Both the position numbers and the translations under genes were made by a program. Positions 1 to 64,000 of a stretch of 64,000 bases of DNA are shown piece by piece (positions within the stretch are counted from its first letter, which is position 1; each line of letters starts with the position of its first letter). Where the stretch lies: NCBI GenBank assembly GCA_016210495.1, contig JACQUC010000018.1:12887-76886 (forward strand). The letters run 5' to 3'. The notes under the pieces were generated by a model. It worked only from the letters and a program-made list of their open reading frames with translations, searched no databases and was not told the DNA's origin. The DNA is from Chloroflexota bacterium (GTDB taxonomy: Bacteria > Chloroflexota > FW602-bin22 > JACPRP01).

Positions 1-128
1 ACGGCTACGATGGCCAGCAGAATGATCTTGCCGTCTCCGCCGAGCAACGCGGCCCTGGCCAGCTTGACGAGCTCGGGCGCGAGGGCGGGGTCGGCGACGG
101 GGACGAGGACGTTGCGGAAGCTGGTCAT
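1..128 (-). CDS. Universal stress protein-like, N-terminal part only
   Basis: The gene runs off the left edge, so only about 42 residues are visible. They begin MTSFRNVLVPVADPALAPEL and continue to a second hydrophobic strand (IILLAIVAV). The 'NVLVPV' opening strand, a helix rich in Leu/Ala, and a second strand match the start of the UspA nucleotide-binding fold. The ATG overlaps the stop of the upstream glycosyltransferase gene as ATGA, so the two are probably co-translated. The ATP-binding Gly-rich loop lies outside the window, so the family assignment is tentative. Confidence 0.5.
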   Translation of the reverse strand, partial: MTSFRNVLVPVADPALAPELVKLARAALLGGDGKIILLAIVA

Positions 129-1600
129 GGGCGCACCTGCCGGGTGGGGGTTGGGGGTTGGTGGTCCGGGGAACCCTCACCCTCACCCTCTCCCTTTTGC
201 GAAAGGGAGAGGGGACTGGCATCCTCGCCGCGTGGCCCCTGTTGGGAATGGGAGACGGGATTGCTGTCCTCGCTGGATCGCCCGCGAAGGCTTGGAGAGA
301 TCACATGGTGCGCCCCGGCTTCGGCTGGATGGGTTGGCTCTGGCAAGGTATGCGGCGCCACGTCGGCGACCAGCGGCGCGATCTTCTCGTCGAAGATGGC
401 GGGCCAGGTGTAGTCGCGGAGAACGCGGCGGCGCAGGCCGTACGCCGTATCTTCCTGGACGAACGCGGCGATGGACGCGGCGATCTCGTCGGGGCTTTGC
501 TGCAACGAGAAGAAGTACACGTCGCCCAGCCCGACCTCCTTGAAGGGCGGGATGTCCGAGCAGAACACGGGCAGGCGCGCCAGCCCAGCCTCCAGTATGG
601 GGATGCCAAATCCCTCCTGGTAGCTCGGGAAGAACAGCAGATCGCCGATGGCATAGAGATCGCGGATCACGTGGTCGTCGACGGCGTAGGTGCCGTCTTC
701 GCCGGTAGCCATCTCGTAAAGAAAGACCACCTCCTCGGCCAGGCCGAGCTGCGCGCGCAGGGACTGAAGCACGTCCACGTAGTCGACGGAGCGGATGTTG
801 TGCGGGCCGGGTGGGCCCGTGACAACCAGCCGGGTCTTTAAGCCGCGCCGCACAAGGCTGCCGACTACGTGGATGGCGAGCTCGATGTTCTTGCGGGCGG
901 TGATGCGCGCCGGCAGCAGCAGGACGAGGTCCTGGGCGAACAGGTCGTTTTCCGAGGCGATGCGCGCGGCGAGTGGCGTGAGATTGAAGAACCTGGCCGG
1001 GTCGACGCCGTTACTAATGAGGTGAATCAGGTTGGCGTCGAGATCGAAGAGATCGGCAAGCTCCCGGCGACGCTCATGAGAGACGACGACGTAGGCGACG
1101 CCGGGGAGCGGTTGCTTGAGCAGGCTCCAAGGCGGCTCCGCGCGCATTTTGGGAAGGTAGAGCGGGTTGCTCCAGGACAGATCGTGGCACCAGGCGATGA
1201 CGCGGGGTGCGTGGCCGGACGAGAGCAGGCGGTGCAGCGCCGCCGTCAAGGGCAGGTTGAAGTGCAGAGAAAGGGCGTTGTGGACGATGCAGACGTCGAT
1301 GTCTGTGAACAACTCTTGCAAACAACTTTCGAGGGTCCGGCTCAGTTGTTGGAAGCCATCGCCGATCCTGCCGCGGTCCAGCTCCTCGTTAACGGCAAGG
1401 AGTGCTGGGTGCTTCGAGTCCAGCTCGGGGACGATGGTGACGGGGATGCGCTGGTCGAACTGCCGGCCACGTCCGGCGAATACTTGCACTGGGTAGCCGG
1501 CGTCGGCAAAAAGGCTCGTGGTAGCGGCGATGACGGATTCGACGCCGCCAACGATAGGTGGGCAGGTGTAGTGCAGCATCCCGATTGTGGGCCTGGGCAA
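125..1600 (-). CDS. Glycosyltransferase family 4
   Basis: A retaining GT-B glycosyltransferase that probably adds a sugar from an NDP-sugar to an envelope glycan or lipid. The N-terminal acceptor domain opens with 'YTCPPIVGGVESV', the Gly-rich loop of GT4 enzymes. The donor domain carries 'PSYQEGFGIPILEAG' near residue 330, the E-x7-E motif of the family. The start is a TTG preceded by a strong GGAGGTGAT-type ribosome site, and a promoter lies just upstream. Residues after about 420 are not GT-like. They form a Ser/Gly/Pro-rich tail partly encoded by a dispersed palindromic repeat (174-214), so the gene seems to have been extended by repeat insertion at its 3' end. The acceptor cannot be deduced. 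Confidence 0.88.
   Translation of the reverse strand: MPRPTIGMLHYTCPPIVGGVESVIAATTSLFADAGYPVQVFAGRGRQFDQRIPVTIVPELDSKHPALLAVNEELDRGRIGDGFQQLSRTLESCLQELFTDIDVCIVHNALSLHFNLPLTAALHRLLSSGHAPRVIAWCHDLSWSNPLYLPKMRAEPPWSLLKQPLPGVAYVVVSHERRRELADLFDLDANLIHLISNGVDPARFFNLTPLAARIASENDLFAQDLVLLLPARITARKNIELAIHVVGSLVRRGLKTRLVVTGPPGPHNIRSVDYVDVLQSLRAQLGLAEEVVFLYEMATGEDGTYAVDDHVIRDLYAIGDLLFFPSYQEGFGIPILEAGLARLPVFCSDIPPFKEVGLGDVYFFSLQQSPDEIAASIAAFVQEDTAYGLRRRVLRDYTWPAIFDEKIAPLVADVAPHTLPEPTHPAEAGAHHVISPSLRGRSSEDSNPVSHSQQGPRGEDASPLSLSQKGEGEGEGSPDHQPPTPTRQVRP
174..214. repeat. Dispersed CCCTCACCC/CCCTCTCCC palindromic repeat
   Basis: CCCTCACCCTCACCCTCTCCC is followed by a short loop and the complement GGGAGAGGG, giving a 9-bp stem. 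A second copy lies at 60634-60667. This copy lies within the reading frame of the glycosyltransferase and encodes part of its odd C-terminal tail. Confidence 0.75.
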
Positions 1601-1649
1601 AGCTCGATCACCTCCCCTCCTCCGCCGTGTCGATTATGGGTCGGGGTTG

Positions 1650-1679
1650 AGTATAATGGGTGAGGAGAGGGGTTGTCAA
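1650..1679 (-). promoter_or_regulatory. Promoter of the glycosyltransferase operon
   Basis: On the minus strand TTGACA (1679-1674) and TATACT (1655-1650) are separated by 18 bp. The start codon lies about 50 bp downstream, behind a good ribosome binding site. Confidence 0.65.
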
Positions 1680-1706
1680 ACGGATCCACACAACATTCCT
1701 TGCGCC

Positions 1707-1835
1707 TTAGCGCTTTGCTCTCTGGAGCGGCTGAATTTGGACTTCCTCCATTGGATAATCGGCTGTGTTGCCGGTGATGACGGTCGCTCTGTGGCCGTAG
1801 GCGCTGGCCGCCACTAACACACCGCTGGTGGAAAA
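1707..1835 (-). pseudogene. C-terminal remnant of a PIN-domain (VapC-like) toxin
   Basis: The minus strand encodes about 40 residues that include 'VLVAASAYGHRATVITGN' followed by TADYPMEEVQ and a stop at 1709-1707. This is the usual end of VapC-type PIN nucleases, with the last acidic residue after 'TGNTADY'. No DTN-type N-terminus or start codon is found upstream before the next gene. It is therefore a fragment of a toxin gene, not a functional copy. Confidence 0.6.
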
Positions 1836-1864
1836 TGTAGCTGACCCTAGCTCCTGACGCACCC

Positions 1865-2641
1865 TTAGCCGGACCGCATAGCCATCACGCCGGCGATGCA
1901 GACCCCAATGACGACGATGATCAGGCGCATGGTGCGGTCGTCAATCCGATAGGAGAGGGCACCAGCGGCGTAGCCCCCGATGGTGGCGCCGATCGCCATC
2001 AGGATGGCGGCGTCCCACACGACGGTCGCGGTTAATGCGAAGAGCGCCACGGCTACCCCTCTAACGCCGAGGCTGAAGAGGTTCTTGAGCCCATTGGCCT
2101 GGCGGATGCTGCTCACCCCGAAGAGGGTTAGCGCGCTGAGCATGAGTATGCCCATACTGGCGCCGAAATATCCGCCGTAGGCGGAGATCAATAACTGGCC
2201 CACGACGGCCACGATGCGCCAGTAGATTGCCCTGTCACCATCGATGCCCGCGCGAAGCTTCTTTTCGATCGGCCGCTGCAGCGCGATCAGCGCGGTGGCG
2301 AGCAGGATAAGGTAAGGAGCGATGGTGGTAAAGATTGCGGCTGGGAGTCTGACCAGCGCGAATGCCCCGACGACGCCACCGGCCAGCGACGGCAATAGCA
2401 GCCATAGCCACCACCGCTCAGCCGTCTCGATCTCGCGACGGAAACCCCACACAGCGCCGAACCCGCCCGGCCAGAGGGCTACGGCGCTGGTGACGTTGGC
2501 GCTGACGGGTGGTACTCCGAGCGCAAGCAGGGTGGGAAAGGAAAGCAGCGTCCCCCCTCCCGCGAGGGAGTTCACCGCGCCGCCGCCAAACGCGGCGGCA
2601 AACGCGATACCCGCAATCCACCATTGATCCAACGAAAACAA
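1865..2641 (-). CDS. TauE/SafE-family permease
   Basis: An integral membrane protein of the sulfite exporter TauE/SafE family, which moves small anions such as sulfonates or sulfite. The product is almost entirely hydrophobic with about eight membrane spans. It carries the family's first repeat signature, 'GGAVNSLAGGGTLLSFPTLL' near the N-terminus, and a matching 'YGGYFGASMGILML' in the second half. The chosen start is a TTG at 2641 behind GGGGG. An in-frame ATG at 2722 exists, but that stretch is the tail of a broken kinase gene read in another frame. Substrate unknown. Confidence 0.8.
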   Translation of the reverse strand: MFSLDQWWIAGIAFAAAFGGGAVNSLAGGGTLLSFPTLLALGVPPVSANVTSAVALWPGGFGAVWGFRREIETAERWWLWLLLPSLAGGVVGAFALVRLPAAIFTTIAPYLILLATALIALQRPIEKKLRAGIDGDRAIYWRIVAVVGQLLISAYGGYFGASMGILMLSALTLFGVSSIRQANGLKNLFSLGVRGVAVALFALTATVVWDAAILMAIGATIGGYAAGALSYRIDDRTMRLIIVVIGVCIAGVMAMRSG

Positions 2642-2679
2642 CGCGAATTCGTCCCCCAAAGCCTCCGATTTCGAGTCAA

Positions 2680-2964
2680 CCAGGTGGGTCGGCCGGAGAA
2701 TTGCACGCCCAGGGCAAGCCACCCCACGGGCGAAGCGGAGTAGGCCAGGTATTGCACGTTGGCCCAGAATATCTTGGTGGGCAACTCGACGCCGGTCATC
2801 TCCAGCGTGTTACCCAGCGACCAAGTCACCGCTATGACCATCAGCACGGCAAACTGGCTAGCAGCAGGCAATGCACGGTGCCGCCAGGCGTAGACGCCGA
2901 GCGCCCCAGTGATCGCCGCCGACGCCAGCAAGACCCATATGTACGGCGTGTACCGGTAGGCCAT
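2680..2964 (-). pseudogene. N-terminal remnant of a 7TM-sensor histidine kinase
   Basis: Starting from ATG at 2964 the frame encodes three clear membrane segments and ends in 'VQFSGRPTWLTRNRR'. This is the N-terminal seven-helix sensor domain of membrane histidine kinases of the 'histidine kinase N-terminal 7TM' type, which normally continues for four more helices and then PAS/HisKA/HATPase. Here homology stops after about 95 residues, exactly where the TauE/SafE permease begins in another frame. It is a truncated gene. Confidence 0.6.
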
Positions 2965-3070
2965 GGTCCCCTCGGCAAGGGCAACCACAGATTCATTAGA
3001 TTGCACTGATTACACTGATTTGCCTTCAGCGCGGCGACAAAGGCAAGACGTGCGTGTCAGAACCTGGGCG

Positions 3071-3592
3071 TCAGTATATCAGGTTGGTTGACGTTTGCCA
3101 ATGTGCTGGGTGCGCGAGGTGCGCGAGGGTGCGGAACACGTTTCCGCGGCAAGAGAGCAGACGGGGAGAGGCGCCGGCGAATAGGCAGCGAATAAGCGAA
3201 TGATCGGGCGGCTTGTTATCCGTGTCGCCAGTCTCCCTGCTCATACGAACGCCCGCACGCGCCTGACTGCGTTCGCGAACCTTCTGGTTCCACGATTCCC
3301 AGAACCCCAGGCTTGCCAGTGTGCCGATTGGCTGATTTCCGAGCCCGAAATTCACCACGACCTCAGGCCTCACGGCGGCCTCAGCCTTGAGAGGCGGGAA
3401 ACTCAGGCGCAGGACCTGGTGGGAGGGCAGGCCATCGGCGGTGAGCCACAGCTCGCCGTCGCCGGACATATTCAAGTACTCGCGGGAGAGCTCGAGACTG
3501 GCGTTGGCGGGGAGCTCGCCTCTGGCAATCAACTGCTTCTCAATGGCCGATGATTCAACCAGCCACTTGACAAGCAATCTCTGTAGGGCCAT
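3071..3592 (-). CDS. Hypothetical protein
   Basis: I do not recognise this product. The first 115 residues have protein-like composition: an amphipathic N-terminal helix, then a strand-rich segment with 'NMSGDGELWLTADG' and 'PEVVVNFGLGN'. The last 55 residues look like read-through into non-coding DNA. No good ribosome binding site precedes the ATG. The gene may itself be a fragment of a longer protein. Confidence 0.4.
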   Translation of the reverse strand: MALQRLLVKWLVESSAIEKQLIARGELPANASLELSREYLNMSGDGELWLTADGLPSHQVLRLSFPPLKAEAAVRPEVVVNFGLGNQPIGTLASLGFWESWNQKVRERSQARAGVRMSRETGDTDNKPPDHSLIRCLFAGASPRLLSCRGNVFRTLAHLAHPAHWQTSTNLIY

Positions 3593-3714
3593 AATACCAT
3601 CAGCCTAGCGGCCAGGTTGGGATGGCCCGCAGGCGCTGTCGGGGGTGTTAAGTACCGCTTCAAAGAAGACTCGCTTTGGTCGGCGTGCAGACCGTACGAG
3701 GAGGTGCGGACACT

Positions 3715-4836
3715 ATGCAACGGCTTCGACGGATTTGGTTGCCCCTGGTAATGCTGGCGTTGCCGCTTGGGCTGGGCATCGTCTTCTTTGGCCTTGCAGC
3801 ATCGGGAAGCGAGGCAGAGGGACCGCAGGGCTCGCCTGTGACGCCGCAGGCCACACCCTCGCCGCGCTTCGGTCACAGCCTGGCGACCATCGACGGGTAC
3901 GCCTATCTCTTTGGCGGACTGCAACTTTCCGGCGCCTCGTCGCCCGCGGTTTCGCCGCTCGGCTCTGTCTTGAACGACCTGTGGAAGTACAATTTTGCCG
4001 ACAATGTTTGGGCTCCCATCGTCGCCGACCCCGCGCCCCCGGCTCGCGCCCATCACTCAGCGTCGGTGAGCGCTGGCAGGATGTACGTTTTCGGCGGCAA
4101 CGACGCAGTGCGTGACCTTGACGACATCTGGTCCTACGACCCGACCGCCAACCGCTGGAGACAAGAGCCTTCGCAGGGAACATCCACGCCCGAGGCACGC
4201 TCTTGGCACCAAACGGTGGGCATCGACAGCCGCATTTACATGTTCGGGGGATAGGGAGTGGGCGACTGGATGTGGAGCTACGACCCCGCCGACGGCACTT
4301 GGACGGAAAGACGCGCCCACCCTGTGGGGTCGCGCTACGGCTTCAGTGCGGCGAATCTCGACGGCCAACTGGTCATTTCGGGCGGGCGCGGGTGGGCAGG
4401 CGAGTATATCGACGATTCGTGGGCCTACAACACGCAGGCCAACCAGTGGTCTCGGTTGGCGATGTTGTCCGGGACGCAGCCGATAACGTTGCCGGCAACG
4501 GCAAAGCAGGCGACGGCGGCGTCGGGCAACTCGATGTACATCTTCGGCGGAGAGGGGGCAGACGGGGCGGAGCGCAACACGGTGTGGCAGCTCCAGTTCA
4601 CACGCAGCCCCACCGTGTCGGTCAGCTCGCTGGCGGCTCTTCCGGCGGCTCGGAAGGATGCCGCAGCTACGATTCTCCCGCCAAGTGGCTTTGGTCCGCA
4701 GGCCGGGCCTGGGACGGTCCTGATCTTCGGTGGGCTGCGAGCCGGCCAGGCAATCGCGGAGACGACCATTTACGACATCGGCTGGCCATACCGGCTCCAT
4801 CTGCCAGTTCTAGTGCGAAGCTACCAGCAGCAATAG
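3715..4836 (+). pseudogene. Secreted Kelch-repeat protein interrupted by an in-frame TAG
   Basis: The gene starts at ATG 3715 after AGGAGG and encodes a signal peptide (RRIWLPLVMLALPLGLG...), then Kelch blades. Each blade shows the typical 'YMFGG' and 'W.YD...W' pattern, for example 'LYKYNF..W' and 'DIWSYDPTANRW'. At 4252-4254 a TAG follows 'IYMFGG'. The same frame continues without shift (GVGDWMWSYDPADG...) for another 190 residues to TAG at 4834-4836. A single base change explains the stop, probably TCG or TGG to TAG. The C-terminus 'RLHLPVLVRSYQQQ' resembles the basic tail of many Chloroflexota secreted proteins. Expected role: an extracellular beta-propeller for binding. Confidence 0.8.
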
Positions 4837-5032
4837 CAGTCGCCACTGGCAGCGAGGGAAGGAATGGCCTGATGGCCGCCGTCAGCGCCCTCGTTCGACG
4901 AAGCGGGGAGACAGGACTATTGAACTGGAAGCCGGAGATCGTGGCACCGTCGGGCCAGGTGAGGGCCGCCAGGGCGAAGGTGTGCTCGGCAGAGCTCTGC
5001 CCCACTGGTCGCCAGGGTAACACGCCTGGGGG

Positions 5033-5190
5033 GGGTATGACTTGAACATCTGGCTTCGGAGAAAGGTAACCACGGAATACACGGAAGGCACGGAAAGATA
5101 AGTATGGCTTGAACATACAAGCTCGCGAGAAAGTTAACCACGGAAGGCGCGGAAAGATTGGCTTGGGTTGAACAGCCAGGCCTGGGAGAA
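5033..5190. repeat. Degenerate tandem repeat of about 60 bp
   Basis: Two and a half imperfect copies follow one another. Each runs 'TATGRCTTGAACAT', then a 'GAGAAAGGTTAACCACGGAA'-like core, then 'GGCACGGAAAGAT'. They fill the gap between the Kelch gene and the cupin gene. The AACCACGGAA part resembles other AACCRC-type repeats of this window (27498-27568, 51600-51640, 56127-56163). Confidence 0.6.
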
Positions 5191-5203
5191 GGGGGCGGAT
5201 GAA

Positions 5204-5719
5204 GTGAGGAGAGTGCTCTTCATACCCAAAGAGGAGATTCACGGCCACTTCGCGAAGAACGCGCGGCAGGACATGAAAGTGGTGGCCCCGAATCGCTTGA
5301 CCGATAAGCTCTTCGAGGCTCTGAAAGCGCGAGGGAAGGAGGTCAAGGCCGAGCGCCCCCTGACCGGCGATGTCTGGAAGCACTCGGATGTCGACGAGCC
5401 AAACGACCTAACTGAATCCAAGGACTTCGTCGACGGCAGCCTACCACAATACGCGGCGGGTCCTTTTGCGGTGGCCTTTGCCAACGAAAGGGCCGGCCAA
5501 GACGAACACTATCACACTAAGCACCTGGAGATCTACTTTTCCGAGCATCCCTTAACCGCCGAGTATCGGTACCTGGGTGACCAGGAGACCAAAACCATCT
5601 GTCTGGAACAGGGCGGTGCCCTCGTTTTCGGTCCCGACGTCGTACACCGCGTGCGGCTGGGCGGGCTGACCATCGTCGTCGAGGTGCCCGCGGTGGCTGA
5701 CGATAGGACGGTGGTGTGA
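5204..5719 (+). CDS. Cupin-fold protein of unknown function
   Basis: A 171-residue protein with one cupin barrel in the C-terminal half. 'DEHYHTKHLEIYFSEHP' supplies the H-x-H and a following Glu of cupin motif 1, and 'FGPDVVHRVRLGGL' supplies the His of motif 2, so it probably binds a divalent metal. The first 90 residues show no known domain. I chose GTG at 5204 (VRRVLFIPKEE) because a GGGGG lies upstream. A TTG at 5168 lies inside the tandem repeat and is less likely. Whether it is an enzyme or a sugar/effector-binding protein is not visible. Confidence 0.7.
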   Translation: MRRVLFIPKEEIHGHFAKNARQDMKVVAPNRLTDKLFEALKARGKEVKAERPLTGDVWKHSDVDEPNDLTESKDFVDGSLPQYAAGPFAVAFANERAGQDEHYHTKHLEIYFSEHPLTAEYRYLGDQETKTICLEQGGALVFGPDVVHRVRLGGLTIVVEVPAVADDRTVV

Positions 5720-5807
5720 AAGGTTCGGTTGTAGCCGAGGTGGTTTTGCACTGCGTGAGGTGCTCTATTATCCACATCCGGATGAGTAACGGCGAGTGCT
5801 TGCCCGC

Positions 5808-6362
<555 letters not shown>

Positions 6363-6409
6363 CTTCCTCAACTGTCGGATGAAGGGACGAAGGCTTGAAT
6401 GTCCTTCAT

Positions 6410-7423
6410 CTACAAGTACTTGAGTCTCTTCTTATGAGTTAGCAGATCACAACTGTCCAACATATTGGCTAGCTGTAGCGTGCCTGGGAGGTCTACTTCT
6501 ATCACGGCCAGTCCGAATAGCGTTAGGACACATTGCGCCGACGTTCCGCGCCGCTCGACCCGCAGCTCGTGGATTGGCCTTGGCGCTAAGGGGACTCCTG
6601 GAGGGGGCAGGCCAGGATTGTTGACCATCCACTCATCGACTATGCGTCGCGTTTCGTTAGACGATGTGGACTGCTCGTCGAAGACATAGAAGACTGATTG
6701 CCTCGGAAGCCACATCCAGCGTGGAGAGCCGATGACGGAGAAGCGCGCGATGATCGGAGGTTGGGTACGCAGCACGTATTCCCTCAGAGGATCGAGCTCG
6801 GGCATCATCGCCACGTTTGGGCCTGCGGTTTTGCACACGTACTCAATAGTCGCTTTTGCGGCAAAACGGCACAGCGCTTGTGCTTCTGCATCTCCTCCTG
6901 TGCAATGTGTCTTTGCTCTCGAACTGAGGACGAATGGACCGTTTGTTCGAACATCTCGGCCACGGCTTTGGATCTTGCGAGCAATGTCTTCGGTCTTTAG
7001 GGCTACCTCCTCTTGGGTCCTACCGAAAAAGCGCAACCTGCGGCTGCCATCCTTCTGGGTACGCGTAATCTCCTCGACAGTCCCGTCACGGTAGTCGAAA
7101 AGGCCTGGGAAGTACTCGCCAGTCCGCTCGTCCTCGACTTCGACGTTAATCTTGCCCCATGGCGTGAGCCTTGCTTCAACAGCAAGCCTGAAGACCAAAC
7201 TGCACCTCGAAGATAGGTTGTCGACATTAGCGCCAAGGGTGTTGTTGCACTTCTCGCACACCTCGCGCACCGTCAACCAAGAGAAGCCGGTGAGGGCTTC
7301 GGGAATAATATGTTCGATGGAACCGGTCGTTTCCTGCTTGCAGAACAGGCATCGCACGTGTCGTCCGTTACCGTCCTTTTCTTCTGAAATGTCCAGTACG
7401 TGGTAAGGCAGGTGGCTATACAC
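6410..7423 (-). CDS. HNH endonuclease family protein
   Basis: A 337-residue protein with an HNH_5-type zinc-bound nuclease near the N-terminus. 'CLFCKQ' and 'CEKCNNTLG' form the two CxxC zinc knuckles, with the catalytic 'SIEHIIPEALTG' between them. The remaining 260 residues have no domain I recognise. They are a mix of strands and helices with a Trp/Pro-rich stretch near residue 240. It stands alone between toxin-antitoxin fragments, and no methylase is adjacent. A role in defence or as a homing-type nuclease is possible but not shown. Confidence 0.75.
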   Translation of the reverse strand: MYSHLPYHVLDISEEKDGNGRHVRCLFCKQETTGSIEHIIPEALTGFSWLTVREVCEKCNNTLGANVDNLSSRCSLVFRLAVEARLTPWGKINVEVEDERTGEYFPGLFDYRDGTVEEITRTQKDGSRRLRFFGRTQEEVALKTEDIARKIQSRGRDVRTNGPFVLSSRAKTHCTGGDAEAQALCRFAAKATIEYVCKTAGPNVAMMPELDPLREYVLRTQPPIIARFSVIGSPRWMWLPRQSVFYVFDEQSTSSNETRRIVDEWMVNNPGLPPPGVPLAPRPIHELRVERRGTSAQCVLTLFGLAVIEVDLPGTLQLANMLDSCDLLTHKKRLKYL

Positions 7424-7647
7424 TGATCATCCTAACACAAACCGCAGGGCGGGTGCTGGCCAAGACGCGACAGGTAACAGTCTGCTCATAAGAGTAGTTA
7501 CATTGGCGGTCTAGTAGGTCGGCGCGATGATGGCATTAGTGGACAAAAGTGCTTCTTCTGTCCAGGATCCGCCGGCCGGATGCCGGGGCTTGAGCCAAAT
7601 GGCCGTGCCCGTGGTTGTAAGTTCCGAGCCGCCGGTACAGCCTCTGC

Positions 7648-8016
7648 TCAACCTTTCGTGCGTTCCTCAAGGATCTCCAGGAACCGTCGCGGTGGGACGA
7701 TAGGAATTCCAGAAAAGGTGCGAAGCTCAGTTAGATGTTCGTCGGAAGCAACGATATAATCCACTCTGCCCTCTGCTGCACAGGCCAGGATCTTGTTGTC
7801 GGAGGGGTCGTCATCCACCACGTCTACCTCAGCCTCGCCGGCGGTGACTGTGGTGGCTAAGGCCATTGAGTCAACGAAGAGAAGAGGTGGATCTCTTCCT
7901 CGCTCCAACGGTGGCGCTTCCTAATGCGAGGATAGAAAAGGACTCGACGCAGATCCTCAAGGATGGGGAAAGACGTCACAAGCTCAAAATCAGCCTTGTA
8001 CCAGGCCTGAATGATC
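7648..8016 (-). pseudogene. COG1569-type PIN toxin, frameshifted and N-terminally interrupted
   Basis: On the minus strand, right after a palindromic repeat, the frame reads 'IQAWYKADFELVTSFPILEDL...RRHRWSEEE', the middle of a PIN-family toxin. Near 7860 the frame shifts, and the protein continues 'EAEVDVVDDDPSDNKILACA' followed by 'DYIVASDEHLTEL...GIPIVPPRRFLEIL', the canonical C-terminus. The N-terminal DTN strand is missing and the repeat occupies its place. A Phd antitoxin gene lies immediately upstream, so this was the toxin of that pair and is now inactive. Confidence 0.75.
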
Positions 8017-8087
8017 TGAGCCGGGAGCGCCCCGCTCTGCGGGGCCCGCCCCCTCGCGGGCGAGACGCCTGCGCTCCCGGATTCCTC
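8017..8087. repeat. 71-bp palindromic repeat inserted in the PIN gene
   Basis: The outer arms CCGGGAGCGC (8021-8030) and GCGCTCCCGG (8071-8080) are perfect inverted repeats, with CGGGGCCCGCCCCCTCGCGGG between them. A relative with the same borders (GAGGAATCCGGGAGC ... CGCTCCCGGCTCA) lies at 59598-59668 in the opposite orientation. It has no coding capacity, and it interrupts a PIN gene, as expected for a non-autonomous MITE/REP-like element. Confidence 0.75.
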
Positions 8088-8133
8088 CCAGCCAATTTAT
8101 GACCCAGCCCCACTTAGATCAAAGTGCGCAACG

Positions 8134-8427
8134 TTATGATGCCTTGGGAGAAGCTTGCTCTTGCCTTAGAGTGTCCATACCCTCCTGGACATCCCTCTCA
8201 AGCTCCCTCGGAGGCACGTCGTTGCTGCGCGCCGAGGCTTCCTCCATCATGCCGAAGACCCGCTCCTTGGCAAGCCGTTTCCATAGCTGGTACTCGTCTA
8301 TCGGGACGATGACTGCCATGGCTCGGCCTGAGCGTTCGATCACAAAATGATCGTGCTTGTAGAAAGCTTCCTCAATGAGTTGACCAAACTTGCGCCTGGC
8401 CTCGTAAGCCCCAATGGACTTTTCCAT
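8134..8427 (-). CDS. Phd/YefM-family antitoxin
   Basis: A 97-residue antitoxin. The N-terminal Phd/YefM fold 'AYEARRKFGQLIEEA', 'DHFVIERSGRAMAVIVPIDEY' is complete, and the charged C-terminal tail would wrap the toxin. It is transcribed ahead of a disrupted PIN toxin gene (7648-8016). A near-consensus promoter with a large inverted repeat precedes it, so autoregulation is likely. Because the toxin is broken, this gene now works alone or acts on another PIN protein. Confidence 0.88.
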   Translation of the reverse strand: MEKSIGAYEARRKFGQLIEEAFYKHDHFVIERSGRAMAVIVPIDEYQLWKRLAKERVFGMMEEASARSNDVPPRELERDVQEGMDTLRQEQASPKAS

Positions 8428-8451
8428 CTTTAGTGCCTGCCTTTTCCAGGA

Positions 8452-8516
8452 GAACTGTGTGATTCACACAATTGCGTAGATTGTGCAATTATGACACAGT
8501 TCTGTTTGCGTGTCAA
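8452..8516 (-). promoter_or_regulatory. Promoter and operator of the Phd antitoxin gene
   Basis: On the minus strand TTGACA (8516-8511) and CATAAT (8493-8488) are 17 bp apart. The arms GAACTGTGT (8502-8494 on the minus strand) and ACACAGTTC (8460-8452) form an inverted repeat that covers the -10 box and transcription start. This is a typical antitoxin operator. Confidence 0.7.
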
Positions 8517-8762
8517 ATCGCTTGCCAGTTTGGGCCTGGTTTCGTCTACGGTTCACAGTGGAACTTGCAGTTCATCATCTCAATCCGGTGGACGTAGTGG
8601 TGTCATTGATGAATCTCTGTTACGCGTACGCGCTTGGATTGCTGGGGCGGATACCGGAAACCAGATTCATCGACGTTGACAACGAAAACGTATCCATGAT
8701 ATTCTATAGGACGACGAGGCAACCGTGTATTCATCACGTGCCCTTTCGTCGGAGGTGATAAG
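8517..8762. other. Intergenic region without a recognisable gene
   Basis: Short open frames exist on both strands but none resembles a known family. The region ends in the ribosome site GGAGGTGAT of the next gene. Confidence 0.5.
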
Positions 8763-9155
8763 ATGATTATGGTCGGCGAAGAGTACGTCACCGTTGCCCA
8801 GGCAGCGCAGCTTTTCAGTATCAGCCGCTCGACCCTCTGGCGCTGGATCGACCAGGGGAGGCTCCCCGCCTATCGCTTGGGCCAGCGGCGGGTGCTGATC
8901 AGACAGGACGACTTGAAGACGCTCATCACTCCTGCCAGAGCGGAGGGAAGACGGGGTATGACCGAGATCGAGAAGGAACGGGAGCGGCTGAGCAGGCCCC
9001 TCACCGTTGAGGAGCGGAGGAAGGCGCTGGTGGCACTGGAAGCCGCCGAGCGATTCTCTGCCGAGCTACGCAGGCGGCGAGGCGGAGAGCTCTTCTCCGA
9101 CTCGGCGGAGATCGTCCGCGAGATGCGGGAAGAGCGTGCCAGGGAACTCTCATGA
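8763..9155 (+). CDS. Excisionase-type HTH antitoxin of a PIN toxin
   Basis: A 130-residue protein with an N-terminal MerR/excisionase winged helix: 'YVTVAQAAQLFSISRSTLWR', then 'WIDQGRLPAYRLGQRRVLI'. A long charged helical tail with repeated Glu/Arg follows (residues 60-130). Such HTH_17 proteins with an acidic/basic tail are antitoxins of PIN toxins in Chloroflexota and related phyla. The next gene overlaps by ATGA and encodes the PIN protein. The ribosome site GGAGGTGATAAG is strong. Confidence 0.85.
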   Translation: MIMVGEEYVTVAQAAQLFSISRSTLWRWIDQGRLPAYRLGQRRVLIRQDDLKTLITPARAEGRRGMTEIEKERERLSRPLTVEERRKALVALEAAERFSAELRRRRGGELFSDSAEIVREMREERARELS

Positions 9156-9601
9156 TCTGCGTGGACGCCAGCCTTGCTGCCAAATGGGTCTTCGAGGAGG
9201 AGCTTTCCGAGGAGGCCAGGGCTCTCTATCGTGACGCCATCACGACCTCGGAGCGAATTGTCGCTCCGCCCCTCTTACCGATCGAGGTAACCAACATCGT
9301 GCGCCAGCGGATGCGGCGGATCAAGCCGCCGGCACAGCAACCAGTGTCCCTGACCGAGGCCCAAGAGGCACTCGATCGCTTCCTGGCCTTTGCCGTCGAG
9401 ATCAGCTTGCCTTCCCGGCTCCATCGGCAGGCCCTGGCGCTGGCTGTCGCCCACGGCCTTGCGGCGGTCTACGACGCTCACTACGTCGCCCTGGCTCAGA
9501 TGTTGGGCTGCGAGTTCTGGACGGCCGATCGGAACCTGGTCAATGCGCTCCGGGAGAAGCTACCATTCGTGCGGTGGATAGGCGATTACGTGCGGCGGTG
9601 A
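9152..9601 (+). CDS. PIN-domain toxin (VapC-like ribonuclease)
   Basis: A 149-residue PIN nuclease with all expected acidic residues: D5 in 'MICVDASLAAKW', E44 in 'LPIEVTNIV', the acidic residue in 'AVYDAHYVALAQ', and D132 in 'FWTADRNLV'. By family it cleaves RNA with Mg2+. It is the toxin of the upstream excisionase-type antitoxin and is translationally coupled to it. Unlike the other three PIN genes in this part of the window, this one is full length. Confidence 0.9.
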   Translation: MICVDASLAAKWVFEEELSEEARALYRDAITTSERIVAPPLLPIEVTNIVRQRMRRIKPPAQQPVSLTEAQEALDRFLAFAVEISLPSRLHRQALALAVAHGLAAVYDAHYVALAQMLGCEFWTADRNLVNALREKLPFVRWIGDYVRR

Positions 9602-9756
9602 GTAATGGCGGGATTGTGTCTGGCCATCTGAGTGAAGGGCCAGCGGTACCTCTGCACCCCGAGGTCTAGGCGCCCCGTGATGGTGTCGGCTCGTGTGTCG
9701 AATTCAAGCAGATTGTCGGTTGTCGGCCGAGGCCAGCCAGCACCCACTTTCTCCAC

Positions 9757-9786
9757 TAGACATCACACTTCCATTTGCGCTATACT
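9757..9786 (+). promoter_or_regulatory. Promoter of the Mrp antiporter operon
   Basis: TAGACA (9757-9762) and TATACT (9781-9786) are 18 bp apart. Transcription would start near 9793, leaving a leader of almost 240 nt before mnhA. Confidence 0.6.
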
Positions 9787-9792
9787 GCGGCC

Positions 9793-10030
9793 AACGAAAT
9801 ATTATGGATGACCAACAGGCCCGGGGGCGCCGCACCGGTTATCAGGCGGCGCTAGGTGGAGACTGGCATGAGGTCTCTTTTTTCGTTCTTTATTCAGCGG
9901 AGCCCCGGGCCGCAGCTTTCGGTAACGCCACAGCGCCGTGGCCAGTCCTTCCGCAGAAGGATTGCAGGCGGGAATCCGGGGTCGAGCTCTCGCGTAATCG
10001 ACAAGACGACTTCCTGCGGTGTGTTGGAGT
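9793..10030 (+). other. Long GC-rich 5' leader of the Mrp operon
   Basis: No gene is seen between the PIN toxin and mnhA. The leader contains several potential hairpins, such as CCTTC-CGCA-GAAGG, a GCCAC...GTGGC pair and a GGGAATCC segment. A riboswitch is possible given the length, but I could not match it to a known class. Confidence 0.35.
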
Positions 10031-12418
10031 ATGGCGTCGGCGTTTATCGTCATCGTGGTCTCTTTGCCCCTTCTGGCGGCAGCCATGACCCCCTATCTCG
10101 CTCCATTTCTCAAGGGCAGAGTTGGCTGGTGGGCCGCCGGTAGTGCCCTCGTTTCGCTGTTGCTGGTGGCCTCTTTTGCGCCGGCAGTAGCCAGGGGCGA
10201 GCAGCTCGCCCTGGGCGTCGAATGGGTGCCCGCGCTAGGCATCAACGTGTCCTTCCTCGTCGACGGCCTCGGCCTGCTCTTCGCGTCGATCATCACGGGC
10301 GTAGGCGTGCTGATCTTCGTCTATTCGCAGTGCTATCTCGAGCACGACGAAAACCACGTGCGGTTCTACGCTCTGATGCTGCTGTTTATGGGCGCGATGC
10401 TGGGGACCGTGCTTAGCGCGAACCTCATGTTCCTGTTTGTCTTCTGGGAGCTGACGAGCCTCAGCTCGTTTTTCTTGATCGGGTTCAAGTCGGATCGGGA
10501 GGAGAATCGGCTGGCTGCCCTGCAGGCGCTGATGGTGACCGCGCTTGGCGGGTTGGCGATGCTCGCGGGCTTCATTCTGCTGTACGGCGTCACCGGCACG
10601 TTCGAGCTGGCACAGTTGTGGGAGCGGCGCGAGGAGATCACGTCCAGCCCGCTGTACCTCCCCATTCTGGTGCTGGTGCTGGCCGGCGCGTTCTCGAAGT
10701 CCGCGCTCTTCCCCTTCCACTTCTGGCTGCCAAACGCTATGGTGGCGCCGACGCCGGTGAGCGCCTATCTGCACTCGGCGGCGATGGTGAAGGCGGGAAT
10801 CTACTTGATCGCTCGCTTCTATCCTATTCTCGGAGGCACGCAGGAATGGCTGTATCTGGTTGGCGGGGTGGGAATGGTCACCATGCTGTTAGGCTCGTAT
10901 CTGGCGATTCGCCAGGTCGAGCTGAAGGCGATGATGGCCTACTCGACGGTCAGCCAGTTGGGGCTGATCGCCGCGGGCTACGGTTTCGGCGGCGAGCTGG
11001 GGGTGCTGGCGGCAACGTTCCAGACGCTGAACCACGCCGTGTTCAAGGCGGCGCTGTTCATGGTCGTGGGCATAGTCGATCACGCGGCGAGCACGCGCCA
11101 TTTCAACAGGCTGGGGGGATTGGCGGAGAGGATGCCCGCGACGGCCGCGGTCGCGGCGCTGGGGGTGCTCTCGCTGGCCGGCGTGCCCCCATTGAACGGT
11201 TTCTTGAGCAAGGAGTTGGTTTTTGAGGCCTTGATAAATCAAGGCCCCACAGCCTGGATCTATCAAGGCCCAACAGGCTTAATGGATCAAGGCCCCACGG
11301 CCCTGCTGAATCAAGGCACCACCCTCTGGTTTGTTCCTTTGCTGATGGCTCTCGGCGCCGTTCTGACCGTGATCTACTCGCTCAGGTTCTTCATCGGCGC
11401 GTTTTTGGGACCGGCGGGTGACCCGTATCGCGACCTGCACGAGGTCTCGCCGCGTTTTCTGTTTCCGCCAGCCGTGCTGGCGGCGATTTGCGTGGTGATT
11501 GGCGTTGCGCCGGCCATAGCGTCAGGTTGGTTGCTGGCGCCCGCGGTGGCCAGCATCGCGCGGCATCCGGTGGAGGTGGACATTCATCTGTGGAACGGAG
11601 TCGGCTTGCCCGTGCTGATGAGCGCGGGGGCCATCGCCATCGGCGCCGTAGCCTACTGGCGGATTCGTCGCCTTCTCGCGCTAGAGGCGAGGGAAGCCGC
11701 TGCGTTCAGCTTCGAGCGGCTCTACGAGGCGTGCATTTCGTTCCTCAACTATGGAACGCCACAGATATTCGAGCGCTTGCAAAGCGGCTATCTCAGGCGA
11801 TACGTGATGGTCGTCGCATCCGTGCCGGTGGCGCTGGCCGGCCTGGCGCTGTGGGCCAAAGGCGGCGTCGGCTTGCCAAGGGTAGATCTTGCCGCCGTGC
11901 AGGCCTACGATTACGGGATCGTCGTGTTCTTCTTGCTGGCGACGCTGGCCACGGCGGCTCAACGCGACCGGCTTGGCGCCATTCTGGCGTTGGGCGCTGT
12001 CGGCAGTCTGGTCTCGCTCACGTACGTGCTCTACAGCGCTCCGGACCTGGCCCTGACCCAGCTTCTGATAGAGATACTCTCGGTCGTGCTGTTCGCGCTG
12101 GTTTTCGTGTACATGCTGCCCTTTTCGCGGCCCCAGATCGTGCGAGCGGGCCTTGCCAGAGATGCCGCCATCGGCACTGCCGTGGGGGTGATGGTGATGG
12201 CGCTTATGCTGGCGATCACCTCTTCGCCCATTTACGCGTCGATCAGGGACTACTACGTTCAGGCGTCCTCGCCGCTGGCGGGCGGTGACAATCTGGTGAA
12301 TGTCATAATTGTGGATTTCCGTGGTTATGACACTATGGGTGAAATCGTGGTTTTGGCGATATCGGCCATAGCGCTCTTCGCGCTGGTGAAGCTAGGCAGA
12401 GGGAGGAAAACGACTTGA
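10031..12418 (+). CDS. mnhA: Mrp/Mnh Na+/H+ antiporter subunit A
   Basis: The largest subunit (795 residues) of the multi-subunit Na+/H+ antiporter, a NuoL-like proton channel in the cytoplasmic membrane. 'FWELTSLSSFFLIG', 'FHFWLPNAMVAPTPVSAYLH' and the Lys-containing 'AAMVKAGIYL' are the conserved proton-path segments. The C-terminal part with 'IIVDFRGYDTMGEIVVLAI' is typical of MrpA and lacking in NuoL. Four copies of a 24-bp repeat (11238-11333) insert about 30 residues of 'QGPTA' type in a loop after 'SKELVFEALI'. First gene of a seven-gene operon; its stop overlaps the TTG of mnhB. Confidence 0.93.
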   Translation: MASAFIVIVVSLPLLAAAMTPYLAPFLKGRVGWWAAGSALVSLLLVASFAPAVARGEQLALGVEWVPALGINVSFLVDGLGLLFASIITGVGVLIFVYSQCYLEHDENHVRFYALMLLFMGAMLGTVLSANLMFLFVFWELTSLSSFFLIGFKSDREENRLAALQALMVTALGGLAMLAGFILLYGVTGTFELAQLWERREEITSSPLYLPILVLVLAGAFSKSALFPFHFWLPNAMVAPTPVSAYLHSAAMVKAGIYLIARFYPILGGTQEWLYLVGGVGMVTMLLGSYLAIRQVELKAMMAYSTVSQLGLIAAGYGFGGELGVLAATFQTLNHAVFKAALFMVVGIVDHAASTRHFNRLGGLAERMPATAAVAALGVLSLAGVPPLNGFLSKELVFEALINQGPTAWIYQGPTGLMDQGPTALLNQGTTLWFVPLLMALGAVLTVIYSLRFFIGAFLGPAGDPYRDLHEVSPRFLFPPAVLAAICVVIGVAPAIASGWLLAPAVASIARHPVEVDIHLWNGVGLPVLMSAGAIAIGAVAYWRIRRLLALEAREAAAFSFERLYEACISFLNYGTPQIFERLQSGYLRRYVMVVASVPVALAGLALWAKGGVGLPRVDLAAVQAYDYGIVVFFLLATLATAAQRDRLGAILALGAVGSLVSLTYVLYSAPDLALTQLLIEILSVVLFALVFVYMLPFSRPQIVRAGLARDAAIGTAVGVMVMALMLAITSSPIYASIRDYYVQASSPLAGGDNLVNVIIVDFRGYDTMGEIVVLAISAIALFALVKLGRGRKTT
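11227..11333. repeat. 24-bp tandem repeat and palindrome inside mnhA
   Basis: ATCAAGGC(C/A)CCAC recurs at 11238, 11262, 11286 and 11310, exactly 24 bp apart, keeping the frame and encoding 'QGPTA'/'QGTT' units. The first copy is preceded by the mirror GGCCTTGAT (11227-11235), giving a perfect 9-bp palindrome with a 2-nt loop. Single copies of the same motif lie at the 3' ends of cdc48 (32656) and a kinase gene (38729-38756). Confidence 0.85.
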
Positions 12419-12828
12419 CGGCGCCGATTCTGCGCACCATTTCCAGGCTGATTCTGCCGTTTGGCTTGGTGTTTGCTGTGTATATGCTGCTCCGTGGCCA
12501 CAACAGCCCGGGAGGGGGCTTCATCGCCGGCGTTATGGCGGCGGCCGCCATCGCGCTCCAGTATGTGGCGTTCAACGCCAGGCGCGTACACCATCTCTTC
12601 CCGATCGACCACGTCAAGGTGGTTGGCGCGGGGTTGTCGCTGGCCGGGTTGACCGGCGTGGCGGCCACTGTGTTCGGGCAACCTTTTCTCACCAGCACGT
12701 TCGGCTTCTATCACGTGCCGGTTCTGGGCGAGGTGGAGATAGCCTCGGCGATGTTCTTCGATATCGGCATCTTTCTGGTGGTCGTGGGGGCCATAAACTG
12801 CATGGTTTCGGCGTTAGGGGAGGGGTGA
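12415..12828 (+). CDS. mnhB: Mrp/Mnh antiporter subunit B
   Basis: A 137-residue membrane protein with four spans and the MnhB core 'RGHNSPGGGFIAGVMAAAAI', the most conserved stretch of the family. It starts at a TTG overlapping the mnhA stop (TTGA), which implies translational coupling. It is part of the Mrp complex that exchanges cytoplasmic Na+ for external H+. The C-terminus 'FDIGIFLVVVGAI' is also typical. Confidence 0.93.
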   Translation: MTAPILRTISRLILPFGLVFAVYMLLRGHNSPGGGFIAGVMAAAAIALQYVAFNARRVHHLFPIDHVKVVGAGLSLAGLTGVAATVFGQPFLTSTFGFYHVPVLGEVEIASAMFFDIGIFLVVVGAINCMVSALGEG

Positions 12829-12834
12829 AGCGGC

Positions 12835-13173
12835 GTGGAGGCTTTGATGTCGATCGTGGTAGGCGTCCTGTTTGGGACGGGGGTCTTTATGATGCTGCGC
12901 GGCAGCACCTTGCGGCTCGTGCTCGGGCTGGCGCTGCTGTCTCACGGCGCAAACCTGCTCTTGTTCACGATGGGAGGCTTGAAGAAGAGGGCGGTGCCGA
13001 TTCTGGGATTGAGCGAAGGCGGGTCGTACGCCGATCCACTGGTGCAGGCGCTCATCCTGACGGCGATTGTCATCAGCTTCGGGGTCACCGCGTTTCTGCT
13101 GGTGGTCGTGTATCGCCTGCACCAGGAGACCGGGAGTGACGATCTCGATGCGCTCCGGAGCTTGAAGGGATGA
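12835..13173 (+). CDS. mnhC: Mrp/Mnh antiporter subunit C
   Basis: A 112-residue NuoK-like subunit with three membrane spans. 'LGLALLSHGANLLLFTMGG' and 'DPLVQALILTAIVISFGVTA' are the family signatures; the latter contains the conserved Asp-Pro-x-x-Gln-Ala. I place the start at GTG 12835 because the family normally begins 'ME(I/A)LM'. An ATG at 12847 also has a GGAGG site and cannot be excluded. Its stop overlaps the ATG of mnhD. Confidence 0.92.
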   Translation: MEALMSIVVGVLFGTGVFMMLRGSTLRLVLGLALLSHGANLLLFTMGGLKKRAVPILGLSEGGSYADPLVQALILTAIVISFGVTAFLLVVVYRLHQETGSDDLDALRSLKG

Positions 13174-14654
13174 ACCAGGCGGTATTTCTGCCGATTGCGA
13201 TGCCGCTGGCGGCGGCCGTTGCGCTGCTGGTGGCCACCGGGCACCGGCGGCTGCAACGGGCGATTTCGGCGGCTGCCACACTGGCGGCGACGACGGCAAG
13301 CCTGTATCTGTTCGGCGAGGTCTGGCAGGGAGACATCCTGGTTTACAGGATGGGCAACTGGACGCCACCCTTTGGCATCGTTTTGGTGGCGGACGTGCTG
13401 AGCGGCCTGATGGTCGTGATGTCCATGGCCATCGCCGTGGCGGCCTTGTTCTTCTCGTTTGCGACGCTGGATCGAGAGCGCGAGCGGTTCTTCCATCCCC
13501 TTTTTCAGTTTCAGCTTCTTGGGGTGAACGGCTCGTTCTTGACGGGCGACATATTCAATCTGTTCGTGTTCTTCGAGGTGATGCTGATATCGTCGTATGC
13601 GTTGCTGTCCCTGGGAGGGGAACGGCGCCAGTTGGAGGCCTCGGTGAAGTACATCGGCATCAACCTGTTTTCCTCGACACTGCTACTGAGCAGCGTGGGG
13701 CTTCTTTACGGGCTGATGGGCACCCTGAACATGGCCGACCTGGCGCAGAAGGTGTCGCAGACGCAGGACAAAGGGTTGATCACGGTACTGGCGATGCTGT
13801 TTATGGTGGTGTTTGGCACCAAGGCGGCGGTTTTTCCGTTGTACTTCTGGCTTCCCGGCGCCTACGCGGTGATGCCGTCGGGCGTGGCCACGTATTTCGC
13901 CGGTGTGCTGACCAAGGTCGGCATCTACGGCCTGTTCCGCGTGTTCACGCTGATCTTCGGCTACGATCCGGGTTTCACGCATTCGATCATCCTGGTGATA
14001 GGTGGCGTGACGATGCTCGTGGGGGTGCTGGGCGCGACGGCGCAGAAGGACTTCAGGATGATACTCTCCTATCACATCGTGAGCCAAATAGGCTACATGG
14101 TGATGGGGCTGGGCCTCTTCAACGTGCTCGCCATCGCCGGCGCGTTGTTTTTCACCGTGCACAACATGGTCGCCAAGTCGTGTCTCTTTCTGGTGGCGGG
14201 AGCCACGGAGAGGCTGACCGGCTCGGGAGATCTCAAAGACCTGGGGGGCCTGGCGCGCACGCATCCGTACCTGGGCATTCTTTTTCTGGCGGCGGCCATG
14301 TCGCTGGCGGGATTTCCGCCGCTGAGCGGCTTCTTTGGCAAGGTCGTGCTGGTCAGGGCCGGTCTGGAGGCGGAGAGCTACTGGGTGGTGGGGGTGGCGT
14401 TGGTCGTGAGTTTGCTCACGCTGTTTTCGATGTTGAAAATCTGGCGTGGGGTTTTCTGGGGCGAAGCGAGACGAGAGTACCAGAAGTCGTATGGCCACCT
14501 GCTGCCCTCGATCGCGTTTCTCGCTTTGCTAACGGTGGCGATGGGTTTGCTGGCGGGGCCGATGATGGAGATTTCTACGCGGGCGGCGACGCAAATGCTG
14601 GACGCACAGGGATACATTGAGGCGGTATTGGGCTCCGTTGGGGGTAAGGAATGA
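13170..14654 (+). CDS. mnhD: Mrp/Mnh antiporter subunit D
   Basis: The second proton-channel subunit, 494 residues and about 14 spans, homologous to NuoM/NuoN. 'FVFFEVMLISSYALL' carries the conserved Glu. 'FPLYFWLPGAYAVMPSGVAT' and 'YFAGVLTKVGIYGLFR' carry the channel Lys, and 'GFFGKVVLV' the second conserved Lys. Overlapping ATGA junctions with mnhC and mnhE keep the operon translationally coupled. Confidence 0.94.
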   Translation: MNQAVFLPIAMPLAAAVALLVATGHRRLQRAISAAATLAATTASLYLFGEVWQGDILVYRMGNWTPPFGIVLVADVLSGLMVVMSMAIAVAALFFSFATLDRERERFFHPLFQFQLLGVNGSFLTGDIFNLFVFFEVMLISSYALLSLGGERRQLEASVKYIGINLFSSTLLLSSVGLLYGLMGTLNMADLAQKVSQTQDKGLITVLAMLFMVVFGTKAAVFPLYFWLPGAYAVMPSGVATYFAGVLTKVGIYGLFRVFTLIFGYDPGFTHSIILVIGGVTMLVGVLGATAQKDFRMILSYHIVSQIGYMVMGLGLFNVLAIAGALFFTVHNMVAKSCLFLVAGATERLTGSGDLKDLGGLARTHPYLGILFLAAAMSLAGFPPLSGFFGKVVLVRAGLEAESYWVVGVALVVSLLTLFSMLKIWRGVFWGEARREYQKSYGHLLPSIAFLALLTVAMGLLAGPMMEISTRAATQMLDAQGYIEAVLGSVGGKE

Positions 14655-15145
14655 GGCATATCGGGCTCAACGTGGCGCTGGCGCTGTTCTGGGCCACCCT
14701 GAATGATAACTACAGCCTGCCAACTCTCGTGGTTGGATACGCGGTCGGCTGGGTGGTGCTGAGCCTGGTGCACACGAAAGGTGGAGCAGTTGTCGGCCTG
14801 GGCACGCGCCGGCAAATGCGCCGGTTGTGGTACGGGATCGACTACGTCTTGCACCTGATTTGGGAGATTCTTCTGGCAGGCTGGACGGTGACGCGCCTGG
14901 TCTTCCGCTGGAGGATGGGCATAAGACCCGGGATAATCGCGGTTCCGGCGGACGTGAAAGGGGACGGGGAGGTGACCGCTCTGGCCAACTCGATCACGTT
15001 GACGCCCGGGACGTGGACCCTGGACGTGCCGGCGGATCGCCGGGTGCTGTGGGTACACGCGCTGGATTTGCAGGATCCGGAGCAAACGAAGACCGACATC
15101 AAGCAGCGGTTGGAACGGTTCATACTGAGGGCCAGTCGATGCTAG
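14651..15145 (+). CDS. mnhE: Mrp/Mnh antiporter subunit E
   Basis: A 164-residue subunit with two N-terminal membrane spans and a cytoplasmic domain ending in 'ITLTPGTWTLDV', then 'WVHALDL', both hallmarks of MnhE. It starts at ATG overlapping the mnhD stop, and ends seven bases into mnhF. Confidence 0.92.
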   Translation: MRHIGLNVALALFWATLNDNYSLPTLVVGYAVGWVVLSLVHTKGGAVVGLGTRRQMRRLWYGIDYVLHLIWEILLAGWTVTRLVFRWRMGIRPGIIAVPADVKGDGEVTALANSITLTPGTWTLDVPADRRVLWVHALDLQDPEQTKTDIKQRLERFILRASRC

Positions 15146-15420
15146 AGATAGTCACCAACGTTGCCCTCGGAATTCTGGCGATCTCCATAGCTTTGTGCCT
15201 TTATCGCGTGGTGGTTGGCCCGAGCGTGCCCGACAGGGTTGTCGGCCTCGATGCGGTGGCGGTAAATGCTATGGCGGCCATGACCATCGCCGCCTTAAAG
15301 TTCGGGACAAAGGAGTACCTGGACGCGGTGCTGGTCATCGCTTTGCTCTCGTTTGTCGGAACGGTGTCGCTGTGCAAATACCTGGCGAAGGGGAGGGTCA
15401 TTGATCGAGATACTGACTAG
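15139..15420 (+). CDS. mnhF: Mrp/Mnh antiporter subunit F
   Basis: A 93-residue subunit with three spans and the family motif 'RVVVGPSVPDRVVGLD'. The start ATG at 15139 overlaps the end of mnhE (ATGCTAG). An in-frame upstream extension is only the shadow of mnhE and was excluded. The motif contains the conserved Asp-Arg needed for function in studied Mrp complexes. Confidence 0.92.
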   Translation: MLEIVTNVALGILAISIALCLYRVVVGPSVPDRVVGLDAVAVNAMAAMTIAALKFGTKEYLDAVLVIALLSFVGTVSLCKYLAKGRVIDRDTD

Positions 15421-15805
15421 TGTGCTGGTGCTGCTGGGCGTGTTTTTCGTGTTCGCCGGTTCCATCGGCCTGGTGCGATTCCCGGACGTATACTGCAGGC
15501 TGCACGCTTTGGGGCTGGCGACTTCGCTGGGGGTGCCGGCGGTTCTGCTGGCGTCGGTGGTGTTTTTCACCGGCGTGTCCGCGGGCCCCAGCCTGAAGGG
15601 TTTGCTCGCCATCGTCGTCGTGTTTCTGACTGCGGCGGTGGGCACGCACATCGTCGGTTGGAGCGCGTACCGTTCAGGCGTGCCGCTGTGGCAGGGGAGC
15701 ACGGTGGAACAGATCGAAGCTCCGGCGACTGTGGCACACGTTTTGCAGCGCCTTGCAGACCCGTCTACGGCACAAGAGAGCACGAGTGCGGTGGATGAAG
15801 GCTGA
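15401..15805 (+). CDS. mnhG: Mrp/Mnh antiporter subunit G
   Basis: A 134-residue last subunit with three spans. 'GLVRFPDVYCRLHALGLATS' matches the MnhG core, in which R-x-P-D-x-x-x-R-x-H is conserved. Translation starts at TTG 15401 inside the end of mnhF. The 35 residues after the last span ('TVEQIEAPATVAHVLQRLAD') form a cytoplasmic tail slightly longer than usual. The operon ends here without a clear terminator. Confidence 0.92.
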   Translation: MIEILTSVLVLLGVFFVFAGSIGLVRFPDVYCRLHALGLATSLGVPAVLLASVVFFTGVSAGPSLKGLLAIVVVFLTAAVGTHIVGWSAYRSGVPLWQGSTVEQIEAPATVAHVLQRLADPSTAQESTSAVDEG

Positions 15806-15925
15806 TTCTCTCCAGCCTACTTGATGACGCGGGTCTCTCACCTGCCGTGCCCCTCCGCCGTGAAGACGGCCCTGCCACAGCACATGTCAACCATCGCCTG
15901 AACGTCTCGGCACTCGAACCGCCCG

Positions 15926-15952
15926 GCGCACGCTGAAGCGTGCGGCTACGAG
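15926..15952. repeat. GCACGCTGAAGCGTGC-GGCTACNAGT repeat
   Basis: The hairpin GCACGCTgaAGCGTGC is followed by GGCTACGAGT. Relatives with the same tail lie at 18090-18247 (two copies) and as the two arms of the inverted repeat at 28842-28950. Confidence 0.65.
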
Positions 15953-16003
15953 TGGACGCGATTCGGTTCTGCGACCCTGGGCAAGCGCTCGCGCCGCGCT
16001 CGG

Positions 16004-16051
16004 TTGACAGCCGAGCTCCCGCTGTGTTATACTTTCCGGAAGTCATACTTC
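16004..16051 (+). promoter_or_regulatory. Promoter and operator of the AbrB-type gene
   Basis: TTGACA (16004-16009) and TATACT (16028-16033) are 18 bp apart. The palindrome GAAGT-CAT-ACTTC (16039-16051) sits at the transcription start, a natural autoregulatory site for the AbrB protein. Confidence 0.65.
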
Positions 16052-16071
16052 ATTGCACCTGGGGGTATCCG

Positions 16072-16365
16072 ATGAAGGGTCGAAAGCTGGTGCGCGTACA
16101 GGAGAAGGGCCAGGTTACGCTTCCCGCCGATTTGCGGCGTAAGCTGGGGCTGAAGAAGGGTGACCTGGTGGCGGTCGAGGAGGCGGACGAGGGCATCCTG
16201 ATCATTCCTCAGGAAGTGCTGACGATGAGGGAGCTAGATCGGCTGGGAGAGGCGCTGAAGAAGAGGGGCCTATCGCTGGGGAACCTCATCGATCTGATCG
16301 AGTCCGGCGGGGACGAGGCCGAGCAGGCGTCCAGCAAGCGCAAGAAGCGAGGGATGCGCCCTTGA
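16072..16365 (+). CDS. AbrB/SpoVT-type DNA-binding regulator
   Basis: A 97-residue protein with an N-terminal swapped-hairpin AbrB domain: 'VRVQEKGQVTLPADLRRKLG' and 'KKGDLVAVEEADEGILIIP'. A helical, charged C-terminus follows (residues 55-97). Such proteins are antitoxins (MazE/VapB class) or transition-state regulators. No toxin is adjacent; the next gene is a cytochrome c. It therefore looks like a free-standing regulator or an orphan antitoxin. The own-promoter palindrome suggests autoregulation. Confidence 0.85.
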   Translation: MKGRKLVRVQEKGQVTLPADLRRKLGLKKGDLVAVEEADEGILIIPQEVLTMRELDRLGEALKKRGLSLGNLIDLIESGGDEAEQASSKRKKRGMRP

Positions 16366-16390
16366 CTTCCCGGTCGCGTCATTGTACTAT
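16362..16390 (+). promoter_or_regulatory. Possible promoter of the cytochrome c gene
   Basis: TTGACT (16362-16367) overlaps the stop of the AbrB gene, and TACTAT (16385-16390) follows after 17 bp. The match is weaker than the other promoters in the window. Confidence 0.4.
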
Positions 16391-16416
16391 CAGGGGGTTG
16401 TTAGGCGGGCGTTCCT

Positions 16417-16447
16417 GGTAGGGGCAGGTTTCAAACCTGCTCCTACC
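16417..16447. repeat. GGTAGGGGCAGGTTT palindromic repeat
   Basis: A nearly perfect hairpin, GGTAGGGGCAGGTTT / AAACCTGCTCCTACC with a single central C, in the leader of the cytochrome c gene. It is a relative of the GTAGGGGCG-type elements at 42073, 46581, 52529, 59752 and 60672. Confidence 0.7.
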
Positions 16448-16549
16448 AAGGCGAAGCGGCAGCCGTCGTGCGCCCTTCTTGGCGAGAAACCCAGGAACGC
16501 TGCTGTTTGGTTGCAACGAAGCGATTTCCTACGAGGGGGTAATGTTCAC

Positions 16550-17110
16550 GTGAGAACGGGATGGCTCGGGCGAATTGGCGTGGCGGCCACGATGGCCGGG
16601 GCGCTTCTGGCCATTGGGCAGGTCACCGTCGCGGCGGATCCGGCTGCGGGCAAAGCAGCGTACGACAAGAACGCGTGCGGCGCTTGTCACGGGGCGAAAG
16701 GTGAGGGTGGTGGCGGCCCTGCGTTGACCGGGGCGCAGTTTGCCAGCAAGTATTCAACGGCCGAGAAGCTGGCTGACGTGGTAAGAAAGGGCACCAGCAA
16801 GGGCATGCCTGGGTATGCCGAAGACAAGATCAGCGGGGCCGATATGGAAGGTCTGGTGGCCTACGTGCAGAGCCTCAATCAGGTGGCGGGCGCGGCCCCT
16901 TCCAAGGCAGAAGCGCCGGCGAAGCCACCGGCGGCAGTTAAGGCGACGAGCCCTGAGAGCACGATGGCAGCGGAGAAACCGTTGGAGCCCGAGAGGAACG
17001 GCTGGTCATTCGAGCAGGTGTACGCCATCGTCGTCGCGGCCATCGGCCTCTTTCTGATGTTCATTTTTGCGGTGGTGCTGAACGGGCCGCTTCGCATTGC
17101 GAGGCGCTAG
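16550..17110 (+). CDS. Cytochrome c with C-terminal membrane anchor
   Basis: A 186-residue class I cytochrome c. An N-terminal signal sequence (residues 1-28) is followed by the heme-binding 'NACGACHGAKGEG' (CxxCH near residue 42). 'SKGMPGYAEDKIS' supplies the axial Met. An Ala/Pro/Lys-rich linker leads to one membrane span, 'VYAIVVAAIGLFLMFIFAVV'. It would sit on the outer face of the cytoplasmic membrane and shuttle electrons. GTG at 16550 was chosen because GAGGGGG precedes it and the signal peptide then starts correctly. No oxidase or complex III genes are adjacent. Confidence 0.85.
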   Translation: MRTGWLGRIGVAATMAGALLAIGQVTVAADPAAGKAAYDKNACGACHGAKGEGGGGPALTGAQFASKYSTAEKLADVVRKGTSKGMPGYAEDKISGADMEGLVAYVQSLNQVAGAAPSKAEAPAKPPAAVKATSPESTMAAEKPLEPERNGWSFEQVYAIVVAAIGLFLMFIFAVVLNGPLRIARR

Positions 17111-17155
17111 CTGGGCAGATCCCGCAGGCAGCAACTCCGGCATTTCGGCGAACCG

Positions 17156-17425
17156 TTACTTCTCGCTCGGCCAATCGAGCTCCGGCTGAGCCAGCGGTGC
17201 CCACTCCCAGCGTGGTGCCCACCAATGGGCGCCAGAATGGCCCCACTCGAACCAAAAAGGATTCCATAGCCAGTATCCGGGGATGCCGTCAGGCCCGATC
17301 AGGTCGAAGCTGGTCTGTGGTACGCTCGGGTCGTCAGGCCAGGGGGGTTCTTCTGCCAGGGCGGACGTGGGCAAGAGCGCCAGGGTAAGTATGGTGATCA
17401 GCAGCGAGACCGCTACGAATCTCAT
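17156..17425 (-). CDS. Small secreted Trp-rich protein, copy 1
   Basis: An 89-residue protein with a clean signal peptide (MRFVAVSLLITILTLALLP, cut after ALA). The mature part of about 65 residues is rich in Trp, Pro and Gly: 'EEPPWPDDPSVPQTSFD', 'GPDGIPGYWLWNPF', 'GAHWWAPRWEWAP'. It is a paralogue of 17704-17937, sharing signal peptide, WPDDP block, GPDGxPGYW block and HWWAPRWEWAP end. I know no family with this pattern. No Cys, His cluster or catalytic motif is visible. It may be a surface or carbohydrate-binding peptide, but that is a guess. Confidence 0.75.
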   Translation of the reverse strand: MRFVAVSLLITILTLALLPTSALAEEPPWPDDPSVPQTSFDLIGPDGIPGYWLWNPFWFEWGHSGAHWWAPRWEWAPLAQPELDWPSEK

Positions 17426-17466
17426 CGCTGCGTCACCTCCCTCTAGTTCTAATTCTATTCCCCATA

Positions 17467-17495
17467 AGTCTATGGCCTATCACCAAAACTGTCAA
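17467..17495 (-). promoter_or_regulatory. Promoter of small secreted protein copy 1
   Basis: On the minus strand TTGACA (17495-17490) and TAGACT (17472-17467) are 17 bp apart. The same two hexamers and spacing precede copy 2. Confidence 0.65.
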
Positions 17496-17703
17496 AGCGA
17501 GGGAGGACAACGTATCCCTGCCAACGGCCTCGTTAGTTACGTGGTCTTGTCTTGACTTGATGTCTATGGGACGACCCGACGGGTCGCCTGTACAGAATCC
17601 ACGGGGGTGCCGCGCGCGAATCGCTCGACGCCGGACAAAGAAGTAGCCACCGCGTCAGGGCAAATCGGCGGCACTAGCCGTTTGTTTAGGTTTTCACCCC
17701 GAG

Positions 17704-17937
17704 CTAGGGCGCCCACTCCCAACGTGGCGCCCACCAATGGGAGCCGGACTCGCTGGTGACGAAGCGATAGGCGTTCCATTGCCAGTACCCCGGGCCGCCA
17801 TCCGGACCAGACGGATCGAAAGTGGTGTGAGGCACGGTGGGATCGTCGGGCCAGGGGGGTTCTGCCGCCAGGGCAACTGTGGACGAGGCCGCCAGGCTCA
17901 GTAGGGTGATCAACACAAGGAATGTTAAGAACCTCAT
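17704..17937 (-). CDS. Small secreted Trp-rich protein, copy 2
   Basis: A 77-residue paralogue of the preceding small secreted protein. A signal peptide (MRFLTFLVLITLLSLAASS) is followed by 'AEPPWPDDPTVPHTTFD', 'GPDGGPGYWQWNAY' and 'GSHWWAPRWEWAP', where it ends; copy 1 has 12 more residues. Start ATG 17937 lies behind GAGGGAAGTGA, aligned with the site of copy 1. Duplication included promoter, leader and coding sequence. Function unknown. Confidence 0.75.
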   Translation of the reverse strand: MRFLTFLVLITLLSLAASSTVALAAEPPWPDDPTVPHTTFDPSGPDGGPGYWQWNAYRFVTSESGSHWWAPRWEWAP

Positions 17938-17962
17938 TGTCAGGTCACTTCCCTCTAGTCTA

Positions 17963-17991
17963 AGTCTATTACCGATCGCGCCATCTGTCAA
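17963..17991 (-). promoter_or_regulatory. Promoter of small secreted protein copy 2
   Basis: TTGACA (17991-17986, minus strand) and TAGACT (17968-17963) are 17 bp apart, as for copy 1. The following CTAGAGGGAAGTGA matches the leader of copy 1. Confidence 0.65.
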
Positions 17992-18089
17992 AAATCAGGC
18001 AGTCCCCCGTCTCGGGCGCGACGACCGGGTCTCTGTGCGTTCACGGTCGTGTGGCAAGGCCGCGCGGCCGGGCGGAGCCGAGCCGCGTC

Positions 18090-18247
18090 CACTTGTAGCC
18101 GTCCGCCTCGGGCGGACGCGTGCCAGTTCGAGTGGCGAGACGCCTAAGAAATGGCGGGTGCGCCTGAGGCGGCCTGTGGCGAGGCCGTCTTAGGGCCGGC
18201 CTGGTACAGCAAGGGTGCGCGCAGGCTAAAGCCTTCGGCTACAAGTT
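18090..18247. repeat. Two copies of the hairpin-GGCTACAAGT repeat
   Basis: ACTTGTAGCC followed by GTCCGCCTCGGGCGGAC (18090-18120), and GCGCAGGCTAAAGCCTTC followed by GGCTACAAGT (18213-18245), are inverted relative to one another. No gene is seen in the interval between the small secreted protein and the MarR gene. Confidence 0.55.
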
Positions 18248-18273
18248 GGCGCAACAGGTAGACGCAAATGATG

Positions 18274-18325
18274 TTGACGCCTGGGGTACTCCCGCGTATA
18301 ATTAGCTCATCTAATCATTAGAGGT
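18274..18325 (+). promoter_or_regulatory. Promoter and operator of the MarR-efflux operon
   Basis: TTGACG (18274-18279) and a perfect TATAAT (18297-18302) are 17 bp apart. ATTAG-CTCAT-CTAAT-C-ATTAG immediately downstream forms an inverted repeat, a probable binding site of the MarR protein encoded next. Confidence 0.7.
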
Positions 18326-18333
18326 TATAAGTA

Positions 18334-18837
18334 ATGTCGGAGCCGGAGTCCAGGCAGACCATCGACGACGAGTGCGCCGAGAGGTTTTTGCGCGTTGTGC
18401 CCCAGGTCCTTCGCCTGCTGGCCTGGCAGGCCCGCGAGGACGTGCCGGCAGAAAGACTGACGCTGCCCCAGTTCAAGATTCTGTCGCGGCTGGTGGAAGG
18501 GCAGTGTCTGCCCAGCGAGCTGGCGCGGTCCTTTGACGTGAGCCTACCGACGATGACCGTTACCGTGGACACGCTGGTGCGCCGTGGCATGGTCGATCGG
18601 AGACCGCATCCGGACGATAGACGGATGGTTCGTCTTGCCGTGACTTCGCAGGGGCGCTCGGCGCTGGCGCGGTTTCGGGAGCGAGCAGTGGCCAGGCTGG
18701 CGAAGGTGATCAGCCGTCTGGAGTCGCGAGAGAAGCTGCAATTGCTCGCGGCCTTCGAGGCGCTGCATCGGGCCCTCGCGGGTACCGCGCCTGTTCGCAC
18801 CTCTGGCGACGGTTGCGAGGAGGGGCAGATTGACTGA
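18334..18837 (+). CDS. MarR-family transcriptional regulator
   Basis: A 167-residue winged-helix repressor. 'LTLPQFKILSRLVEGQCLPS' and 'ELARSFDVSLPTMTVTVDTL' form the HTH, and 'RRPHPDDRRMVRLAVTSQGR' is the wing with its conserved D-x-R. It overlaps the start of the efflux gene by 8 nt. By family it represses its own operon and releases the DNA on binding a drug or phenolic ligand. Confidence 0.9.
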   Translation: MSEPESRQTIDDECAERFLRVVPQVLRLLAWQAREDVPAERLTLPQFKILSRLVEGQCLPSELARSFDVSLPTMTVTVDTLVRRGMVDRRPHPDDRRMVRLAVTSQGRSALARFRERAVARLAKVISRLESREKLQLLAAFEALHRALAGTAPVRTSGDGCEEGQID

Positions 18838-20368
18838 CGGCAAGCAGAAAACACGTACCGCCGCGATCATGGGCGGACTTATGCTGGGGATGCTGCTGTC
18901 GGCGCTGGACCAAACCATCGTGGGCACGGCGATGCCGCGCATCATAATGAACCTGGGCGGCATGGCGCTGTACAGTTGGGTCTTCTCGGCGTATATGCTG
19001 ACGGCCACGGCCACTGTGCCGGTGGTCGGCAAGCTCTCGGACCTCTACGGGCGGCGTTGGTTCTACGTCGGGGGACTGGGCATCTTTATGTTGGGCTCGG
19101 TCCTGTGTGGCGCCGCGCAAACCATGGAGCAGTTGATCGTCTTTCGAGGACTGCAAGGAATAGGTGCCGGCGCCGTGATGCCGCTGACCATCGCCATCAT
19201 CGGCGACATCGTCGCTCCCTCGGAAAGGGGCAAGCTGCAGGGGCTGATGGGAACGGTATTTGCCTTTGCCAGCGTCGTCGGCCCGATGGCCGGGGGGCTG
19301 ATCGTGGACAACTGGAACTGGCGCTGGGTGTTTTATGTAAACCTCCCGGTGGGCCTGCTGTCCCTGCTGGTGATGCTGCTGGTGCTCCACGACATCAAGG
19401 ATGGCATCGACGCCCGGTCCATCGACTACCTGGGCGTGATGGCCCTGGTACCGGCCATCACGACGATGCTGCTGGTAACCATCTGGGGCGGCAAGGACTA
19501 CGCCTGGGATTCCTTGCCCATTATCGGACTGGGCGTGGTCTCTTTACTTCTCTGGCTGCTGTTCGTCTACGTCGAGATGCGGGCGAAGGAGCCTATCATC
19601 CCCTTCTCACTTTTCAGGAACTCTGTCTTCACCGTCTCCAGCGTTGCCGTCTTCCTAACGGGTATCGGCATGTTTGGGGCGATTATGTTTATTCCTCTTT
19701 TTGTGCAGGGAGTCATCGGCACGTCGGCGACGGACTCGGGCATGGTGTTGACGCCGATGATGTTGTCGTTCGTCGGCTCGAGTGTGGTAGCCGGACAGAT
19801 TATGTCGCGGACGGGCAAGTACCGTCACATCGCGCTGGTGGCGCTGGGCATCGTTAGCTTCGCCTTCTATCTTCTGGCCGGGATGGGCGTGGAAACCTCC
19901 AATGAAGTGGCGGTGCGCAACGTGGTCGTCCTCGGGCTGGGCATGGGGGCGCTCATGCCGTTGTTCAATCTGGCGGTGCAAAACGCCGTGGAACACCGGG
20001 TGATGGGCATCGCGACGTCGTGCATCCAGTTCTTTAGGGGCGTGGGCGCAACCGTCGGCGTGACGGTGATGGGAGCGCTGATGGCCAGCCGGGTGGACGG
20101 TGGGATGCGACTTGGTCTAGCGGGGTTGCCGGCGGAGGTGACGGCGAATCTGTCTATGTCCGAGCTCCGCGCCATGCTCAGTCCCGAGGCGACGCTGGCG
20201 AGGGGCGGCACGGTGGACTTGCCGCAGGCCGTCGTGGAGATAGCCAAGGCCGTGCTGGCCGGCGCGCTGCACGACGTGTTTTACGTGGGGCTCGTGGTCG
20301 CCGTCCTGGCCCTTGGTGTTTGCTTGTTTTTGAAGGAGATACCGTTGAAACGGCAGGCGAGGCGGTGA
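18830..20368 (+). CDS. DHA2-family (EmrB/QacA-type) multidrug efflux permease
   Basis: A 512-residue major facilitator protein with 14 predicted spans. 'ALDQTIVGTAMPRI' is the DHA2 motif D1, 'GKLSDLYGRRWFYVGG' is motif A, and 'GAVMPLTIAIIGDIV' with 'GPMAGGLIVDNWNWRWVFYV' covers motifs B and C. It uses the proton gradient to expel drugs or metabolites. Start is TTG 18830 inside the end of the MarR gene, so the two are coupled and the efflux is controlled by that repressor. No EmrA-type adaptor is present. Confidence 0.9.
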   Translation: MTDGKQKTRTAAIMGGLMLGMLLSALDQTIVGTAMPRIIMNLGGMALYSWVFSAYMLTATATVPVVGKLSDLYGRRWFYVGGLGIFMLGSVLCGAAQTMEQLIVFRGLQGIGAGAVMPLTIAIIGDIVAPSERGKLQGLMGTVFAFASVVGPMAGGLIVDNWNWRWVFYVNLPVGLLSLLVMLLVLHDIKDGIDARSIDYLGVMALVPAITTMLLVTIWGGKDYAWDSLPIIGLGVVSLLLWLLFVYVEMRAKEPIIPFSLFRNSVFTVSSVAVFLTGIGMFGAIMFIPLFVQGVIGTSATDSGMVLTPMMLSFVGSSVVAGQIMSRTGKYRHIALVALGIVSFAFYLLAGMGVETSNEVAVRNVVVLGLGMGALMPLFNLAVQNAVEHRVMGIATSCIQFFRGVGATVGVTVMGALMASRVDGGMRLGLAGLPAEVTANLSMSELRAMLSPEATLARGGTVDLPQAVVEIAKAVLAGALHDVFYVGLVVAVLALGVCLFLKEIPLKRQARR

Positions 20369-20879
20369 GTGTGGCAGCGGATGGGAGGCGATACACGAGC
20401 GATATATGAAAGGTACATATTAGGTACTCTTACGATACATACGACCACTATTTCTGGCCTGCTCCTATCACCCACTGTCTCACTGGTGTGACTCTCACGT
20501 TCCGTACCCAGTAGCAACATTTCCGATAGTCGTCTCAACGGGCTGTTAAGATACCACCCCCCGATTCTCCCCCTCAACCCCGTCCACTCACTGCTCGCCG
20601 TTTCCCGCTCTCTTGCCGTCATATCGCCTCTCCAATATTCTCGGTTCTTGGTCTGCAATCAGGCACCAGGTAATGTGCGGTTCTCAGGGATCATTGCGGT
20701 CCGATTCGCCGTGAGCATTCTCGCGATGGTGGAATTCCAGGGTGGCATGGCGGTAGACTTTGGCCGCCAACGAGGCTTTCAGACTGTCCAGCACGTCCTT
20801 GAGTTCCTTTCCGGAGAACTGACCTGGGCTGGCAAGCAGATCCAGCGGCATACGCCGCGACTCGAGGAGCAAATCGTGG
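20369..20879. other. Long interval without a supported gene
   Basis: About 510 bp between the efflux gene and the MNT remnant. The first 200 bp are AT-richer with many TAC/ATA words. In the remainder a minus-strand frame (20855 to 20684) reads well but resembles nothing I know. I see no RNA gene here. Confidence 0.4.
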
Positions 20880-21131
20880 AACAGGACATCCTGAGGCGCG
20901 ACCCCAAGCTCGCCGAGGTTGTTCGCCGGCTCGTCGAGGCTTTTCAGCCGGAGCGTATCTACTCTTGCCCCACACCGGCGGGATGTGCTAGCGTTTCGTG
21001 CTCTCTGCGGAGTCGGAGCAGCCAAGGACGTGGTCGTCTATACGCGCGACGAGTTCGAGTCGCGCATCCGGGCGGTATCTTCGCTCCCCGCGACGGTGCT
21101 GCGGGAAGGGAGGCTCGTCTATGCGGCCTGA
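20880..21131 (+). pseudogene. MNT-type nucleotidyltransferase antitoxin, catalytic part deleted
   Basis: The region begins 'ILRRDPKLAEVVRRLVEAFQ' then 'PERIY', the normal start of a minimal nucleotidyltransferase. The next residues should be the G-S-x-A-R-G...D-x-D active site. Instead the sequence jumps, with a frame change, to 'RRDVLAFRALCGVGAAKDVV' and the C-terminal 'RAVSSLPATVLREGRLVYAA'. About 35 residues with the catalytic motif are gone. It was the partner of the HEPN gene that starts in its last codons. Confidence 0.7.
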
Positions 21132-21270
21132 TGTCGCGGCGGAAGTACGGGAGTGGCTCGAGCGAGCGGCGGATGACCTGCGCGAAGCCGAGCATGATTT
21201 GGTCGCGGTCCCGCCGCTCGTGCGAGGGACGGCCTTTCACAGTCAGCAGGCCGCAGAAAAGGCCCTACCT
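21121..21270 (+). pseudogene. HEPN-domain toxin, C-terminally truncated
   Basis: ATG 21121 overlaps the end of the MNT remnant. 'MRPDVAAEVREWLERAADDL' and 'GTAFHSQQAAEKAL' are the first two helices of a HEPN RNase (MNT/HEPN toxin-antitoxin). The catalytic R-x4-6-H helix should follow. Instead the frame enters the 3' end of aroB on the opposite strand, so about two thirds of the protein is missing. Confidence 0.7.
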
Positions 21271-22333
21271 AGCACAGCACTCCCTCAAGCACCGCCCGCA
21301 CCACCTCCTCGGGCACCTGATCGGTAATGACGACCTCGCCGATGCGCACGGGAAGGACGTAGCGCAGCTTGCCGTGACGCTTCTTTTTGTCGCTGGCCAT
21401 GGCTTGCCACACATCATCAGACGAGGGCCCCGCTAGCTGAGTGGGCAGTTGGAGCAACGCCAGCAGGTGCTCGATCCGTTGCGGCACGCTCCCGTCGCAC
21501 GTGCCAATCTGCGCGGCAATCCTGGCGGCGGCCACCATCCCCACGCTGACGGCATCGCCGTGGCGCAATTGGTAGCCGGCGGCCGTCTCCAGGCCGTGGC
21601 CGATAGTATGGCCGAAATTCAGGATCGCGCGCACGCCGCGCTCGAACGGGTCCTCGGTAACCACCGCAACTTTGATGGCGACTGCTTCGCGAACGGCCCT
21701 GTCCAGGGCCTCGATTCCCTCCCCTTCCAGGAGCTCGAAGAGGGACTCCGAGCGAATGGCGGCGGCCTTGACGATTTCGGCCAGGCCGGCGCGCACCTCC
21801 GAAGGCGGCAGAGTGCGCAGAACGGCGGTGTCAGTGAGGACGAGCCGCGCGGGGTAGAAGGCGCCGACGAGGTTCTTGCCCCGGGGAAGGTCGACGGCGA
21901 CCTTGCCGCCGATGCTCGCATCCACCTGGGCGAGCAGGGTCGTGGGCACCTGTACCAAGGGCACGCCGCGCATGTAGGTCGCCGCCGCGAAGCCCGCCAG
22001 GTCGCCGATGACGCCACCGCCCAGAGCGATCACCGTGGACCCGCGATCCAGCCCGAGGTCGAGAAAGCGGTCGTAGAGCTGTGCCAGCGATGCGAGGCTC
22101 TTATGATCCTCGCCGTCGGGCACGGTGATGGTGTGGTGCACGTAGCCCGCTAGGTCGAGGCCTCGGCGCAGCGTATCGCCGTGGAGTCGGTCGACCAATG
22201 GGTTCGTAACGATGGCGATGGGTTCGCCGCAGCCATTGTCCCTGATAATAGAGCCGGCGCTGGCCAGCAAGCCCTGTCCAAGGAGGATCCTGTACGTGCC
22301 GAGGGGGAACGGAACTTCGAAGGTTTCTAGCAA
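21269..22333 (-). CDS. aroB: 3-dehydroquinate synthase
   Basis: A 354-residue enzyme of the shikimate pathway that converts DAHP to 3-dehydroquinate with NAD+ and Zn2+. 'VIALGGGVIGDLAGFAAATY' binds NAD, 'TTLLAQVDASIGGKVAVDLP' and 'GKNLVGAFYPARLVLTD' are the substrate loop, and 'ILNFGHTIGHGLE' holds the zinc-binding His residues. I take the TTG at 22333 as start (LLETFEVPFPLG). It overlaps the stop of aroK by 7 nt, so the two are coupled. The longer upstream frame is the shadow of aroK. Confidence 0.93.
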   Translation of the reverse strand: MLETFEVPFPLGTYRILLGQGLLASAGSIIRDNGCGEPIAIVTNPLVDRLHGDTLRRGLDLAGYVHHTITVPDGEDHKSLASLAQLYDRFLDLGLDRGSTVIALGGGVIGDLAGFAAATYMRGVPLVQVPTTLLAQVDASIGGKVAVDLPRGKNLVGAFYPARLVLTDTAVLRTLPPSEVRAGLAEIVKAAAIRSESLFELLEGEGIEALDRAVREAVAIKVAVVTEDPFERGVRAILNFGHTIGHGLETAAGYQLRHGDAVSVGMVAAARIAAQIGTCDGSVPQRIEHLLALLQLPTQLAGPSSDDVWQAMASDKKKRHGKLRYVLPVRIGEVVITDQVPEEVVRAVLEGVLC

Positions 22334-22902
22334 ACGGCTTGCTTCCTCAGAATGTCCATAATACGATCCACCACCTCCTCGACCGTGAGGGAGGAGGTGT
22401 CGACCTGGTGAGGGATGGAGTCGTAGTGCGGCTGCCGCGACGCGAGTAGATGCTGGACCCGCGCCAGACGGTCCACGGCGGCCAGCAACGGCCGATCGTC
22501 CTTGTCGCACAGGCGACGCAGTACCTCTTCTACCGAGCAGGAGAGGTTGATGATAATGCCCGTTCGCGCTAGGGTCTGCCGACTGGCTTCGCAGACGATC
22601 GTGCCGCCGCCCGTGGCGATCACCTTGCCCGACGACTGCGCCAGCTCCAGGGCGAGCATGCCCTCCTGGCGCCGGAAGAACTTCTCGCCATAGCAGCCGA
22701 AGATCTCTGTGACGGTGAGCCCGATGCGCTCCTCGATCAGGCTATCCATGTCGACGCACTGCGCGTGCAGGCGCTGCGCCAGCAGTTTCGCCACGGCGGT
22801 CTTGCCCGTGCCCATGAAGCCGGTGATGATGACGTTTCGGCTTAGCAATCCCCTGGTCCCCTTCGGTATAGCTGCGCCGGCTCTCGGCTCTTCGTGGTGC
22901 AT
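22327..22902 (-). CDS. aroK: Shikimate kinase
   Basis: A 191-residue P-loop kinase that phosphorylates shikimate at O3. 'ITGFMGTGKTAVAKLLAQRL' is the Walker A, 'CVDMDSLIEERIG' carries the Asp that binds shikimate, 'GKVIATGGGTI' is the Gly-Gly-Gly shikimate loop, and 'RPLL' is the lid region. A short N-terminal extension (MHHEEPRAGAAIPKGTRG) precedes the core. It is followed directly by aroB. No other aro gene is in the window. Confidence 0.93.
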   Translation of the reverse strand: MHHEEPRAGAAIPKGTRGLLSRNVIITGFMGTGKTAVAKLLAQRLHAQCVDMDSLIEERIGLTVTEIFGCYGEKFFRRQEGMLALELAQSSGKVIATGGGTIVCEASRQTLARTGIIINLSCSVEEVLRRLCDKDDRPLLAAVDRLARVQHLLASRQPHYDSIPHQVDTSSLTVEEVVDRIMDILRKQAVC

Positions 22903-22942
22903 TGTATACCGTGGGGTACCCAGAGCGCAAGGGCAATCGGCG

Positions 22943-23353
22943 TCATGCCAGCAGCAGCCAGTACTGCACCATCTGCTGCACGACGTCGCTGAACAGATCG
23001 GGATCGACTGGCTTGCGAAAGAAAATGTTGGTGCCCAGGTCCAGGCCGCGCATAAGGTCTTCGTCCTCTTGGGACGAGGTAAGGATGACCACGGGTATCG
23101 ACTTCGTGCGATCATCCTCACGCAGGCGGCGCAATACCTCCAGGCCGCCAACCTTGGGTAGCTTGAGGTCCAGCAGGATTACCTGGGGCATGGCCTTTTC
23201 TTCGCCGCGGCCGTTGCCGAAAAGATAGTCCAGCGCCTCGGCGCCGTCGTGGGCCACCACCAGGTTTGCCAAGCCCTGCTTTCTGAAGACGCGAATGGTC
23301 AATTCCGCCTCGTCGGGATCGTCCTCCACCAGCAGCACGGTCTTATCTGCCAT
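22943..23353 (-). CDS. CheY-like response regulator (Rcp1 type)
   Basis: A 136-residue stand-alone receiver: 'TVLLVEDDPDEAELTIRVF', phospho-acceptor Asp in 'QVILLDLKLPKVGG', and conserved Lys in 'IFFRKPVD'. The Asp-Asp pair, 'PDEAEL' and the long insert 'LFGNGRGEEKAMP' are typical of the small regulators paired with phytochrome-type and GAF/PAS kinases. It is 40 bp downstream of the kinase 23394-25292 on the same strand and probably is its partner. Confidence 0.9.
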   Translation of the reverse strand: MADKTVLLVEDDPDEAELTIRVFRKQGLANLVVAHDGAEALDYLFGNGRGEEKAMPQVILLDLKLPKVGGLEVLRRLREDDRTKSIPVVILTSSQEDEDLMRGLDLGTNIFFRKPVDPDLFSDVVQQMVQYWLLLA

Positions 23354-23393
23354 TTTCCCCCTCCCAACCGTTTAGTATGTTGTGCGCGCTCGA

Positions 23394-25292
23394 TCAAAGC
23401 GTGAAATAGAACGTAGCCCCCTGTTCTACAACTCCTTCTGCCCAGACGCTGCCGCCGTGGCGATGGATGATGCGCTGGACAGTAGCCAGGCCAACGCCGG
23501 TGCCGCGAAATTCGGCGGCGGAGTGAAGGCGCTGAAAGGGCGTGAAAAGCTTGTCGGCATTTGCCATATCGAAGCCGGCTCCATTATCGCGCACGAAGTA
23601 CGCCTGCTTACTGTTGAACCGCGTCAGACCGAATTCTATGGAGGCGGCTGGCCGCTTGGACGTGAATTTCCACGCGTTGGCCAGGAGGTTCTCGAGCGCG
23701 ACCCGTAGAAGCTGCGCGTCGCCGTTCGCCACCAGCCCTTGCCGAATAACGAAATATACCTGGCGCTCGGGCTGACTTTTGCGCAGCTCGGTTGCGATAG
23801 TCCGCGCCAGGTCGCTCAGGTCAACTGTTTCGCGGTGCAGCTCGCTGGCCGTCACGCGCGATAGCTCCATTAGGTCGTCGATAAGCTGGGCCATTCGCAG
23901 GGTGGTCGCGTTAACCCGCTGCAAGTAGTCTTTGCCCTGCGTATCCAGGCTGTGGGCGTGGTCCTCCAGCAGCGCGCGAGTGAAGCCGGCGATGACTCTC
24001 AGCGGGCTTCGAAGGTCGTGCGATACGGTGTAGCTAAAAGCCTCGAGCTCGCGGTTCACCTGTTCGAGCTGGCGCACGGCAGCGGTGCGCTGCAGCACCT
24101 CCTGTTCCAGTTGGCGGGCGTGGCTGCGCAGTTGGGCTTCCTTTTGCGAGACGGCCTCGGCCATACGGTTGAATGCCTCGGCCAGTTCCTCCATCTCGAT
24201 GGGCCCGGCGACCTCGATCCTGCGACCGAGCTGCCCGCGTCCGATGGCCAGCGCGTGCTCACGCAGGCTGCTCAACGGCACCGTTATGTTGCGGCTAATG
24301 GTCAGCGCGATGATAAAGGCCGCGACCGTGACCAGCAGGAACAGGCTCGAGTCCAGGAACGCGTCCTGGGTGAGTGGGGACATGACGTCGACCTCGGGGC
24401 GCACGGCAACGGCGACCAAGCCGGTGGCCCCAATGGGCGTGTAGCTGGCGATCCAGTTTCGGCCATCGGTGGGCGCGGCGAAGGAACTGGTGACATCTTC
24501 GCCGGCCAGCGGCCGAACGATGTCGGGCTGGGACAATTGTAGGTTGCGCTCTTCCCAGTCTACTCTGTGCTCGGGATAGCGGTACACGAGCCAGCCGCGG
24601 CCGTCGGCAATGCTGATGGCTCCGGGGTCGACTGGTTTCATCTTGAGCACCTCGCCGAGGCGTTGGGCGTCGACGGTCGTGCCGACGACGCCCTGCAGGT
24701 TACCCCTGTCGTCACGGATACCCTGGGCGACCATTAGGGATGGATCTCCGCCCGCCGGTGGCCGTAGGAGCTCGCTGACGACCCATCCGCGCCCTTGGAC
24801 GATCTGGCGAAAGTAAGCTTGATCGCCCATTTTCTCGCCGACCGCCTCTGGCCGGCTGGAGGCGACGATGCGACCCTGCGGGTCTAGCAGGCTAACTTCA
24901 CGAACGGCACGGCTCTGTTCGGCGCTCGCAGTGAGAATAAGGTCAGCCTGTTCCAAAGGCGACGGCTGTAGTGACGCCAAGGATAGCCCGATCGCCAGTT
25001 CCTGGTGTAGGACGTCCTGGATGAAATCCCCAAAGGTGGCGGCCGTCGACCTCGCCATCTCCAGGTTGGCCTGAAGCTCTTGATCGCGGCGCATTTGGAG
25101 CGTGCGATAATGAGCGCCCACCTGGTATAATAGCACCGGTATCAGGATGTTCAGCAGCAGCAGCAGCAGTGTGCCCTGCACACTGCGCAAGGAAAGCGTA
25201 TCTCTTTTGGCCCGTTTCAACCCGTAGAGCATGCCGTGTTGCTTTGGCTTGAACGTAAACGTCTGGTCTTCCGCCAACGTGCTACTCACCAC
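23394..25292 (-). CDS. Sensor histidine kinase with dCache and HAMP domains
   Basis: A 632-residue membrane kinase. One span near residues 35-52, an extracytoplasmic dCache sensor (about 55-295), a second span ('FLLVTVAAFIIALTISRNI'), HAMP (about 320-370), a short coiled coil, HisKA with 'YTVSHDLRSPLRVIAGFTRA' (phospho-His near 425) and an HATPase ending 'GTGVGLATVQRIIHRHGG'. The HisKA/HATPase resembles bacteriophytochrome-type kinases. It should sense an external small molecule and phosphorylate the adjacent CheY-like protein. Confidence 0.9.
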   Translation of the reverse strand: MVSSTLAEDQTFTFKPKQHGMLYGLKRAKRDTLSLRSVQGTLLLLLLNILIPVLLYQVGAHYRTLQMRRDQELQANLEMARSTAATFGDFIQDVLHQELAIGLSLASLQPSPLEQADLILTASAEQSRAVREVSLLDPQGRIVASSRPEAVGEKMGDQAYFRQIVQGRGWVVSELLRPPAGGDPSLMVAQGIRDDRGNLQGVVGTTVDAQRLGEVLKMKPVDPGAISIADGRGWLVYRYPEHRVDWEERNLQLSQPDIVRPLAGEDVTSSFAAPTDGRNWIASYTPIGATGLVAVAVRPEVDVMSPLTQDAFLDSSLFLLVTVAAFIIALTISRNITVPLSSLREHALAIGRGQLGRRIEVAGPIEMEELAEAFNRMAEAVSQKEAQLRSHARQLEQEVLQRTAAVRQLEQVNRELEAFSYTVSHDLRSPLRVIAGFTRALLEDHAHSLDTQGKDYLQRVNATTLRMAQLIDDLMELSRVTASELHRETVDLSDLARTIATELRKSQPERQVYFVIRQGLVANGDAQLLRVALENLLANAWKFTSKRPAASIEFGLTRFNSKQAYFVRDNGAGFDMANADKLFTPFQRLHSAAEFRGTGVGLATVQRIIHRHGGSVWAEGVVEQGATFYFTL

Positions 25293-25498
25293 CTACGACT
25301 TCGCGCCTGGCCACCACCGGCCCCTCGTGCTTACAGCGCATCAAGTGGATGCTTGAGAGTATAGCACAAACCGACTGAGAGTGCAGCCCCCTTTTTTCTA
25401 GGGCTGGAGTGTCAGTGGGGCCGCTACGAGCGACTGGAGGCGAATGGAGCCATCGGCGGCGCCGATTTCGTAGATTCTCAGGAAGCCCCTCCAGCGCA

Positions 25499-27469
25499 TC
25501 AAACAGTTGACTGGGCGAACTGCCGCACGCTATCGGCTTGATCCGGGAAGGCAAAACGCCCGGCTACGAGTAGCCTGGCGCACGCTTCTGCCGCCTGGGC
25601 GTCGTACAGAGTGCCCTTGTTCAGCGTGATTTCCTCCAGTGCCTTGTCCACGCCGAGCGCCGGCCGGTACGGGCGATGAGAGGCCATAGCTTCCGTCACG
25701 TCTGCGATGGCCAGGATACGCGCTTCCAGAATGATATCTCCGTCGACAAGGCCCAAAGGGTAACCAGAGCCGTCCAGCCTCTCGTGATGCTGAAGCACGA
25801 TATCGGCAATCGGCCAGGGGAAATCTATGGACTTCAGGATGTCATAGCCCACCCGGGAGTGAGCTCTGATGAGCTTCTTTTCTACGTCGTTGATTGCGCC
25901 GGGCTTGGCGAGTATCTCGGTGGGTACACACATCTTGCCGATGTCGTGGACTGCCGCGGCCAGTCGCGTGGCGTAGGCCCGGTCGTCTGACAGGCCCATC
26001 TCACCGGCGATGGCGCAGGCTAATTCGGCGACCCGCCGCTGGTGGCCCGCAGTGTACGGGTCGCGTATTTCGACTGTCAGCGCCATGGCGTGGATGGTTT
26101 CTTCCAGGGTCTTGCGCAGCTTCTCGACGCTCTGGAGACGTTCTTGCTGCGCTTGCTTGCGCTCGAGGTATGCCACCAGAGTTTCGGATGCGGTGCGGAG
26201 CAACCGCACGTCCTCCTCGGGCCAGGCCCTTGCACCCTGAATGTCGTCGAAACCGAGAAACCCGAGCGGTCCACCGGTCGAAGACATTGGCACCACGGCC
26301 AGGGACTTGATATCCTGCGCCTGGAGGATATCGCGCTCGTTCGCAGCTTCGTCAGGCAACGCCGCCACGTCCGGGATGATGATGTTTTCGTTGCGTATTA
26401 CCTTGTCCATCCACCAGGGGAAAACCGATGAGTCGAGATTCTGTAGCATGTGAATCTGGGGCTCGACTCCTCGAGCACACCACTCGTGGGTGTTATCCAT
26501 CGTCTTCCCGCCATCCCTGAGCTGGAAGATATAGGCACGGCTGGCGTTGACGACCTCTGCCAGGGTCGACAGCACGCCGACGAGGTCTACCGTGTCTCCC
26601 CTGGCAAGGTTGCTGGATACCCTGGCGAGCGCCTCCTCCACCGCGAGACGACGCTCCAGGGCCGCCTCGGTTCTCTTGCGCTCGGTGATATCCTTCACCA
26701 CCGCGACGAACGCCCAGGCCTTGCCCTCCGCGTCCAGGACTGGCGAAATACTGGTCTCGGCAGGGAATGCAGCGCCGTCCCTCCTGATGACGGTGTATTC
26801 GATATCTCGGAGGCATCCTATTTGCAGAATCCTGCGACTGTTGTTTATTGCGCGCTCGCGGTCCTCGATCGCCACAAACTCCATCATCTTCTTCCCCAAC
26901 AGCTCTCGTGCGCTCTCCGCACCGTACAGGGCGACGGCTCTGTGGTTGCACATGATGATTGCGCCGTCTAGGTTGCTCACAACTATGCCGTCCGGTGACG
27001 TCTCGACGAGGGTGCGATAGCGCTCCTCGCTCTCGCGCAGCGCCGCCTCTCCCTGTTCCCGACGTTCCGCACTTTCGGAAACCATCTTTCGGAGGGCGGC
27101 CGTGCGCATTTCCCGCCGAATGGCGGGGCCCAGTCGTGCTAGATTCGTCTTCTCTACATAGTCGTCCGCGCCTGCCTTCATAGCCTCCAGGGCCACATCT
27201 TCGCGATTCCTGCTAGCCATGAGGATGAAGGGCAGGTCGAGACCGCTCTCCTTCAAGAGCCTCAAAGCCGCGAAGCCGTTGAACCGGGGCATGGCGTAGT
27301 CGGAGATGACGACGTCCCAGGCTCCATTGTCGAGGGCTGCTTTCATGGCCTCCGGATTGTCCACCCATTCGGAAATCACGTGGAAGCCGGTCTTCTGGAG
27401 CTGGCGCTGCAGTAGCCGCACGTCATCTTCCGAGTCCTCGACGATCAGGGCGCGAAGAGGCGCAGGCAT
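25499..27469 (-). CDS. Receiver-PAS-GAF-HD-GYP c-di-GMP phosphodiesterase
   Basis: A 656-residue soluble regulator. Receiver domain (1-125; 'ALIVEDSEDDVRLLQRQLQK', Asp in 'WDVVISDYAMP'), coiled linker, PAS (about 150-270), GAF (about 290-430), and HD-GYP (about 450-620). 'VHDIGKM' is the metal-binding HD, and 'HHERLDGSGYPLGLV' contains the GYP signature, so it should hydrolyse c-di-GMP. It lies just upstream of the end of the gas-vesicle cluster on the same strand. Confidence 0.92.
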   Translation of the reverse strand: MPAPLRALIVEDSEDDVRLLQRQLQKTGFHVISEWVDNPEAMKAALDNGAWDVVISDYAMPRFNGFAALRLLKESGLDLPFILMASRNREDVALEAMKAGADDYVEKTNLARLGPAIRREMRTAALRKMVSESAERREQGEAALRESEERYRTLVETSPDGIVVSNLDGAIIMCNHRAVALYGAESARELLGKKMMEFVAIEDRERAINNSRRILQIGCLRDIEYTVIRRDGAAFPAETSISPVLDAEGKAWAFVAVVKDITERKRTEAALERRLAVEEALARVSSNLARGDTVDLVGVLSTLAEVVNASRAYIFQLRDGGKTMDNTHEWCARGVEPQIHMLQNLDSSVFPWWMDKVIRNENIIIPDVAALPDEAANERDILQAQDIKSLAVVPMSSTGGPLGFLGFDDIQGARAWPEEDVRLLRTASETLVAYLERKQAQQERLQSVEKLRKTLEETIHAMALTVEIRDPYTAGHQRRVAELACAIAGEMGLSDDRAYATRLAAAVHDIGKMCVPTEILAKPGAINDVEKKLIRAHSRVGYDILKSIDFPWPIADIVLQHHERLDGSGYPLGLVDGDIILEARILAIADVTEAMASHRPYRPALGVDKALEEITLNKGTLYDAQAAEACARLLVAGRFAFPDQADSVRQFAQSTV

Positions 27470-27497
27470 ACCATGTTCCTAATGCCAAAAATACGTC

Positions 27498-27568
27498 AAC
27501 CGCAAAGATCGCAAAGAGCGCAAAGAGGATTATGAAGACGTCTTTGCGTCCTTGGCGTCCTTTGCGGT
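27498..27568. repeat. AACCGCAAAG inverted repeat
   Basis: AACCGCAAAGATCGCAAAG and onward is matched by CTTTGCG...CCTTTGCGGT, making an imperfect stem of nearly 28 bp with a short loop. Related AACCGCAAAG words lie at 51600-51640. It separates the gas-vesicle cluster from the HD-GYP gene and could also act as a transcript end. Confidence 0.65.
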
Positions 27569-27621
27569 GAGCGTCCCTGGGTTTTCAGCCCTGGTGGCGC
27601 TTTGCCAAGGGCATAATTAGC

Positions 27622-27936
27622 TTATTGAAGTGAGGTTGCTATCCGCTGCTCGATGCGGTCAAGGCGTGCTTTGAGCGATTCGGACTCTTCCTCGAGTTTC
27701 TTGGCGCGGGAAGAAAGGGCAGGGTCAGACTGCCACCAATCGATGCCCATTTCCAGGGCCTTGTCGACCGAGGCGATCAGCAGCCGTACCTTTATGTTCA
27801 AGAGCTCGATCTCGGCCAACGAGATCGTGATGTCGCCGGCGATGACGATCCCCTTGTCCAGCACCCGCTCGAGGATGTCGGCCAGGTTCGTCGTCTGGAT
27901 GGCGCTGACGATGCGTTGGTTGTGTCCGTTATCCAA
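27622..27936 (-). CDS. GvpA/GvpJ-family gas vesicle protein with coiled-coil tail
   Basis: A 104-residue protein with the GvpA-like core '[20 protein letters not shown]', then 'ISLAEIELLNIKVRLLIASV', and a charged helical tail (about 70-104) absent from the main GvpA. Tails like this are seen in GvpJ and GvpM, minor proteins of the vesicle tip or nucleus. Start is TTG 27936 behind AAGGAGG. It is the last gene of the gas-vesicle cluster. J versus M cannot be decided from sequence alone. Confidence 0.85.
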   Translation of the reverse strand: MDNGHNQRIVSAIQTTNLADILERVLDKGIVIAGDITISLAEIELLNIKVRLLIASVDKALEMGIDWWQSDPALSSRAKKLEEESESLKARLDRIEQRIATSLQ

Positions 27937-27971
27937 TTCTACCTCCTTTGCGGTCGCCGCATCCGCTGCCC

Positions 27972-28382
27972 CTACATCAGATCGCCCAGCGGCCCTAGGT
28001 TCAGATTGAGGTCCTCGTCTTGCAGGCCGAAGGCCAGCTTGAGCTCGGCCATCTTCCGCTCGAGTTTGATGAATGTCTCGCCCATCCGCTCGATCTGCTC
28101 GTCGCTGAGGGAGCCCGCCTCGATGCGCCGGATGGCCTGCTTCTCCAGGAGCCGTCTGACGAGCTCTATCAGGGTCAGCACCAGCTTGGCCAGGCCCTGC
28201 TCGACGTGCGCCTGATCGGCGTTGATGCGCTGCGGCAGTGTGCCCTGCAACCGTGAGAGCTGCTGTGCGAAGTCGCCTAACTCTGCGAGATCGCCGCTTA
28301 GTCGCGGATCCGCATCGGCTCCCCAGGCGGCAAGGTGCTCCTGGGCGAGGACGGCAATCGAGTCGGACAGTTGATCGTTCAC
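27972..28382 (-). CDS. gvpK: Gas vesicle protein GvpK
   Basis: A 136-residue, mainly helical GvpK: 'GLAKLVLTLIELVRRLLEKQ', 'AIRRIEAGSLSDEQIERMG' and the 'KLERKMAELKLAFGLQDEDL' end are family hallmarks. GTG 28382 overlaps the stop of the preceding gvpF (GTGA). In model clusters GvpK is an assembly factor. It precedes the last GvpA/J-like gene by 35 bp. Confidence 0.93.
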   Translation of the reverse strand: MNDQLSDSIAVLAQEHLAAWGADADPRLSGDLAELGDFAQQLSRLQGTLPQRINADQAHVEQGLAKLVLTLIELVRRLLEKQAIRRIEAGSLSDEQIERMGETFIKLERKMAELKLAFGLQDEDLNLNLGPLGDLM

Positions 28383-29347
28383 CTGTGTGCCTTCTCGGTG
28401 TGGCCACTTACACCGGCCCAAAGCAATCTACCCAGAGTGGCCAGAGAAGTGGCCGAGGTATCGGTAGCCGCTGCCAACGCGCCCTCTGGCGGCGTGACAA
28501 AGCTGTACGGAGGCCACGGCCCGGTCAAGAGAAATCGTAGCTCGGGCCTGGCGAGCCGCACTAGTTCGAATGCGTTCCGAAAAGCTCCGATCCGCCGGGG
28601 CTCCAATAGATAAGCCATACGAAGCGCCAGGCGTGGGATAGGAAGCACCCTATGTTGGCTTGCCAGGATGTGTTCCCGGAAGGCGGCGTCCAACTCCCGC
28701 GCCAGCGCATTGGCTTGCGATTGCATTAGGGATTGTTGTCGGTCTTCGGCCAGGCGAGCCATCAGGTAGCGGGTGCCGGGGCCAACGTCTGCCGCCGTCT
28801 CACCCGCCGCGCCCGTGCCCGCACCCGCACCTGCGGCACCCGTAGCCGCACCCTTCAGGGTGCGCGGGGCCGTTTGGGGCGCGACCGAGCCTGTTGGCAG
28901 GAGGCATTCATCATACGAAGGGCCCCGCGCACCCTGAAGGGTGCGGCTACAAGTACGGCTACGGGTCGCGCAGTCAGGGAGGGTCTGCTCCGCATCCCAG
29001 AGCACCGTGAGGCCCAGCTCCACCTTGCCGCCCAGGCGGGCCAGGTCGTCTACGAGGACGCTGTAGCGCTCGGTGATGGATGAGGCTACGGCGCCGGGAT
29101 CGGAAAGGACTGTACCGAACCGCGCCGGGAGCGCCGGACCGGCGCGGCATAGGGCCTCGACGACGGCCTCGTGGTGCAGCAGGTTGTCGGGCGTGGGCTG
29201 AAGCCGCGCGTCGTCGACGTAGCAGGCCGCCGCCGCGAGAGCGCGCCAGGGAATCGAAAACAGGCTGGCGCGGGCGACGCCGGCCAGCCCCGTCGGCAAT
29301 ATGGCCTCCCGCTGCACAATGGCGTAAATGTAACAAGCGCTAGGCAT
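28379..29347 (-). CDS. gvpF: GvpF/GvpL-family gas vesicle protein with an in-frame repeat insertion
   Basis: A 322-residue GvpF/L protein. The N-terminal domain opens 'MPSACYIYAIVQREA' with 'ALPARFGTVL', and the C-terminal domain ends 'LTGPWPPYSFV', as in all members. Typical members are 230-280 residues. Here about 60 residues between 'DAEQTLPDC' and 'LMARLAED' are encoded by a palindromic element with 30-bp perfect arms (28842-28950) plus a Gly/Ala-rich stretch. The start at 29347 overlaps the stop of the upstream GvpA-like gene. F and L are not separable by sequence. Function: accessory in vesicle nucleation and chaperoning of GvpA. Confidence 0.88.
   Translation of the reverse strand: MPSACYIYAIVQREAILPTGLAGVARASLFSIPWRALAAAACYVDDARLQPTPDNLLHHEAVVEALCRAGPALPARFGTVLSDPGAVASSITERYSVLVDDLARLGGKVELGLTVLWDAEQTLPDCATRSRTCSRTLQGARGPSYDECLLPTGSVAPQTAPRTLKGAATGAAGAGAGTGAAGETAADVGPGTRYLMARLAEDRQQSLMQSQANALARELDAAFREHILASQHRVLPIPRLALRMAYLLEPRRIGAFRNAFELVRLARPELRFLLTGPWPPYSFVTPPEGALAAATDTSATSLATLGRLLWAGVSGHTEKAHR
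28842..28950. repeat. Perfect 30-bp inverted repeat inside gvpF
   Basis: The left arm 28842-28871 begins GTAGCCGCACCCTTCAGGGT. The right arm 28921-28950 is its exact reverse complement, and they are separated by 49 bp. Each arm itself contains the hairpin CACCCTgaAGGGTG next to GGCTAC, the motif found singly at 15926 and 18213. The whole is in frame and adds coding sequence without stops. Confidence 0.85.
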
Positions 29348-29555
29348 CGATAGCTCCGGGAGCACGATCGAGACCCCAACGAAGTCGCTCGGCGCGCTCC
29401 ACCGAGGCGAGCATGACTTTTAGCCCGACGAAGATAAGGTCCACGTCGGCGACAGAGATCGTTATGTCGCCCGCCAGGACCACCCCCTGGTCGAGGAGAC
29501 GGTCGAGCAGCTCGAGCATGGTAATGTCCTTGGCCTCGGCGGCAGCACGTGTCAT
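29340..29555 (-). CDS. GvpA/GvpJ-family gas vesicle protein, short
   Basis: A 71-residue GvpA-like protein: 'MLELLDRLLDQGVVLAGDIT', 'ISVADVDLIFVGLKVMLASV'. The 'AGDITIS' segment is shared with the 27622 gene and differs from 'VDAWVRLSL' of the main GvpA, so both belong to the minor J/M/S type. It lies between two GvpF/L genes and overlaps both. Confidence 0.85.
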   Translation of the reverse strand: MTRAAAEAKDITMLELLDRLLDQGVVLAGDITISVADVDLIFVGLKVMLASVERAERLRWGLDRAPGAIDA

Positions 29556-30397
29556 CGGTTGCCTCCCTCCTCGATCCGGGCGAAGCTATAGGGCGGCCAG
29601 GGGCCGCTGTACTGGCAACGTAGCCCCGCGTGGGCCTCGGCGAAGAAGCGCACCTCCTCGATGAACACCTTCACCTGCGGTCGTGAGACGAGAAAGGCGG
29701 CGCGTAGTATCTCAGCTTGCACACGAACTGTGCCCGCACGGGGGCCCACCTGGCTGGCGACGGCCAGGCGTGACAGGTGGTCATAGCACGCCTGCGCTAG
29801 ATCGCTCAAGGCCTGCTCGGTGGCAGCGGCCAGGAGGTCCGCCAGCTTGTGCTGCAGAAAGTAAGCCCGGCCGGGGCGCGCGGCGGCCAGCTCCTCCTTG
29901 AACTGGCGAACGGCGGGAGCCTCGTCTGCGACGCGCCGCTCCACGATGGCACGGTCGGCGTAGGCGTGGACTCCCCATTCGTCGCAGCCGTGCAGGCGAT
30001 CCAGTTGCTCCGCCAGGGTGTCGTAGGTGCGCTCCAGCGCGGCGATCACCTCGTCTGCGCGGCCGTAGACGCAGCCGAACCTCGCCGGCAGGATGCCGTG
30101 GTCCTGCTGCACGAGCTCGGCCACGCGCTCGTGCCCGCGCACCATCGCCTCGAGCCACGCCATATCTTGCAGGTGTGCTCGAACGGCCTCGGGGCCGAGC
30201 TCTGCCAGGCGCACGGGGCTGACGACGGCCGCGACCTCACGGTAAGCAAGCGCCTGCACCGGCTTGCCGCCGTCCAGGCCAGGTCCGACACCCAATGCGG
30301 CCAGGCCCGGGCGAGTCCGCCGGGTGATCCCGTAGAGGTACCAACCCCAGCCCTCGGCCAGGGCGAAGCTCGGAGCATCAACCAGCGGCTGCGGCAA
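29552..30397 (-). CDS. gvpL: GvpF/GvpL-family gas vesicle protein
   Basis: A 281-residue GvpF/L protein. 'GWGWYLYGITRRTRPGL' opens the first domain, 'GILPARFGCVYG' is the conserved strand, 'AAFLVSRPQVKVFIEEV' belongs to the second domain, and 'YSGPWPPYSFARIEEG' closes it. No ATG is in frame near the N-terminus. TTG 30397 gives the expected start and overlaps the end of gvpG. Its own stop overlaps the next GvpA-like start (ATGA). Confidence 0.9.
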   Translation of the reverse strand: MPQPLVDAPSFALAEGWGWYLYGITRRTRPGLAALGVGPGLDGGKPVQALAYREVAAVVSPVRLAELGPEAVRAHLQDMAWLEAMVRGHERVAELVQQDHGILPARFGCVYGRADEVIAALERTYDTLAEQLDRLHGCDEWGVHAYADRAIVERRVADEAPAVRQFKEELAAARPGRAYFLQHKLADLLAAATEQALSDLAQACYDHLSRLAVASQVGPRAGTVRVQAEILRAAFLVSRPQVKVFIEEVRFFAEAHAGLRCQYSGPWPPYSFARIEEGGNR

Positions 30398-30731
30398 CCT
30401 GGTGCGTCTCCTCTCTTGCTTGGTCGTGAGGCTCCTCCGTAGTCGCGTACATGCCGTTTCCGCCAGAGGACTCATCTGCGGCGGCCAGGGACTCCTTGTA
30501 CTCGCGGATGGCATTCAGTCGTTCCAGGAGCGCCGCCTCCTGGGCGTAATAAACGTCGTCGGGAATCTCCCCAAAGTCGTGGCGCAGGCTGAGGGCGACC
30601 AGCTCATCCTCGACGAGGCCCTCGTCGAGCTGCTCGGCGTCGACTCGCTCTTTGATCTGGTCGAAGACGAATAGCAAGCCCTTGGCCGGACCAGTGACCG
30701 GGAAGAGCAGCAGACTGCTGAGCAAACCCAT
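30378..30731 (-). CDS. gvpG: Gas vesicle protein GvpG
   Basis: A 117-residue GvpG: 'LLLFPVTGPAKGLLFVFDQI' and 'LDEGLVEDELVALSLRHDFG', followed by 'EIPDDVYYAQEAALLERLNA', are the family core. The last 30 residues are a polar tail. GvpG binds GvpF/L proteins in studied systems, and here it stands between two GvpF/L genes, with a 3-bp gap upstream and 20 nt overlap downstream. Confidence 0.93.
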   Translation of the reverse strand: MGLLSSLLLFPVTGPAKGLLFVFDQIKERVDAEQLDEGLVEDELVALSLRHDFGEIPDDVYYAQEAALLERLNAIREYKESLAAADESSGGNGMYATTEEPHDQAREETHQVAAAAG

Positions 30732-30734
30732 GAT

Positions 30735-31526
30735 CTAATCCTCCTGCCAATGAACGACGATGTTGACGAAGTTGTAGGGGGGCAATGGCCCCGCATACTT
30801 GAAGATCGAGCGACCCGCCTGGGCCTCGTCGAGGGCGTTGACCGTGGCATCGAACTCCTTCTCGTGGGCCCTCTCCACCAGAAACGCCGCGTTCAAGATC
30901 ATAATGTCGGTGAGGATCTTGTTCACCCTCGTCTGTACGGCAAGGGGCCGCACTGCCTCCAAGATCGCCTCGGCCTCGGCATCGCGCTTGCGGATGATGG
31001 CCTCCTCGGTGAGCTGGCCAAGCTGGATGCGCTGGTAGTGGGTCTCGTCGGGCGATCTGCCGGCGATGTTGTCGCGAAGGGCGCGGATGCGCCCGTCTTC
31101 GGCGGCGATCTCGGCGAAGAGCCTGTCCCGACTCCAGAAAACCTTGAGCCCCAGCTCCTCGCGATCGCCAACGTATAGCATTAGCTGGTGAAACTCGCCG
31201 AACTTGCGCTTGAGCAGCTTCTCTTGTACCGCCTGAGGGTTGCTGGCGACTGTGCCGAAGCGCACGGGTAAGACCGCCGAGCGGGTCATTGCCTCCTCGA
31301 TGACGAGCTGATGCGCCATGGTGTTCTCGCGAGCGATATCATAGCGGGCGACCGGTGAATCGCTTACGACGGCGGCCAGGTCCATAAAATGGATCGTGTA
31401 GAGCGTGTTCCCTTTTCCCCCTACGGGTACCGCTCGAAACGGGGGTGCGCCATTCTCGAAGGGCTCGCTTTGGACGATGCAGTAGACATAGGTGTAGGCG
31501 CTAGACGACGGCGGCGTCGCGCTCAT
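30735..31526 (-). CDS. gvpF: GvpF/GvpL-family gas vesicle protein
   Basis: A 263-residue GvpF/L of normal length and architecture: 'YTYVYCIVQSEPF', 'AVLPVRFGTVASNP', 'ILNAAFLVERAHEKEFDATV', 'YAGPLPPYNFVNI'. ATG 31526 follows GGAGGTAGCAT and overlaps the end of the upstream GvpF/L-J gene by 26 nt. It is the most canonical of the four GvpF/L copies in the cluster. Confidence 0.92.
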   Translation of the reverse strand: MSATPPSSSAYTYVYCIVQSEPFENGAPPFRAVPVGGKGNTLYTIHFMDLAAVVSDSPVARYDIARENTMAHQLVIEEAMTRSAVLPVRFGTVASNPQAVQEKLLKRKFGEFHQLMLYVGDREELGLKVFWSRDRLFAEIAAEDGRIRALRDNIAGRSPDETHYQRIQLGQLTEEAIIRKRDAEAEAILEAVRPLAVQTRVNKILTDIMILNAAFLVERAHEKEFDATVNALDEAQAGRSIFKYAGPLPPYNFVNIVVHWQED

Positions 31527-32604
31527 ATGCTACCTCCGAAGGAGAGATGGGTTGCTGGCTAGACCGCCTGATGGTCATTAGGAGCGCTGTGTCGACGGCG
31601 CTAGGTGACAGATCGTAGCTCCGGCTTTCGGTGGCCGGAGCTTCGTCCGTATGCTGGCCGTGCAAATAGGCGACGACCTGTGCGTGGGCGGCGGTAAGGA
31701 TGGCGAACCGCTGCGTGGCCGTGGGGTCGCCCGGGTTTCGGTCGGGATGACAACGCACCGCCAGGCGTCGATAGCTGGTGTTCACCTCCACCTCCGAGGC
31801 GTTATCGCCAAGCCCCAACAATCGGCGCGCCGCTTCGACGAGCTCGGGCCGGGGCCGCGACACCTCGACGGTGGCGAAGCTGTAGGGCGGGAGCGGCCCG
31901 ACGCATCGGAAGTTGAGCCGGCTGCCAAATGCCTCGTCAAGTCGGTGCACGCGCGCATAGAACTCGTCGAGACGTCCCCGCTCGACGAGAAAGGCTACGT
32001 TGAGGACCAGTTCGTCCGATGGTAGCGGGTTCGGCTGTGCATCACGGCAGATGGGCACCAGGTCGCATTGCACCTGCTGGCGATACCGCTCGCGACGGCG
32101 GTCAAGGGCTTCCTTTACGAGCTTGCCGACCTGCACACGTGTGGCCACGGTCTCGTCGGCAGGGCGGCCGGCAACGCTGGCGGCGAGAGCGGCGATGGTT
32201 GGCTCGCGAGCGACCTCCCCGAAGGTCTGCGGGAGGTCCCAGGTGGCCGCGACCTCGATCTCGACGCCACCGCCCATGCGGTGCAGGGTGGCGGCCAGCC
32301 GATGATGCCAGCGGTCGAGGATGGTCACCAGCTCGTCGGTCGAGCCGAGCACCGTGCCGAACTTCGCGGGGAGCGTGGGTTGGTGCTCCATCGCCCGCTC
32401 GATGACGCGCTGGTGGATGGCGAGACAGCGCAGAAGCTCCGCCTTGGGGAGATCGGCAAAAGCCGGCCCATCGTAGTCGCTGACGACGGCGGAAAGACCG
32501 TCGACGGGCAGCGTCCAGACATGCGCCCAGCCATCTGGCTGCCCGATCTCGCCAAGGTCGAGGCTACGGTCTCCGGCCATGATTCCGTAGAGATATACTG
32601 CCAT
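31501..32604 (-). CDS. GvpF/GvpL fused to a C-terminal J-domain
   Basis: A 367-residue protein. Residues 1-245 are a full GvpF/L ('MAVYLYGIMAG', 'TLPAKFGTVLG', 'NVAFLVERGRLDEFYARV', 'CVGPLPPYSFATVEV'). A DnaJ-type J-domain follows: 'ARRLLGLGDNASEVEVNTSY', 'RRLAVRCHPDRNPGD' with the catalytic His-Pro-Asp, and a fourth helix 'FAILTAAHAQVVAYL'. The last 50 residues are disordered. The HPD motif implies that it can recruit Hsp70 (DnaK) to vesicle assembly. ATG 32604 was preferred to the GTG nine codons upstream because AAAGGAG precedes it. Confidence 0.9.
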   Translation of the reverse strand: MAVYLYGIMAGDRSLDLGEIGQPDGWAHVWTLPVDGLSAVVSDYDGPAFADLPKAELLRCLAIHQRVIERAMEHQPTLPAKFGTVLGSTDELVTILDRWHHRLAATLHRMGGGVEIEVAATWDLPQTFGEVAREPTIAALAASVAGRPADETVATRVQVGKLVKEALDRRRERYRQQVQCDLVPICRDAQPNPLPSDELVLNVAFLVERGRLDEFYARVHRLDEAFGSRLNFRCVGPLPPYSFATVEVSRPRPELVEAARRLLGLGDNASEVEVNTSYRRLAVRCHPDRNPGDPTATQRFAILTAAHAQVVAYLHGQHTDEAPATESRSYDLSPSAVDTALLMTIRRSSQQPISPSEVAYERDAAVV

Positions 32605-32655
32605 TTTGCGTTTCGCTCCTTTCTGGGACACCCTTACACCGGCAGGGTCTCGCTA

Positions 32656-34800
32656 TCAAGGCCCCACAAACGAGCTGGCGCGCAGGGCGGTTAGCGCCTC
32701 GTCGAAGTGACGCTGCTCGATTGTAAAGGGCGCGTACTTGGCGCCCGGCTCCAGCTCGATCGACTCGCGGATGGCAAGCATCGCGGCACGCCGGCACAGC
32801 GCCTCAAGGTCAGCGCCGACCATCCCTTCCGTTTGCTCCGCCAGGCGCTCCAGGTCTACCTCTTTGGAGAGCGGGCGGCCACCGGTGTGGACGGCCAGGA
32901 TGGCCCGGCGGGCGTCTGCCTCCGGTATCGGCAGCTCGACGGTGAAGTCGAAGCGTCCGGGCCGCAGTAGCGCGGGATCGATGATATCCGGCCGATTGGT
33001 GGCGCCGAGCACGATGACGCCCCGTAGCTCCTCGATGCCGTCTAGCTCGGTGAGAAACTGGCTCACCACCCGCTCGCTCACGTGCGTGTCGCCCCCACCC
33101 CCGCCGCGCGTAGGGACCAGCGCGTCGATCTCATCGAAAAAAACAATGCACGGCGCCGTCTGGCGCGCCTTCTTGAACACCTCGCGTACGCCTTTCTCCG
33201 ATTCCCCGACCCATTTGGAGAGGAGCGCCGGCCCCTTGATCGAGATGAAGTTGTCCTCGCTTTCCGAGGCGACGGCCTTGGCGACTAGCGTCTTGCCGGT
33301 GCCCGGAGCGCCGGTGAGGAGCACGCCCTTGGGCGGAGCCGTCCTGGCGTAGGCGAAGCGGTCGCTGTACTTGAGCGGCCACTCGACGGCCTCGCGCAGC
33401 AGGCGCTTGACCTCGTGGAGTCCTCCCACCTGATCCCACTTGACGTCGGCGACCTCGGTGAACACCTCGCGGATGGCCGATGGCTCGATCTCGTTCAACG
33501 CCTCCAGGAAGTTGTCCATGGTGACCTCGAGCCGCAAAAGGTCCTCGTAGGGGAGCTGCGCCTGGCCGAAGTCGATTGCCGGTAGCGCTTTGCGCAGGCA
33601 GCTCATAGCCGCCTCTCGGCAGAGGGCGGCCAGGTCCGCGCCGACGAAGCCGTGGGTGATCGCGGCGAGGCGCTCGAGGTCGACGTCTTCGCCAAGGGGC
33701 ATGCCCCGCGTGTGAATCTGGAGAATCTCCAGCCGACCCGTCTTGTCGGGCACGGAGATAACTATCTCCCGATCGAAGCGGCCGGGACGGCGTAGCGCCG
33801 GGTCGATGCTGCCGGGGATGTTCGTCGCGCCGATGACGACTACCTGCCCCCGCGACTTGAGTCCGTCCATCAGGGCCAGCAACTGGGCGACGACCCGCTT
33901 CTCGACCTCGCCCTGGACGGCCTCGCGCTTGGGAGCGATGGCGTCGATTTCGTCCAGGAACACGATGCTTGGCGCCTGTCGTTCGGCGTCCTGGAAGATG
34001 CTTCTGAGGTGTGCCTCGGATTCGCCGTAGAACTTGTGGATGACCTCGGGGCCAGCCACGTGGATGAAATGGGCGGCGGTCTCGTAGGCGACCGCCCGGG
34101 CGATAAGCGTCTTACCACAGCCCGGTGGGCCGTAGAGCAGAACGCCCTTGGGTGGGTCGATGCCCAGACGCTCGAATACCTCGGGATAGCGGAGGGGCAG
34201 CTCGATCATCTCGCGAATGCGCGCGATCTCCTTCGAGAGGCCGCCGACGTCCTCGTAGGATACGGCCGGTCCGGGGCGCTCGGCGGGCGCGACCTCGCCC
34301 TTGATACGGATCGTCGTCGTACCATTTACCAGGACGACGTCGCTGGGGGAGGTCTCGCTGACGATGCAATCGAGCGGACGTGTGCCAAAAAGGTTGACGC
34401 GCACGCGGTCGCCGACGAGAAGGGGCACCGATTCCAGCAGTCGTCCCAGATAGCGGGTATCCTGGCTGCGGAGCGCTGTGTGGCCGTTGCCACTGGGCGC
34501 GAGGGTGATGGTTCGGGCCTGTTGATGCGATGCCTTACGTACCTGCACCCGGTCGTCGAGGCCCACCTGCGCGTTCTGGCGGGTAATGCCGTCGATCTGG
34601 ACGAGCTCTTTGCCCCGCTCGGCTGCGTAGGCCGGCATAAGCCGGGTTGCCGTCCGCCGTTTGCCCACGACCTCGACGATGTCGCCAATGGACGCACCCA
34701 GTTGCTCGATGTCGGCTGGGTCGAGACGCGCGATCCCCCTTCCGACATCCTTGGGTAGGGCTTCGGCGACACGCACGGTCAGCGCACGATCATCGTTCAT
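32656..34800 (-). CDS. Cdc48/p97-type AAA+ ATPase
   Basis: A 714-residue protein: N-terminal double-psi barrel (about 1-180; 'LPKDVGRGIARLDPADIEQL'), then two AAA domains. D1 has Walker A 'GPPGCGKT' (about 225) and Walker B 'IVFLDEIDAIAP'. D2 has 'GAPGTGKT' (about 500) and 'IVFFDEIDALVP'. A hexameric unfoldase of this type could remodel or dismantle vesicle proteins. It sits inside the gvp operon between the Hsp20-like and GvpF/L-J genes. The last residues 'FVGP' and the stop come from the short repeat GTGGGGCCTTGAT. Confidence 0.93.
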   Translation of the reverse strand: MNDDRALTVRVAEALPKDVGRGIARLDPADIEQLGASIGDIVEVVGKRRTATRLMPAYAAERGKELVQIDGITRQNAQVGLDDRVQVRKASHQQARTITLAPSGNGHTALRSQDTRYLGRLLESVPLLVGDRVRVNLFGTRPLDCIVSETSPSDVVLVNGTTTIRIKGEVAPAERPGPAVSYEDVGGLSKEIARIREMIELPLRYPEVFERLGIDPPKGVLLYGPPGCGKTLIARAVAYETAAHFIHVAGPEVIHKFYGESEAHLRSIFQDAERQAPSIVFLDEIDAIAPKREAVQGEVEKRVVAQLLALMDGLKSRGQVVVIGATNIPGSIDPALRRPGRFDREIVISVPDKTGRLEILQIHTRGMPLGEDVDLERLAAITHGFVGADLAALCREAAMSCLRKALPAIDFGQAQLPYEDLLRLEVTMDNFLEALNEIEPSAIREVFTEVADVKWDQVGGLHEVKRLLREAVEWPLKYSDRFAYARTAPPKGVLLTGAPGTGKTLVAKAVASESEDNFISIKGPALLSKWVGESEKGVREVFKKARQTAPCIVFFDEIDALVPTRGGGGGDTHVSERVVSQFLTELDGIEELRGVIVLGATNRPDIIDPALLRPGRFDFTVELPIPEADARRAILAVHTGGRPLSKEVDLERLAEQTEGMVGADLEALCRRAAMLAIRESIELEPGAKYAPFTIEQRHFDEALTALRASSFVGP

Positions 34801-34857
34801 GTTGTCGGGTCTACCATCCTTCCCATTATCCCCTTTGCGCCCTTGGCGGTTTGCGCA

Positions 34858-35418
34858 CTACTTGGGCTGCGACCGCCCCGCTTTGTTCAGTCTGATCTCC
34901 AGGACGCCGTTCTGATAGCTTCGTTGGAGACTCGCCGGATCAACCATCGCCGGCAGCAGAAGCTCCTTGGCATACTTGCGATCCTGGCTCTTGGCGCTCA
35001 GGGTCAGAATGTCGTCCTTGGCCTCGACGGCGATATCTCCCTCGGCCACGCCCGGTAGCTCGACCACCACCAGAATGTGGTCGCCCTCGTCGAAAATATC
35101 TGTGAGGGGCTCGCGCACCTCCGAGACCTCGGGGCCGCGTTCGGTCGACCGGATGTTGCCGAAGCGTTCGATAGTGGGCGTGCCGCCCAACCCCATCTTG
35201 ACGGAAAACCCGTAAACGCCGCGCATGCCACTTGGCCCGTGCACCTCTCGCGTCTCGCTGATCTCGGACTTGCCCTCCTCGGCCATCTTGCCCACCAGAT
35301 CCATGAAGTTCCCCAGTCCCTTGAAGAGCTCCCCGAATCCGAGATCGACGTGTATCCCGGCGTCATCTGGCCGGTGCGGACCACGCGGCGTTGGGCGTGG
35401 CCGGCGTTGCTCAGGCAT
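34858..35418 (-). CDS. gvpH: Hsp20-like gas vesicle protein (GvpH type)
   Basis: A 186-residue protein whose second half is an alpha-crystallin/Hsp20 fold: 'REPLTDIFDEGDHILVVVEL', 'PGVAEGDIAVEAKDDILTLS', and a C-terminal strand 'YQNGVLEIRLNKAG'. The first 90 residues contain the 'GELFKGLGNFMDLVGKMAEE' helix typical of GvpH and not of ordinary Hsp20. Start ATG 35418 follows GGAGGAGAAAG. Likely a chaperone that keeps hydrophobic GvpA soluble. Confidence 0.88.
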   Translation of the reverse strand: MPEQRRPRPTPRGPHRPDDAGIHVDLGFGELFKGLGNFMDLVGKMAEEGKSEISETREVHGPSGMRGVYGFSVKMGLGGTPTIERFGNIRSTERGPEVSEVREPLTDIFDEGDHILVVVELPGVAEGDIAVEAKDDILTLSAKSQDRKYAKELLLPAMVDPASLQRSYQNGVLEIRLNKAGRSQPK

Positions 35419-35504
35419 AGTTCTTTCTCCTCCCTGGGTGTCCTCTCATCCCGCCTCATCGGGACATCTTCATAACACCCGATATTCTGTACGCCACGTA
35501 GGCG

Positions 35505-35798
35505 TCAGTATTCCAGCGTTACCTGGCGCCATGCTGTCCGCGGTCTGTTGACCTTTTCCTCGACGATCAAGCTAGGGGCAAACGCGCGCAGGTTCTCCAT
35601 TTGTTGTTCGAGCTCGATGAGCCTCTTCTCGATGCGATCCTTCTTGCGCTGCCAGAGCTCGACCTCTCGCTCGAGGCGAAGCTTCTCACTAGCCAGGCGG
35701 TGAAGCTGAAGGAAGACGGCGCCTTCGCTCGTGGGAATGGCGCGCGTGGCGACGCTGCGTAGCGAGCGAATGTCGTGCATCGTCTTCGGGCCGGCCAT
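35505..35798 (-). CDS. gvpV: GvpV-like gas vesicle protein
   Basis: A 97-residue protein: 'KTMHDIRSLRSVATRAIPT' followed by a long coiled coil, 'LHRLASEKLRLEREVELWQR', 'KKDRIEKRLIELEQQMENL'. Cyanobacterial GvpV has the same plan (an 'IHTIKSRRA..T' start, then a charged helix of 50-60 residues), which is the basis of the name. ATG 35798 follows AAGGAGGGACT. It lies between gvpN and gvpH. The role of GvpV is not established. Confidence 0.7.
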   Translation of the reverse strand: MAGPKTMHDIRSLRSVATRAIPTSEGAVFLQLHRLASEKLRLEREVELWQRKKDRIEKRLIELEQQMENLRAFAPSLIVEEKVNRPRTAWRQVTLEY

Positions 35799-35842
35799 AT
35801 AGTCCCTCCTTTCAAGTCCCATCCGGCGCCCGCGCCGGTCAA

Positions 35843-36805
35843 CTAGGCACGTCGGGGCAGACTGATGACGCCTCGTGGCGCCTCAGACGAGCAATGCTGC
35901 CGAATCAGATCGAGGACGGCGTCACGTCGGCGTGGTGCCTTCCTCGCCAGCTTGTTGGGCCGATTTGGCTCGGCGGCCAGAACGTCCAGGCAGGTTTGCT
36001 CGAAGACAGGGTCTTCCGAAACGGCCAGGGCGCCGCGCAGGGCGAGCACTTTGCCAATCATAATGCAACTGCGGATGGTGGGGCCGGAATTGGCGAGGCC
36101 CGTCTCGCGGTAGGCGCGCACCAGGTCGACGATCCGCTCGGCATCCTCGCGAGGGATGCAGGAGCGCGCTTCCGTGATCGCCAATTCGGTTTCGTGGTCG
36201 AAGTAATCGAGGTCGATGGTGACCATCCGATCCCGTAGCGCGTCCTGGGTTTTGTGCACCCCGGCGTAATCCTCGGGGTTCGAGGTAAAGATGGCGGCGA
36301 AATTGGGGTGTACCTTCAAGTAGCTGGTGCCGTTCCGGCTGGCCGGCAGCACAAGCACCTTTTCCTCCAGGATAGACAGCAGCACGTTGTTGGCTTCCGG
36401 CCGAGAACGCGTGAACTCGTCGTAGATCAAAGTAAGGCCCTCGCGGCAAGCGATCGTCAGGCGGTTATCGATCCAGCGCTGGGCAACGTCCTCTTCGGTT
36501 TTAAGCACGGAGTGGACGAAGTTGTCGATGACCTTGCGGCGTCGGTAGCCGGCCTGGCCGCCTACGAGGTCCGAGGTGCCGAACTCGTCGTCGCCGCAGA
36601 TCAGCATCATCGGCCGGCCGAGGTTGTGTGCGATGTGCATGGCCAGGGTGGTCTTGCCCGAGCCGGAGGGCCCGCGGAAGTGCACGGGGAAGCCCGCCGC
36701 AACGTAGGCCAGCGCCCGCTCGGTGAGATCGCGGACGAAAGTCGTCTCGACGAAGCCGGATCGAGGCCGAGCCGCGAGCACAGCCGTGGCATCAGTTCTC
36801 GTCAT
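35843..36805 (-). CDS. gvpN: Gas vesicle AAA+ ATPase GvpN
   Basis: A 320-residue MoxR-class AAA+ ATPase: Walker A 'FRGPSGSGKTTLAMHIA', 'GDDEFGTSDLVGGQAGYRRR', Walker B 'LTLIYDEFTRSRPEANNVLL' and sensor 1 'FAAIFTSNPEDYAGVH', all typical of GvpN. It helps vesicles grow, probably by acting on GvpA with GvpC. ATG 36805 follows GGAG. The upstream gene is the GvpC-like protein, from which it is separated by a strong stem-loop. Confidence 0.94.
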   Translation of the reverse strand: MTRTDATAVLAARPRSGFVETTFVRDLTERALAYVAAGFPVHFRGPSGSGKTTLAMHIAHNLGRPMMLICGDDEFGTSDLVGGQAGYRRRKVIDNFVHSVLKTEEDVAQRWIDNRLTIACREGLTLIYDEFTRSRPEANNVLLSILEEKVLVLPASRNGTSYLKVHPNFAAIFTSNPEDYAGVHKTQDALRDRMVTIDLDYFDHETELAITEARSCIPREDAERIVDLVRAYRETGLANSGPTIRSCIMIGKVLALRGALAVSEDPVFEQTCLDVLAAEPNRPNKLARKAPRRRDAVLDLIRQHCSSEAPRGVISLPRRA

Positions 36806-36842
36806 ACTGTCATCTCCTTCGGTTTCCTATGACCTGTGTGAT

Positions 36843-36873
36843 CCCGACCGCCGCACAACGTGCGGCGGTCGGG
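36843..36873 (-). terminator. Stem-loop between the gvpC-like gene and gvpN
   Basis: CCCGACCGCCGCA (36843-36855) and TGCGGCGGTCGGG (36861-36873) form a perfect 13-bp stem with a 5-nt loop, directly after the gvpC-like stop. There is no U-tract, so it probably attenuates or protects the mRNA rather than fully terminating. Confidence 0.7.
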
Positions 36874-36882
36874 TGCCGATAG

Positions 36883-37920
36883 CTAGGTGGCAAAGTAGAG
36901 CTTTAGCTCCTCGTCCTTGCGCGCCTTGTTCTGCTCGATGAGCCGGGTTATTGTCGGCACCAGGCGGATACGCGGGGTACCGAAGTGCGCCTCGAGCTCG
37001 ATGAGCCGGACTCCGTCCGGATGATCGGCGAGATAGCTGAAGACGTCCTCATCCGATGGTGCTTCTTGCGCCTGGGCGCGGGTCTGGGGTGGCGCGTGAG
37101 GCGCGGATGGCGACGCCTTGGCCGCCTTGGTCGGCGCCGGCTTGGCCTCGGGCGGGGGCGGGCTGGGTGCTATGCCAGCCCGGCGCGCCTGCATGACGTT
37201 GGCGAAGTTCTGCCAAGCGTGGCTGAACTGGGCCAGGTCTGCGGCGAGCTCCTGGCGTGCCGAATGGAACCCCGCCAGCGTGGCCGACACCTGGGCGTGC
37301 AGGGCCGCCTGTCCGGCCTCTAAGGACTCGCGCTGCGCTTTGGCCATTGCCGAATGGGCGGCGCTGGCCTCGCCAAGGAAATTGGCCGTCTCGAGCTTTA
37401 GCTTGGCGTTGGTCTCGGCCAGGTTCTCGCGTTGCGCGTCAGCCATGTTCGCGTGGGCCTGCTGGATGTTACTCATCAGGTCACTGAACTGCTGAATGAA
37501 GTCGACTCGCTCCCGATGGAGCTCCGCCTTCAGCGCGGCCTCCCCGGCGGCGCGGTTGGCTTGAACTTCACGCATCGCGCGCTGGGTTTGCGCGCGCATT
37601 TCATCCACCTCAGGCCGCCGGTCGGCGGTGGCTTTGGCCAGGGACGAGCTTTGCGCGGCAGCCATCTCTGCGCGTTCGCGCGACAGGTCGGCAACCATGC
37701 CGGAAACAGCCGCGGTTCTGGCGGTCTTGCAGTCCGCCAGTTCCCTGTGGAGCTCCGCGGCTTCCTCCATGCGGGCAGCGTGACGCTCGACGATCCTCTG
37801 GCGGTTCTCCTTCATACCATTGGCCACGTTGGCCCGTCGAGCGGCGATATTGGCCATACGCTCGTCGTGTGAGCGCACAAGATTCTCAGTCAGGCTACGC
37901 ATGTCGGCTACTCTGGACAT
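36883..37920 (-). CDS. GvpC-like helical gas vesicle protein with a C-terminal winged helix
   Basis: A 345-residue protein. Residues 1-240 are long charged helices with loose repeats of about 35 residues. Each begins near 'L..EL..ER..F...' (for example 'AALKAELHRERVDFIQQFSD', 'AALHAQVSATLAGFHSARQE'). A Pro/Ala-rich linker (about 245-285) leads to a winged-helix end, 'DVFSYLADHPDGVRLIELEA' and 'HFGTPRIRLVPTITRLIEQN'. Position after gvpA and repeat structure suggest the GvpC role, strengthening the shell from outside, but the wHTH tail is unusual. ATG 37920 follows AAGGAGGTGATAAG. Confidence 0.72.
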   Translation of the reverse strand: MSRVADMRSLTENLVRSHDERMANIAARRANVANGMKENRQRIVERHAARMEEAAELHRELADCKTARTAAVSGMVADLSRERAEMAAAQSSSLAKATADRRPEVDEMRAQTQRAMREVQANRAAGEAALKAELHRERVDFIQQFSDLMSNIQQAHANMADAQRENLAETNAKLKLETANFLGEASAAHSAMAKAQRESLEAGQAALHAQVSATLAGFHSARQELAADLAQFSHAWQNFANVMQARRAGIAPSPPPPEAKPAPTKAAKASPSAPHAPPQTRAQAQEAPSDEDVFSYLADHPDGVRLIELEAHFGTPRIRLVPTITRLIEQNKARKDEELKLYFAT

Positions 37921-37967
37921 TCTTATCACCTCCTTTCGTAGGCTCGCCGGCAAGGCAAGCGCAAATT

Positions 37968-37995
37968 GGGGCGGTCCGCCTAAGGCGGCCGCCCC
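37968..37995 (-). other. Hairpin in the gvpA-gvpC spacer
   Basis: GGGGCGG-T-CCGCC and GGCGG-C-CGCCCC pair around a TAA loop, about 50 bp before the start of the gvpC-like gene. It may affect mRNA stability between the two shell genes. Confidence 0.5.
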
Positions 37996-38159
37996 GACGG
38001 ATGCCGAATCAGTTCTCGAATAGATCGGAAAGAATCAAGCGTGGAACTGTGAGCAGCGCCAGAGCGACAAAACCCTGGAGCCTGCTGGTGCTCCGTCTGC
38101 CCCACTCTCGTGCGCGTGCCACCACCGGAGAGGAGGGGCGGAGTTTACGCCGATTCACT

Positions 38160-38189
38160 TAGCGAAGCCGGCCTTCGCCGGCTTCGCTA
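38160..38189 (-). terminator. Strong stem-loop directly after gvpA
   Basis: TAGCGAAGCCGGC and GCCGGCTTCGCTA form a perfect 13-bp stem with a 4-nt loop, beginning 8 bp after the gvpA stop. No U-run follows, so it is a likely partial terminator or 3' stabiliser that makes gvpA mRNA more abundant than the downstream genes. Confidence 0.75.
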
Positions 38190-38196
38190 ATCGGAG

Positions 38197-38415
38197 CTAA
38201 GCCGCGGGCGCGGCGGCCGCAGCGGTGAGTCCGATCGCCTCGGCGTATTTGAGGTAGGTCTCGACGGAGGCCACGACGACGCGGGCCTCGAGGGCGAGAA
38301 TCTCGATGCCGACGAGGGACAGTCTTACCCAGGCATCGACCACGATGCCCTTGTCCAGAACGCGGTCGACGACCTCTACCAGGCTCGACGAGCCAATTGC
38401 CTTCTCGACTGCCAT
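38197..38415 (-). CDS. gvpA: Major gas vesicle structural protein GvpA
   Basis: A 72-residue GvpA: '[20 protein letters not shown]' and '[20 protein letters not shown]', then '[14 protein letters not shown]', the most conserved gas-vesicle sequence known. It forms the ribbed wall of the hollow, gas-permeable vesicle. The tail of Ala/Pro is short. First gene of the 14-gene cluster, with a structured leader upstream and a strong stem-loop downstream. Confidence 0.96.
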
Positions 38416-38444
38416 TTCTTGCTCCCCTCCTTTCCTTCGGTACT

Positions 38445-38497
38445 CCGGGCGTTGCCCGGGTCCAGTCCTCCCCTAACACCGGCGGTAAGGCCGGTGT
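38445..38497 (-). promoter_or_regulatory. Structured leader of gvpA
   Basis: Two hairpins precede the GGAGGGG ribosome site: CCGGGC-GTT-GCCCGG (38445-38459) and ACACCGGC-GGTAAG-GCCGGTGT (38476-38497). They could stabilise the gvpA mRNA. I could not find a convincing -35/-10 pair in the 330 bp between gvpA and the kinase gene. Confidence 0.5.
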
Positions 38498-38728
38498 CGC
38501 CGGCTGGCACGCTTTACCGGCAGCAGGGCAGTTGGTCCGAAGCCATCATAAGGAAGCGAAGGCGGCGTGAGAACATCCGGGAGGATACACTGTAAGGGTC
38601 TAATAGGATGTGTTTGCTAGACCATTTGGGGGATACCGGGTATGCTATTGGCACAGAACTTGCCGGTTGCTGCCGACCTCACAGGTCAGCGATGCTCGGC
38701 CTCATCAGCAGGAATCTCGCCAGGCAAT

Positions 38729-38756
38729 GTGGGGCCTCGATTCATCAAGGCCCCAC
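38729..38756. repeat. GTGGGGCCTTGAT palindrome at a kinase gene end
   Basis: GTGGGGCCT (38729-38737) and AGGCCCCAC (38748-38756) form a 9-bp stem with a further GAT/ATC pair. The minus-strand reading supplies the last codons and stop (V-G-P-stop) of the kinase, as at the end of cdc48. Confidence 0.75.
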
Positions 38757-40094
38757 GTGGTTCTCGTCTGCGAACAGCGGCACCTCGACGTGTACCCGCG
38801 TTCCGCTACCCCGGTCGCTGAAGATCTGAAAGCTTCCTTGGAGCAGCTCGGCGCGCTTGCGCATACTAAGCATTCCCACACCCATCCGATGTGGGTCACG
38901 CTGCAAGGCGTACGGGTTGAAGCCAACGCCGTCGTCTTCCACTTCGACTACAGCGCGGCCGTGCTCCTGCTTGATACGAACTTTTACCCTCTTGGCGTGG
39001 GCGTGCTTGGTTACGTTGTTGACGGCTTCCTGCACGATCCGGTACAGCGCGGTCTCGACGGCTTTGGGAAATCGTACCTGGTCGGCGTCAAAATCGACTC
39101 GCCAGCCCGTGCGGGCCTGAAGCTCGTTCATCTGATACTGCAGGGCCGCAACCAGGCCGAGCGTATCCAACGTCGTCGGACGCAAGTTGGCGATTACATC
39201 GCGAGCCTCGCGTCCGGCGTTGCGGACAAGCGTGCTTGCCTTATGTAGGCTGCCACGCAGGTCGTCCGGGAGCTCGGGCCGGTTGTCCAGAGTCTGGAGG
39301 TAGTGAAAGGCGCCCGCCAGTGTCTGGGCGACCCCATCGTGGATCTCCAAGCAGATGCGCTCTCGCTCCTCCTCCTGAGCATCGATGGTCTTTTTGAGCA
39401 GAAGGCTGACTTGCTGCTCCCGGTTGCGCAAATCCTGGTGAAGACGGACGTTCTCGACCGCGATTGCCGCCCACGCGCCGAAGAGCGAGAGTATCGGCAG
39501 CGTCGACGAAGTGATGGCTTGGGAAGGAGATGAGGCGACTATCAGCACCCCTAGGCATCGCTCCGCGGCTATGAGGGGTACCAGTGCAAGTGCCTTTATA
39601 TCCAGGGCGCGTTGCACGACGGCCGCTACCTTGGCTTGGAGGTGCGGCCGCAAGACGTCGTGGAAGCGCGATGTGATGAACGGGCTGCGCTCGAGAAAGG
39701 CGCGGACCACGAGATTGTCTGTCATATCCAGCCGGTAGCCGATAGCATCCTGCGGGATGGAGCTGCTTCCTGCGACGGGGCGGGCTGCTAAGCGGCGGTC
39801 GACGCGGAGTCCCAGCAAGCTATCAAGTCGGACTCCGGACCGCTGGGTGGCGCTGCTCAGCTTGTATCGAGTCGCCGGGCTAGAGATTACCTTGCCAACC
39901 AGGCGCTCTCCCTGTGCGTCGAGGAGTGCTACGGAGGGGTACGCGCACGCCAGACCCTCGGAGCAACCTTCGAGCACGCCGCACAGCACGTCCTCCAGGT
40001 TTCCGGTGCGAGTGACCGCTGTGGACACGCGCTGAAGAGCGTTGATGAGAGGTTGGTGCAGGATAAGCTCGGCCTGCTCGCTGGGCACTGGCAC
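38745..40094 (-). CDS. NarX-type cytoplasmic sensor kinase (GAF-HisKA_3)
   Basis: A 449-residue soluble kinase. GAF domain (about 35-215), coiled linker, HisKA_3 with 'AQEEERERICLEIHDGVAQT' (phospho-His in IHDG, near 260), and HATPase with 'VVEVEDDGVGFNP' and 'GMLSMRKRAELLQG'. Such kinases phosphorylate NarL/FixJ regulators; one is encoded at 41355-42017. A close relative lies at 45046-46434. The last three residues (VGP) come from a dispersed repeat. Signal unknown. Confidence 0.9.
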   Translation of the reverse strand: MPVPSEQAELILHQPLINALQRVSTAVTRTGNLEDVLCGVLEGCSEGLACAYPSVALLDAQGERLVGKVISSPATRYKLSSATQRSGVRLDSLLGLRVDRRLAARPVAGSSSIPQDAIGYRLDMTDNLVVRAFLERSPFITSRFHDVLRPHLQAKVAAVVQRALDIKALALVPLIAAERCLGVLIVASSPSQAITSSTLPILSLFGAWAAIAVENVRLHQDLRNREQQVSLLLKKTIDAQEEERERICLEIHDGVAQTLAGAFHYLQTLDNRPELPDDLRGSLHKASTLVRNAGREARDVIANLRPTTLDTLGLVAALQYQMNELQARTGWRVDFDADQVRFPKAVETALYRIVQEAVNNVTKHAHAKRVKVRIKQEHGRAVVEVEDDGVGFNPYALQRDPHRMGVGMLSMRKRAELLQGSFQIFSDRGSGTRVHVEVPLFADENHVGP

Positions 40095-40161
40095 ACCCTT
40101 AACCCTTTCCCCTTCCCCGTGGAATGTATCTTTTGTATGCTGTAAATGTATCGTAGGTATA

Positions 40162-40398
40162 TCAAATGCCGTCGGCGGTGAGATACTGCTCCAGGGCCAT
40201 ACGCACGATGCCTGATACGCTCACGTGCTTGCGGCGTGCAGCTATCTTGGCTCGCCGGAGCAGGTCGTCGCTCAGATAGATATTGCGCCGCTTGCCCGTC
40301 GAGGTGTCCGGAAGTGCCTTGGCGTCCAGCCGATCGGTGTAGTCGACTTTGAGAACCCGGCCGATGACCTCTTCGTCGATCTTGACCCGGCGTGTCAT
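40162..40398 (-). CDS. Ribbon-helix-helix protein paired with ParA
   Basis: A 78-residue protein ending in an RHH fold: 'KRRNIYLSDDLLRRAKIAAR', 'RKHVSVSGIVRMALEQYL'. The first 35 residues are acidic and flexible. ATG 40398 overlaps the stop of the upstream ParA gene, so it is the partner of that ATPase, likely the DNA- or cargo-binding ParB/ParG-like adaptor. It resembles the protein at 42894-43112 in plan, though the sequences are diverged. Confidence 0.85.
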   Translation of the reverse strand: MTRRVKIDEEVIGRVLKVDYTDRLDAKALPDTSTGKRRNIYLSDDLLRRAKIAARRKHVSVSGIVRMALEQYLTADGI

Positions 40399-41174
40399 AG
40401 CAGCTCCCTCGCCAGTTGGCGATAGGCTTCAGCGCCCTGGCTCCCTTTGGCGTAGGTGAGTATGCTCTGGCCGGACGCGGGCGCCTCCTTCAGCCTGACC
40501 CAGTCTCTAATGACGCTGTCGAAGACGCGGATGTTGGCCGCGCCCAGTCGTTGGCGTGTCGCCTCCATCACTTCCCTCGCGTGCGCCGTGCGCATGTCGG
40601 CCATAGTCAGGAGCACTCCCTCTACGCGGAGGAAATTGTTGATGCGGCTCTGTACCTTACCGATGGTCTGGAGCACCAGATCCAGTCCCTTGGCCGCCAG
40701 GTAATCCACTTGCAAGGGCACGATAACGCTGTCGGCCGCGGCCAGGGCGTTCAGGGTCAAGATGCCCAGGCTGGGTGGAGTATCGATCAAGACGAAGTCG
40801 TAGCGGCTACGGACGGCCTCCAGGGCATCGTTCAGGATGTACACCGACGTGGATTCTCCGGAGAAGTCGAGATCACTCATGCTCAGTTGGATGTCGCTGG
40901 GCGCGAGATCGCCGGCTTGGGTTCTGACGATGATGTCCGCTATGCCGGGCCGTTCCTCGTGATGTAGAACGGCCGACAACACTGCAAAAAGGGTGTTCTC
41001 GGTCTGGAGTAAGTCCGGATTCACGCCGCAGCTCAGCGTGAGGCTACCTTGAGGGTCCGCGTCGACCATCAGCGCTTTGCACCCCTGCTCTGTAAGGGCT
41101 GCTGCCAGCGACAGCACGGTAGTGGTCTTACCCACCCCGCCTTTTTGGTTGGCGACTGCTATGACCTTGCTCAC
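40395..41174 (-). CDS. ParA-family ATPase, module 1
   Basis: A 259-residue Walker-type partition ATPase. Deviant Walker A 'KGGVGKTTTVLSLAAALTEQ', 'LMVDADPQGSLTLSCG', Walker B 'YDFVLIDTPPSLGILT'. No N-terminal HTH, so it is the short (type Ib/Soj/McdA) class. GTG 41174 follows AGGAGGGGCAG. It is transcribed away from the regulator and ParA 2, and lies one gene away from the gas-vesicle cluster. It could position a chromosomal site, a plasmid remnant or a protein organelle. Confidence 0.9.
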   Translation of the reverse strand: MSKVIAVANQKGGVGKTTTVLSLAAALTEQGCKALMVDADPQGSLTLSCGVNPDLLQTENTLFAVLSAVLHHEERPGIADIIVRTQAGDLAPSDIQLSMSDLDFSGESTSVYILNDALEAVRSRYDFVLIDTPPSLGILTLNALAAADSVIVPLQVDYLAAKGLDLVLQTIGKVQSRINNFLRVEGVLLTMADMRTAHAREVMEATRQRLGAANIRVFDSVIRDWVRLKEAPASGQSILTYAKGSQGAEAYRQLARELL

Positions 41175-41289
41175 CTGCCCCTCCTTGCCATCCGCTCGGG
41201 AAATCAAGATTCGTGACCAGGCCTCTGTGGTATTCTACTCGTGGCAGGCAAGGCCGTCAAGGAGTTGGCATCTCAGTTGGGCAAAGCCG

Positions 41290-41318
41290 TTGACAGCTAG
41301 GCGCTCTCGTGATATCGT
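41290..41318 (+). promoter_or_regulatory. Promoter of the NarL-type regulator gene
   Basis: TTGACA (41290-41295) and TATCGT (41313-41318) are 17 bp apart. The start codon of the regulator lies 36 bp downstream. Confidence 0.55.
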
Positions 41319-41354
41319 AGCTGCGGTGGATCGCCCGCGCTGAAAGGTGGAGTT

Positions 41355-42017
41355 ATGGAGCCGATCACCGTCCTGATTGCTGATGATCATACCGTGGCCC
41401 GCGAGGGATTGCGGGCGATGTTGGAAACCGACCAGCAGGTGCAGGTAGTGGGTGAGGCTGCCGACGGCCTGGATGCCATAAAGATGGCGACCAGACTCCA
41501 CCCGAAGGTGGTGTTGATGGACGTCCGGATGCCCCGTATGGACGGCCTGGAGGCAACGCGCAGGATCAAGGCGGAGTTACCTACCACGGCGGTGATTATG
41601 ATGACCAGCTACGACGACGATGCCCTTGTCGTGGACGCGGTGCAGGCGGGCGCGGCTGGCTACCTGTTGAAGGATGCCTCGCGAGACCTTCTCGCTCATA
41701 GTATCGGCGCCGTCGCCAGCGGCGGCATCCTGGTGAAGGCTTCGCTCCTCCGGAAGGCCATCAGCAGCCTGACGAGCTCGGCGCGTCCGTCCGAAAGCGT
41801 CTTGCAGGGACGGGCACAAGTGGACGATCTGACCGAGCGCGAGCGCGCGGTTCTGAAGCTGCTCGCCGAAGGACGCACCAACAAGGAGATCGCCGATTCC
41901 CTGGCGCTGGCCGAGGTGACGGTCAAGAAGCACGTTCAGAGCATCATCGCCAAGCTGCGGGCGTCGGATCGCACGCACGCGGCGATCACCGGGCTGCGGA
42001 TCGGCCTCATCAAGTGA
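41355..42017 (+). CDS. NarL/FixJ-family response regulator
   Basis: A 220-residue regulator. Receiver (1-125) with 'VLIADDHTVAREGLRAMLET', phospho-acceptor Asp in 'PKVVLMDVRMPRMDG', and conserved Lys in 'AGYLLKDAS'. The LuxR-type HTH (about 155-215) has 'LTERERAVLKLLAEGRTNKE' and 'VTVKKHVQSIIAKLRA'. The two NarX-type kinases at 38745 and 45046 are its natural partners. It could set expression of the nearby ParA modules or the gvp operon. Confidence 0.93.
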   Translation: MEPITVLIADDHTVAREGLRAMLETDQQVQVVGEAADGLDAIKMATRLHPKVVLMDVRMPRMDGLEATRRIKAELPTTAVIMMTSYDDDALVVDAVQAGAAGYLLKDASRDLLAHSIGAVASGGILVKASLLRKAISSLTSSARPSESVLQGRAQVDDLTERERAVLKLLAEGRTNKEIADSLALAEVTVKKHVQSIIAKLRASDRTHAAITGLRIGLIK

Positions 42018-42072
42018 AACGGGGCGATACCGGGCTAACTAGCTATCGGTCCTCGGTGTAAGACGAAATGGC

Positions 42073-42139
42073 GTAGGGGCGGACGTCCCTGTCCGCCCGG
42101 GGTGGGGCGAGGCGTCGCTGCCGTTTCGCACCGAGAACT
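42073..42139. repeat. GTAGGGGCGGACGTCC repeat, long form
   Basis: GTAGGGGCGGACGTCCCTGT, CCGCCCGGGGTGGGGC, and a right end TTTCGCACCGAGAAC. A nearly identical copy lies at 46581-46648, and more diverged ones at 59752-59813 and 60672-60729. It sits in the leader of ParA 2. Confidence 0.75.
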
Positions 42140-42157
42140 GGACGAGGGGTGGTGTGG

Positions 42158-42907
42158 ATGGGCCGAGTTATAGCCGTGGCCCTCAGCAAGGGCGGCACAG
42201 GGAAGACAACCACTGCCGTTAACCTGGCCCATTGCCTGGCTATGTCGGCGTCAAGCGTGTTGCTGGTGGACGCAGACACGCAGGGGCAGGCGGCGTTTTT
42301 GCTTGGCGTGAAGCCATCAGCCGGCCTGGCTGAGCTGGTGGTCGGCGAAGTGGAGGCCACGGACTGCCTGGTAAAGGCTCGAGAACATCTGTTCCTGCTC
42401 GCCGGCGGCAGGGCGCTCGCCGGCATCAAGCGCCTTATCGACCGTAAGGACTTCGGTGGTGAACGCACCATCGCCGAGGCCTTGTCTCCAATCGCATCCG
42501 CTTTTGAATACGTCATTGTAGACTGTGGGCCCGGGTGGGACGCGCTGAGCGTGAACGCGCTATTCGCCGCGGACGAGGTGCTTTCACCCGTGAGCTGCGA
42601 GGCGCTGACGCTGCAGGGCCTGGCCGAGTTCGCCAGGAGCCTGGCGGCGATCCAGCGCTACAAGCCGAGCCTCAGACTGCGGTACATCCTGCCAACCTTT
42701 GCCGACAACCGGGTGCGCAAGACACGGGAAATCATCGAGGTCTTCAGGGGACACTATCCGCAGCAACTGTGTTCGCCGATCCGCTACAGCGTGAAGCTAA
42801 GCCAGGCCGCCGGCCATGGACAGACCATCTTCGAGTTTGCTCCCGATTCGAGAGGGGCGGCAGACTACAGCGAGCTTTCGGAAAAGGTGCGGGATGGCGA
42901 AGCTTAG
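42158..42907 (+). CDS. ParA-family ATPase, module 2
   Basis: A 249-residue ParA-like ATPase: 'VALSKGGTGKTTTAVNLAHC', 'VLLVDADTQGQAAFLLG', 'YVIVDCGPGWDALSVNALF'. It is clearly diverged from module 1 (40395-41174), so this is not a recent duplication. ATG 42158 was chosen because the upstream GTG adds only three residues and lacks a better site. It overlaps by 14 nt the RHH protein gene that follows. Confidence 0.9.
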   Translation: MGRVIAVALSKGGTGKTTTAVNLAHCLAMSASSVLLVDADTQGQAAFLLGVKPSAGLAELVVGEVEATDCLVKAREHLFLLAGGRALAGIKRLIDRKDFGGERTIAEALSPIASAFEYVIVDCGPGWDALSVNALFAADEVLSPVSCEALTLQGLAEFARSLAAIQRYKPSLRLRYILPTFADNRVRKTREIIEVFRGHYPQQLCSPIRYSVKLSQAAGHGQTIFEFAPDSRGAADYSELSEKVRDGEA

Positions 42908-43112
42908 AGATGACGTCGACATCTACGCGGACATCATCGGTGCGGTGCCGACGGCCGAAGCCGAGCAGGGGAAGGACGCCGTCAGGAGAAACTACTACCT
43001 GACGCGGGCGCTGGTCCATCGCGTCAGGAGCTACGGCAGGCGACACGGCCTGAGCGCTTCCACTGTGGTCAAGCTGGCCCTGGAAGAGTTCCTCGAGAAG
43101 CGTAATGCGTGA
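42894..43112 (+). CDS. Ribbon-helix-helix protein paired with ParA 2
   Basis: A 72-residue protein: acidic N-terminus (MAKLRDDVDIYADIIG), then the RHH 'RRNYYLTRALVHRVRSYGRR', 'HGLSASTVVKLALEEFLEK'. Same layout as the partner of ParA 1. It presumably stimulates the ATPase and binds the DNA or cargo to be moved. Confidence 0.85.
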   Translation: MAKLRDDVDIYADIIGAVPTAEAEQGKDAVRRNYYLTRALVHRVRSYGRRHGLSASTVVKLALEEFLEKRNA

Positions 43113-43493
43113 CACTTCTGACACACTTACAACACACATCGGGCCTTCTGAGCGGCCCCGTGGAGGGGCAATGTGGCGCGAGCAAACCCCTATCCTCGAT
43201 ACTATCGGCCCAGGACACCGCCAATGGCGGGACGAAGGCCCTGGCGAACGGGTCCAGGCGGTTCGCGAACCGCCCCGTAGACATCGACTGAGCCGTGCCG
43301 TGCTCGTGCCTTGATGCGTCCTTGCCGATTTCTCACATCTTCGCACCAACGTTGCGGGCGAACGCCGTTCGCCCCTACGCTAACTACGTTCCCAGCCGCC
43401 TGCTTCAAATCGGCATCAACCTTGAGTAGATGCGCACAGGGCGGTTCGTGAATTGCCCCTACCAGGGTCGCCGGCCGTCGCACCCCGGACCAC
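43113..43493. repeat. Non-coding interval with clustered palindromes
   Basis: About 380 bp without a supported gene. It holds three related hairpins: GGCGGTTCGCGAACCGCC (43257-43274), GGGCGAACGCCGTTCGCCC (43357-43375) and GGGCGGTTCGTGAATTGCCC. The second, with its flanks (CAACGTTG...CCTACGCTAACTACG), matches 52650-52700. Confidence 0.6.
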
Positions 43494-43536
43494 TTGACTG
43501 CTGAGGCTAACTATTGTATACTGCAATCAGTGTATA
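43494..43536 (+). promoter_or_regulatory. Promoter and operator of the second MarR gene
   Basis: TTGACT (43494-43499) and TATACT (43517-43522) are 17 bp apart. TATAC-TGCAATCAGT-GTATA (43517-43536) is an inverted repeat over the -10 box, likely bound by the MarR protein. Confidence 0.65.
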
Positions 43537-43566
43537 GGCTCATTATCCTATCTTGGGTGGTTGCCT

Positions 43567-44040
43567 GTGGAGAGAGATGACGCCGGCGCTTTCGCCTTGA
43601 TGACGCTGGTCGACAGGCTGGCTAAGGCCTACGACCTGTGTGATTCTGTGTGCGCTGCGCAGCAGGATGTGACGGCGGCACAGGGTCGCACCCTGCTGGC
43701 GCTACCGCCGGATGTTCAGGTCCGGATGAACGAGTTGAGCGACACGCTGGGCCTGGCTACCAGCACGACGACGCGGATGGTGGATCAACTCGTCGGCAAG
43801 GGATTGGTGCTGCGGCTTCAGGACGAGCGCGATCGGCGCGTGGTAAGGGTTATCTTGACCGAACAGGGTCGGCAGGTGCGGCGGGCGCTGGAACAAGCAA
43901 GGCAGGACTTCTTCCAGTTGGTTCTGGACGAAATCAAAAGAACCGAGCGCTGGAGCATCCTCTACGCGCTGGAAAAAGTGGCCAGCTCGGTGGACAAGGC
44001 CCTGCGTGTGTTTGGCACTGCCGACGTCCTGCCGAGGTAA
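43567..44040 (+). CDS. MarR-family transcriptional regulator
   Basis: A 157-residue winged-helix protein: 'AAQGRTLLALPPDVQVRMNE', 'LSDTLGLATSTTTRMVDQLV', and the wing 'RLQDERDRRVVRVILTEQGR' with the conserved D-x-R. It has its own promoter and a palindromic operator and no adjacent target gene, so it is likely autoregulated with remote targets. GTG 43567 follows GGGTGG; a TTG at 43561 is the alternative start. Confidence 0.88.
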   Translation: MERDDAGAFALMTLVDRLAKAYDLCDSVCAAQQDVTAAQGRTLLALPPDVQVRMNELSDTLGLATSTTTRMVDQLVGKGLVLRLQDERDRRVVRVILTEQGRQVRRALEQARQDFFQLVLDEIKRTERWSILYALEKVASSVDKALRVFGTADVLPR

Positions 44041-44124
44041 CTGCCCGTGTAAGGCGCTTCGAATAAGCCGAAGCTGCCGCGATGGCAGTCACGAAGTTAT
44101 AGCCTCGTCGACTACTTGATCGAG

Positions 44125-44158
44125 TTGACAGCCAGTTTATTAGCTACTATAATAGCTA
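44125..44158 (+). promoter_or_regulatory. Consensus promoter of a Phd/PIN operon
   Basis: TTGACA (44125-44130) and TATAAT (44148-44153) are 17 bp apart, a perfect sigma-70-type promoter. Two TAGCTA palindromes flank the -10 box, a probable antitoxin operator. Confidence 0.75.
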
Positions 44159-44221
44159 TCAGATCGTGGATTGCCAACGGTCTCCTGCCCCGTACGATGC
44201 GTAATGGAGGTAGCACGAGAC

Positions 44222-44551
44222 ATGCCCAGAACAGTCTCCGCCAGCGAAGCAAAGAACAGGCTTGGCGCCATCATCGGCTGGGTTCTTGAAAACGATGACG
44301 AGGTCATTATCGAAAGCAGAGGAGAGCCCAAGGTAGTCCTGATGCCTTTTGCCGAGTATGTGCAAACAAAGGAGATCAAAGAAGAGGTGCGCAAACGCGA
44401 CGCGCTGGCGACACTTCGAGAGCTCCGAGAACGGGTTCGGTCTCGCAGCCAGGACCTTAGCCAAGAGGAAGCTGATGCGCTGGCCAACCGCTTTTCCCGC
44501 GAGATTGTCGAGGACCTGGTGAAAGAGGGCCAGATAGAGTTCGAGGAGTAG
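44222..44551 (+). CDS. Phd/YefM-family antitoxin
   Basis: A 109-residue antitoxin: 'VSASEAKNRLGAIIGWVLEN', 'DDEVIIESRGEPKVVLMPFA', and a long acidic C-terminal helix that should cap the toxin. It is followed after 18 bp by an intact PIN toxin. An alternative ATG six codons upstream lies closer to GGAGG. Confidence 0.9.
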   Translation: MPRTVSASEAKNRLGAIIGWVLENDDEVIIESRGEPKVVLMPFAEYVQTKEIKEEVRKRDALATLRELRERVRSRSQDLSQEEADALANRFSREIVEDLVKEGQIEFEE

Positions 44552-44569
44552 GTCGCACCGCCTTACACT

Positions 44570-44992
44570 ATGCGAGCGCTCTTCGACACCAACATCTTCA
44601 TCAGCTACCTCTTGTCCCCAGCCGCCGAGGGCACTGTCGCGGCCATAGTCGAGGCCGCGTTGACGCGGGCGTTTACCCTGATTCTTCCCCACGAGCTTGG
44701 GGAACGTTTGCCGGCCACAATTGCCGGCAAAGATTATCTTGCCCAGCGGATCAGTGCCCAGGATGCCCACAGATTATTGGAACTGTTGCTTGGAGTCGCC
44801 GAGATCATTCCTCCTATCGGAAGGCCCATCCCAAGGGTCTGCCGTCACGTTAAAGACGACTACCTTGTGGCGCACGCGCTTATTGGTAGGGCTAACTACT
44901 TGGTAACCGGCGACGACGACCTGCTGGTCTTAGGCGAGGTCGCGAGCGCCAGGATCGTGACCCCAAGCGCTTTCTTATTACAAATATTGTAG
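44570..44992 (+). CDS. PIN-family toxin (COG1569 type)
   Basis: A 140-residue PIN ribonuclease: 'MRALFDTNIFISYLL' (first Asp), 'LILPHELGERLPATI' (Glu), 'VKDDYLVAHALIGRANYLVT' (Asp-Asp) and 'GDDDLLVLGEV' (last Asp) complete the active site. It is the toxin of the preceding Phd-type antitoxin and is of the same type as the broken gene at 7648-8016. Confidence 0.9.
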   Translation: MRALFDTNIFISYLLSPAAEGTVAAIVEAALTRAFTLILPHELGERLPATIAGKDYLAQRISAQDAHRLLELLLGVAEIIPPIGRPIPRVCRHVKDDYLVAHALIGRANYLVTGDDDLLVLGEVASARIVTPSAFLLQIL

Positions 44993-45045
44993 TGACTAAC
45001 CATTTGCTGGATGGTGGGCATGCGCGGTGGGTACACAGCATAGGG

Positions 45046-46434
45046 CTAGTTGGCTGTGGCCTGTTGGGGCGAATTGGGGGGCGCGGGATCGCGCCGCTCC
45101 CGCGCGGAAAGTGGTACCTCGACGCGCACCCGCGTACCTGCGCGTGGGCTGCTGGTGAGACGGAATCGGCCTTGCAGCAGCTCGGCGCGCTTGCGCATAC
45201 TGAGGAGCCCGAGGCCGTTGCGCTGCATCTCGCCGTCCAGTGCGTGAGGATCGAAGCCGACGCCATCGTCCTGTACCTCGACGACGATTTGCTCCGGTTC
45301 CTGTGTGACGCGAACCACCACGCTTGCCGCGCGGGCGTGCTTGGTAACGTTGGTGAGCGCTTCGTGGACGATGCGGTAGAGGGCGGTCTCGACTGCCTTG
45401 GGGAAGCGGACAGGGTCGGCGTCGAACTGGACTTGCCAGCCCATCTGGGCCTTGAGGCCGTCCACCTCGTAGCGCAGCGTCGCCACGAGCCCCAGGGTAT
45501 CCAGTGCCGCCGGGCGCAGGCTCGCCAGTATCTCGCGCGCCTCGCGGATGGCGTGGCGCATCAGCATACCGGCTTTGCCCACGTTAGTACGCAAGCTATC
45601 GGGCAGCTCAGGCCAGCCATCCAGCGTCTGAAGATAATGGAAAGCCGCCGTTAGCGTCTGGGCCACCCCGTCGTGGATATCCAGGCAGATGCGCTCGCGC
45701 TCTTCCTCCTGGGCGTCGATGGTCGCTTTGAGCAGGAAGCTGACCTGCTTCTCCAGATCGTGCAGCTCCTGGCGAAGACGGGCGTCCTCGACCCCGATGG
45801 CCGCGCCGGCGGCAAAGACCTGGAGCGCGAGCAGGTCCTGCTCGGTGAGCGGGCAGGACCGGTCGGACGCGACGACGAACACGCCAACGCACCGCTCCTT
45901 CCCGCACATCGGCAGCAATACAACAGAGCGAATTCCGAGCTCCGCCTGGACCGCGTCCGCCAGCTCTGCCTGAACCTGTGGACGGAAGAGATCGTGGAAA
46001 CGGCTGGAGACGCGTGGTCTTCTTTCGAAGAAGACCCTGGCCACGAGGTTATCAATCGCCTCGATCCTGCACACTATTGCACACGTCGTCCCGTCCATCA
46101 CACTGGTAGGAGCGAGAGCAGGCCGATTGGTCTGCTGGTTGGCGAGGTCGTCGGCCGACAACATAGCATCCACGATGGCTTTGCACACCGCATCCAGCGT
46201 GTGTTGAGGGACGATCATGCGCCCGAACAGGGAGTCGTCCTGCGCGTCCAGGAGAAAAAAGCAGACGTGAAGGTGTCCCAGCCACTGGCAGCACGCATCT
46301 AGGACGGCGCTCAGCACGCCCTCGGGGCTCCGCGCGCTGGCAACATCCGACATGGACTGCTGCGTGGCGCAAACGAAGGCTTCGAGTTGCTCCGCGGTCG
46401 CACGATCAACGGATGGCACGCTCGAACTCGCCAC
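45046..46434 (-). CDS. NarX-type cytoplasmic sensor kinase (GAF-HisKA_3)
   Basis: A 462-residue kinase related to the one at 38745-40094. GAF domain (about 30-225), linker, HisKA_3 with 'AQEEERERICLDIHDGVAQT', and HATPase with 'VVEVQDDGVGFDPHALDGEM' and 'GLLSMRKRAELLQG'. I prefer GTG 46434, which follows GGGGAGG at proper distance. A longer frame begins at 46515. It probably shares the NarL-type regulator at 41355 with its relative. Confidence 0.88.
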   Translation of the reverse strand: MASSSVPSVDRATAEQLEAFVCATQQSMSDVASARSPEGVLSAVLDACCQWLGHLHVCFFLLDAQDDSLFGRMIVPQHTLDAVCKAIVDAMLSADDLANQQTNRPALAPTSVMDGTTCAIVCRIEAIDNLVARVFFERRPRVSSRFHDLFRPQVQAELADAVQAELGIRSVVLLPMCGKERCVGVFVVASDRSCPLTEQDLLALQVFAAGAAIGVEDARLRQELHDLEKQVSFLLKATIDAQEEERERICLDIHDGVAQTLTAAFHYLQTLDGWPELPDSLRTNVGKAGMLMRHAIREAREILASLRPAALDTLGLVATLRYEVDGLKAQMGWQVQFDADPVRFPKAVETALYRIVHEALTNVTKHARAASVVVRVTQEPEQIVVEVQDDGVGFDPHALDGEMQRNGLGLLSMRKRAELLQGRFRLTSSPRAGTRVRVEVPLSARERRDPAPPNSPQQATAN

Positions 46435-46580
46435 AGCAACCACCTCCCCTTCGCTGGACGTGGGATCCAGCACCCCACGCGTGCCCAATGAGCGGCGAAC
46501 GCCGCCCGCGGCCATTTATGGCTTGGTCCGGTCCTTTGGATAAGGACGGCCCACTAGTTTCTGGCGCAAGATGCCCCAAT

Positions 46581-46648
46581 GTAGGGGCGGACGTCCCTGT
46601 CCGCCCGGGGTGGTGCGGGGCATCACCGCCTTTTCGCACCAAGAACGA
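46581..46648. repeat. GTAGGGGCGGACGTCC repeat, long form
   Basis: Nearly identical to 42073-42139 over its whole length, including the right end TTTTCGCACCAAGAAC. It lies upstream of the kinase gene. No gene is seen between 46516 and 46762. Confidence 0.75.
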
Positions 46649-46762
46649 ACTAATATAACTATCACGCTCGAGCGAGGTTGGCGACTTGGCCAGACAGGAA
46701 GGGTGATGACGGCCATCGCCACGCCCGGTAATATAGCATATGCTCGGCTGGGTGTCAAGTGA

Positions 46763-47341
46763 TTATTTGCTTTTTGAGGGCAGGCTCTTGACGAGGATAT
46801 CGGGCGGCAGATGTTGGGCCACTCGGTGAGCCCGGCCGATGAAGAGTAGCCCCACGCCACCTGGGGGCAGCGTCGCGCCAATGCGTCTGGCGATGTAGGC
46901 GTCGCGCTCCGCGAGCAGCGCCGCCGCGCGCTGTTTGTAAGCGCGCTGCGCCCGGGCTCGCGCGGCCGCTTCCTTGGCCTTGAGCACCCCCTGGAGATGG
47001 CCGTACTCTTCCTTCAGAAGGGCGGGTGATTCGGAGCCGATAAGCTCGGCGCCCTGGCCGACGAGCCAGCGGAGTATCTCGTAGTTGGGGCTCTGCACCT
47101 CGGCCAGGATGCGCTGGACGACGTCGGGTCCGGCGTCGGGCAGACCGTCCTGATAGACCTTCACCCTGGGCCAGTCGAGGTCCAGCGCCCACACCCGCTG
47201 CCCTATCTGGTCCCAACGGCGCTCGGCAAGCCGATGGTAGTCCGCCCCGGCAGGCAGGTGTTGGCCAAGGCTGCCCATATCTTCTTGAGAATGGGCGATG
47301 GGTATGTAGATCAGGGCGCGCCGTGACTCGGTGTTCGACAA
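46763..47341 (-). CDS. Conserved hypothetical protein linked to UbiD
   Basis: A 192-residue protein I do not recognise by domain. The first half has 'ALIYIPIAHSQEDMGSLGQH', 'DYHRLAERRWDQIGQRVWAL' and 'VKVYQDGLPDAGPDVVQRIL', and the middle 'LVGQGAELIGSE'. Then comes an Arg/Ala-rich coiled coil and 'VGLLFIGRAHRVAQHLPPDI'. The last phrase and the 'GAELIGSESPALLKEEY' segment look like parts of an active site or fold core. It is 13 bp downstream of ubiD, so the two form an operon. Confidence 0.75.
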   Translation of the reverse strand: MSNTESRRALIYIPIAHSQEDMGSLGQHLPAGADYHRLAERRWDQIGQRVWALDLDWPRVKVYQDGLPDAGPDVVQRILAEVQSPNYEILRWLVGQGAELIGSESPALLKEEYGHLQGVLKAKEAAARARAQRAYKQRAAALLAERDAYIARRIGATLPPGGVGLLFIGRAHRVAQHLPPDILVKSLPSKSK

Positions 47342-47354
47342 AGGCTATCCTTAA

Positions 47355-48713
47355 TTACAGGTACCGGCGCAGCAGCTCCTTCGCCCTCTCCTCGTGCTCC
47401 TGCGGGGCGCGTATTTTGTCGAACTCGGGCGGGTTGCCAAATGGCTTGCAGGCGTCCATGCCCATGGCACCGCCGACGCGGCCCGGCCTGGCCGAAGGGT
47501 CGATGACGAGGGCGTCGGTGTTGGCGACGACGATGAGGTCTTCGTCGGGCTGGAAGCGCGTCGCCAGCGCCCACTCCACTTCGCGCGGATCGTTGATGTT
47601 CACGTCGTCGTCGACCACGATGGCCCGCTTGATGCGGGTGGTCATACCCAGCACCAGGGTTAGCACCCGCTTCGACTCCCCCTTGCTGCGGCGCTTGAGC
47701 GAGATGACGCAGGTACCGCCCACGGACCCCGGCAGGAAGTTGATGGCCTGGATGGACGGGACGAGCGCCTTCAGGTTCCGAAAGAGCATGTTTATGGTGC
47801 CGATGAAAAGGCTGTCGCCCTCTCTCGACCAGGGCTCGATGACGCGATAAATAGGATTGCGTCGATGTGTTACGGCGGTGACCTCGATGATGGGAGTGTC
47901 GTAGGTCAGGTAGTAGCCGGTGGACTCGCCGAAGGGGCCGTTCACCTCGCGCACGCCGGGCTGTATCCTGCCTTCGATGACGACTTCGGCCGTGGCAGGC
48001 ACGGCAAGGTCGACGGTCTGTGCCTTGACCAGCTCGACCGGAGCCCGGCGCAGTGCCCCGGCGATGTCGAACTTGTCGACCACGCTGGTCACCTGCACCA
48101 CCGACGAGAAGTCGACGACGGGATCGACGCCGACGGCGACGGCCATTTCCAGGGGCGCATTGGCGGCCTCGGCCTTGGCCAGGAAGGTCGCCAGCGGAGG
48201 GTTGGCCAGGAGGATGCCCAGGCGGTTCTTGCCCTTGACCTCCAGGCGATGGATGCCCATGCTCTGCGTCCCGGTCTCAGGGTCCTTGCCGATGCAGACG
48301 CCGGCGCTGATAAAAGGCCCGGAATCGCGCTCGCTGTAGGTCATAATCGGCAGCACGGCAAGGAGGTCGTCGTCGTCCTTGACGACGACCTCGCACGCAG
48401 GGCCATTGGCGACGAGCACGGGCTTGATGGGGTTCTCCAGGCGCTGGACGTAATCGGGGCCGATGTTGTCCTCGGTGGTGTCCAGGGCGATGGCCAGTCT
48501 CTTGCGCGTGCCCAGCACGTTGCCGACGACGCTGGTGGCAGGGTAGCCCTTAACGTGTTCGAAGATGACCACCGGCCCATCGTCGCGTGATGCCACCTCT
48601 TTGAGCACGGCCGAGATCTCGAACAGCGGGCTCAGCTCCTCTTTGACCGAGACGACTTCTCCCGGGATTTCCTGCAAGCGTGCCAGGAATTGCCGAAGGT
48701 CCTTGAACGCCAT
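47355..48713 (-). CDS. ubiD: UbiD-family decarboxylase
   Basis: A 452-residue prenylated-FMN-dependent decarboxylase. 'MGIHRLEVKGKNRLGILL' (residues about 150-165) and 'REVNGPFGESTGYY' (Glu near 262) are the cofactor and catalytic segments, and 'VGGAMGMDACKPFG' near the C-terminus is typical of bacterial UbiD. Members act on aromatic, heteroaromatic or unsaturated acids. Substrate unknown. No UbiX (flavin prenyltransferase) is in the window. Confidence 0.92.
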   Translation of the reverse strand: MAFKDLRQFLARLQEIPGEVVSVKEELSPLFEISAVLKEVASRDDGPVVIFEHVKGYPATSVVGNVLGTRKRLAIALDTTEDNIGPDYVQRLENPIKPVLVANGPACEVVVKDDDDLLAVLPIMTYSERDSGPFISAGVCIGKDPETGTQSMGIHRLEVKGKNRLGILLANPPLATFLAKAEAANAPLEMAVAVGVDPVVDFSSVVQVTSVVDKFDIAGALRRAPVELVKAQTVDLAVPATAEVVIEGRIQPGVREVNGPFGESTGYYLTYDTPIIEVTAVTHRRNPIYRVIEPWSREGDSLFIGTINMLFRNLKALVPSIQAINFLPGSVGGTCVISLKRRSKGESKRVLTLVLGMTTRIKRAIVVDDDVNINDPREVEWALATRFQPDEDLIVVANTDALVIDPSARPGRVGGAMGMDACKPFGNPPEFDKIRAPQEHEERAKELLRRYL

Positions 48714-48832
48714 GTCGTTCGCCTCCTTTGTCGTGTTTTCTTTGAGGTCAAAGCAGCCTATTGTGGCAATTCTAGCACAAATGCGGGCCTGGGGGAAGGT
48801 CGGGAAGCGGCTGGGTGCGGCACCTGGGCTTG

Positions 48833-50221
48833 CTACGCCAGCGGCATGGTGAAGCGGAACGTACTGCCCCTGTCCACCTCGCTGTCCACCCAGATGTGGC
48901 CACCGTGCGCTTCTACCAGCATCTTGGCGATAAACAAGCCTAGACCCAGCCCGTCTGTTTTGCGAGCGCCCTTGGCACGGTAAAACCTATCGAACACGTG
49001 GGGCAGGTCCTCCGGCGCGATCCCAGGACCGCAGTCCGCCACAGAGACCTCTACCAGCCCACCGATCTCGTTTGCGGTGATGGTTATCGGCGTGTCTGGA
49101 GGAGAGTACTTCAGCGCATTCGTAACTAGGTTCAAAAGTATTTGCTCGAGGCGAACATCGTTCGCTCTAGTTGGCGGTAGATTCGCGGGTATCTCCGCCT
49201 TCACCCGCCCGACATCAATCGACGGCTGCGCTCGCAGCAGCAGATTCGATACGAAACCTTCCAGGGGCAGAGGCCATCTGTCTATCCGCACATCGCCGGA
49301 GGCAATGCGCACCTGGTCGACGAGGTCCTGGATGATGGTGTCCATAGTACGCGCCCCGTCAATGATAGCCTCGGCTCTGCGCCGCCCCCTATCCGCAAAC
49401 TCCGGTTTCCCCAGTTCCCGCAAGAGCAGCTCGGCGTTCCCCTGAACCACTTGAATCGGATTGCGGAGGTCGTGCGAAAGGATGCGAATGAAGTCCTCAC
49501 GCTGTTCCTGGAGGTCGTGTAACTCGGTGATGTCGCTAAAAACGGACACGCCACCCAGCAGCTCGCCGTTATGGCCACGAATCGGAGCCGCTCCAACGGA
49601 AGCCCAAGCTACACTGTCGTCTGATCGGTGTATGATCGCCACCATTCCACGGACGGTCTCACCGCGCAGCGCCCGTGCGGACGGCAGTTGTTCGAGTGGC
49701 ACCGGCTTGCCATCCGGCGTTTCCACCCGCCATTTTATCACACGCTCGGCCCACGGCTTCTGCAAATCCTCCGCCGAGTAGCCAAATAATCTCTGGGCAG
49801 CCGGGTTACTGCGTGCCACGTTTCCCACATTGTCGTAGACGATAACTCCTTCGGCCATAGAGGTGATCGTGGCCAGAAGCTCGCTCGCCCGCCGCTCCGC
49901 CTCGGCAGCCAATTCCTCGTTTCGTCGACGTTCCCTTTCCGATTGCTCGTGGAGAATCGCGGTTTGAACCGCAAGGGCGGCCGGGACGAGCAGCGGGCCT
50001 AAAGTATGGGCGTACTCCTCCATGTACTCCGGAAACGCAAAATCGGCCAGCTTGGCGATGCCGACTACTCGCTCGCGGCAGATGAGAGGCACGGCCATAT
50101 AGTTGCGTGCTGCCGCTTGTCCGGCCAGCTCTGGTTGGCGCATCGCCGGATCTGATTGCTGCCAATCCTGGACGATGTAAGGCCCAAGGCCGCGGACGAC
50201 CTTCTCTGGCAGACTGGTCAC
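48833..50221 (-). CDS. Sensor histidine kinase (GAF-PAS-HisKA), N-terminus damaged
   Basis: A 462-residue kinase: partial GAF (about 1-105), coiled linker, PAS (about 120-235), HisKA with 'FIRILSHDLRNPIQVVQGNA' (phospho-His near 250), and an HATPase ending 'GLGLGLFIAKMLVEAHGGHI'. The GAF lacks its first strands. Upstream sequence belongs to another kinase (PAS-HisKA) in a different frame, joined at about 50225, so the present start (GTG 50221) may be accidental. Possible partner: the CheY-like protein at 50948-51394. Confidence 0.8.
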   Translation of the reverse strand: MTSLPEKVVRGLGPYIVQDWQQSDPAMRQPELAGQAAARNYMAVPLICRERVVGIAKLADFAFPEYMEEYAHTLGPLLVPAALAVQTAILHEQSERERRRNEELAAEAERRASELLATITSMAEGVIVYDNVGNVARSNPAAQRLFGYSAEDLQKPWAERVIKWRVETPDGKPVPLEQLPSARALRGETVRGMVAIIHRSDDSVAWASVGAAPIRGHNGELLGGVSVFSDITELHDLQEQREDFIRILSHDLRNPIQVVQGNAELLLRELGKPEFADRGRRRAEAIIDGARTMDTIIQDLVDQVRIASGDVRIDRWPLPLEGFVSNLLLRAQPSIDVGRVKAEIPANLPPTRANDVRLEQILLNLVTNALKYSPPDTPITITANEIGGLVEVSVADCGPGIAPEDLPHVFDRFYRAKGARKTDGLGLGLFIAKMLVEAHGGHIWVDSEVDRGSTFRFTMPLA

Positions 50222-50693
50222 ATCGGGAGGCTCGCAGGAGCGCCTCGGCGTAGCCCTTCATAATGGCAACCGGCGTCTTGAGCTCGTGGGCGGCGACGAA
50301 GATGGACTGGTCTTTGAGCCGTTCAAGCTCAGTCAGCTCGGTCACGTCCCTGACCACAGCAACTGCGCCGACGATGCGGCCTTTCTCGTCTGTAATCGGC
50401 GCCGCACTGGTTCGCACGTAGACGTCGCGCTGAGTTCGCGGGTTGTAGATTATCTCGTCTGCTAGCACGACGGTTTCGCCCCGCAAGACATGGGCAAACG
50501 GCAACTCCTCGGTGCCGGCCGGCCTCCCATTCGGATGTCGCGACCGCAAAGCGTCGGGGGACTCCGTGAGCACCCGCTTGACCTCTTCGACGCTGCCCAG
50601 ACCCAACACGCGCACCGCCGACTCGTTTGCGAGGGTAACGCGTCCCTGGACGTCGGTGATCCCGTGCCACGGTCTGTCCCCGAGATGGTGACC
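50222..50693 (-). pseudogene. PAS-HisKA kinase fragment
   Basis: The frame reads 'WHGITDVQGRVTLANESAVR' then 'VVRDVTELTELERLKDQSIF', a PAS domain, and 'VAAHELKTPVAIMKGYAEAL', the first HisKA helix with its His. It breaks off one helix later where the next kinase begins in another frame. No start codon or ribosome site is found upstream; a stop precedes the PAS in frame. It is a remnant created by deletion. Confidence 0.7.
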
Positions 50694-50947
50694 TCGCTAT
50701 CCATAGGTTGCACAGCCTTCTGCCTCTTGGCACGGAACTTGCAGTGTTATCAACCAGTACACTTTAGCCAGCTATGCAAGGTTGACCAGGACTAGTTGTG
50801 ACCTCTTGAGGTGCCTGTGCCACGTGAATGAGGTCGATCCCCTCGCCAGCGGATGGGGAAAGCCTCAAGGGCAAGGGCACCGTCGCAGAGCGGGAACCCC
50901 AACAGGCATTAGCCGATAGCTTAGTGGAGCGTATTGGAGGTGGGCGA

Positions 50948-51394
50948 ATGCCACGCAAAATGGATCGCAGCAAGGTCGTGATCGTGCTGGAAGACGACCA
51001 GGAGATCAAAGAGTTGCTGGCGAGTGTTTTGCAGGATCGAGGTTACTACGTCGTCGCGGTGGACAGCGGCCGCAGGGCACTGGAGGTTTTGCAGCAGGTG
51101 CGCGCGCGCTTGCTGGTTTTGGACGTGATGCTGCCCGATATGGATGGCAATGAGGTGCTGCAGGCGATAAGAGAGGATGCCAGGATGCAAGATACGAAGG
51201 TGATGATCCTCTCCGGCCACGTCCAACTGCTGAGTCAGGGCTCGATACGCCGCGTCAGCCAGCTTGTTCCCAAGCCATTTGACGTCGAGAAGATCGTGTA
51301 TCACGTAGAAGAGCTCATCGGCAAGGCCGAGATCGAGGCCATTCCCATTAAGCCTCTGAGGCTGTTGCCGTCCAGGTTGGCCTTTGCAGAGTAA
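50948..51394 (+). CDS. CheY-like response regulator
   Basis: A 148-residue stand-alone receiver: 'VVIVLEDDQEIKELLASVLQ', phospho-acceptor Asp in 'LLVLDVMLPDMDGNEVL', and Lys in 'QLVPKPFDVEKIVYHVEELI'. A 35-residue Leu/Pro-rich tail follows. ATG 50948 lies behind GGAGGTGGGCGA. It is divergent from the kinase genes at 48833-50693. Confidence 0.9.
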   Translation: MPRKMDRSKVVIVLEDDQEIKELLASVLQDRGYYVVAVDSGRRALEVLQQVRARLLVLDVMLPDMDGNEVLQAIREDARMQDTKVMILSGHVQLLSQGSIRRVSQLVPKPFDVEKIVYHVEELIGKAEIEAIPIKPLRLLPSRLAFAE

Positions 51395-51514
51395 GCCGTC
51401 ATTCTCGCTCAGGGCTTGGCAGACCTGCTGGAACGTGGCGGAGGGGTAATGCGTCTGGTGAGCGTGTGGATGACGTGAGGGTGGGTGCCATGATGCGGCT
51501 CCACTTTGGGGTTC

Positions 51515-51570
51515 AGCGCCTCTGAGGCGCTTTAGATAGATGTGGCGCAGTCGGACGCGGCTGCGCCACA
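51515..51570 (+). terminator. Two hairpins downstream of the response regulator
   Basis: AGCGCCTC-T-GAGGCGCT (51515-51531) followed by TTTAG, and TGTGGCGCAG / CTGCGCCACA (51541-51570) with a 10-nt loop. The first may terminate the regulator transcript. An AACCGCAAAG-type repeat follows at about 51603. Confidence 0.5.
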
Positions 51571-51636
51571 GTTCATTGTGCACAAGTGGTACGAAAATGC
51601 GTCAACCGCAAAGGTCGCAAAGGGCGCAAAGAGAAA

Positions 51637-52443
51637 TCATGGAGAGGACTTTGTGCCCTTCGTGCGCCGGCGCGTATGTTCACGCACCAATCGTCCTTGG
51701 CGGCGGTGTTCGCGCACGACGACTCCTGCGGACTCCGCATTTGCAGGCCCACCAGGCCCCGCACCGGGGGTGGCTTCCGGAAGAGCTTGAAACTCCAGGC
51801 GCCCAATCTGAATGAAGCCTTCCAGATCGTCCATCACCTCTGGAAGGTGTTTTCGGATCACCTTACGCACTCGGTCCAAAGCCCGATCGTCGGCCCCCCC
51901 CAACATTCGCGAGATGTCTCCGAAGTCTATCGATCGACTGGCGTCCATCTTGAGCAGAACCAGATAGGGCAACGCGACAATGGGCAACCCCGCTGCGTCC
52001 CAGTTTGGCTGGGCCAATGCCTCTTTGGCCCAACTCCTTGCAGACCACAAGACGTCAAGCTCAGTGCCATCGGTCAGCTTCCAGGCCTCGCCGCTAATTC
52101 CTAGACTACTCGCGAAGCTCAGTGGGTGAAGAAACTTCGCTCCGCCCTGCGAGAGAACCCGCCTCACTCTTTCTAGCTCCGACGCGCACACAAGGATGTC
52201 GACGTCTTTTGTCACGCGCACAGCCATATAAAGGCTTGTGGCTGTGCCACCCACAACTACGTAGCGAATGCCCGGCAGCAAGCGGTTTAGGTCCGGCATT
52301 GGGTAAGGCTCCCGACGCCTAAGCAATTCCAATGACGAGCCAGTTCCTGGGTGCGCTCGTCGGCGCAGAACATCGAGGAAAAATGCCCGGCGCGCAGCCG
52401 CGACATCAAGTGCTCCGAGTTGCACAACTTGGCGTGTGGCCAT
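51637..52443 (-). CDS. Nucleotidyltransferase-fold protein
   Basis: A 268-residue protein with a Pol-beta-like core: 'IRYVVVGGTATSLYMAVRVT', 'KDVDILVCASELERVRRVLS'. The Gly-Gly and Asp-x-Asp are in place; later 'DGTELDVLWSARSW' may give the third Asp. Such proteins are AbiEii-like or DUF6036-like and often toxin-antitoxin parts. The last 45 residues (Pro/Gly- then Arg-rich) are not domain-like and end in repeat DNA. ATG 52443 follows GGAAGGA. No partner is adjacent. Confidence 0.7.
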   Translation of the reverse strand: MATRQVVQLGALDVAAARRAFFLDVLRRRAHPGTGSSLELLRRREPYPMPDLNRLLPGIRYVVVGGTATSLYMAVRVTKDVDILVCASELERVRRVLSQGGAKFLHPLSFASSLGISGEAWKLTDGTELDVLWSARSWAKEALAQPNWDAAGLPIVALPYLVLLKMDASRSIDFGDISRMLGGADDRALDRVRKVIRKHLPEVMDDLEGFIQIGRLEFQALPEATPGAGPGGPANAESAGVVVREHRRQGRLVREHTRRRTKGTKSSP

Positions 52444-52528
52444 CCCGTGCGATCCTTCCAGTTGGCAAAGCCAGCGGCTTGGGCGACCAGCGCCCTTGCC
52501 GTATTGTACTACCTTTGCGCTTGGTAAT

Positions 52529-52683
52529 GTAGGGGCGAACGGCGTTCGCCCGTACGGTCTCTCGATCTGGCCGAGACGCCTGTGCAGTATGCAAAACGTC
52601 GGCCCCATGCCCCCTCGTCGGCGTGCACACGATCTCTCGCATCTGCGTAGCAACGTTGAGGGCGAACGGCGTTCGCCCCTACA
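52529..52683. repeat. GGGCGAACGGCGTTCGCCC repeats, pair
   Basis: GTAGGGGCGAACGGCG and its complement (52529-52556), and AGGGCGAACGGCGTTCGCCC (52659-52678) followed by CTAC, are inverted relative to each other around 100 bp of non-coding DNA. The second copy with its flanks matches 43340-43395. Confidence 0.7.
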
Positions 52684-52718
52684 GAAACTACGCCCCCCAG
52701 CCGATACCCTTCAAACCG

Positions 52719-54848
52719 TTACCTCTTCGTCCGCGCCAGGCGCATGCCGTTGGCGATGACGATGAGCGACGTGCCCATATCGCCGACAACCGCCAACCAG
52801 AGAGTCAGCCAGCCGGGGAAGACGAGCCCCAGGAAGACGGTCTTCACCAACAAAGCGAAAATGATGTTCTGCTTGATGATCGCCAGCGTGCGCCGGCTGA
52901 GATCTATGACGTAGGGCACCTTCGACAGATCGTCGGCCATCAACGCAATGTCCGCCGTTTCGAGGGCGGCATCGCTTCCCGCCGTCCCCATCGCCGCGCC
53001 AACGGTAGCGGTCGCCAATGCCGGCGCATCGTTGACCCCATCGCCGATCATAGCCACCTTGCCGTAACGTCCGATGAGCTCCTTCATAGCCTCGACTTTT
53101 CCCTCGGGCATCAGTCCGGCCCGGAATTCGTCGATGCCCAATTGGTTGGCGATGGCTCGTGCGGTAACCTCGTTGTCCCCGGTAAGCATTATCACCCGCT
53201 TGATGCCGCTTCGGTGCTGCTTCTCGATCGCCTTCCTGCTGGAATCGCGCAGTTGATCGGCCACGGCCACGACCCCGATGAGCTCCTGGCCCGTGCCGAC
53301 GAGCATCGCCGTCTCACCCCGCTGCTGCATCGTATCCAGAGTCTCGGCGGCTCGACCGACCGACAGCCCAAGCTCCTCGAAGAGCCGCGCGCTGCCCACG
53401 TAATAAGTGGTGCCATTGAGCGCGGCTTTGACGCCCATGCCAGTGATGGACTCGAAGTTGCTGACTGGCTCAAGTTGCAGGCCCGCGCGCCTGGCCTTGC
53501 GGAGAATGGCCTCGGCGAGTGGGTGTTCGGAGTGATGCTCCACGGACGCGCTCACGGCGAGGATATCTCGCTCCGAGTGGCCGTTCAGGGGCACCACTTC
53601 CACAACCTCGGGTCTGCCATTGGTCAGCGTGCCGGTCTTATCGAACGCCACTACCGAGAGGGCGCCCGTCTGCTCCAGATAGGCGCCACCCTTGATCAGC
53701 ACGCCGTTGCGCGAGGCGTTGGTGATGGCAGAGACGATGGTGACCGGGGTGGAGATCACCAGAGCGCACGGGCACGAGACCACCAGCAGCGCCAACGCCC
53801 GATAGATCCAGGGGCCGAAAGGCAGACCCAAGAGGAGAGGCGGAATGATGGCCACGCCGACGGCGAGCCCGATCACGCCGGGCGTGTAGTACCTGGCGAA
53901 GCGGTCGATGAACTGCTGCGATGGTGCCCGCTTCGACTGCGCCTCCTCGACCAGGTGAATGATTTTGGAAATGGTGTTGTCCTCAAATGGCCGTGTGACC
54001 CGAATGTCCAGTGCGCCGCGCTGGTTGATGGTGCCCGCGTAGACCTCGTCGCCCACGGTCTTGAACACCGGTATCGACTCGCCGGTGATGGCGGCCTGAT
54101 CGACGGCCGATGCGCCGCCGACGACCGTGCCGTCCATAGGTATCTTCTCGCCGGGCCTGGCGACGACGACGTCGCCCACCTTGACGCGGCTGACGGAGAC
54201 TCGCTCGAGATGCCCGTTGTGCCGTATCGTGGCCTCTTTGGGCGCCAACTCCATCAGTTCTCGAATGGCATTCCTCGTCTTGCCCAGGGTGTACGATTCG
54301 AGGGTGTTGGCCAGTGAAAAGAGAAAGACGACGGTCGCGCCCTCGATCCATTCGCCGATGGCCACCGCTCCCAAGACGGCGATGGTCATGAGCAGATTGA
54401 TGTCCGCGTTGAGCGAGCGCGCGGCGACAATGCCCCGGCGCGCAGTGTAGTAGCCACCGACGAGGATGGCCAGGGCGTAGGCGATGGATACTGCCAGCGT
54501 TGGCTGGCCGGTGATGGAAAGCAAGAAGCCTATGGCCAGCAGCATTCCGGAAGCAGCCGTGGCCAGATCGTGCCGGCGTATGCGCTGCCACCACGGTTTG
54601 GTGGGCTGTACGAAGTCAGGCTCGGCCTCGTAACCGGCCTCGTCGACGGCCCTCACGAGCTTGTCGATGGGAACGGTGGGCGCCAACTCCACGGTCAACA
54701 TGGAGGTAGCAAAGTTCAACTTAGCCGACTTCACGCCATCGAGCGAGCCAACCTTACGTTCTATGGTGAGGGCGCAATCGGGGCAGTCCATCCCAGATAT
54801 GCGCAGGGTCGAGATGCGTGTAATGTTCGCCTTTGAATAAGCCGCCAT
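52719..54848 (-). CDS. cadA: Heavy-metal P1B-type ATPase (Cd/Zn/Pb efflux)
   Basis: A 709-residue metal pump. HMA domain (about 10-75) with 'ISGMDCPDCALTIER', actuator 'QAAITGESIPV', ion-binding 'SCPCALVISTPVTI' (about 358), phosphorylation site 'AFDKTGTLTNGRPEV' (about 403), 'MIGDGVNDAPALATATVG' (about 601). The CPC with a downstream 'GDMGTSLIVIANGMRL' points to the Zn/Cd/Pb subgroup rather than Cu. It is 20 bp downstream of an ArsR/CadC gene and is controlled by it. Confidence 0.94.
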   Translation of the reverse strand: MAAYSKANITRISTLRISGMDCPDCALTIERKVGSLDGVKSAKLNFATSMLTVELAPTVPIDKLVRAVDEAGYEAEPDFVQPTKPWWQRIRRHDLATAASGMLLAIGFLLSITGQPTLAVSIAYALAILVGGYYTARRGIVAARSLNADINLLMTIAVLGAVAIGEWIEGATVVFLFSLANTLESYTLGKTRNAIRELMELAPKEATIRHNGHLERVSVSRVKVGDVVVARPGEKIPMDGTVVGGASAVDQAAITGESIPVFKTVGDEVYAGTINQRGALDIRVTRPFEDNTISKIIHLVEEAQSKRAPSQQFIDRFARYYTPGVIGLAVGVAIIPPLLLGLPFGPWIYRALALLVVSCPCALVISTPVTIVSAITNASRNGVLIKGGAYLEQTGALSVVAFDKTGTLTNGRPEVVEVVPLNGHSERDILAVSASVEHHSEHPLAEAILRKARRAGLQLEPVSNFESITGMGVKAALNGTTYYVGSARLFEELGLSVGRAAETLDTMQQRGETAMLVGTGQELIGVVAVADQLRDSSRKAIEKQHRSGIKRVIMLTGDNEVTARAIANQLGIDEFRAGLMPEGKVEAMKELIGRYGKVAMIGDGVNDAPALATATVGAAMGTAGSDAALETADIALMADDLSKVPYVIDLSRRTLAIIKQNIIFALLVKTVFLGLVFPGWLTLWLAVVGDMGTSLIVIANGMRLARTKR

Positions 54849-54868
54849 CGGCCATCATCCCTCCCTCG

Positions 54869-55237
54869 TCACGTCTCCTGGACGTGAGCAAGTCCCTCCG
54901 AAATGAGGTCCTGAATGTGGTGGTCATCCAAGGAGTAGTAGACGATCTTGCCGTCTTTGCGGTACTTGACGAGCCTGAGGTTGCGCAGAACGCGCAACTG
55001 GTGGGAGGTCGCCGACTGCGAGATGCCGAGCAGAGCCGAGAGATCGCAGACGCACATCTCGGCCTTGAGCAGCGCATATATGATTCGCACCCGCGTAGGA
55101 TCGCCTAGCACGCTAAAGGTCTCGGCGAGACTCTGCGCCACGGCGTCGGAGACCATGACCTGCCTGACCTTATTGACGGCCGCCTCATCGACGTAGTGGA
55201 CTTCGCAGACGTCGGCTCTGGAGTTTATCTCAATCAC
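54869..55237 (-). CDS. ArsR/SmtB-family metal-responsive repressor (CadC type)
   Basis: A 122-residue winged-helix repressor. 'FSVLGDPTRVRIIYALLKAE' and 'MCVCDLSALLGISQSATSHQ' contain the alpha-3 metal site Cys-x-Cys as in CadC, and 'LRVLRNLRLVKYRKDGKIVY' is the wing. A Cys at residue 11 and several His near the C-terminus may complete the Cd/Zn/Pb site. GTG start at 55237 behind GGAGCTAGA. It represses itself and cadA until metal binds. Confidence 0.93.
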   Translation of the reverse strand: MIEINSRADVCEVHYVDEAAVNKVRQVMVSDAVAQSLAETFSVLGDPTRVRIIYALLKAEMCVCDLSALLGISQSATSHQLRVLRNLRLVKYRKDGKIVYYSLDDHHIQDLISEGLAHVQET

Positions 55238-55262
55238 ACTCTAGCTCCTTGGGATGAACATA

Positions 55263-55321
55263 TGAACAATTGCTCACACGTCGATCAAGGCTAGTATAAG
55301 TCAATCGGACGAGGCTGTCAA
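55263..55321 (-). promoter_or_regulatory. Promoter and operator of the arsR-cadA operon
   Basis: On the minus strand TTGACA (55321-55316) and TATACT (55298-55293) are 17 bp apart. TGAGCAATTGTTCA (55276-55263), a near-perfect palindrome followed by TATGTTCA, is the kind of site bound by CadC/SmtB repressors. Confidence 0.75.
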
Positions 55322-55436
55322 GTGTGCAGTAGTTCTTCACTTCCGCCTCTCTTCGTGATATAGTAGGCGTTAGTGGCGTGCGCTCCACGCGCGTTGGTTA
55401 CGAGCGTTCACCTCGACTTCAAGCAAGGAGGAAATC

Positions 55437-56189
55437 ATGGCCGGCTACGAGGGCATTCTGGGCAAGGTGAAGCTGTTGCTCACCGCCAACCTGCACGATC
55501 TCCTGGACAGGGCGTTGAGCGCCAACAGACCGGCGGTATTCGACGAGCAGATCAACCAGCTCATGGGTAGTCTGGAGAAGATCACGGTGTGTCTTGGCGA
55601 ATCTATCGGTCGCGAGAAGACGCTGAGCCGCGAGATCGCGGAGCTCAAGGACCAGGTGGCGAGTATGGACGACGAGATCGACCGGCTGCTGGAGCTTGAG
55701 CAGAAAGAGGCCGACTCGGTTCGGCGGGCGACGATCACGGCTCTGGCTACCAATCGCCAGGCGAAATTGAATGCCGTCAGCCAGGTTCTGGAGCTAAAGC
55801 TCGACCAGGTCGACGAGGCCAAGGACCAGACGGCGCAGTTGCAGGATGCCAAGATCAAGCTGGCCGCCAGGATCGACACCCTGCGCGCGCAGAAGTCCCG
55901 CCTGCTGGCGTTGATCGGCGAGCGCAAGGCGGCGGAAGCCCAGGGCAAAGCCCTGTCCACGGTCGACATCCTCAGCAGGTTCTCCCCCGAGGGCCTTATT
56001 CGGGAGGAGCAGGAAGCCGTGGAGCGCGCCCGGGGCATCGTCATCGCTCGCAGCAGCACGGTGGAGCAGCAGCTTGACGATATCCTCGGCAACGAAGACC
56101 TGCAACGGCAAATCGAGGAGCGGCGGAACCGCAGATTAAGCAGATTAGAGGATTACGCAGATGGACCTCGTCCGGGTACCTCTGCGTGA
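55437..56189 (+). CDS. PspA/IM30-family coiled-coil protein
   Basis: A 250-residue, almost wholly helical protein. 'KVKLLLTANLHDLLDRALSA' matches the amphipathic membrane-binding start of PspA/Vipp1 ('...NANINALLDKAEDP'), and the remainder is a long coiled coil with ordered heptads. It should bind and stabilise the cytoplasmic membrane under stress. The last 20 residues (about 231-250) are encoded by the left inverted repeat of the GxxExxY cassette, so the natural C-terminus was replaced. ATG 55437 follows AAGGAGGAAATC. Confidence 0.8.
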   Translation: MAGYEGILGKVKLLLTANLHDLLDRALSANRPAVFDEQINQLMGSLEKITVCLGESIGREKTLSREIAELKDQVASMDDEIDRLLELEQKEADSVRRATITALATNRQAKLNAVSQVLELKLDQVDEAKDQTAQLQDAKIKLAARIDTLRAQKSRLLALIGERKAAEAQGKALSTVDILSRFSPEGLIREEQEAVERARGIVIARSSTVEQQLDDILGNEDLQRQIEERRNRRLSRLEDYADGPRPGTSA

Positions 56190-56688
56190 TCGATCAATCT
56201 GCGTCAATCAGTGGTAGGTCATGAGGCGGGACGAATACAAGCACGCCGATGTAACAGGGAAGGTCATCGGCGCGGCTATGCGGGTCCACTCCACGCTGGG
56301 CAATGGCTTTCAGGAGGTCATTTACCAACGCGCATTGGCCATCGAAATGACAAAATATGCCCTGTCGTTTCAGCGCGAGCTCGAGATGCCGATCTTCTAC
56401 GATGAGCAGGAGATCGGAACGCGTCGGCTCGATTTCTTGGTGGAAGATAGCGTAATGGTGGAACTAAAGGCGTTGATCAAGATAGAAGACGTCCATCTGG
56501 CGCAGGCCATCAACTACCTCGAAGCCTATCGCCTGGAAGTGGGGCTCCTGCTCAATTTTGGCGCAAAGAGCCTGGAGTACAAGCGGGTCATCAACAGCAA
56601 GGTGCAGACAAACGTAGGTGCTGGATTGCGCTGATTGCCTCGTGCTTGTACATCTGCGTAATCCCCTAATCTGCGTCAATCTGCGGTT
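56127..56688. mobile_element. GxxExxY cassette bounded by about 37-bp inverted repeats
   Basis: The left end (56127-56163) starts AACCGCAGATT and ends GATTACGCAGATG. The right end (56651-56688) is its reverse complement with two substitutions and one extra base (CATCTGCGTAATCC...AATCTGCGGTT). Between them is one gene. An additional AATCTGCGTCAATC copy lies just inside the left end. No transposase is present, so it would be a non-autonomous element. Confidence 0.65.
56221..56634 (+). CDS. GxxExxY family protein
   Basis: A 137-residue protein with the signature 'LGNGFQEVIYQRALAIEM' (G-x-x-E-x-x-Y) and a PD-(D/E)xK-like core, 'IGTRRLDFLVEDSVMVELKA', which suggests a nuclease fold. 'QAINYLEAYRLEVGLLLNFG' is also typical of the family (TIGR04256). 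Function unknown. It is the only gene of a cassette flanked by inverted repeats and interrupts what looks like an operon (PspA to substrate-binding proteins). Confidence 0.9.
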   Translation: MRRDEYKHADVTGKVIGAAMRVHSTLGNGFQEVIYQRALAIEMTKYALSFQRELEMPIFYDEQEIGTRRLDFLVEDSVMVELKALIKIEDVHLAQAINYLEAYRLEVGLLLNFGAKSLEYKRVINSKVQTNVGAGLR

Positions 56689-56713
56689 CAGACTGCTTGG
56701 GAGATATGCCATC

Positions 56714-57886
56714 GTGCGACCTACCAGATTGGCGATCCTGATACTGATGCTGGTCTTCATCGCGGGGATCGTGTACATGTTGACCAATCGCTCATCCGAG
56801 CCGGTCAGAGCTACCGGGCCGGTTCGCATTGATGTTGCCTCGGCCATTTCGGTGGAGCCGTGGGTTTCGGCGGCTGCCAGGGAGTTCTCCGGCAAGGAGT
56901 ACGAGCTGGATGGGGTGCGCCGAAAGGTAACGGTAGATGTGTATCCCCTCGACGGCGTGACGGCGCTGAACAAGTGGGCCAAGGGCGAGTTTCAGACGCC
57001 GCCCACGGCCTGGCTGGCCGAGTCTCGCGATTGGGTGAACCAGGCCAACGCGGTGGCCGCGGATCACTACAAGCAGGACATCTTCCTCGCCGGTGGAGAG
57101 TATCGCGATCAGTCGGTGGCCTTGTCGCCCGAGGTCTGGACCGTCTTCAAGTCGCGGGCGGTGGTGCTGGAGAAGAAGTTCGGCAAGGCGCTGGACTGGG
57201 AGGTGGTACACAGCGCCGCTACCTCGCGCGGCTGGGCCGAACTCGGCGGCGACGCCGCCTGGGGCCGCTTCAAGCTGATCATTCCCCATCCCAAGCGCGA
57301 CCCCGCCGGGCTTGCCGCCATGGTGGGCGCCGCCGGCGCCTACTACAGTAAGCCCGCCGTTTCGGCCGACGAGCTGAAGGACGCACGATTCCTCTTCTGG
57401 CTCAAGGAGTCGCTGGATACGGTCGTCGATTTCCAGCCCTATGGCGCCGAAAACATGGTGTTGTACGGCCCATCTGCCGGCGACGCGGGCCAGGTGCTGG
57501 AGAACTACCTGCTCCTCAACGCCGAGGCCATCGAGAAGCGTTGGGGAGATGGCTTGATCGTGGTCTACCCGGACCCGATCGCCTGGTACGATTTCCCCTT
57601 CGCCATCTACATGGGCAAGGAGAAAGAGTCGAGCGCCGCCGAGAAGGACGCGGCCGTCCTTTTCAAGCGCTTCCTCCTGTCGAACGATCAACAGGTCGCC
57701 ACGCTCCGCTTCGGACTGCGACCGGCTAGTCCCGACGTCTCGACGGATCACCCCAGCAGCCTCATCAAGCGCTATGCCGCCTTCGGCTTCAAGGACAGGG
57801 TCCCAGCCTCCTCGAAAATGCGCCAGGCGTCGCGCACCGGCCTGGTTGCTCTGGGCACCTGGTTCGTCGACAACTACGAGAAGTAG
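56714..57886 (+). CDS. Membrane-anchored substrate-binding protein
   Basis: A 390-residue protein with an N-terminal signal anchor (ILILMLVFIAGIVYML), then a periplasmic-binding fold of the ABC-type 2 kind. Segments such as 'TGPVRIDVASAISVEPWVSA', 'GEFQTPPTAWLAESRDWVNQ' and 'PHPKRDPAGLAAMVGAAGAY' recur in the following VWA lipoprotein's first domain. No ABC permease is near, so it may serve as a sensor or a surface partner. GTG 56714 follows GGGAG. It is 0 bp from the next gene. Confidence 0.8.
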   Translation: MRPTRLAILILMLVFIAGIVYMLTNRSSEPVRATGPVRIDVASAISVEPWVSAAAREFSGKEYELDGVRRKVTVDVYPLDGVTALNKWAKGEFQTPPTAWLAESRDWVNQANAVAADHYKQDIFLAGGEYRDQSVALSPEVWTVFKSRAVVLEKKFGKALDWEVVHSAATSRGWAELGGDAAWGRFKLIIPHPKRDPAGLAAMVGAAGAYYSKPAVSADELKDARFLFWLKESLDTVVDFQPYGAENMVLYGPSAGDAGQVLENYLLLNAEAIEKRWGDGLIVVYPDPIAWYDFPFAIYMGKEKESSAAEKDAAVLFKRFLLSNDQQVATLRFGLRPASPDVSTDHPSSLIKRYAAFGFKDRVPASSKMRQASRTGLVALGTWFVDNYEK

Positions 57887-59566
57887 GTGGCAATGAAGGC
57901 TCTGAAAGCGCCGGCGATACTCCTCTTGCTCCTGGCAACGCTCCTCACTGCCTGCACGGTGCTGGCGCCGCTGGAGCGCGAAGGGCGTGACCCATCGAAG
58001 CTACCGCGAGAAATCAAGGTCGCCTACGATCCCAACAAAGGACGCCTCTTCGACGAGCTTCTGGCCGCCTACAATGCCCGCGCGGCGGTAAAGGTCCAGG
58101 GCGTGAAGCTGGATATCCCCCAGATGCTCGAAGCTCTGCCTTCGGCGGGCTTCGTCGCCATCAGTCCCGACTCCGCCATCTGGCTCGAAAGCCTGGACAG
58201 AGCCTGGCAGGAGGCGCGCCCCGGCGCGTCCTCCATCGTGGGCACGACGATCCGCTACGCCACCACGCCCGTTGCTATCGCCACCTGGCGTGGCCGGGAA
58301 AGTGAGCTGGGCGCCGGCGACGAGCGTGGCTGGGCGACGCTGTTGCAGCGATCCTCACGCGACGCAAGCTACCGCTGGAGCCACGGATCGCCCCGCGCCT
58401 CGGCGTCAGGCATGCTGGCGCTGGTTGCCGAGTTTTACGCCGGTGCCGGCAAGACGTATGGGCTCACCAAGGCCGACGCCGACCACGAAGATGTTCGCCG
58501 CTATGTGGCGCAAATCGAAAAGACCATCGCTCGCTACGGTGGCGAGTCGGACGCGGCGCTGGTGGAATATCTGCTCAAAGAGGGCCAGACTGCCCTCGCC
58601 GCCATCGTCATGCCCGAGGCGTCGGTCTTCGACTTCAACCAGCGCAGCAAAGGCAGCAAGCTATACGCCATACACCCGGCTGAGGGCACCTTGATGCTCG
58701 ACCACCCGCTGATTCTGCTCGAGACGCCGGAGCTGACGCCGGAGCAGCGGCGCGCCTTCCTGGAATTCGCCAGGTTCCTCACCGGCGCCGATGGCCAGGC
58801 CATCGTCGTGAAGCACGGCTATCGGCCCATCGATTTGGCTTTCGACGTACAAAAGTCTCCGCTGGGAGCCGAAGGCCTTTCTGCCGGCCAGCCGCGCCTG
58901 TTGCAGATGCCGGCGGCGGGCACCTTGACCTATCTGCGCGCGGCCTGGGCCTCTGGCCTGAAGCGTCGCGCCAACATCATCCTCGTAGTGGACGTTTCCG
59001 GCTCGATGCAAGGCGACAAGCTTCAACGTACCAAGGAGGCGCTGACGTCGTTCCTGAAGCAGGTGCCGTCGGACGAGGAGCGCGTTGGGCTGGCCACATT
59101 CTCGAGCGATTTCCGCGAGGTTGTGCCTCTCGGACGCCTGGGCGATAATCGCCAGCAGTTGCTCGCGCAAGTGGACCAGTTGAAAGCTGAAGGCAATACC
59201 GCGCTGTTTTATGCCGTGTGGAGAGCGCACCGCCTGCTAGCCCAGCGTGCTGACGCGGAAAGAATCAACGTGGTGGTGGCCATGACCGACGGGATAGAGA
59301 ACGCCTCGCCTTCGTTTAGCCAGCGCAACGTGCGCGACGTGGGTACGGTGCCGCAAATTGTCGGCAGGAGCGTCAAAGAGACGGGACCTCTGGTGAACGC
59401 GCTGAAGAAAAATGGAGCGGGTATCCTGATTTTTACCGTGGCGTATGGCTCCGACGCCGATCTAAACATGCTGGGGTCGCTCGCCAGCGCCTTCGGAGGT
59501 CAGGGGTATGGCGCCGATCCGAATACGATCCGCAAGCTTTACGAGCTGATATCGCAGAACTTCTGA
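57887..59566 (+). CDS. Substrate-binding and VWA domain lipoprotein
   Basis: A 559-residue lipoprotein. The lipobox 'LLTAC' places Cys near residue 23. A substrate-binding domain (about 45-340) is fused to a von Willebrand A domain (about 360-558) with the MIDAS motif 'VVDVSGSMQGDKL' (D-x-S-x-S), 'GNTALFYAV' and 'VVAMTDGIENA'. It begins directly after the stop of the preceding gene. The VWA domain suggests metal-dependent binding of a partner protein, and the binding domain could sense a ligand. Fits the family named substrate-binding and VWA domain-containing protein. Confidence 0.9.
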   Translation: MAMKALKAPAILLLLLATLLTACTVLAPLEREGRDPSKLPREIKVAYDPNKGRLFDELLAAYNARAAVKVQGVKLDIPQMLEALPSAGFVAISPDSAIWLESLDRAWQEARPGASSIVGTTIRYATTPVAIATWRGRESELGAGDERGWATLLQRSSRDASYRWSHGSPRASASGMLALVAEFYAGAGKTYGLTKADADHEDVRRYVAQIEKTIARYGGESDAALVEYLLKEGQTALAAIVMPEASVFDFNQRSKGSKLYAIHPAEGTLMLDHPLILLETPELTPEQRRAFLEFARFLTGADGQAIVVKHGYRPIDLAFDVQKSPLGAEGLSAGQPRLLQMPAAGTLTYLRAAWASGLKRRANIILVVDVSGSMQGDKLQRTKEALTSFLKQVPSDEERVGLATFSSDFREVVPLGRLGDNRQQLLAQVDQLKAEGNTALFYAVWRAHRLLAQRADAERINVVVAMTDGIENASPSFSQRNVRDVGTVPQIVGRSVKETGPLVNALKKNGAGILIFTVAYGSDADLNMLGSLASAFGGQGYGADPNTIRKLYELISQNF

Positions 59567-59597
59567 GCTAAGTGAGGCTTGGTCATAATAGGCTGCG

Positions 59598-59668
59598 AGG
59601 AATCCGGGAGCACAGGCGTCTCGCCTGCCTGCCCCCTCGCGGGCGAGACGCCCGCGCTCCCGGCTCAA
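59598..59668. repeat. CCGGGAGC palindromic repeat, second copy
   Basis: GAGGAATCCGGGAGCACAGG ... CCTCGCGGGCGAGACGCCCG ... CGCTCCCGGCTCA. Same borders as the element that interrupts the PIN gene (8017-8087), opposite orientation, with a different centre. Confidence 0.75.
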
Positions 59669-59751
59669 TGTTCCCAGTCCGCCTTTGCGCGCCTTGTTGG
59701 ATTAATGACCATGCCTCAGCTAAGTCAGTTTCTGGTGCAGAATAGAATAGC

Positions 59752-59813
59752 GTAGGGGCGAGGTTTCCTCGCCCTGGGCGAGTGGGGTGGGGCGTCGCTA
59801 AGTCAGAACTCGT
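59752..59813. repeat. GTAGGGGCGAGGTTTCC repeat, long form
   Basis: GTAGGGGCGAGGTTTCCTCG, then CCCTGGGCGAGTGGGGTGGG and GTCGCTAAGTCAGAACTCG. The order of blocks matches 42073-42139 and 46581-46648 (left hairpin, GGGTGGGGC centre, AGAAC end). It lies just before the coiled-coil gene. Confidence 0.65.
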
Positions 59814-59828
59814 AACGGTAGGACAAAA

Positions 59829-60575
59829 GTGCAACATGACAGAATCAACCGAATAGTTGGCTACGCCCTCACCCGCCGTGAGGCCTATTTGATCGTGGGG
59901 CTGGTCTTTGTGGCGGTGATCGTGGCGATAGTTGGACGATGGCCCGGCTGGGTGGTGCTGGCGAGCGTCACGGCGGGTGTAGTGTTGCTGGGGCTGCTGG
60001 TGGTCGATTCGCTGGCCGATCCCGATGCGGAGCGCGACGCGGCGATCGTGGACATCGACCTCGGCCAGGTGAACGATCCTGAGCTCAAAGCAAGGGTGCG
60101 GAAGGCTCTGGACTACGTCCGTGCCGCCCAGAGGCTGGCGAGGCGGGACACCGACGGCACGATGGATGCGGCTGACGACGAGCTGCCCCAGTTGGAGCAG
60201 GCGGCTCGCTCGATCTACCAGATGAGCCTGCGCTTGCAGGAGTTCCGGGCCGATCGTCTCCTGCAACAGGACCTTGCCGAGCTGCACAAAAGGCGGTCGG
60301 GGCGCGGCCAGCTTAGCCCCGAGCAAGAGGCGCAGTTGGGCACGCTGGAGCGGCTTGGCGATCTGACACATAGCGCCGAGCGGGAGATCGAAGGCGCCCT
60401 GGCGCAGCTAGGCCGGTCCTACGCCGAGATGCAGGCGATCAAGGTGACGCCGGAGTTCCGCGGCCGGGCCGCAGACGCGCTGGGCCAGCTAGAAGCGAGC
60501 ACGAAGCGGCTGGCCGACCTGGCCGAGGGCTACGACGAGGTGTACGGCGGCCGTCCGCTGCCCGGGGGATCGTAG
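59829..60575 (+). CDS. Membrane-anchored coiled-coil protein
   Basis: A 248-residue protein with two close N-terminal spans ('YLIVGLVFVAVIVAIVGRWP', 'GWVVLASVTAGVVLLGLLVV') and a 185-residue cytoplasmic helical domain rich in Leu, Gln, Arg and Glu. No known domain. ATG at 59835 is an alternative to the TTG/ATG region at 59829. It follows the VWA lipoprotein and, like the PspA protein, is coiled-coil, so a joint role at the membrane is plausible. Confidence 0.7.
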   Translation: MQHDRINRIVGYALTRREAYLIVGLVFVAVIVAIVGRWPGWVVLASVTAGVVLLGLLVVDSLADPDAERDAAIVDIDLGQVNDPELKARVRKALDYVRAAQRLARRDTDGTMDAADDELPQLEQAARSIYQMSLRLQEFRADRLLQQDLAELHKRRSGRGQLSPEQEAQLGTLERLGDLTHSAEREIEGALAQLGRSYAEMQAIKVTPEFRGRAADALGQLEASTKRLADLAEGYDEVYGGRPLPGGS

Positions 60576-60633
60576 CCGGTGGAGGTGATTCTTTGAACTC
60601 ATACGGTTTGCTTTGGAGCATGCGGGAGGGCGG

Positions 60634-60729
60634 CCCTCACCCTAGCCCTCTCCCAAAGGGAGAGGGGAGAGGTAGGGGCGGGCGTCCCTGTTCGCCCGGG
60701 GTGGGGGGGGCAAGGCTTTGCACCAAATA
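60634..60729. repeat. Two adjoining repeats upstream of the LivK-like gene
   Basis: CCCTCACCCTAGCCCTCTCC followed by CAAAGGGAGAGGGG (60634-60667) is the family seen at 174-214. GTAGGGGCGGGCGTCCCTGT ... TTTGCACCAAATAG (60672-60729) is the long-form GTAGGGGC element. The TTG taken as start of the next gene lies within the latter. Confidence 0.75.
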
Positions 60730-61875
60730 GTAGCTGTGCTCACCGTCGCCTTCGCCCTGCTCATCCTCGCACTGGCCGGCTGCACGCCCGGTCCGTCGGG
60801 CGAAGCATACCTGTACGTCGCCGTGCCGCTCACGGGCGATATGGCGAGTCGTGGACAGGAGATCGCGGGAGGGGTGAGGCTGCGGGCCGACGAGGTCAAT
60901 CGCGAGGGGGGCGTGCTGGGCAAGCGCGTGGTGGTGCGGGCCCTGGACGACGGGGGCGACGAATCAGGAGCAATCGACGCCGCCACCCAGATCGCCCAGG
61001 CGGTTCGTGGCGGCCAGCCTGTCCTGGGGGTCGTCGGCCACTACAACTCGGGCGCAACCGGCCCGGCGCAGGACAAGGTCTACAAAGACCTGGACGTGGC
61101 CGTGGTTACGCCCGGCTCGTCCAATCCCACCCTGACACAAAAGGGTCACACGCGCTTCTTCCGGGTGGTATCGACCGACGACATTCAGGGGCCGGTAGAT
61201 GCGCGCAAGGCCCTTTCGCTGGGCTGGCAGCGCATCGGCGTTGTGCACACCGACAACCTCTACGCCCGCGGCCTCGCGGCAGCCTTTACCGGCGAGCTGC
61301 GACAGCGGGGTGTCGAGGCCTTGATCGACGTGGAAATGAAATACAACAACCTGGGGGTCTTCTTGCGCGAGCTGCCGGGCAACGTGAGTAAAACCCTCGC
61401 TCTGAATCCCGACGGCGTCTTCTTTGCCGGCGACTATCCCGAGGGGATTCCCCTGCTGGATGCCTTGCGCACGGCAGGGTACAAGGGCGGGTTCATGACG
61501 GGGGACTCGGTGATGGAGTACGAGTTCATCGATTCGCTGGGTTCCAAGGCCGAGGGAGCGATCATCTCCAATATCCAGCCCGAGATGGGCGCCGTGGCCA
61601 CCGAGGCCTGGAAGAGCGCCTACCGTGCGCTGGAGAAACGGAGTCCAGGCATGGACTCGATCACGGGCCATGCCGCTGGCCAGGTCGTTCTCGAAGGCAT
61701 CAAGCGCGCAAACAGCGCCAAGGGCTCGGTCGTGGCGGAGGCCCTGCGCAAGCTGGAGCTGAAGACCCTCATTGGCGACTGGGCTGCCGACGCCAGGGGC
61801 GACATGCGCGTGCGCAAGATCTATCTCTTTCAGGTGCGCGACGGGCGCTTCGTGCAGATAGGCGAGGAGAAGTAA
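60718..61875 (+). CDS. LivK-type branched-chain amino acid binding lipoprotein
   Basis: A 385-residue periplasmic-binding type I protein. A signal with lipobox 'LALAGC' is followed by 'YLYVAVPLTGDMASRGQEIA', 'GGVRLRADEVNREGGVLGKR', 'VLGVVGHYNSGATGPAQDKV' and 'TRFFRVVSTDDIQGPVDARK', all typical of LivJ/LivK. Such proteins bind amino acids or other small carboxylates for an ABC importer; none is visible here. The start is uncertain. TTG 60718 is in a repeat, while GTG 60736 gives a shorter signal. No good ribosome site is seen for either. Confidence 0.88.
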   Translation: MHQIVAVLTVAFALLILALAGCTPGPSGEAYLYVAVPLTGDMASRGQEIAGGVRLRADEVNREGGVLGKRVVVRALDDGGDESGAIDAATQIAQAVRGGQPVLGVVGHYNSGATGPAQDKVYKDLDVAVVTPGSSNPTLTQKGHTRFFRVVSTDDIQGPVDARKALSLGWQRIGVVHTDNLYARGLAAAFTGELRQRGVEALIDVEMKYNNLGVFLRELPGNVSKTLALNPDGVFFAGDYPEGIPLLDALRTAGYKGGFMTGDSVMEYEFIDSLGSKAEGAIISNIQPEMGAVATEAWKSAYRALEKRSPGMDSITGHAAGQVVLEGIKRANSAKGSVVAEALRKLELKTLIGDWAADARGDMRVRKIYLFQVRDGRFVQIGEEK

Positions 61876-61878
61876 GAA

Positions 61879-62847
61879 CTAATCTCCCGGCTCCCACGCC
61901 TCTGGTGCAAACAACCCCTCGATCGATGGCTTGCTCTCTATGAGACCCTGGCGGCATGCGTACTCGACCATCTTTTCCACTGTGTGACGGTTGGCGTGAA
62001 TCCCGTAGGCCCACGGATCAGGGCCCATTACCTTCGCCTGCTCTGCCACTGCCTCATCGAACCATGCCAGCATGGTCGGCGCCTGGCTTCGGTAGTGCTC
62101 GTATGCCAGGTCCTTGGCACGGTTGAAGGCATTCAGTACGCTGGCCGCCACCCAGGGGTTATGTTTCAGGACGCTGTCCTTGATCACGACGGTGTGCATG
62201 ATCGGGTACAAGCCGGTGCGACTGAAGTAGTCCATTTCGACGCTCTTGTAGTTCGGGAAAAGCCGACGCACCCTTTGGTCGCCATTCCCTATGGAGGGTA
62301 GCACAGAGGGGTAGATGACGGCATCGATCTCCCCAGTCAACAGCAGGTCCTCTACGCTGTTGCCCGCAGCCACGCGCTGCAATCTAAGCCCCTGTGGCGG
62401 CCGCCAATCCGGGACCTCTTCCGGCGCCTCCGTTATCCAGATCATCTGCTCAGCGGGGACGCCGTAGTCGTCCTCGAGAGTGCCTCTGACCCACATCGCG
62501 GCGGTGTTAATGAATAGCACTGCGCCTACGCGCTTCCCGATCAGGTCGGCCGGCTCGTCGATGCCCGCCTGGGCGTTCACGAAGATGTAGCCGTGGCGGA
62601 ACGCTCGATATGGAAACGCCGGAACGGCTGTTAGGGGCAGCCCCCGCGTCTTGGCGCTTAGGAATTGAGCCGTCGAGAGCTCGCAGACGTCGAATTCCAG
62701 TTGCCGCATCATCCGTGTGTGCCGCTCCTTGTGGGACATAGGGGAGATGACCTCGACTTCTATCCCCTCCGGCTGCACTGTGCCATCGATCAGGGCACGC
62801 GTGCGGTCGTAGTTTCCACAGGACAATATCAGACGCAACTTTGACAT
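61879..62847 (-). CDS. Substrate-binding protein of the dihydroxyphthalate decarboxylase/NMT1-like group
   Basis: A 322-residue protein without signal peptide. 'LRLILSCGNYDRTRALIDGT', 'VQPEGIEVEVISPMSHKERH', 'FDVCELSTAQFLSA', 'FVNAQAGIDEPADLIGKRVG' follow the type 2 periplasmic-binding fold of proteins often annotated as 4,5-dihydroxyphthalate decarboxylase or ABC substrate-binding. True decarboxylase activity cannot be read from the sequence. ATG 62847 follows GGGGAGA. Its 3' end is 3 bp from that of the LivK-like gene on the other strand. Confidence 0.85.
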   Translation of the reverse strand: MSKLRLILSCGNYDRTRALIDGTVQPEGIEVEVISPMSHKERHTRMMRQLEFDVCELSTAQFLSAKTRGLPLTAVPAFPYRAFRHGYIFVNAQAGIDEPADLIGKRVGAVLFINTAAMWVRGTLEDDYGVPAEQMIWITEAPEEVPDWRPPQGLRLQRVAAGNSVEDLLLTGEIDAVIYPSVLPSIGNGDQRVRRLFPNYKSVEMDYFSRTGLYPIMHTVVIKDSVLKHNPWVAASVLNAFNRAKDLAYEHYRSQAPTMLAWFDEAVAEQAKVMGPDPWAYGIHANRHTVEKMVEYACRQGLIESKPSIEGLFAPEAWEPGD

Positions 62848-62988
62848 TTCTCTCCCCTTTCAACGTCCGCGCACTGGCGCCACCTCTTCCGCGCTTCACC
62901 ACTAAGAGCGCAGAGCCCACAGTATAGCATGTTCGTCGACTCAAGTTAATATTCTCGCGTGCGCTCGCTTGCGGATCTCCACAGTATC

Positions 62989-63017
62989 TTGACACGCAGC
63001 AAGATGCGCTATAAGAT
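62989..63017 (+). promoter_or_regulatory. Promoter of the last substrate-binding gene
   Basis: TTGACA (62989-62994) and TAAGAT (63012-63017) are 17 bp apart; a TATAAG overlaps at a 15-bp spacing. The leader to the start codon is about 125 nt. Confidence 0.5.
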
Positions 63018-63145
63018 TCGGCGCAAGCGAACCTACGCGTGTTCTGGGATTCGGTTCCCGTCGTCCATCCGTTTTGAGGCTTGGAAGAAAGTTGAAGCTG
63101 GAGAATCCGGCGCCGCTGGGTTCAAACTATCAGCAGGAGGTCACC

Positions 63146-64000
63146 GTGGTAATGCGTTCCCATCTATTCTGGCACAGTACATTGGCTCGCGCACTGGCGG
63201 CACTACTGGTTGTAGTGGTTGTCGGCTGCAGTCAGGCGCCGGCGACGACGCCAAAGGCGCCGGCGGAGGCACCGAAAGCGGCGCCCCCCAAGGAAGTTAA
63301 GTCAGAGGTAAAGGAGGCTAAGCCAGAAGTCAAGGAAGCGAAGCCGCAGAAGGAAGCCAGCCCGCCGGAGAAGAAGCAACCCACCAAGCTGAGGGTGGCC
63401 TACAGCGCCATCAGCGGGGGCCACTCGGCCCTTTGGATCACCAAGGAAAAGGGCCTGTTCGAGAAGTACGGCCTCGACGTCGAGTTGCAGTACATCGCGT
63501 CCGGCCCAACTCTGGTCCAATCTATGATCGCTGGGGAGATCGGCTTGGCGCAGACAGGCGGCGGGCCCATCATCAGCGCCGCCGTTGGCGGTGCCGATAT
63601 GCTGATTATCGGCGGCTCGACCCAGGTTCTGGTCTTTTCACTTTTCGGCCACTCCAGCCTGTCCCGTGTCGAGGACCTCAAGGGAAAGACGGTTGGCGTG
63701 ACGAGATTCGGGTCGGCCACCGACTTTGCGCTGCGCCAGACCCTCAAGAAGTACAATCTGGATCCGGAGAAGGATGTTTCCATCGTCCAGGTGGGCGGCT
63801 TGCCGGAGATACTACCGGCATTGCAGGCATGAGGCATCCAGGCTGGCCTCCTTACCTCGCCCACGACGCTGCAGGCGAAGAAGCTCGGGTTCCGTGAGAT
63901 CATCGACATTGCAACGCTGGGCTTGCCTTACTTTACCTCCGGCTTGGCCGTCACGAAGACGTATTTGTCGAGAAACGAGGAGACGGTGCGGAACTTCACG
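63146..64000 (+). pseudogene. SsuA/NMT1-type substrate-binding lipoprotein with an in-frame TGA, partial
   Basis: The lipobox 'VVVVVGC' gives a lipid-anchored Cys. A Lys/Glu/Pro-rich linker of about 45 residues (repeats of 'VKEAKPE') leads to the NMT1/SsuA fold: 'LRVAYSAISGGHSALWITKE', 'KGLFEKYGLDVELQYIASGP', 'VEDLKGKTVGVTRFGSATDF'. At 63830-63832 a TGA follows 'PALQA'. The same frame continues 'GIQAGLLTSPTTLQAKKLGF' to the window edge, so GGA to TGA is the only lesion. GTG 63146 follows GGAGG at good distance; ATG 63152 is the alternative. Confidence 0.8.

Follow-up and report, generated by a model that had tools for sequence, protein, structure and literature searches.

Gas-vesicle (gvp) gene clusters of cyanobacteria and haloarchaea are the closest described counterparts of the locus presented here and share with it the gene order gvpA-gvpC-gvpN as well as GvpF/L, GvpG, GvpK and GvpJ-type proteins, with the haloarchaeal ones also having an Hsp20-like GvpH, comparable to the Hsp20 of our locus. 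Their published contents, as given in the sections of PMC9501494 available to us, name no Cdc48, J-domain or DnaK. Other gvp clusters, from several phyla, combine Hsp20 with an ArsA-like ATPase (PMC2963123, available text) and have an Hsp20 and an extra ATPase in common with ours but differ in that this ATPase is ArsA-like rather than Cdc48, and the term 'DnaJ' does not occur in the available text of that source. How the very hydrophobic GvpA stays soluble and enters the gas-filled shell is, going by the available parts of the gas-vesicle papers, still an open question. In haloarchaea, split-GFP assays show GvpF to be the one strong GvpA partner (PMC9501494, same sections), while GvpH is dispensable in Halobacterium according to an excerpt of PMC6107691. 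In the open-access literature we found no description of a gvp-linked chaperone-unfoldase set. Here we analyse a 64,000-nt stretch of Chloroflexota DNA (the window) whose gvp cluster encodes Hsp20, Cdc48 and a J-domain; what is new is that 22 related clusters also encode DnaK beside their gvp genes.

Results

The preliminary description of this DNA proposed a complete cluster of fourteen adjacent gvp genes on the minus strand (27622..38415), and Pfam and NCBIfam profiles bear out its completeness and gene order. Pfam finds PF00741 three times, PF06386 (GvpL_GvpF) four times, Hsp20, CDC48_N with CDC48_2 and two AAA domains, GvpG and GvpK. Read along the minus strand, as are all coordinates below, the cluster opens with gvpA for the main shell protein (38197..38415, 72 aa; PF00741, E 7.8e-15), which is followed by 276 nt of intergenic DNA, the one exception to a spacing that otherwise ranges from overlaps up to 86 nt. 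Downstream lie a GvpC-like gene (36883..37920), gvpN for an AAA+ ATPase (35843..36805, 320 aa; TIGR02640, 361.7 bits, cut-off 266.8) and a gene for a small coiled-coil protein (35505..35822, 105 aa), which is gvpV-like by position only, recurs after gvpN in many relatives and gave no Pfam or NCBIfam family above cut-off. Genes for Hsp20 (34858..35418), Cdc48 (32656..34800) and a GvpF/L-J fusion (31501..32604) come next, and then a 263-aa GvpF/L (30735..31526; PF06386, E 9e-69), the top scorer among the four GvpF/L proteins against the cyanobacterial GvpF model NF052351 yet, at 119.2 bits, below its cut-off of 350. It is followed by gvpG (30378..30731, 117 aa; PF05120, E 1.6e-14) and a third GvpF/L of up to 320 aa (29552..30514; PF06386, E 2.4e-59) whose frame overlaps gvpG by 137 nt and whose start is uncertain. 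A minor GvpA/J (29340..29555, 71 aa; PF00741, E 3.4e-16), the last GvpF/L (28379..29365, 328 aa; PF06386, E 1.4e-46) and gvpK (27972..28421; PF05121, E 1.1e-33), whose start is likewise uncertain, lead to a second minor GvpA/J (27622 to about 27936). The latter is nested in a longer ORF (27622-28407), on which PF00741 scores E 5.1e-17, and begins at a TTG that by eye is preceded by a ribosome-site-like stretch.

Promoter-like sites show no excess over shuffled sequence (2 vs a mean of 1.5), terminator-like sites are rarer than in shuffles (3 vs 6.6), and RNA families and tRNAs were not found in the window. A plasmid origin was rejected, the plasmid collection giving no near match; the best plasmid protein match to the fusion was Octadecabacter arcticus GvpL/GvpF, 36.7% over residues 54-314 and thus through the J region.

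That the operon contains a Cdc48 proved correct. The 714-aa double-ring AAA+ protein has CDC48_N, CDC48_2 and two AAA domains, scores 930.6 bits against TIGR01243 (cut-off 802.65) and matches PDB 5g4f with E 3.2e-221. It shares with archaeal VAT/Cdc48 the N-domain, two AAA rings and aromatic residues in both pore loops (KFYG and KWVG here, KYYG and KWVG in VAT) but, unlike these, is bacterial, encoded in a gvp operon and without an HbYX-like C-terminus, its own end reading FVGP. Across 65 rows of gvp-linked Cdc48 an HbYX-like end is found once, and in every row, as in the Cdc48 of the window, each Walker A motif retains its lysine, each Walker B motif its Asp-Glu pair and each arginine finger its arginine, at the expected motif positions. 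The gvp-cluster copy is the sole Cdc48_N gene above cut-off in 24 of 31 hand-picked genomes, in which mere presence of Cdc48 proves nothing because 30 of them had Cdc48 already mapped in the gvp locus. On a tree, Cdc48s from gvp loci with a J-domain cluster together (8 label changes vs a shuffled mean of 28.8); one Cdc48 (L168) lies away from gvp genes and still has Hsp20 beside it.

The second component singled out in the preliminary description, a GvpF/L protein carrying a J-domain with the His-Pro-Asp (HPD) motif, was found as described (367 aa; PF06386 plus PF00226, E 3.6e-11; HPD at residues 286-288). Its start is most likely the ATG at 32604 rather than a GTG at 32631, since a ribosome-site-like stretch accompanies the former. 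An AlphaFold2 model of the fusion (pLDDT 90.4) aligns in Foldseek with GvpF 6l5d (TM 0.85 by target) and, over its J-domain, with the DnaK-bound DnaJ J-domain of 5nro (1.0 A over 50 columns). PF06386 and the GvpF fold place the protein in the GvpF/L family, and by predicted fold and HPD it is also a J-domain protein. It has the HPD, a basic helix II and the J fold in common with DnaJ/Hsp40 and the DnaK-DnaJ pair of 5nro but differs in that the J-domain sits C-terminal to the GvpF/L part, and no further DnaJ-type Pfam domain was matched in it.

The preliminary description had let its case hang on synteny in relatives, and there Cdc48 and the fused J-domain turned out to be widely conserved in gvp loci. 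Both domains of the fusion occur in 117 of the 120 best matches listed (one being the window itself), and HPD is present in all 34 rows of an alignment (A1) hand-picked from the listed fusion matches. Genome loci with the fusion number 80 and spread over 15 named phyla; 70 keep HPD, 10 lack it and 53 contain Cdc48. Immediately upstream of the fusion gene, cdc48 is found in 48 of 84 evaluable rows from at least nine named phyla (six of 90 rows were dropped for too little upstream DNA). Raw counts of this neighbourhood differ between rows without and with HPD (0/9 vs 48/75), but only 4 HPD changes occur on the tree and we therefore make no claim that HPD loss is tied to it.

For co-occurrence we used the 57 of 79 GvpK-anchored loci that are complete, meaning that gvpA, gvpG and gvpK are present along with two or more GvpF/L genes (G067 and G764, below cut-off, had been excluded beforehand). 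Here Cdc48 accompanies 20/22 clusters with and 9/35 without the J-domain, DnaK 5/22 and 0/35, respectively, and Hsp20 is present in 24/29 clusters with Cdc48 vs 1/28 without. Without the five centre genomes the counts are 15/17 vs 9/35 for Cdc48 and 4/17 vs 0/35 for DnaK. Shared descent may explain much of this raw association, since J, Cdc48 and Hsp20 change only 4, 6 and 8 times on the gvp tree, too few for independent-pair tests to reach significance. The chaperone parts are separable, as is evident from HPD-less J-domains and from J-less clusters with Cdc48.

As for DnaK, all 19 of the DnaK-bearing clusters with a readable fusion site carry a J-fold GvpF/L, and in two of them (L011, L015) the dnaK frame touches that of the fusion. 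Gvp-linked DnaK was recruited two or three separate times; one of the three origins, L199, may be the housekeeping gene of its genome adjoining gvp. It is absent from the window and from its nearest loci (L001-L004, L133), of which L001 and L004 are partial. Weak Hsp70 matches in L118 and L130 (29 and 26 bits) were rejected as not DnaK. Five of the ten clusters with HPD-less fusions still encode DnaK, and R167 is kept in three of their four readable DnaKs, giving no sign of a paired decay of HPD and R167. By gene content, the pairing of gvp-linked DnaK with J-fold GvpF/L supports a role of the J-domain in recruiting Hsp70.

Discussion

The dedicated chaperone-unfoldase set put forward in the preliminary description is well supported at the genome level, where relatives add gvp-linked DnaK, but its combination is not peculiar to the window. 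To our minds there is about an even chance that the window holds a gas-vesicle operon of a widespread type with its own proteostasis set, serving assembly and recycling of the very hydrophobic GvpA-family subunits. This explanation draws on a gene neighbourhood that is conserved, motifs that are intact, a J-domain fold that is predicted, and relatives whose DnaK is linked to gvp genes. Hsp20 would stop GvpA/J subunits clumping; GvpF/L-J may bind these through its GvpF-like part, as haloarchaeal GvpF does GvpA; and the J-domain would bring in Hsp70, presumably housekeeping DnaK in the lineage of the window and, in many relatives, the DnaK encoded with the gvp genes. As a double-ring threading motor of VAT type whose tail shows no recognisable signal for proteasome docking, Cdc48 could then pull out mispacked shell subunits or spent accessory proteins at the growing vesicle or its seed, and the extracted proteins would be reused. 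The order put forward in the preliminary description, in which Hsp20 holds, the J-domain recruits DnaK and Cdc48 extracts, is an inference.

The same parts might instead form a disposal line, in which vesicle protein that has collapsed or is in excess would be unfolded by Hsp20, Hsp70 and Cdc48 and passed to a protease, as a means of adjusting buoyancy. Archaeal VAT, the nearest solved relative of our Cdc48, does work with the proteasome (PMC5423775, available part) and the motor residues are intact, but the near-complete lack of HbYX-like ends among gvp-linked Cdc48s speaks against it and we regard it as unlikely. Similarly improbable, in our estimate, is that Cdc48 mainly dismantles an accessory complex of GvpF/L, G, K and J to let the bicone elongate, with the J-domain placing Hsp70 there so that GvpF/L is freed from GvpA. 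An early complex of such proteins has been proposed (PMC9501494 and PMC11445434, in the parts available) and some clusters that lack the J-domain (L122-L124, L187, L190, L192) also have Cdc48 beside GvpF/L genes; elongation, however, is already linked to another AAA+ protein, GvpN, in the available text of PMC11445434.

That traits change so seldom on the gvp tree and that ten fusions lack HPD is what one would expect if the chaperone genes merely hitch-hiked in one old cluster type, without a vesicle-specific role and with a J-domain that is partly fossil. This we think very improbable, given that Cdc48 keeps its place next to the fusion gene across so many phyla, that DnaK arrived beside gvp genes more than once, that the displaced Cdc48 of L168 retains its Hsp20 neighbour and that the gvp copy is the only Cdc48 in most of the 31 genomes picked. 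Assembly plus recycling is the role we favour for the set.

Somewhat more tentatively, at a little short of an even chance, we suggest that, in bacteria, many gas-vesicle systems forming one large branch have a complete, operon-encoded Hsp20-Hsp70-J-Cdc48 machine for one organelle, with GvpF/L-J as an organelle-specific Hsp40, a gvp-specific DnaK subfamily (plus one or two recruitments elsewhere) and a Cdc48 that mainly dismantles gas-vesicle protein for reuse without ubiquitin or proteasome. Gene linkage of Hsp70 and a J-domain to the GvpF/L family, one member of which is known to bind GvpA, makes the question of GvpA handling testable. Bacterial Cdc48 gains a likely substrate class, and the set suggests candidate genes with which acoustic reporter strains might be made to yield more vesicles.

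Two smaller assignments kept only part of their original wording. The protein called an Hsp20-like GvpH (186 aa) is clearly an Hsp20, with 32.7 bits against PF00011 and 161.1 against the NCBIfam model 'archaeal heat shock protein Hsp20' (NF041800, cut-off 140), but its score for the GvpH family PF05455 is 22 bits, exactly at the cut-off of 22. The GvpC-like coiled coil (345 aa) has no above-cut-off match in Pfam, and neither NCBIfam models (those for GvpC included) nor PDB entries match it, but it shows two GvpC traits, namely its position between gvpA and gvpN and repeats of about 33 residues, offset 33 being the best of offsets 8-69 and unequalled in 500 shuffles; GvpC repeats of Halobacterium are 32-40 aa long (PMC9501494, available sections). 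By eye, its C-terminal stretch looks winged-helix-like.

Results

The gas-vesicle cluster and its fusion protein

Fourteen minus-strand genes fill window positions 27622-38415 in the order gvpA, GvpC-like, gvpN, small coiled coil, hsp20, cdc48, GvpF/L-J, GvpF/L, gvpG, GvpF/L, gvpA/J, GvpF/L, gvpK and gvpA/J; a 276-nt gap follows gvpA, and all later neighbours overlap or lie at most 86 nt apart. The gvp cluster with Cdc48, Hsp20 and a GvpF/L-J fusion that the preliminary description had reported is real, with parts that are intact by sequence. Two genes flanking the operon on its own strand, a GAF histidine kinase upstream (38745-40094) and a receiver-PAS-GAF-HD protein downstream (25499-27469), are candidate regulators. 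By eye, the GvpC-like protein has a proline-rich linker followed by a terminal winged-helix-like stretch (36883-37150), for which we found no family match. Elsewhere in the window, two ParA-like ATPases lie near each other (40395-41207 and 42149-42907), one adjoining a ribbon-helix-helix protein, and there are a heavy-metal P-type ATPase and a solute-binding/von Willebrand A domain protein (52719-54848 and 57887-59566).

In the fusion (31501..32604, minus strand, 367 aa) Pfam assigns residues 2-244 to PF06386 and 262-308 to DnaJ, the latter enclosing the His-Pro-Asp (HPD) motif at 286-288. The AlphaFold2 model, built from a 34-row alignment, has a mean pLDDT of 90.4; Foldseek matched it to Anabaena GvpF (TM 0.85 by target) and its C-terminal part to the DnaK-bound J-domain 5nro_B (1.0 Å over 50 columns), with an E-value (0.026) that is weak alone, and a profile search recovered both halves in PDB sequences. 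His-Pro-Asp and Arg279 are invariant in 34/34 aligned rows, which were hand-picked from the listed fusion matches, and both Pfam domains occur in 117 of the 120 relatives among the matches listed. Its best named matches are Chloroflexi MAG proteins (identity at most 61%), which makes a Chloroflexota MAG the probable source of the window. The fusion is already annotated, since source names include 'gas vesicle protein GvpL/GvpF/DnaJ-like protein'. Near its end (31501-31650) lies a short strand motif with a nearly invariant Ile345.

Conservation of the Hsp20-Cdc48-J neighbourhood

Scanning genomes with the 34-row alignment gave 80 loci of relatives (numbered L; the best 80 of 132 confirmed) from 15 named phyla, as judged by record titles. 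Cdc48 was present in 53/80, Hsp20 (above 80 bits) in 53/80 and both in 42/80, many loci being cut by contig ends, and among the 52 Cdc48 frames that reach 300 aa, 38 had the fusion as the next mapped downstream gene. The conserved synteny of Cdc48 and J-domain GvpF/L that the preliminary description had suggested as a check is borne out: among 90 non-redundant fusion rows, Cdc48 lies directly upstream of the fusion in 48 of the 84 evaluable ones, and within the 80-locus part it does so in at least nine named phyla. The Hsp20-Cdc48-J gvp combination is a widespread type and no local oddity. In one MAG (G043) an Hsp20-Cdc48 pair (L168) is on a different contig from the gvp cluster.

A sample chosen without regard to the J-domain was drawn by GvpK searches of Chloroflexota (phylum of L003; 301 genomes, 40 over cut-off), the phyla of a planctomycete (246, 14), of L065 (46, 6) and of an actinomycete MAG (246, 16), and the class of L076 (240 genomes, one over cut-off, the centre itself). 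Mapping the GvpK regions gave 79 loci, from which 57 complete clusters (gvpA, gvpG, gvpK and at least two GvpF/L) were used. Cdc48 occurred in 20/22 clusters with the fusion (J+) versus 9/35 without it (J-) (Fisher p 1.5e-6, kinship ignored), or 15/17 versus 9/35 without the five centre genomes; Hsp20 and Cdc48 were together in 24, both absent from 27 and one without the other in 6 (p 4e-10, kinship ignored). On a GvpK+GvpF/L+GvpG tree J changed 4 times, Cdc48 6 and Hsp20 8 times, and the association of these three traits could not reach phylogenetic significance, there being too few independent pairs; none of the pairs that were drawn had Hsp20 and Cdc48 changing in opposite directions. Clusters in this sample fall broadly into two kinds: one has Hsp20 and Cdc48, often also GvpN and J, and the other, to which most actinomycete and some Chloroflexota and planctomycete clusters belong, lacks them. 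At three loci of the planctomycete sample (L187, L190, L192) Cdc48 adjoins two J-less GvpF/L genes.

Gvp-linked Cdc48

The window Cdc48 scores above the TIGR01243 cut-off, and its closest PDB relative is archaeal VAT. At motif positions that we take to be those of Cdc48, the Walker A lysine, Walker B Asp-Glu and arginine-finger arginines of both rings are conserved throughout the 65 gvp-linked rows, as is Tyr258 of the first pore loop; an HbYX-like C-terminal end occurs in 1/65. By our own count the gvp-cluster gene is the sole over-cut-off CDC48_N gene in 24 of 31 genomes, which were picked from the 80 (30 with Cdc48 mapped in the locus beforehand); in one of these (G012) this sole gene lies on the contig of the gvp cluster (L179), with DnaK and Hsp20 in between. 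Four of the 14 control genomes had CDC48_N, and all four are archaeal. Since 60/301 Chloroflexota genomes carry CDC48_N over cut-off, it is not confined to gvp, and 25 of the 30 matches of at least 82 bits in these genomes lie within gvp loci (hand count). A FastTree tree with VAT as outgroup shows strong clustering of the Cdc48 rows that come from J+ gvp loci and puts the window protein in a fully supported set of six.

DnaK in J-bearing clusters

The preliminary description had proposed that Hsp20 holds GvpA, the J-domain recruits DnaK and Cdc48 extracts. The scan recovered no DnaK anywhere in the 64-kb window. An Hsp70 search of 29 of the genomes above (28 positive) found copies inside gvp loci of relatives. 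A scan of the retrieved loci raised the tally to 21 clusters with DnaK (22 loci, of which L030 and L179 share a contig), and L238, recognised as part of a gvp cluster, is the 22nd; examples are L015, L011, L012, L035, L068, L216/L219 and L238. Two loci (L118, L130) were left out, and an additional DnaK fragment lies just past L044. Within the 80-locus part, the 16 loci with DnaK are from Chloroflexota (10), Planctomycetota (4), Nitrospirota (1) and Auribacterota (1). DnaK usually comes after the final GvpA/J gene, and Hsp20 (and Cdc48) often comes next. The open frames of DnaK and the fusion touch in L011 (18 nt) and L015 (0 nt), and one MAG combines GvpN, Hsp20, Cdc48, the fusion, DnaK and another Hsp20 within a single cluster (L216 and L219, overlapping on one contig).

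A J-fold GvpF/L is present in 19/19 DnaK clusters with a readable fusion site (14 with HPD, 5 without), a count to be read knowing that it was the fusion that led to most of these loci and that L144, L146 and L238 are cut. In the sample not chosen for J, DnaK occurs in 5/22 J+ versus 0/35 J- complete clusters (p 0.006), or 4/17 versus 0/35 minus centre genomes (p 0.009). DnaK within related J-domain-bearing clusters, a finding that goes beyond the preliminary description, gives direct genetic support for the J-domain-Hsp70 step; the process as a whole may be one of assembly, of recycling or of disposal.

Two results run the other way. One is the presence of Cdc48 in 9/35 J- complete clusters, and the other is J-like ends without His-Pro-Asp, seen in 10 of the 80 loci (L013, L019, L020, L021, L027, L031, L035, L054, L057, L060). 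Cdc48 was next door in 0 of the 9 evaluable ones, and HPD has changed only a few times, in nested positions; the loci L020 and L021 contain no further gvp gene that could be recognised. Because five such clusters keep DnaK, these J-domains have either lost J activity or retained a non-catalytic docking role.

In the parts of the open-access literature that we covered we found no description of a GvpF/L-J fusion or of gvp-linked DnaK or Cdc48, which subscription papers may contain. Hsp20 and an ArsA-like ATPase have been noted in gvp clusters (PMC2963123), Halobacterium GvpH is dispensable and may keep GvpM in solution (PMC6107691), GvpF binds GvpA in Halobacterium (PMC9501494), and GvpN was proposed in EMBO J to ready GvpA for insertion (PMC11445434). 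In Streptomyces, gvpF and dnaJ are given as separate stress genes (PMC2631018), and heat induces the main gvp operon of S. coelicolor (PMC2687793).

Several gvp-linked DnaKs have a short lid, and the DnaK tree gives three placements: a 15-row clade in which, with L238 included, every row is gvp-linked; the pair L011 and L015; and L199. All that are sufficiently long keep the inspected ATPase residues and arginine 167 (E. coli numbering), except L013, which has Lys there; we take these residues to have the roles assumed here, arginine 167 being the presumed J contact. The L199 DnaK is the only clear one of its genome and may be a housekeeping gene beside gvp, so that DnaK recruitments number two or three.
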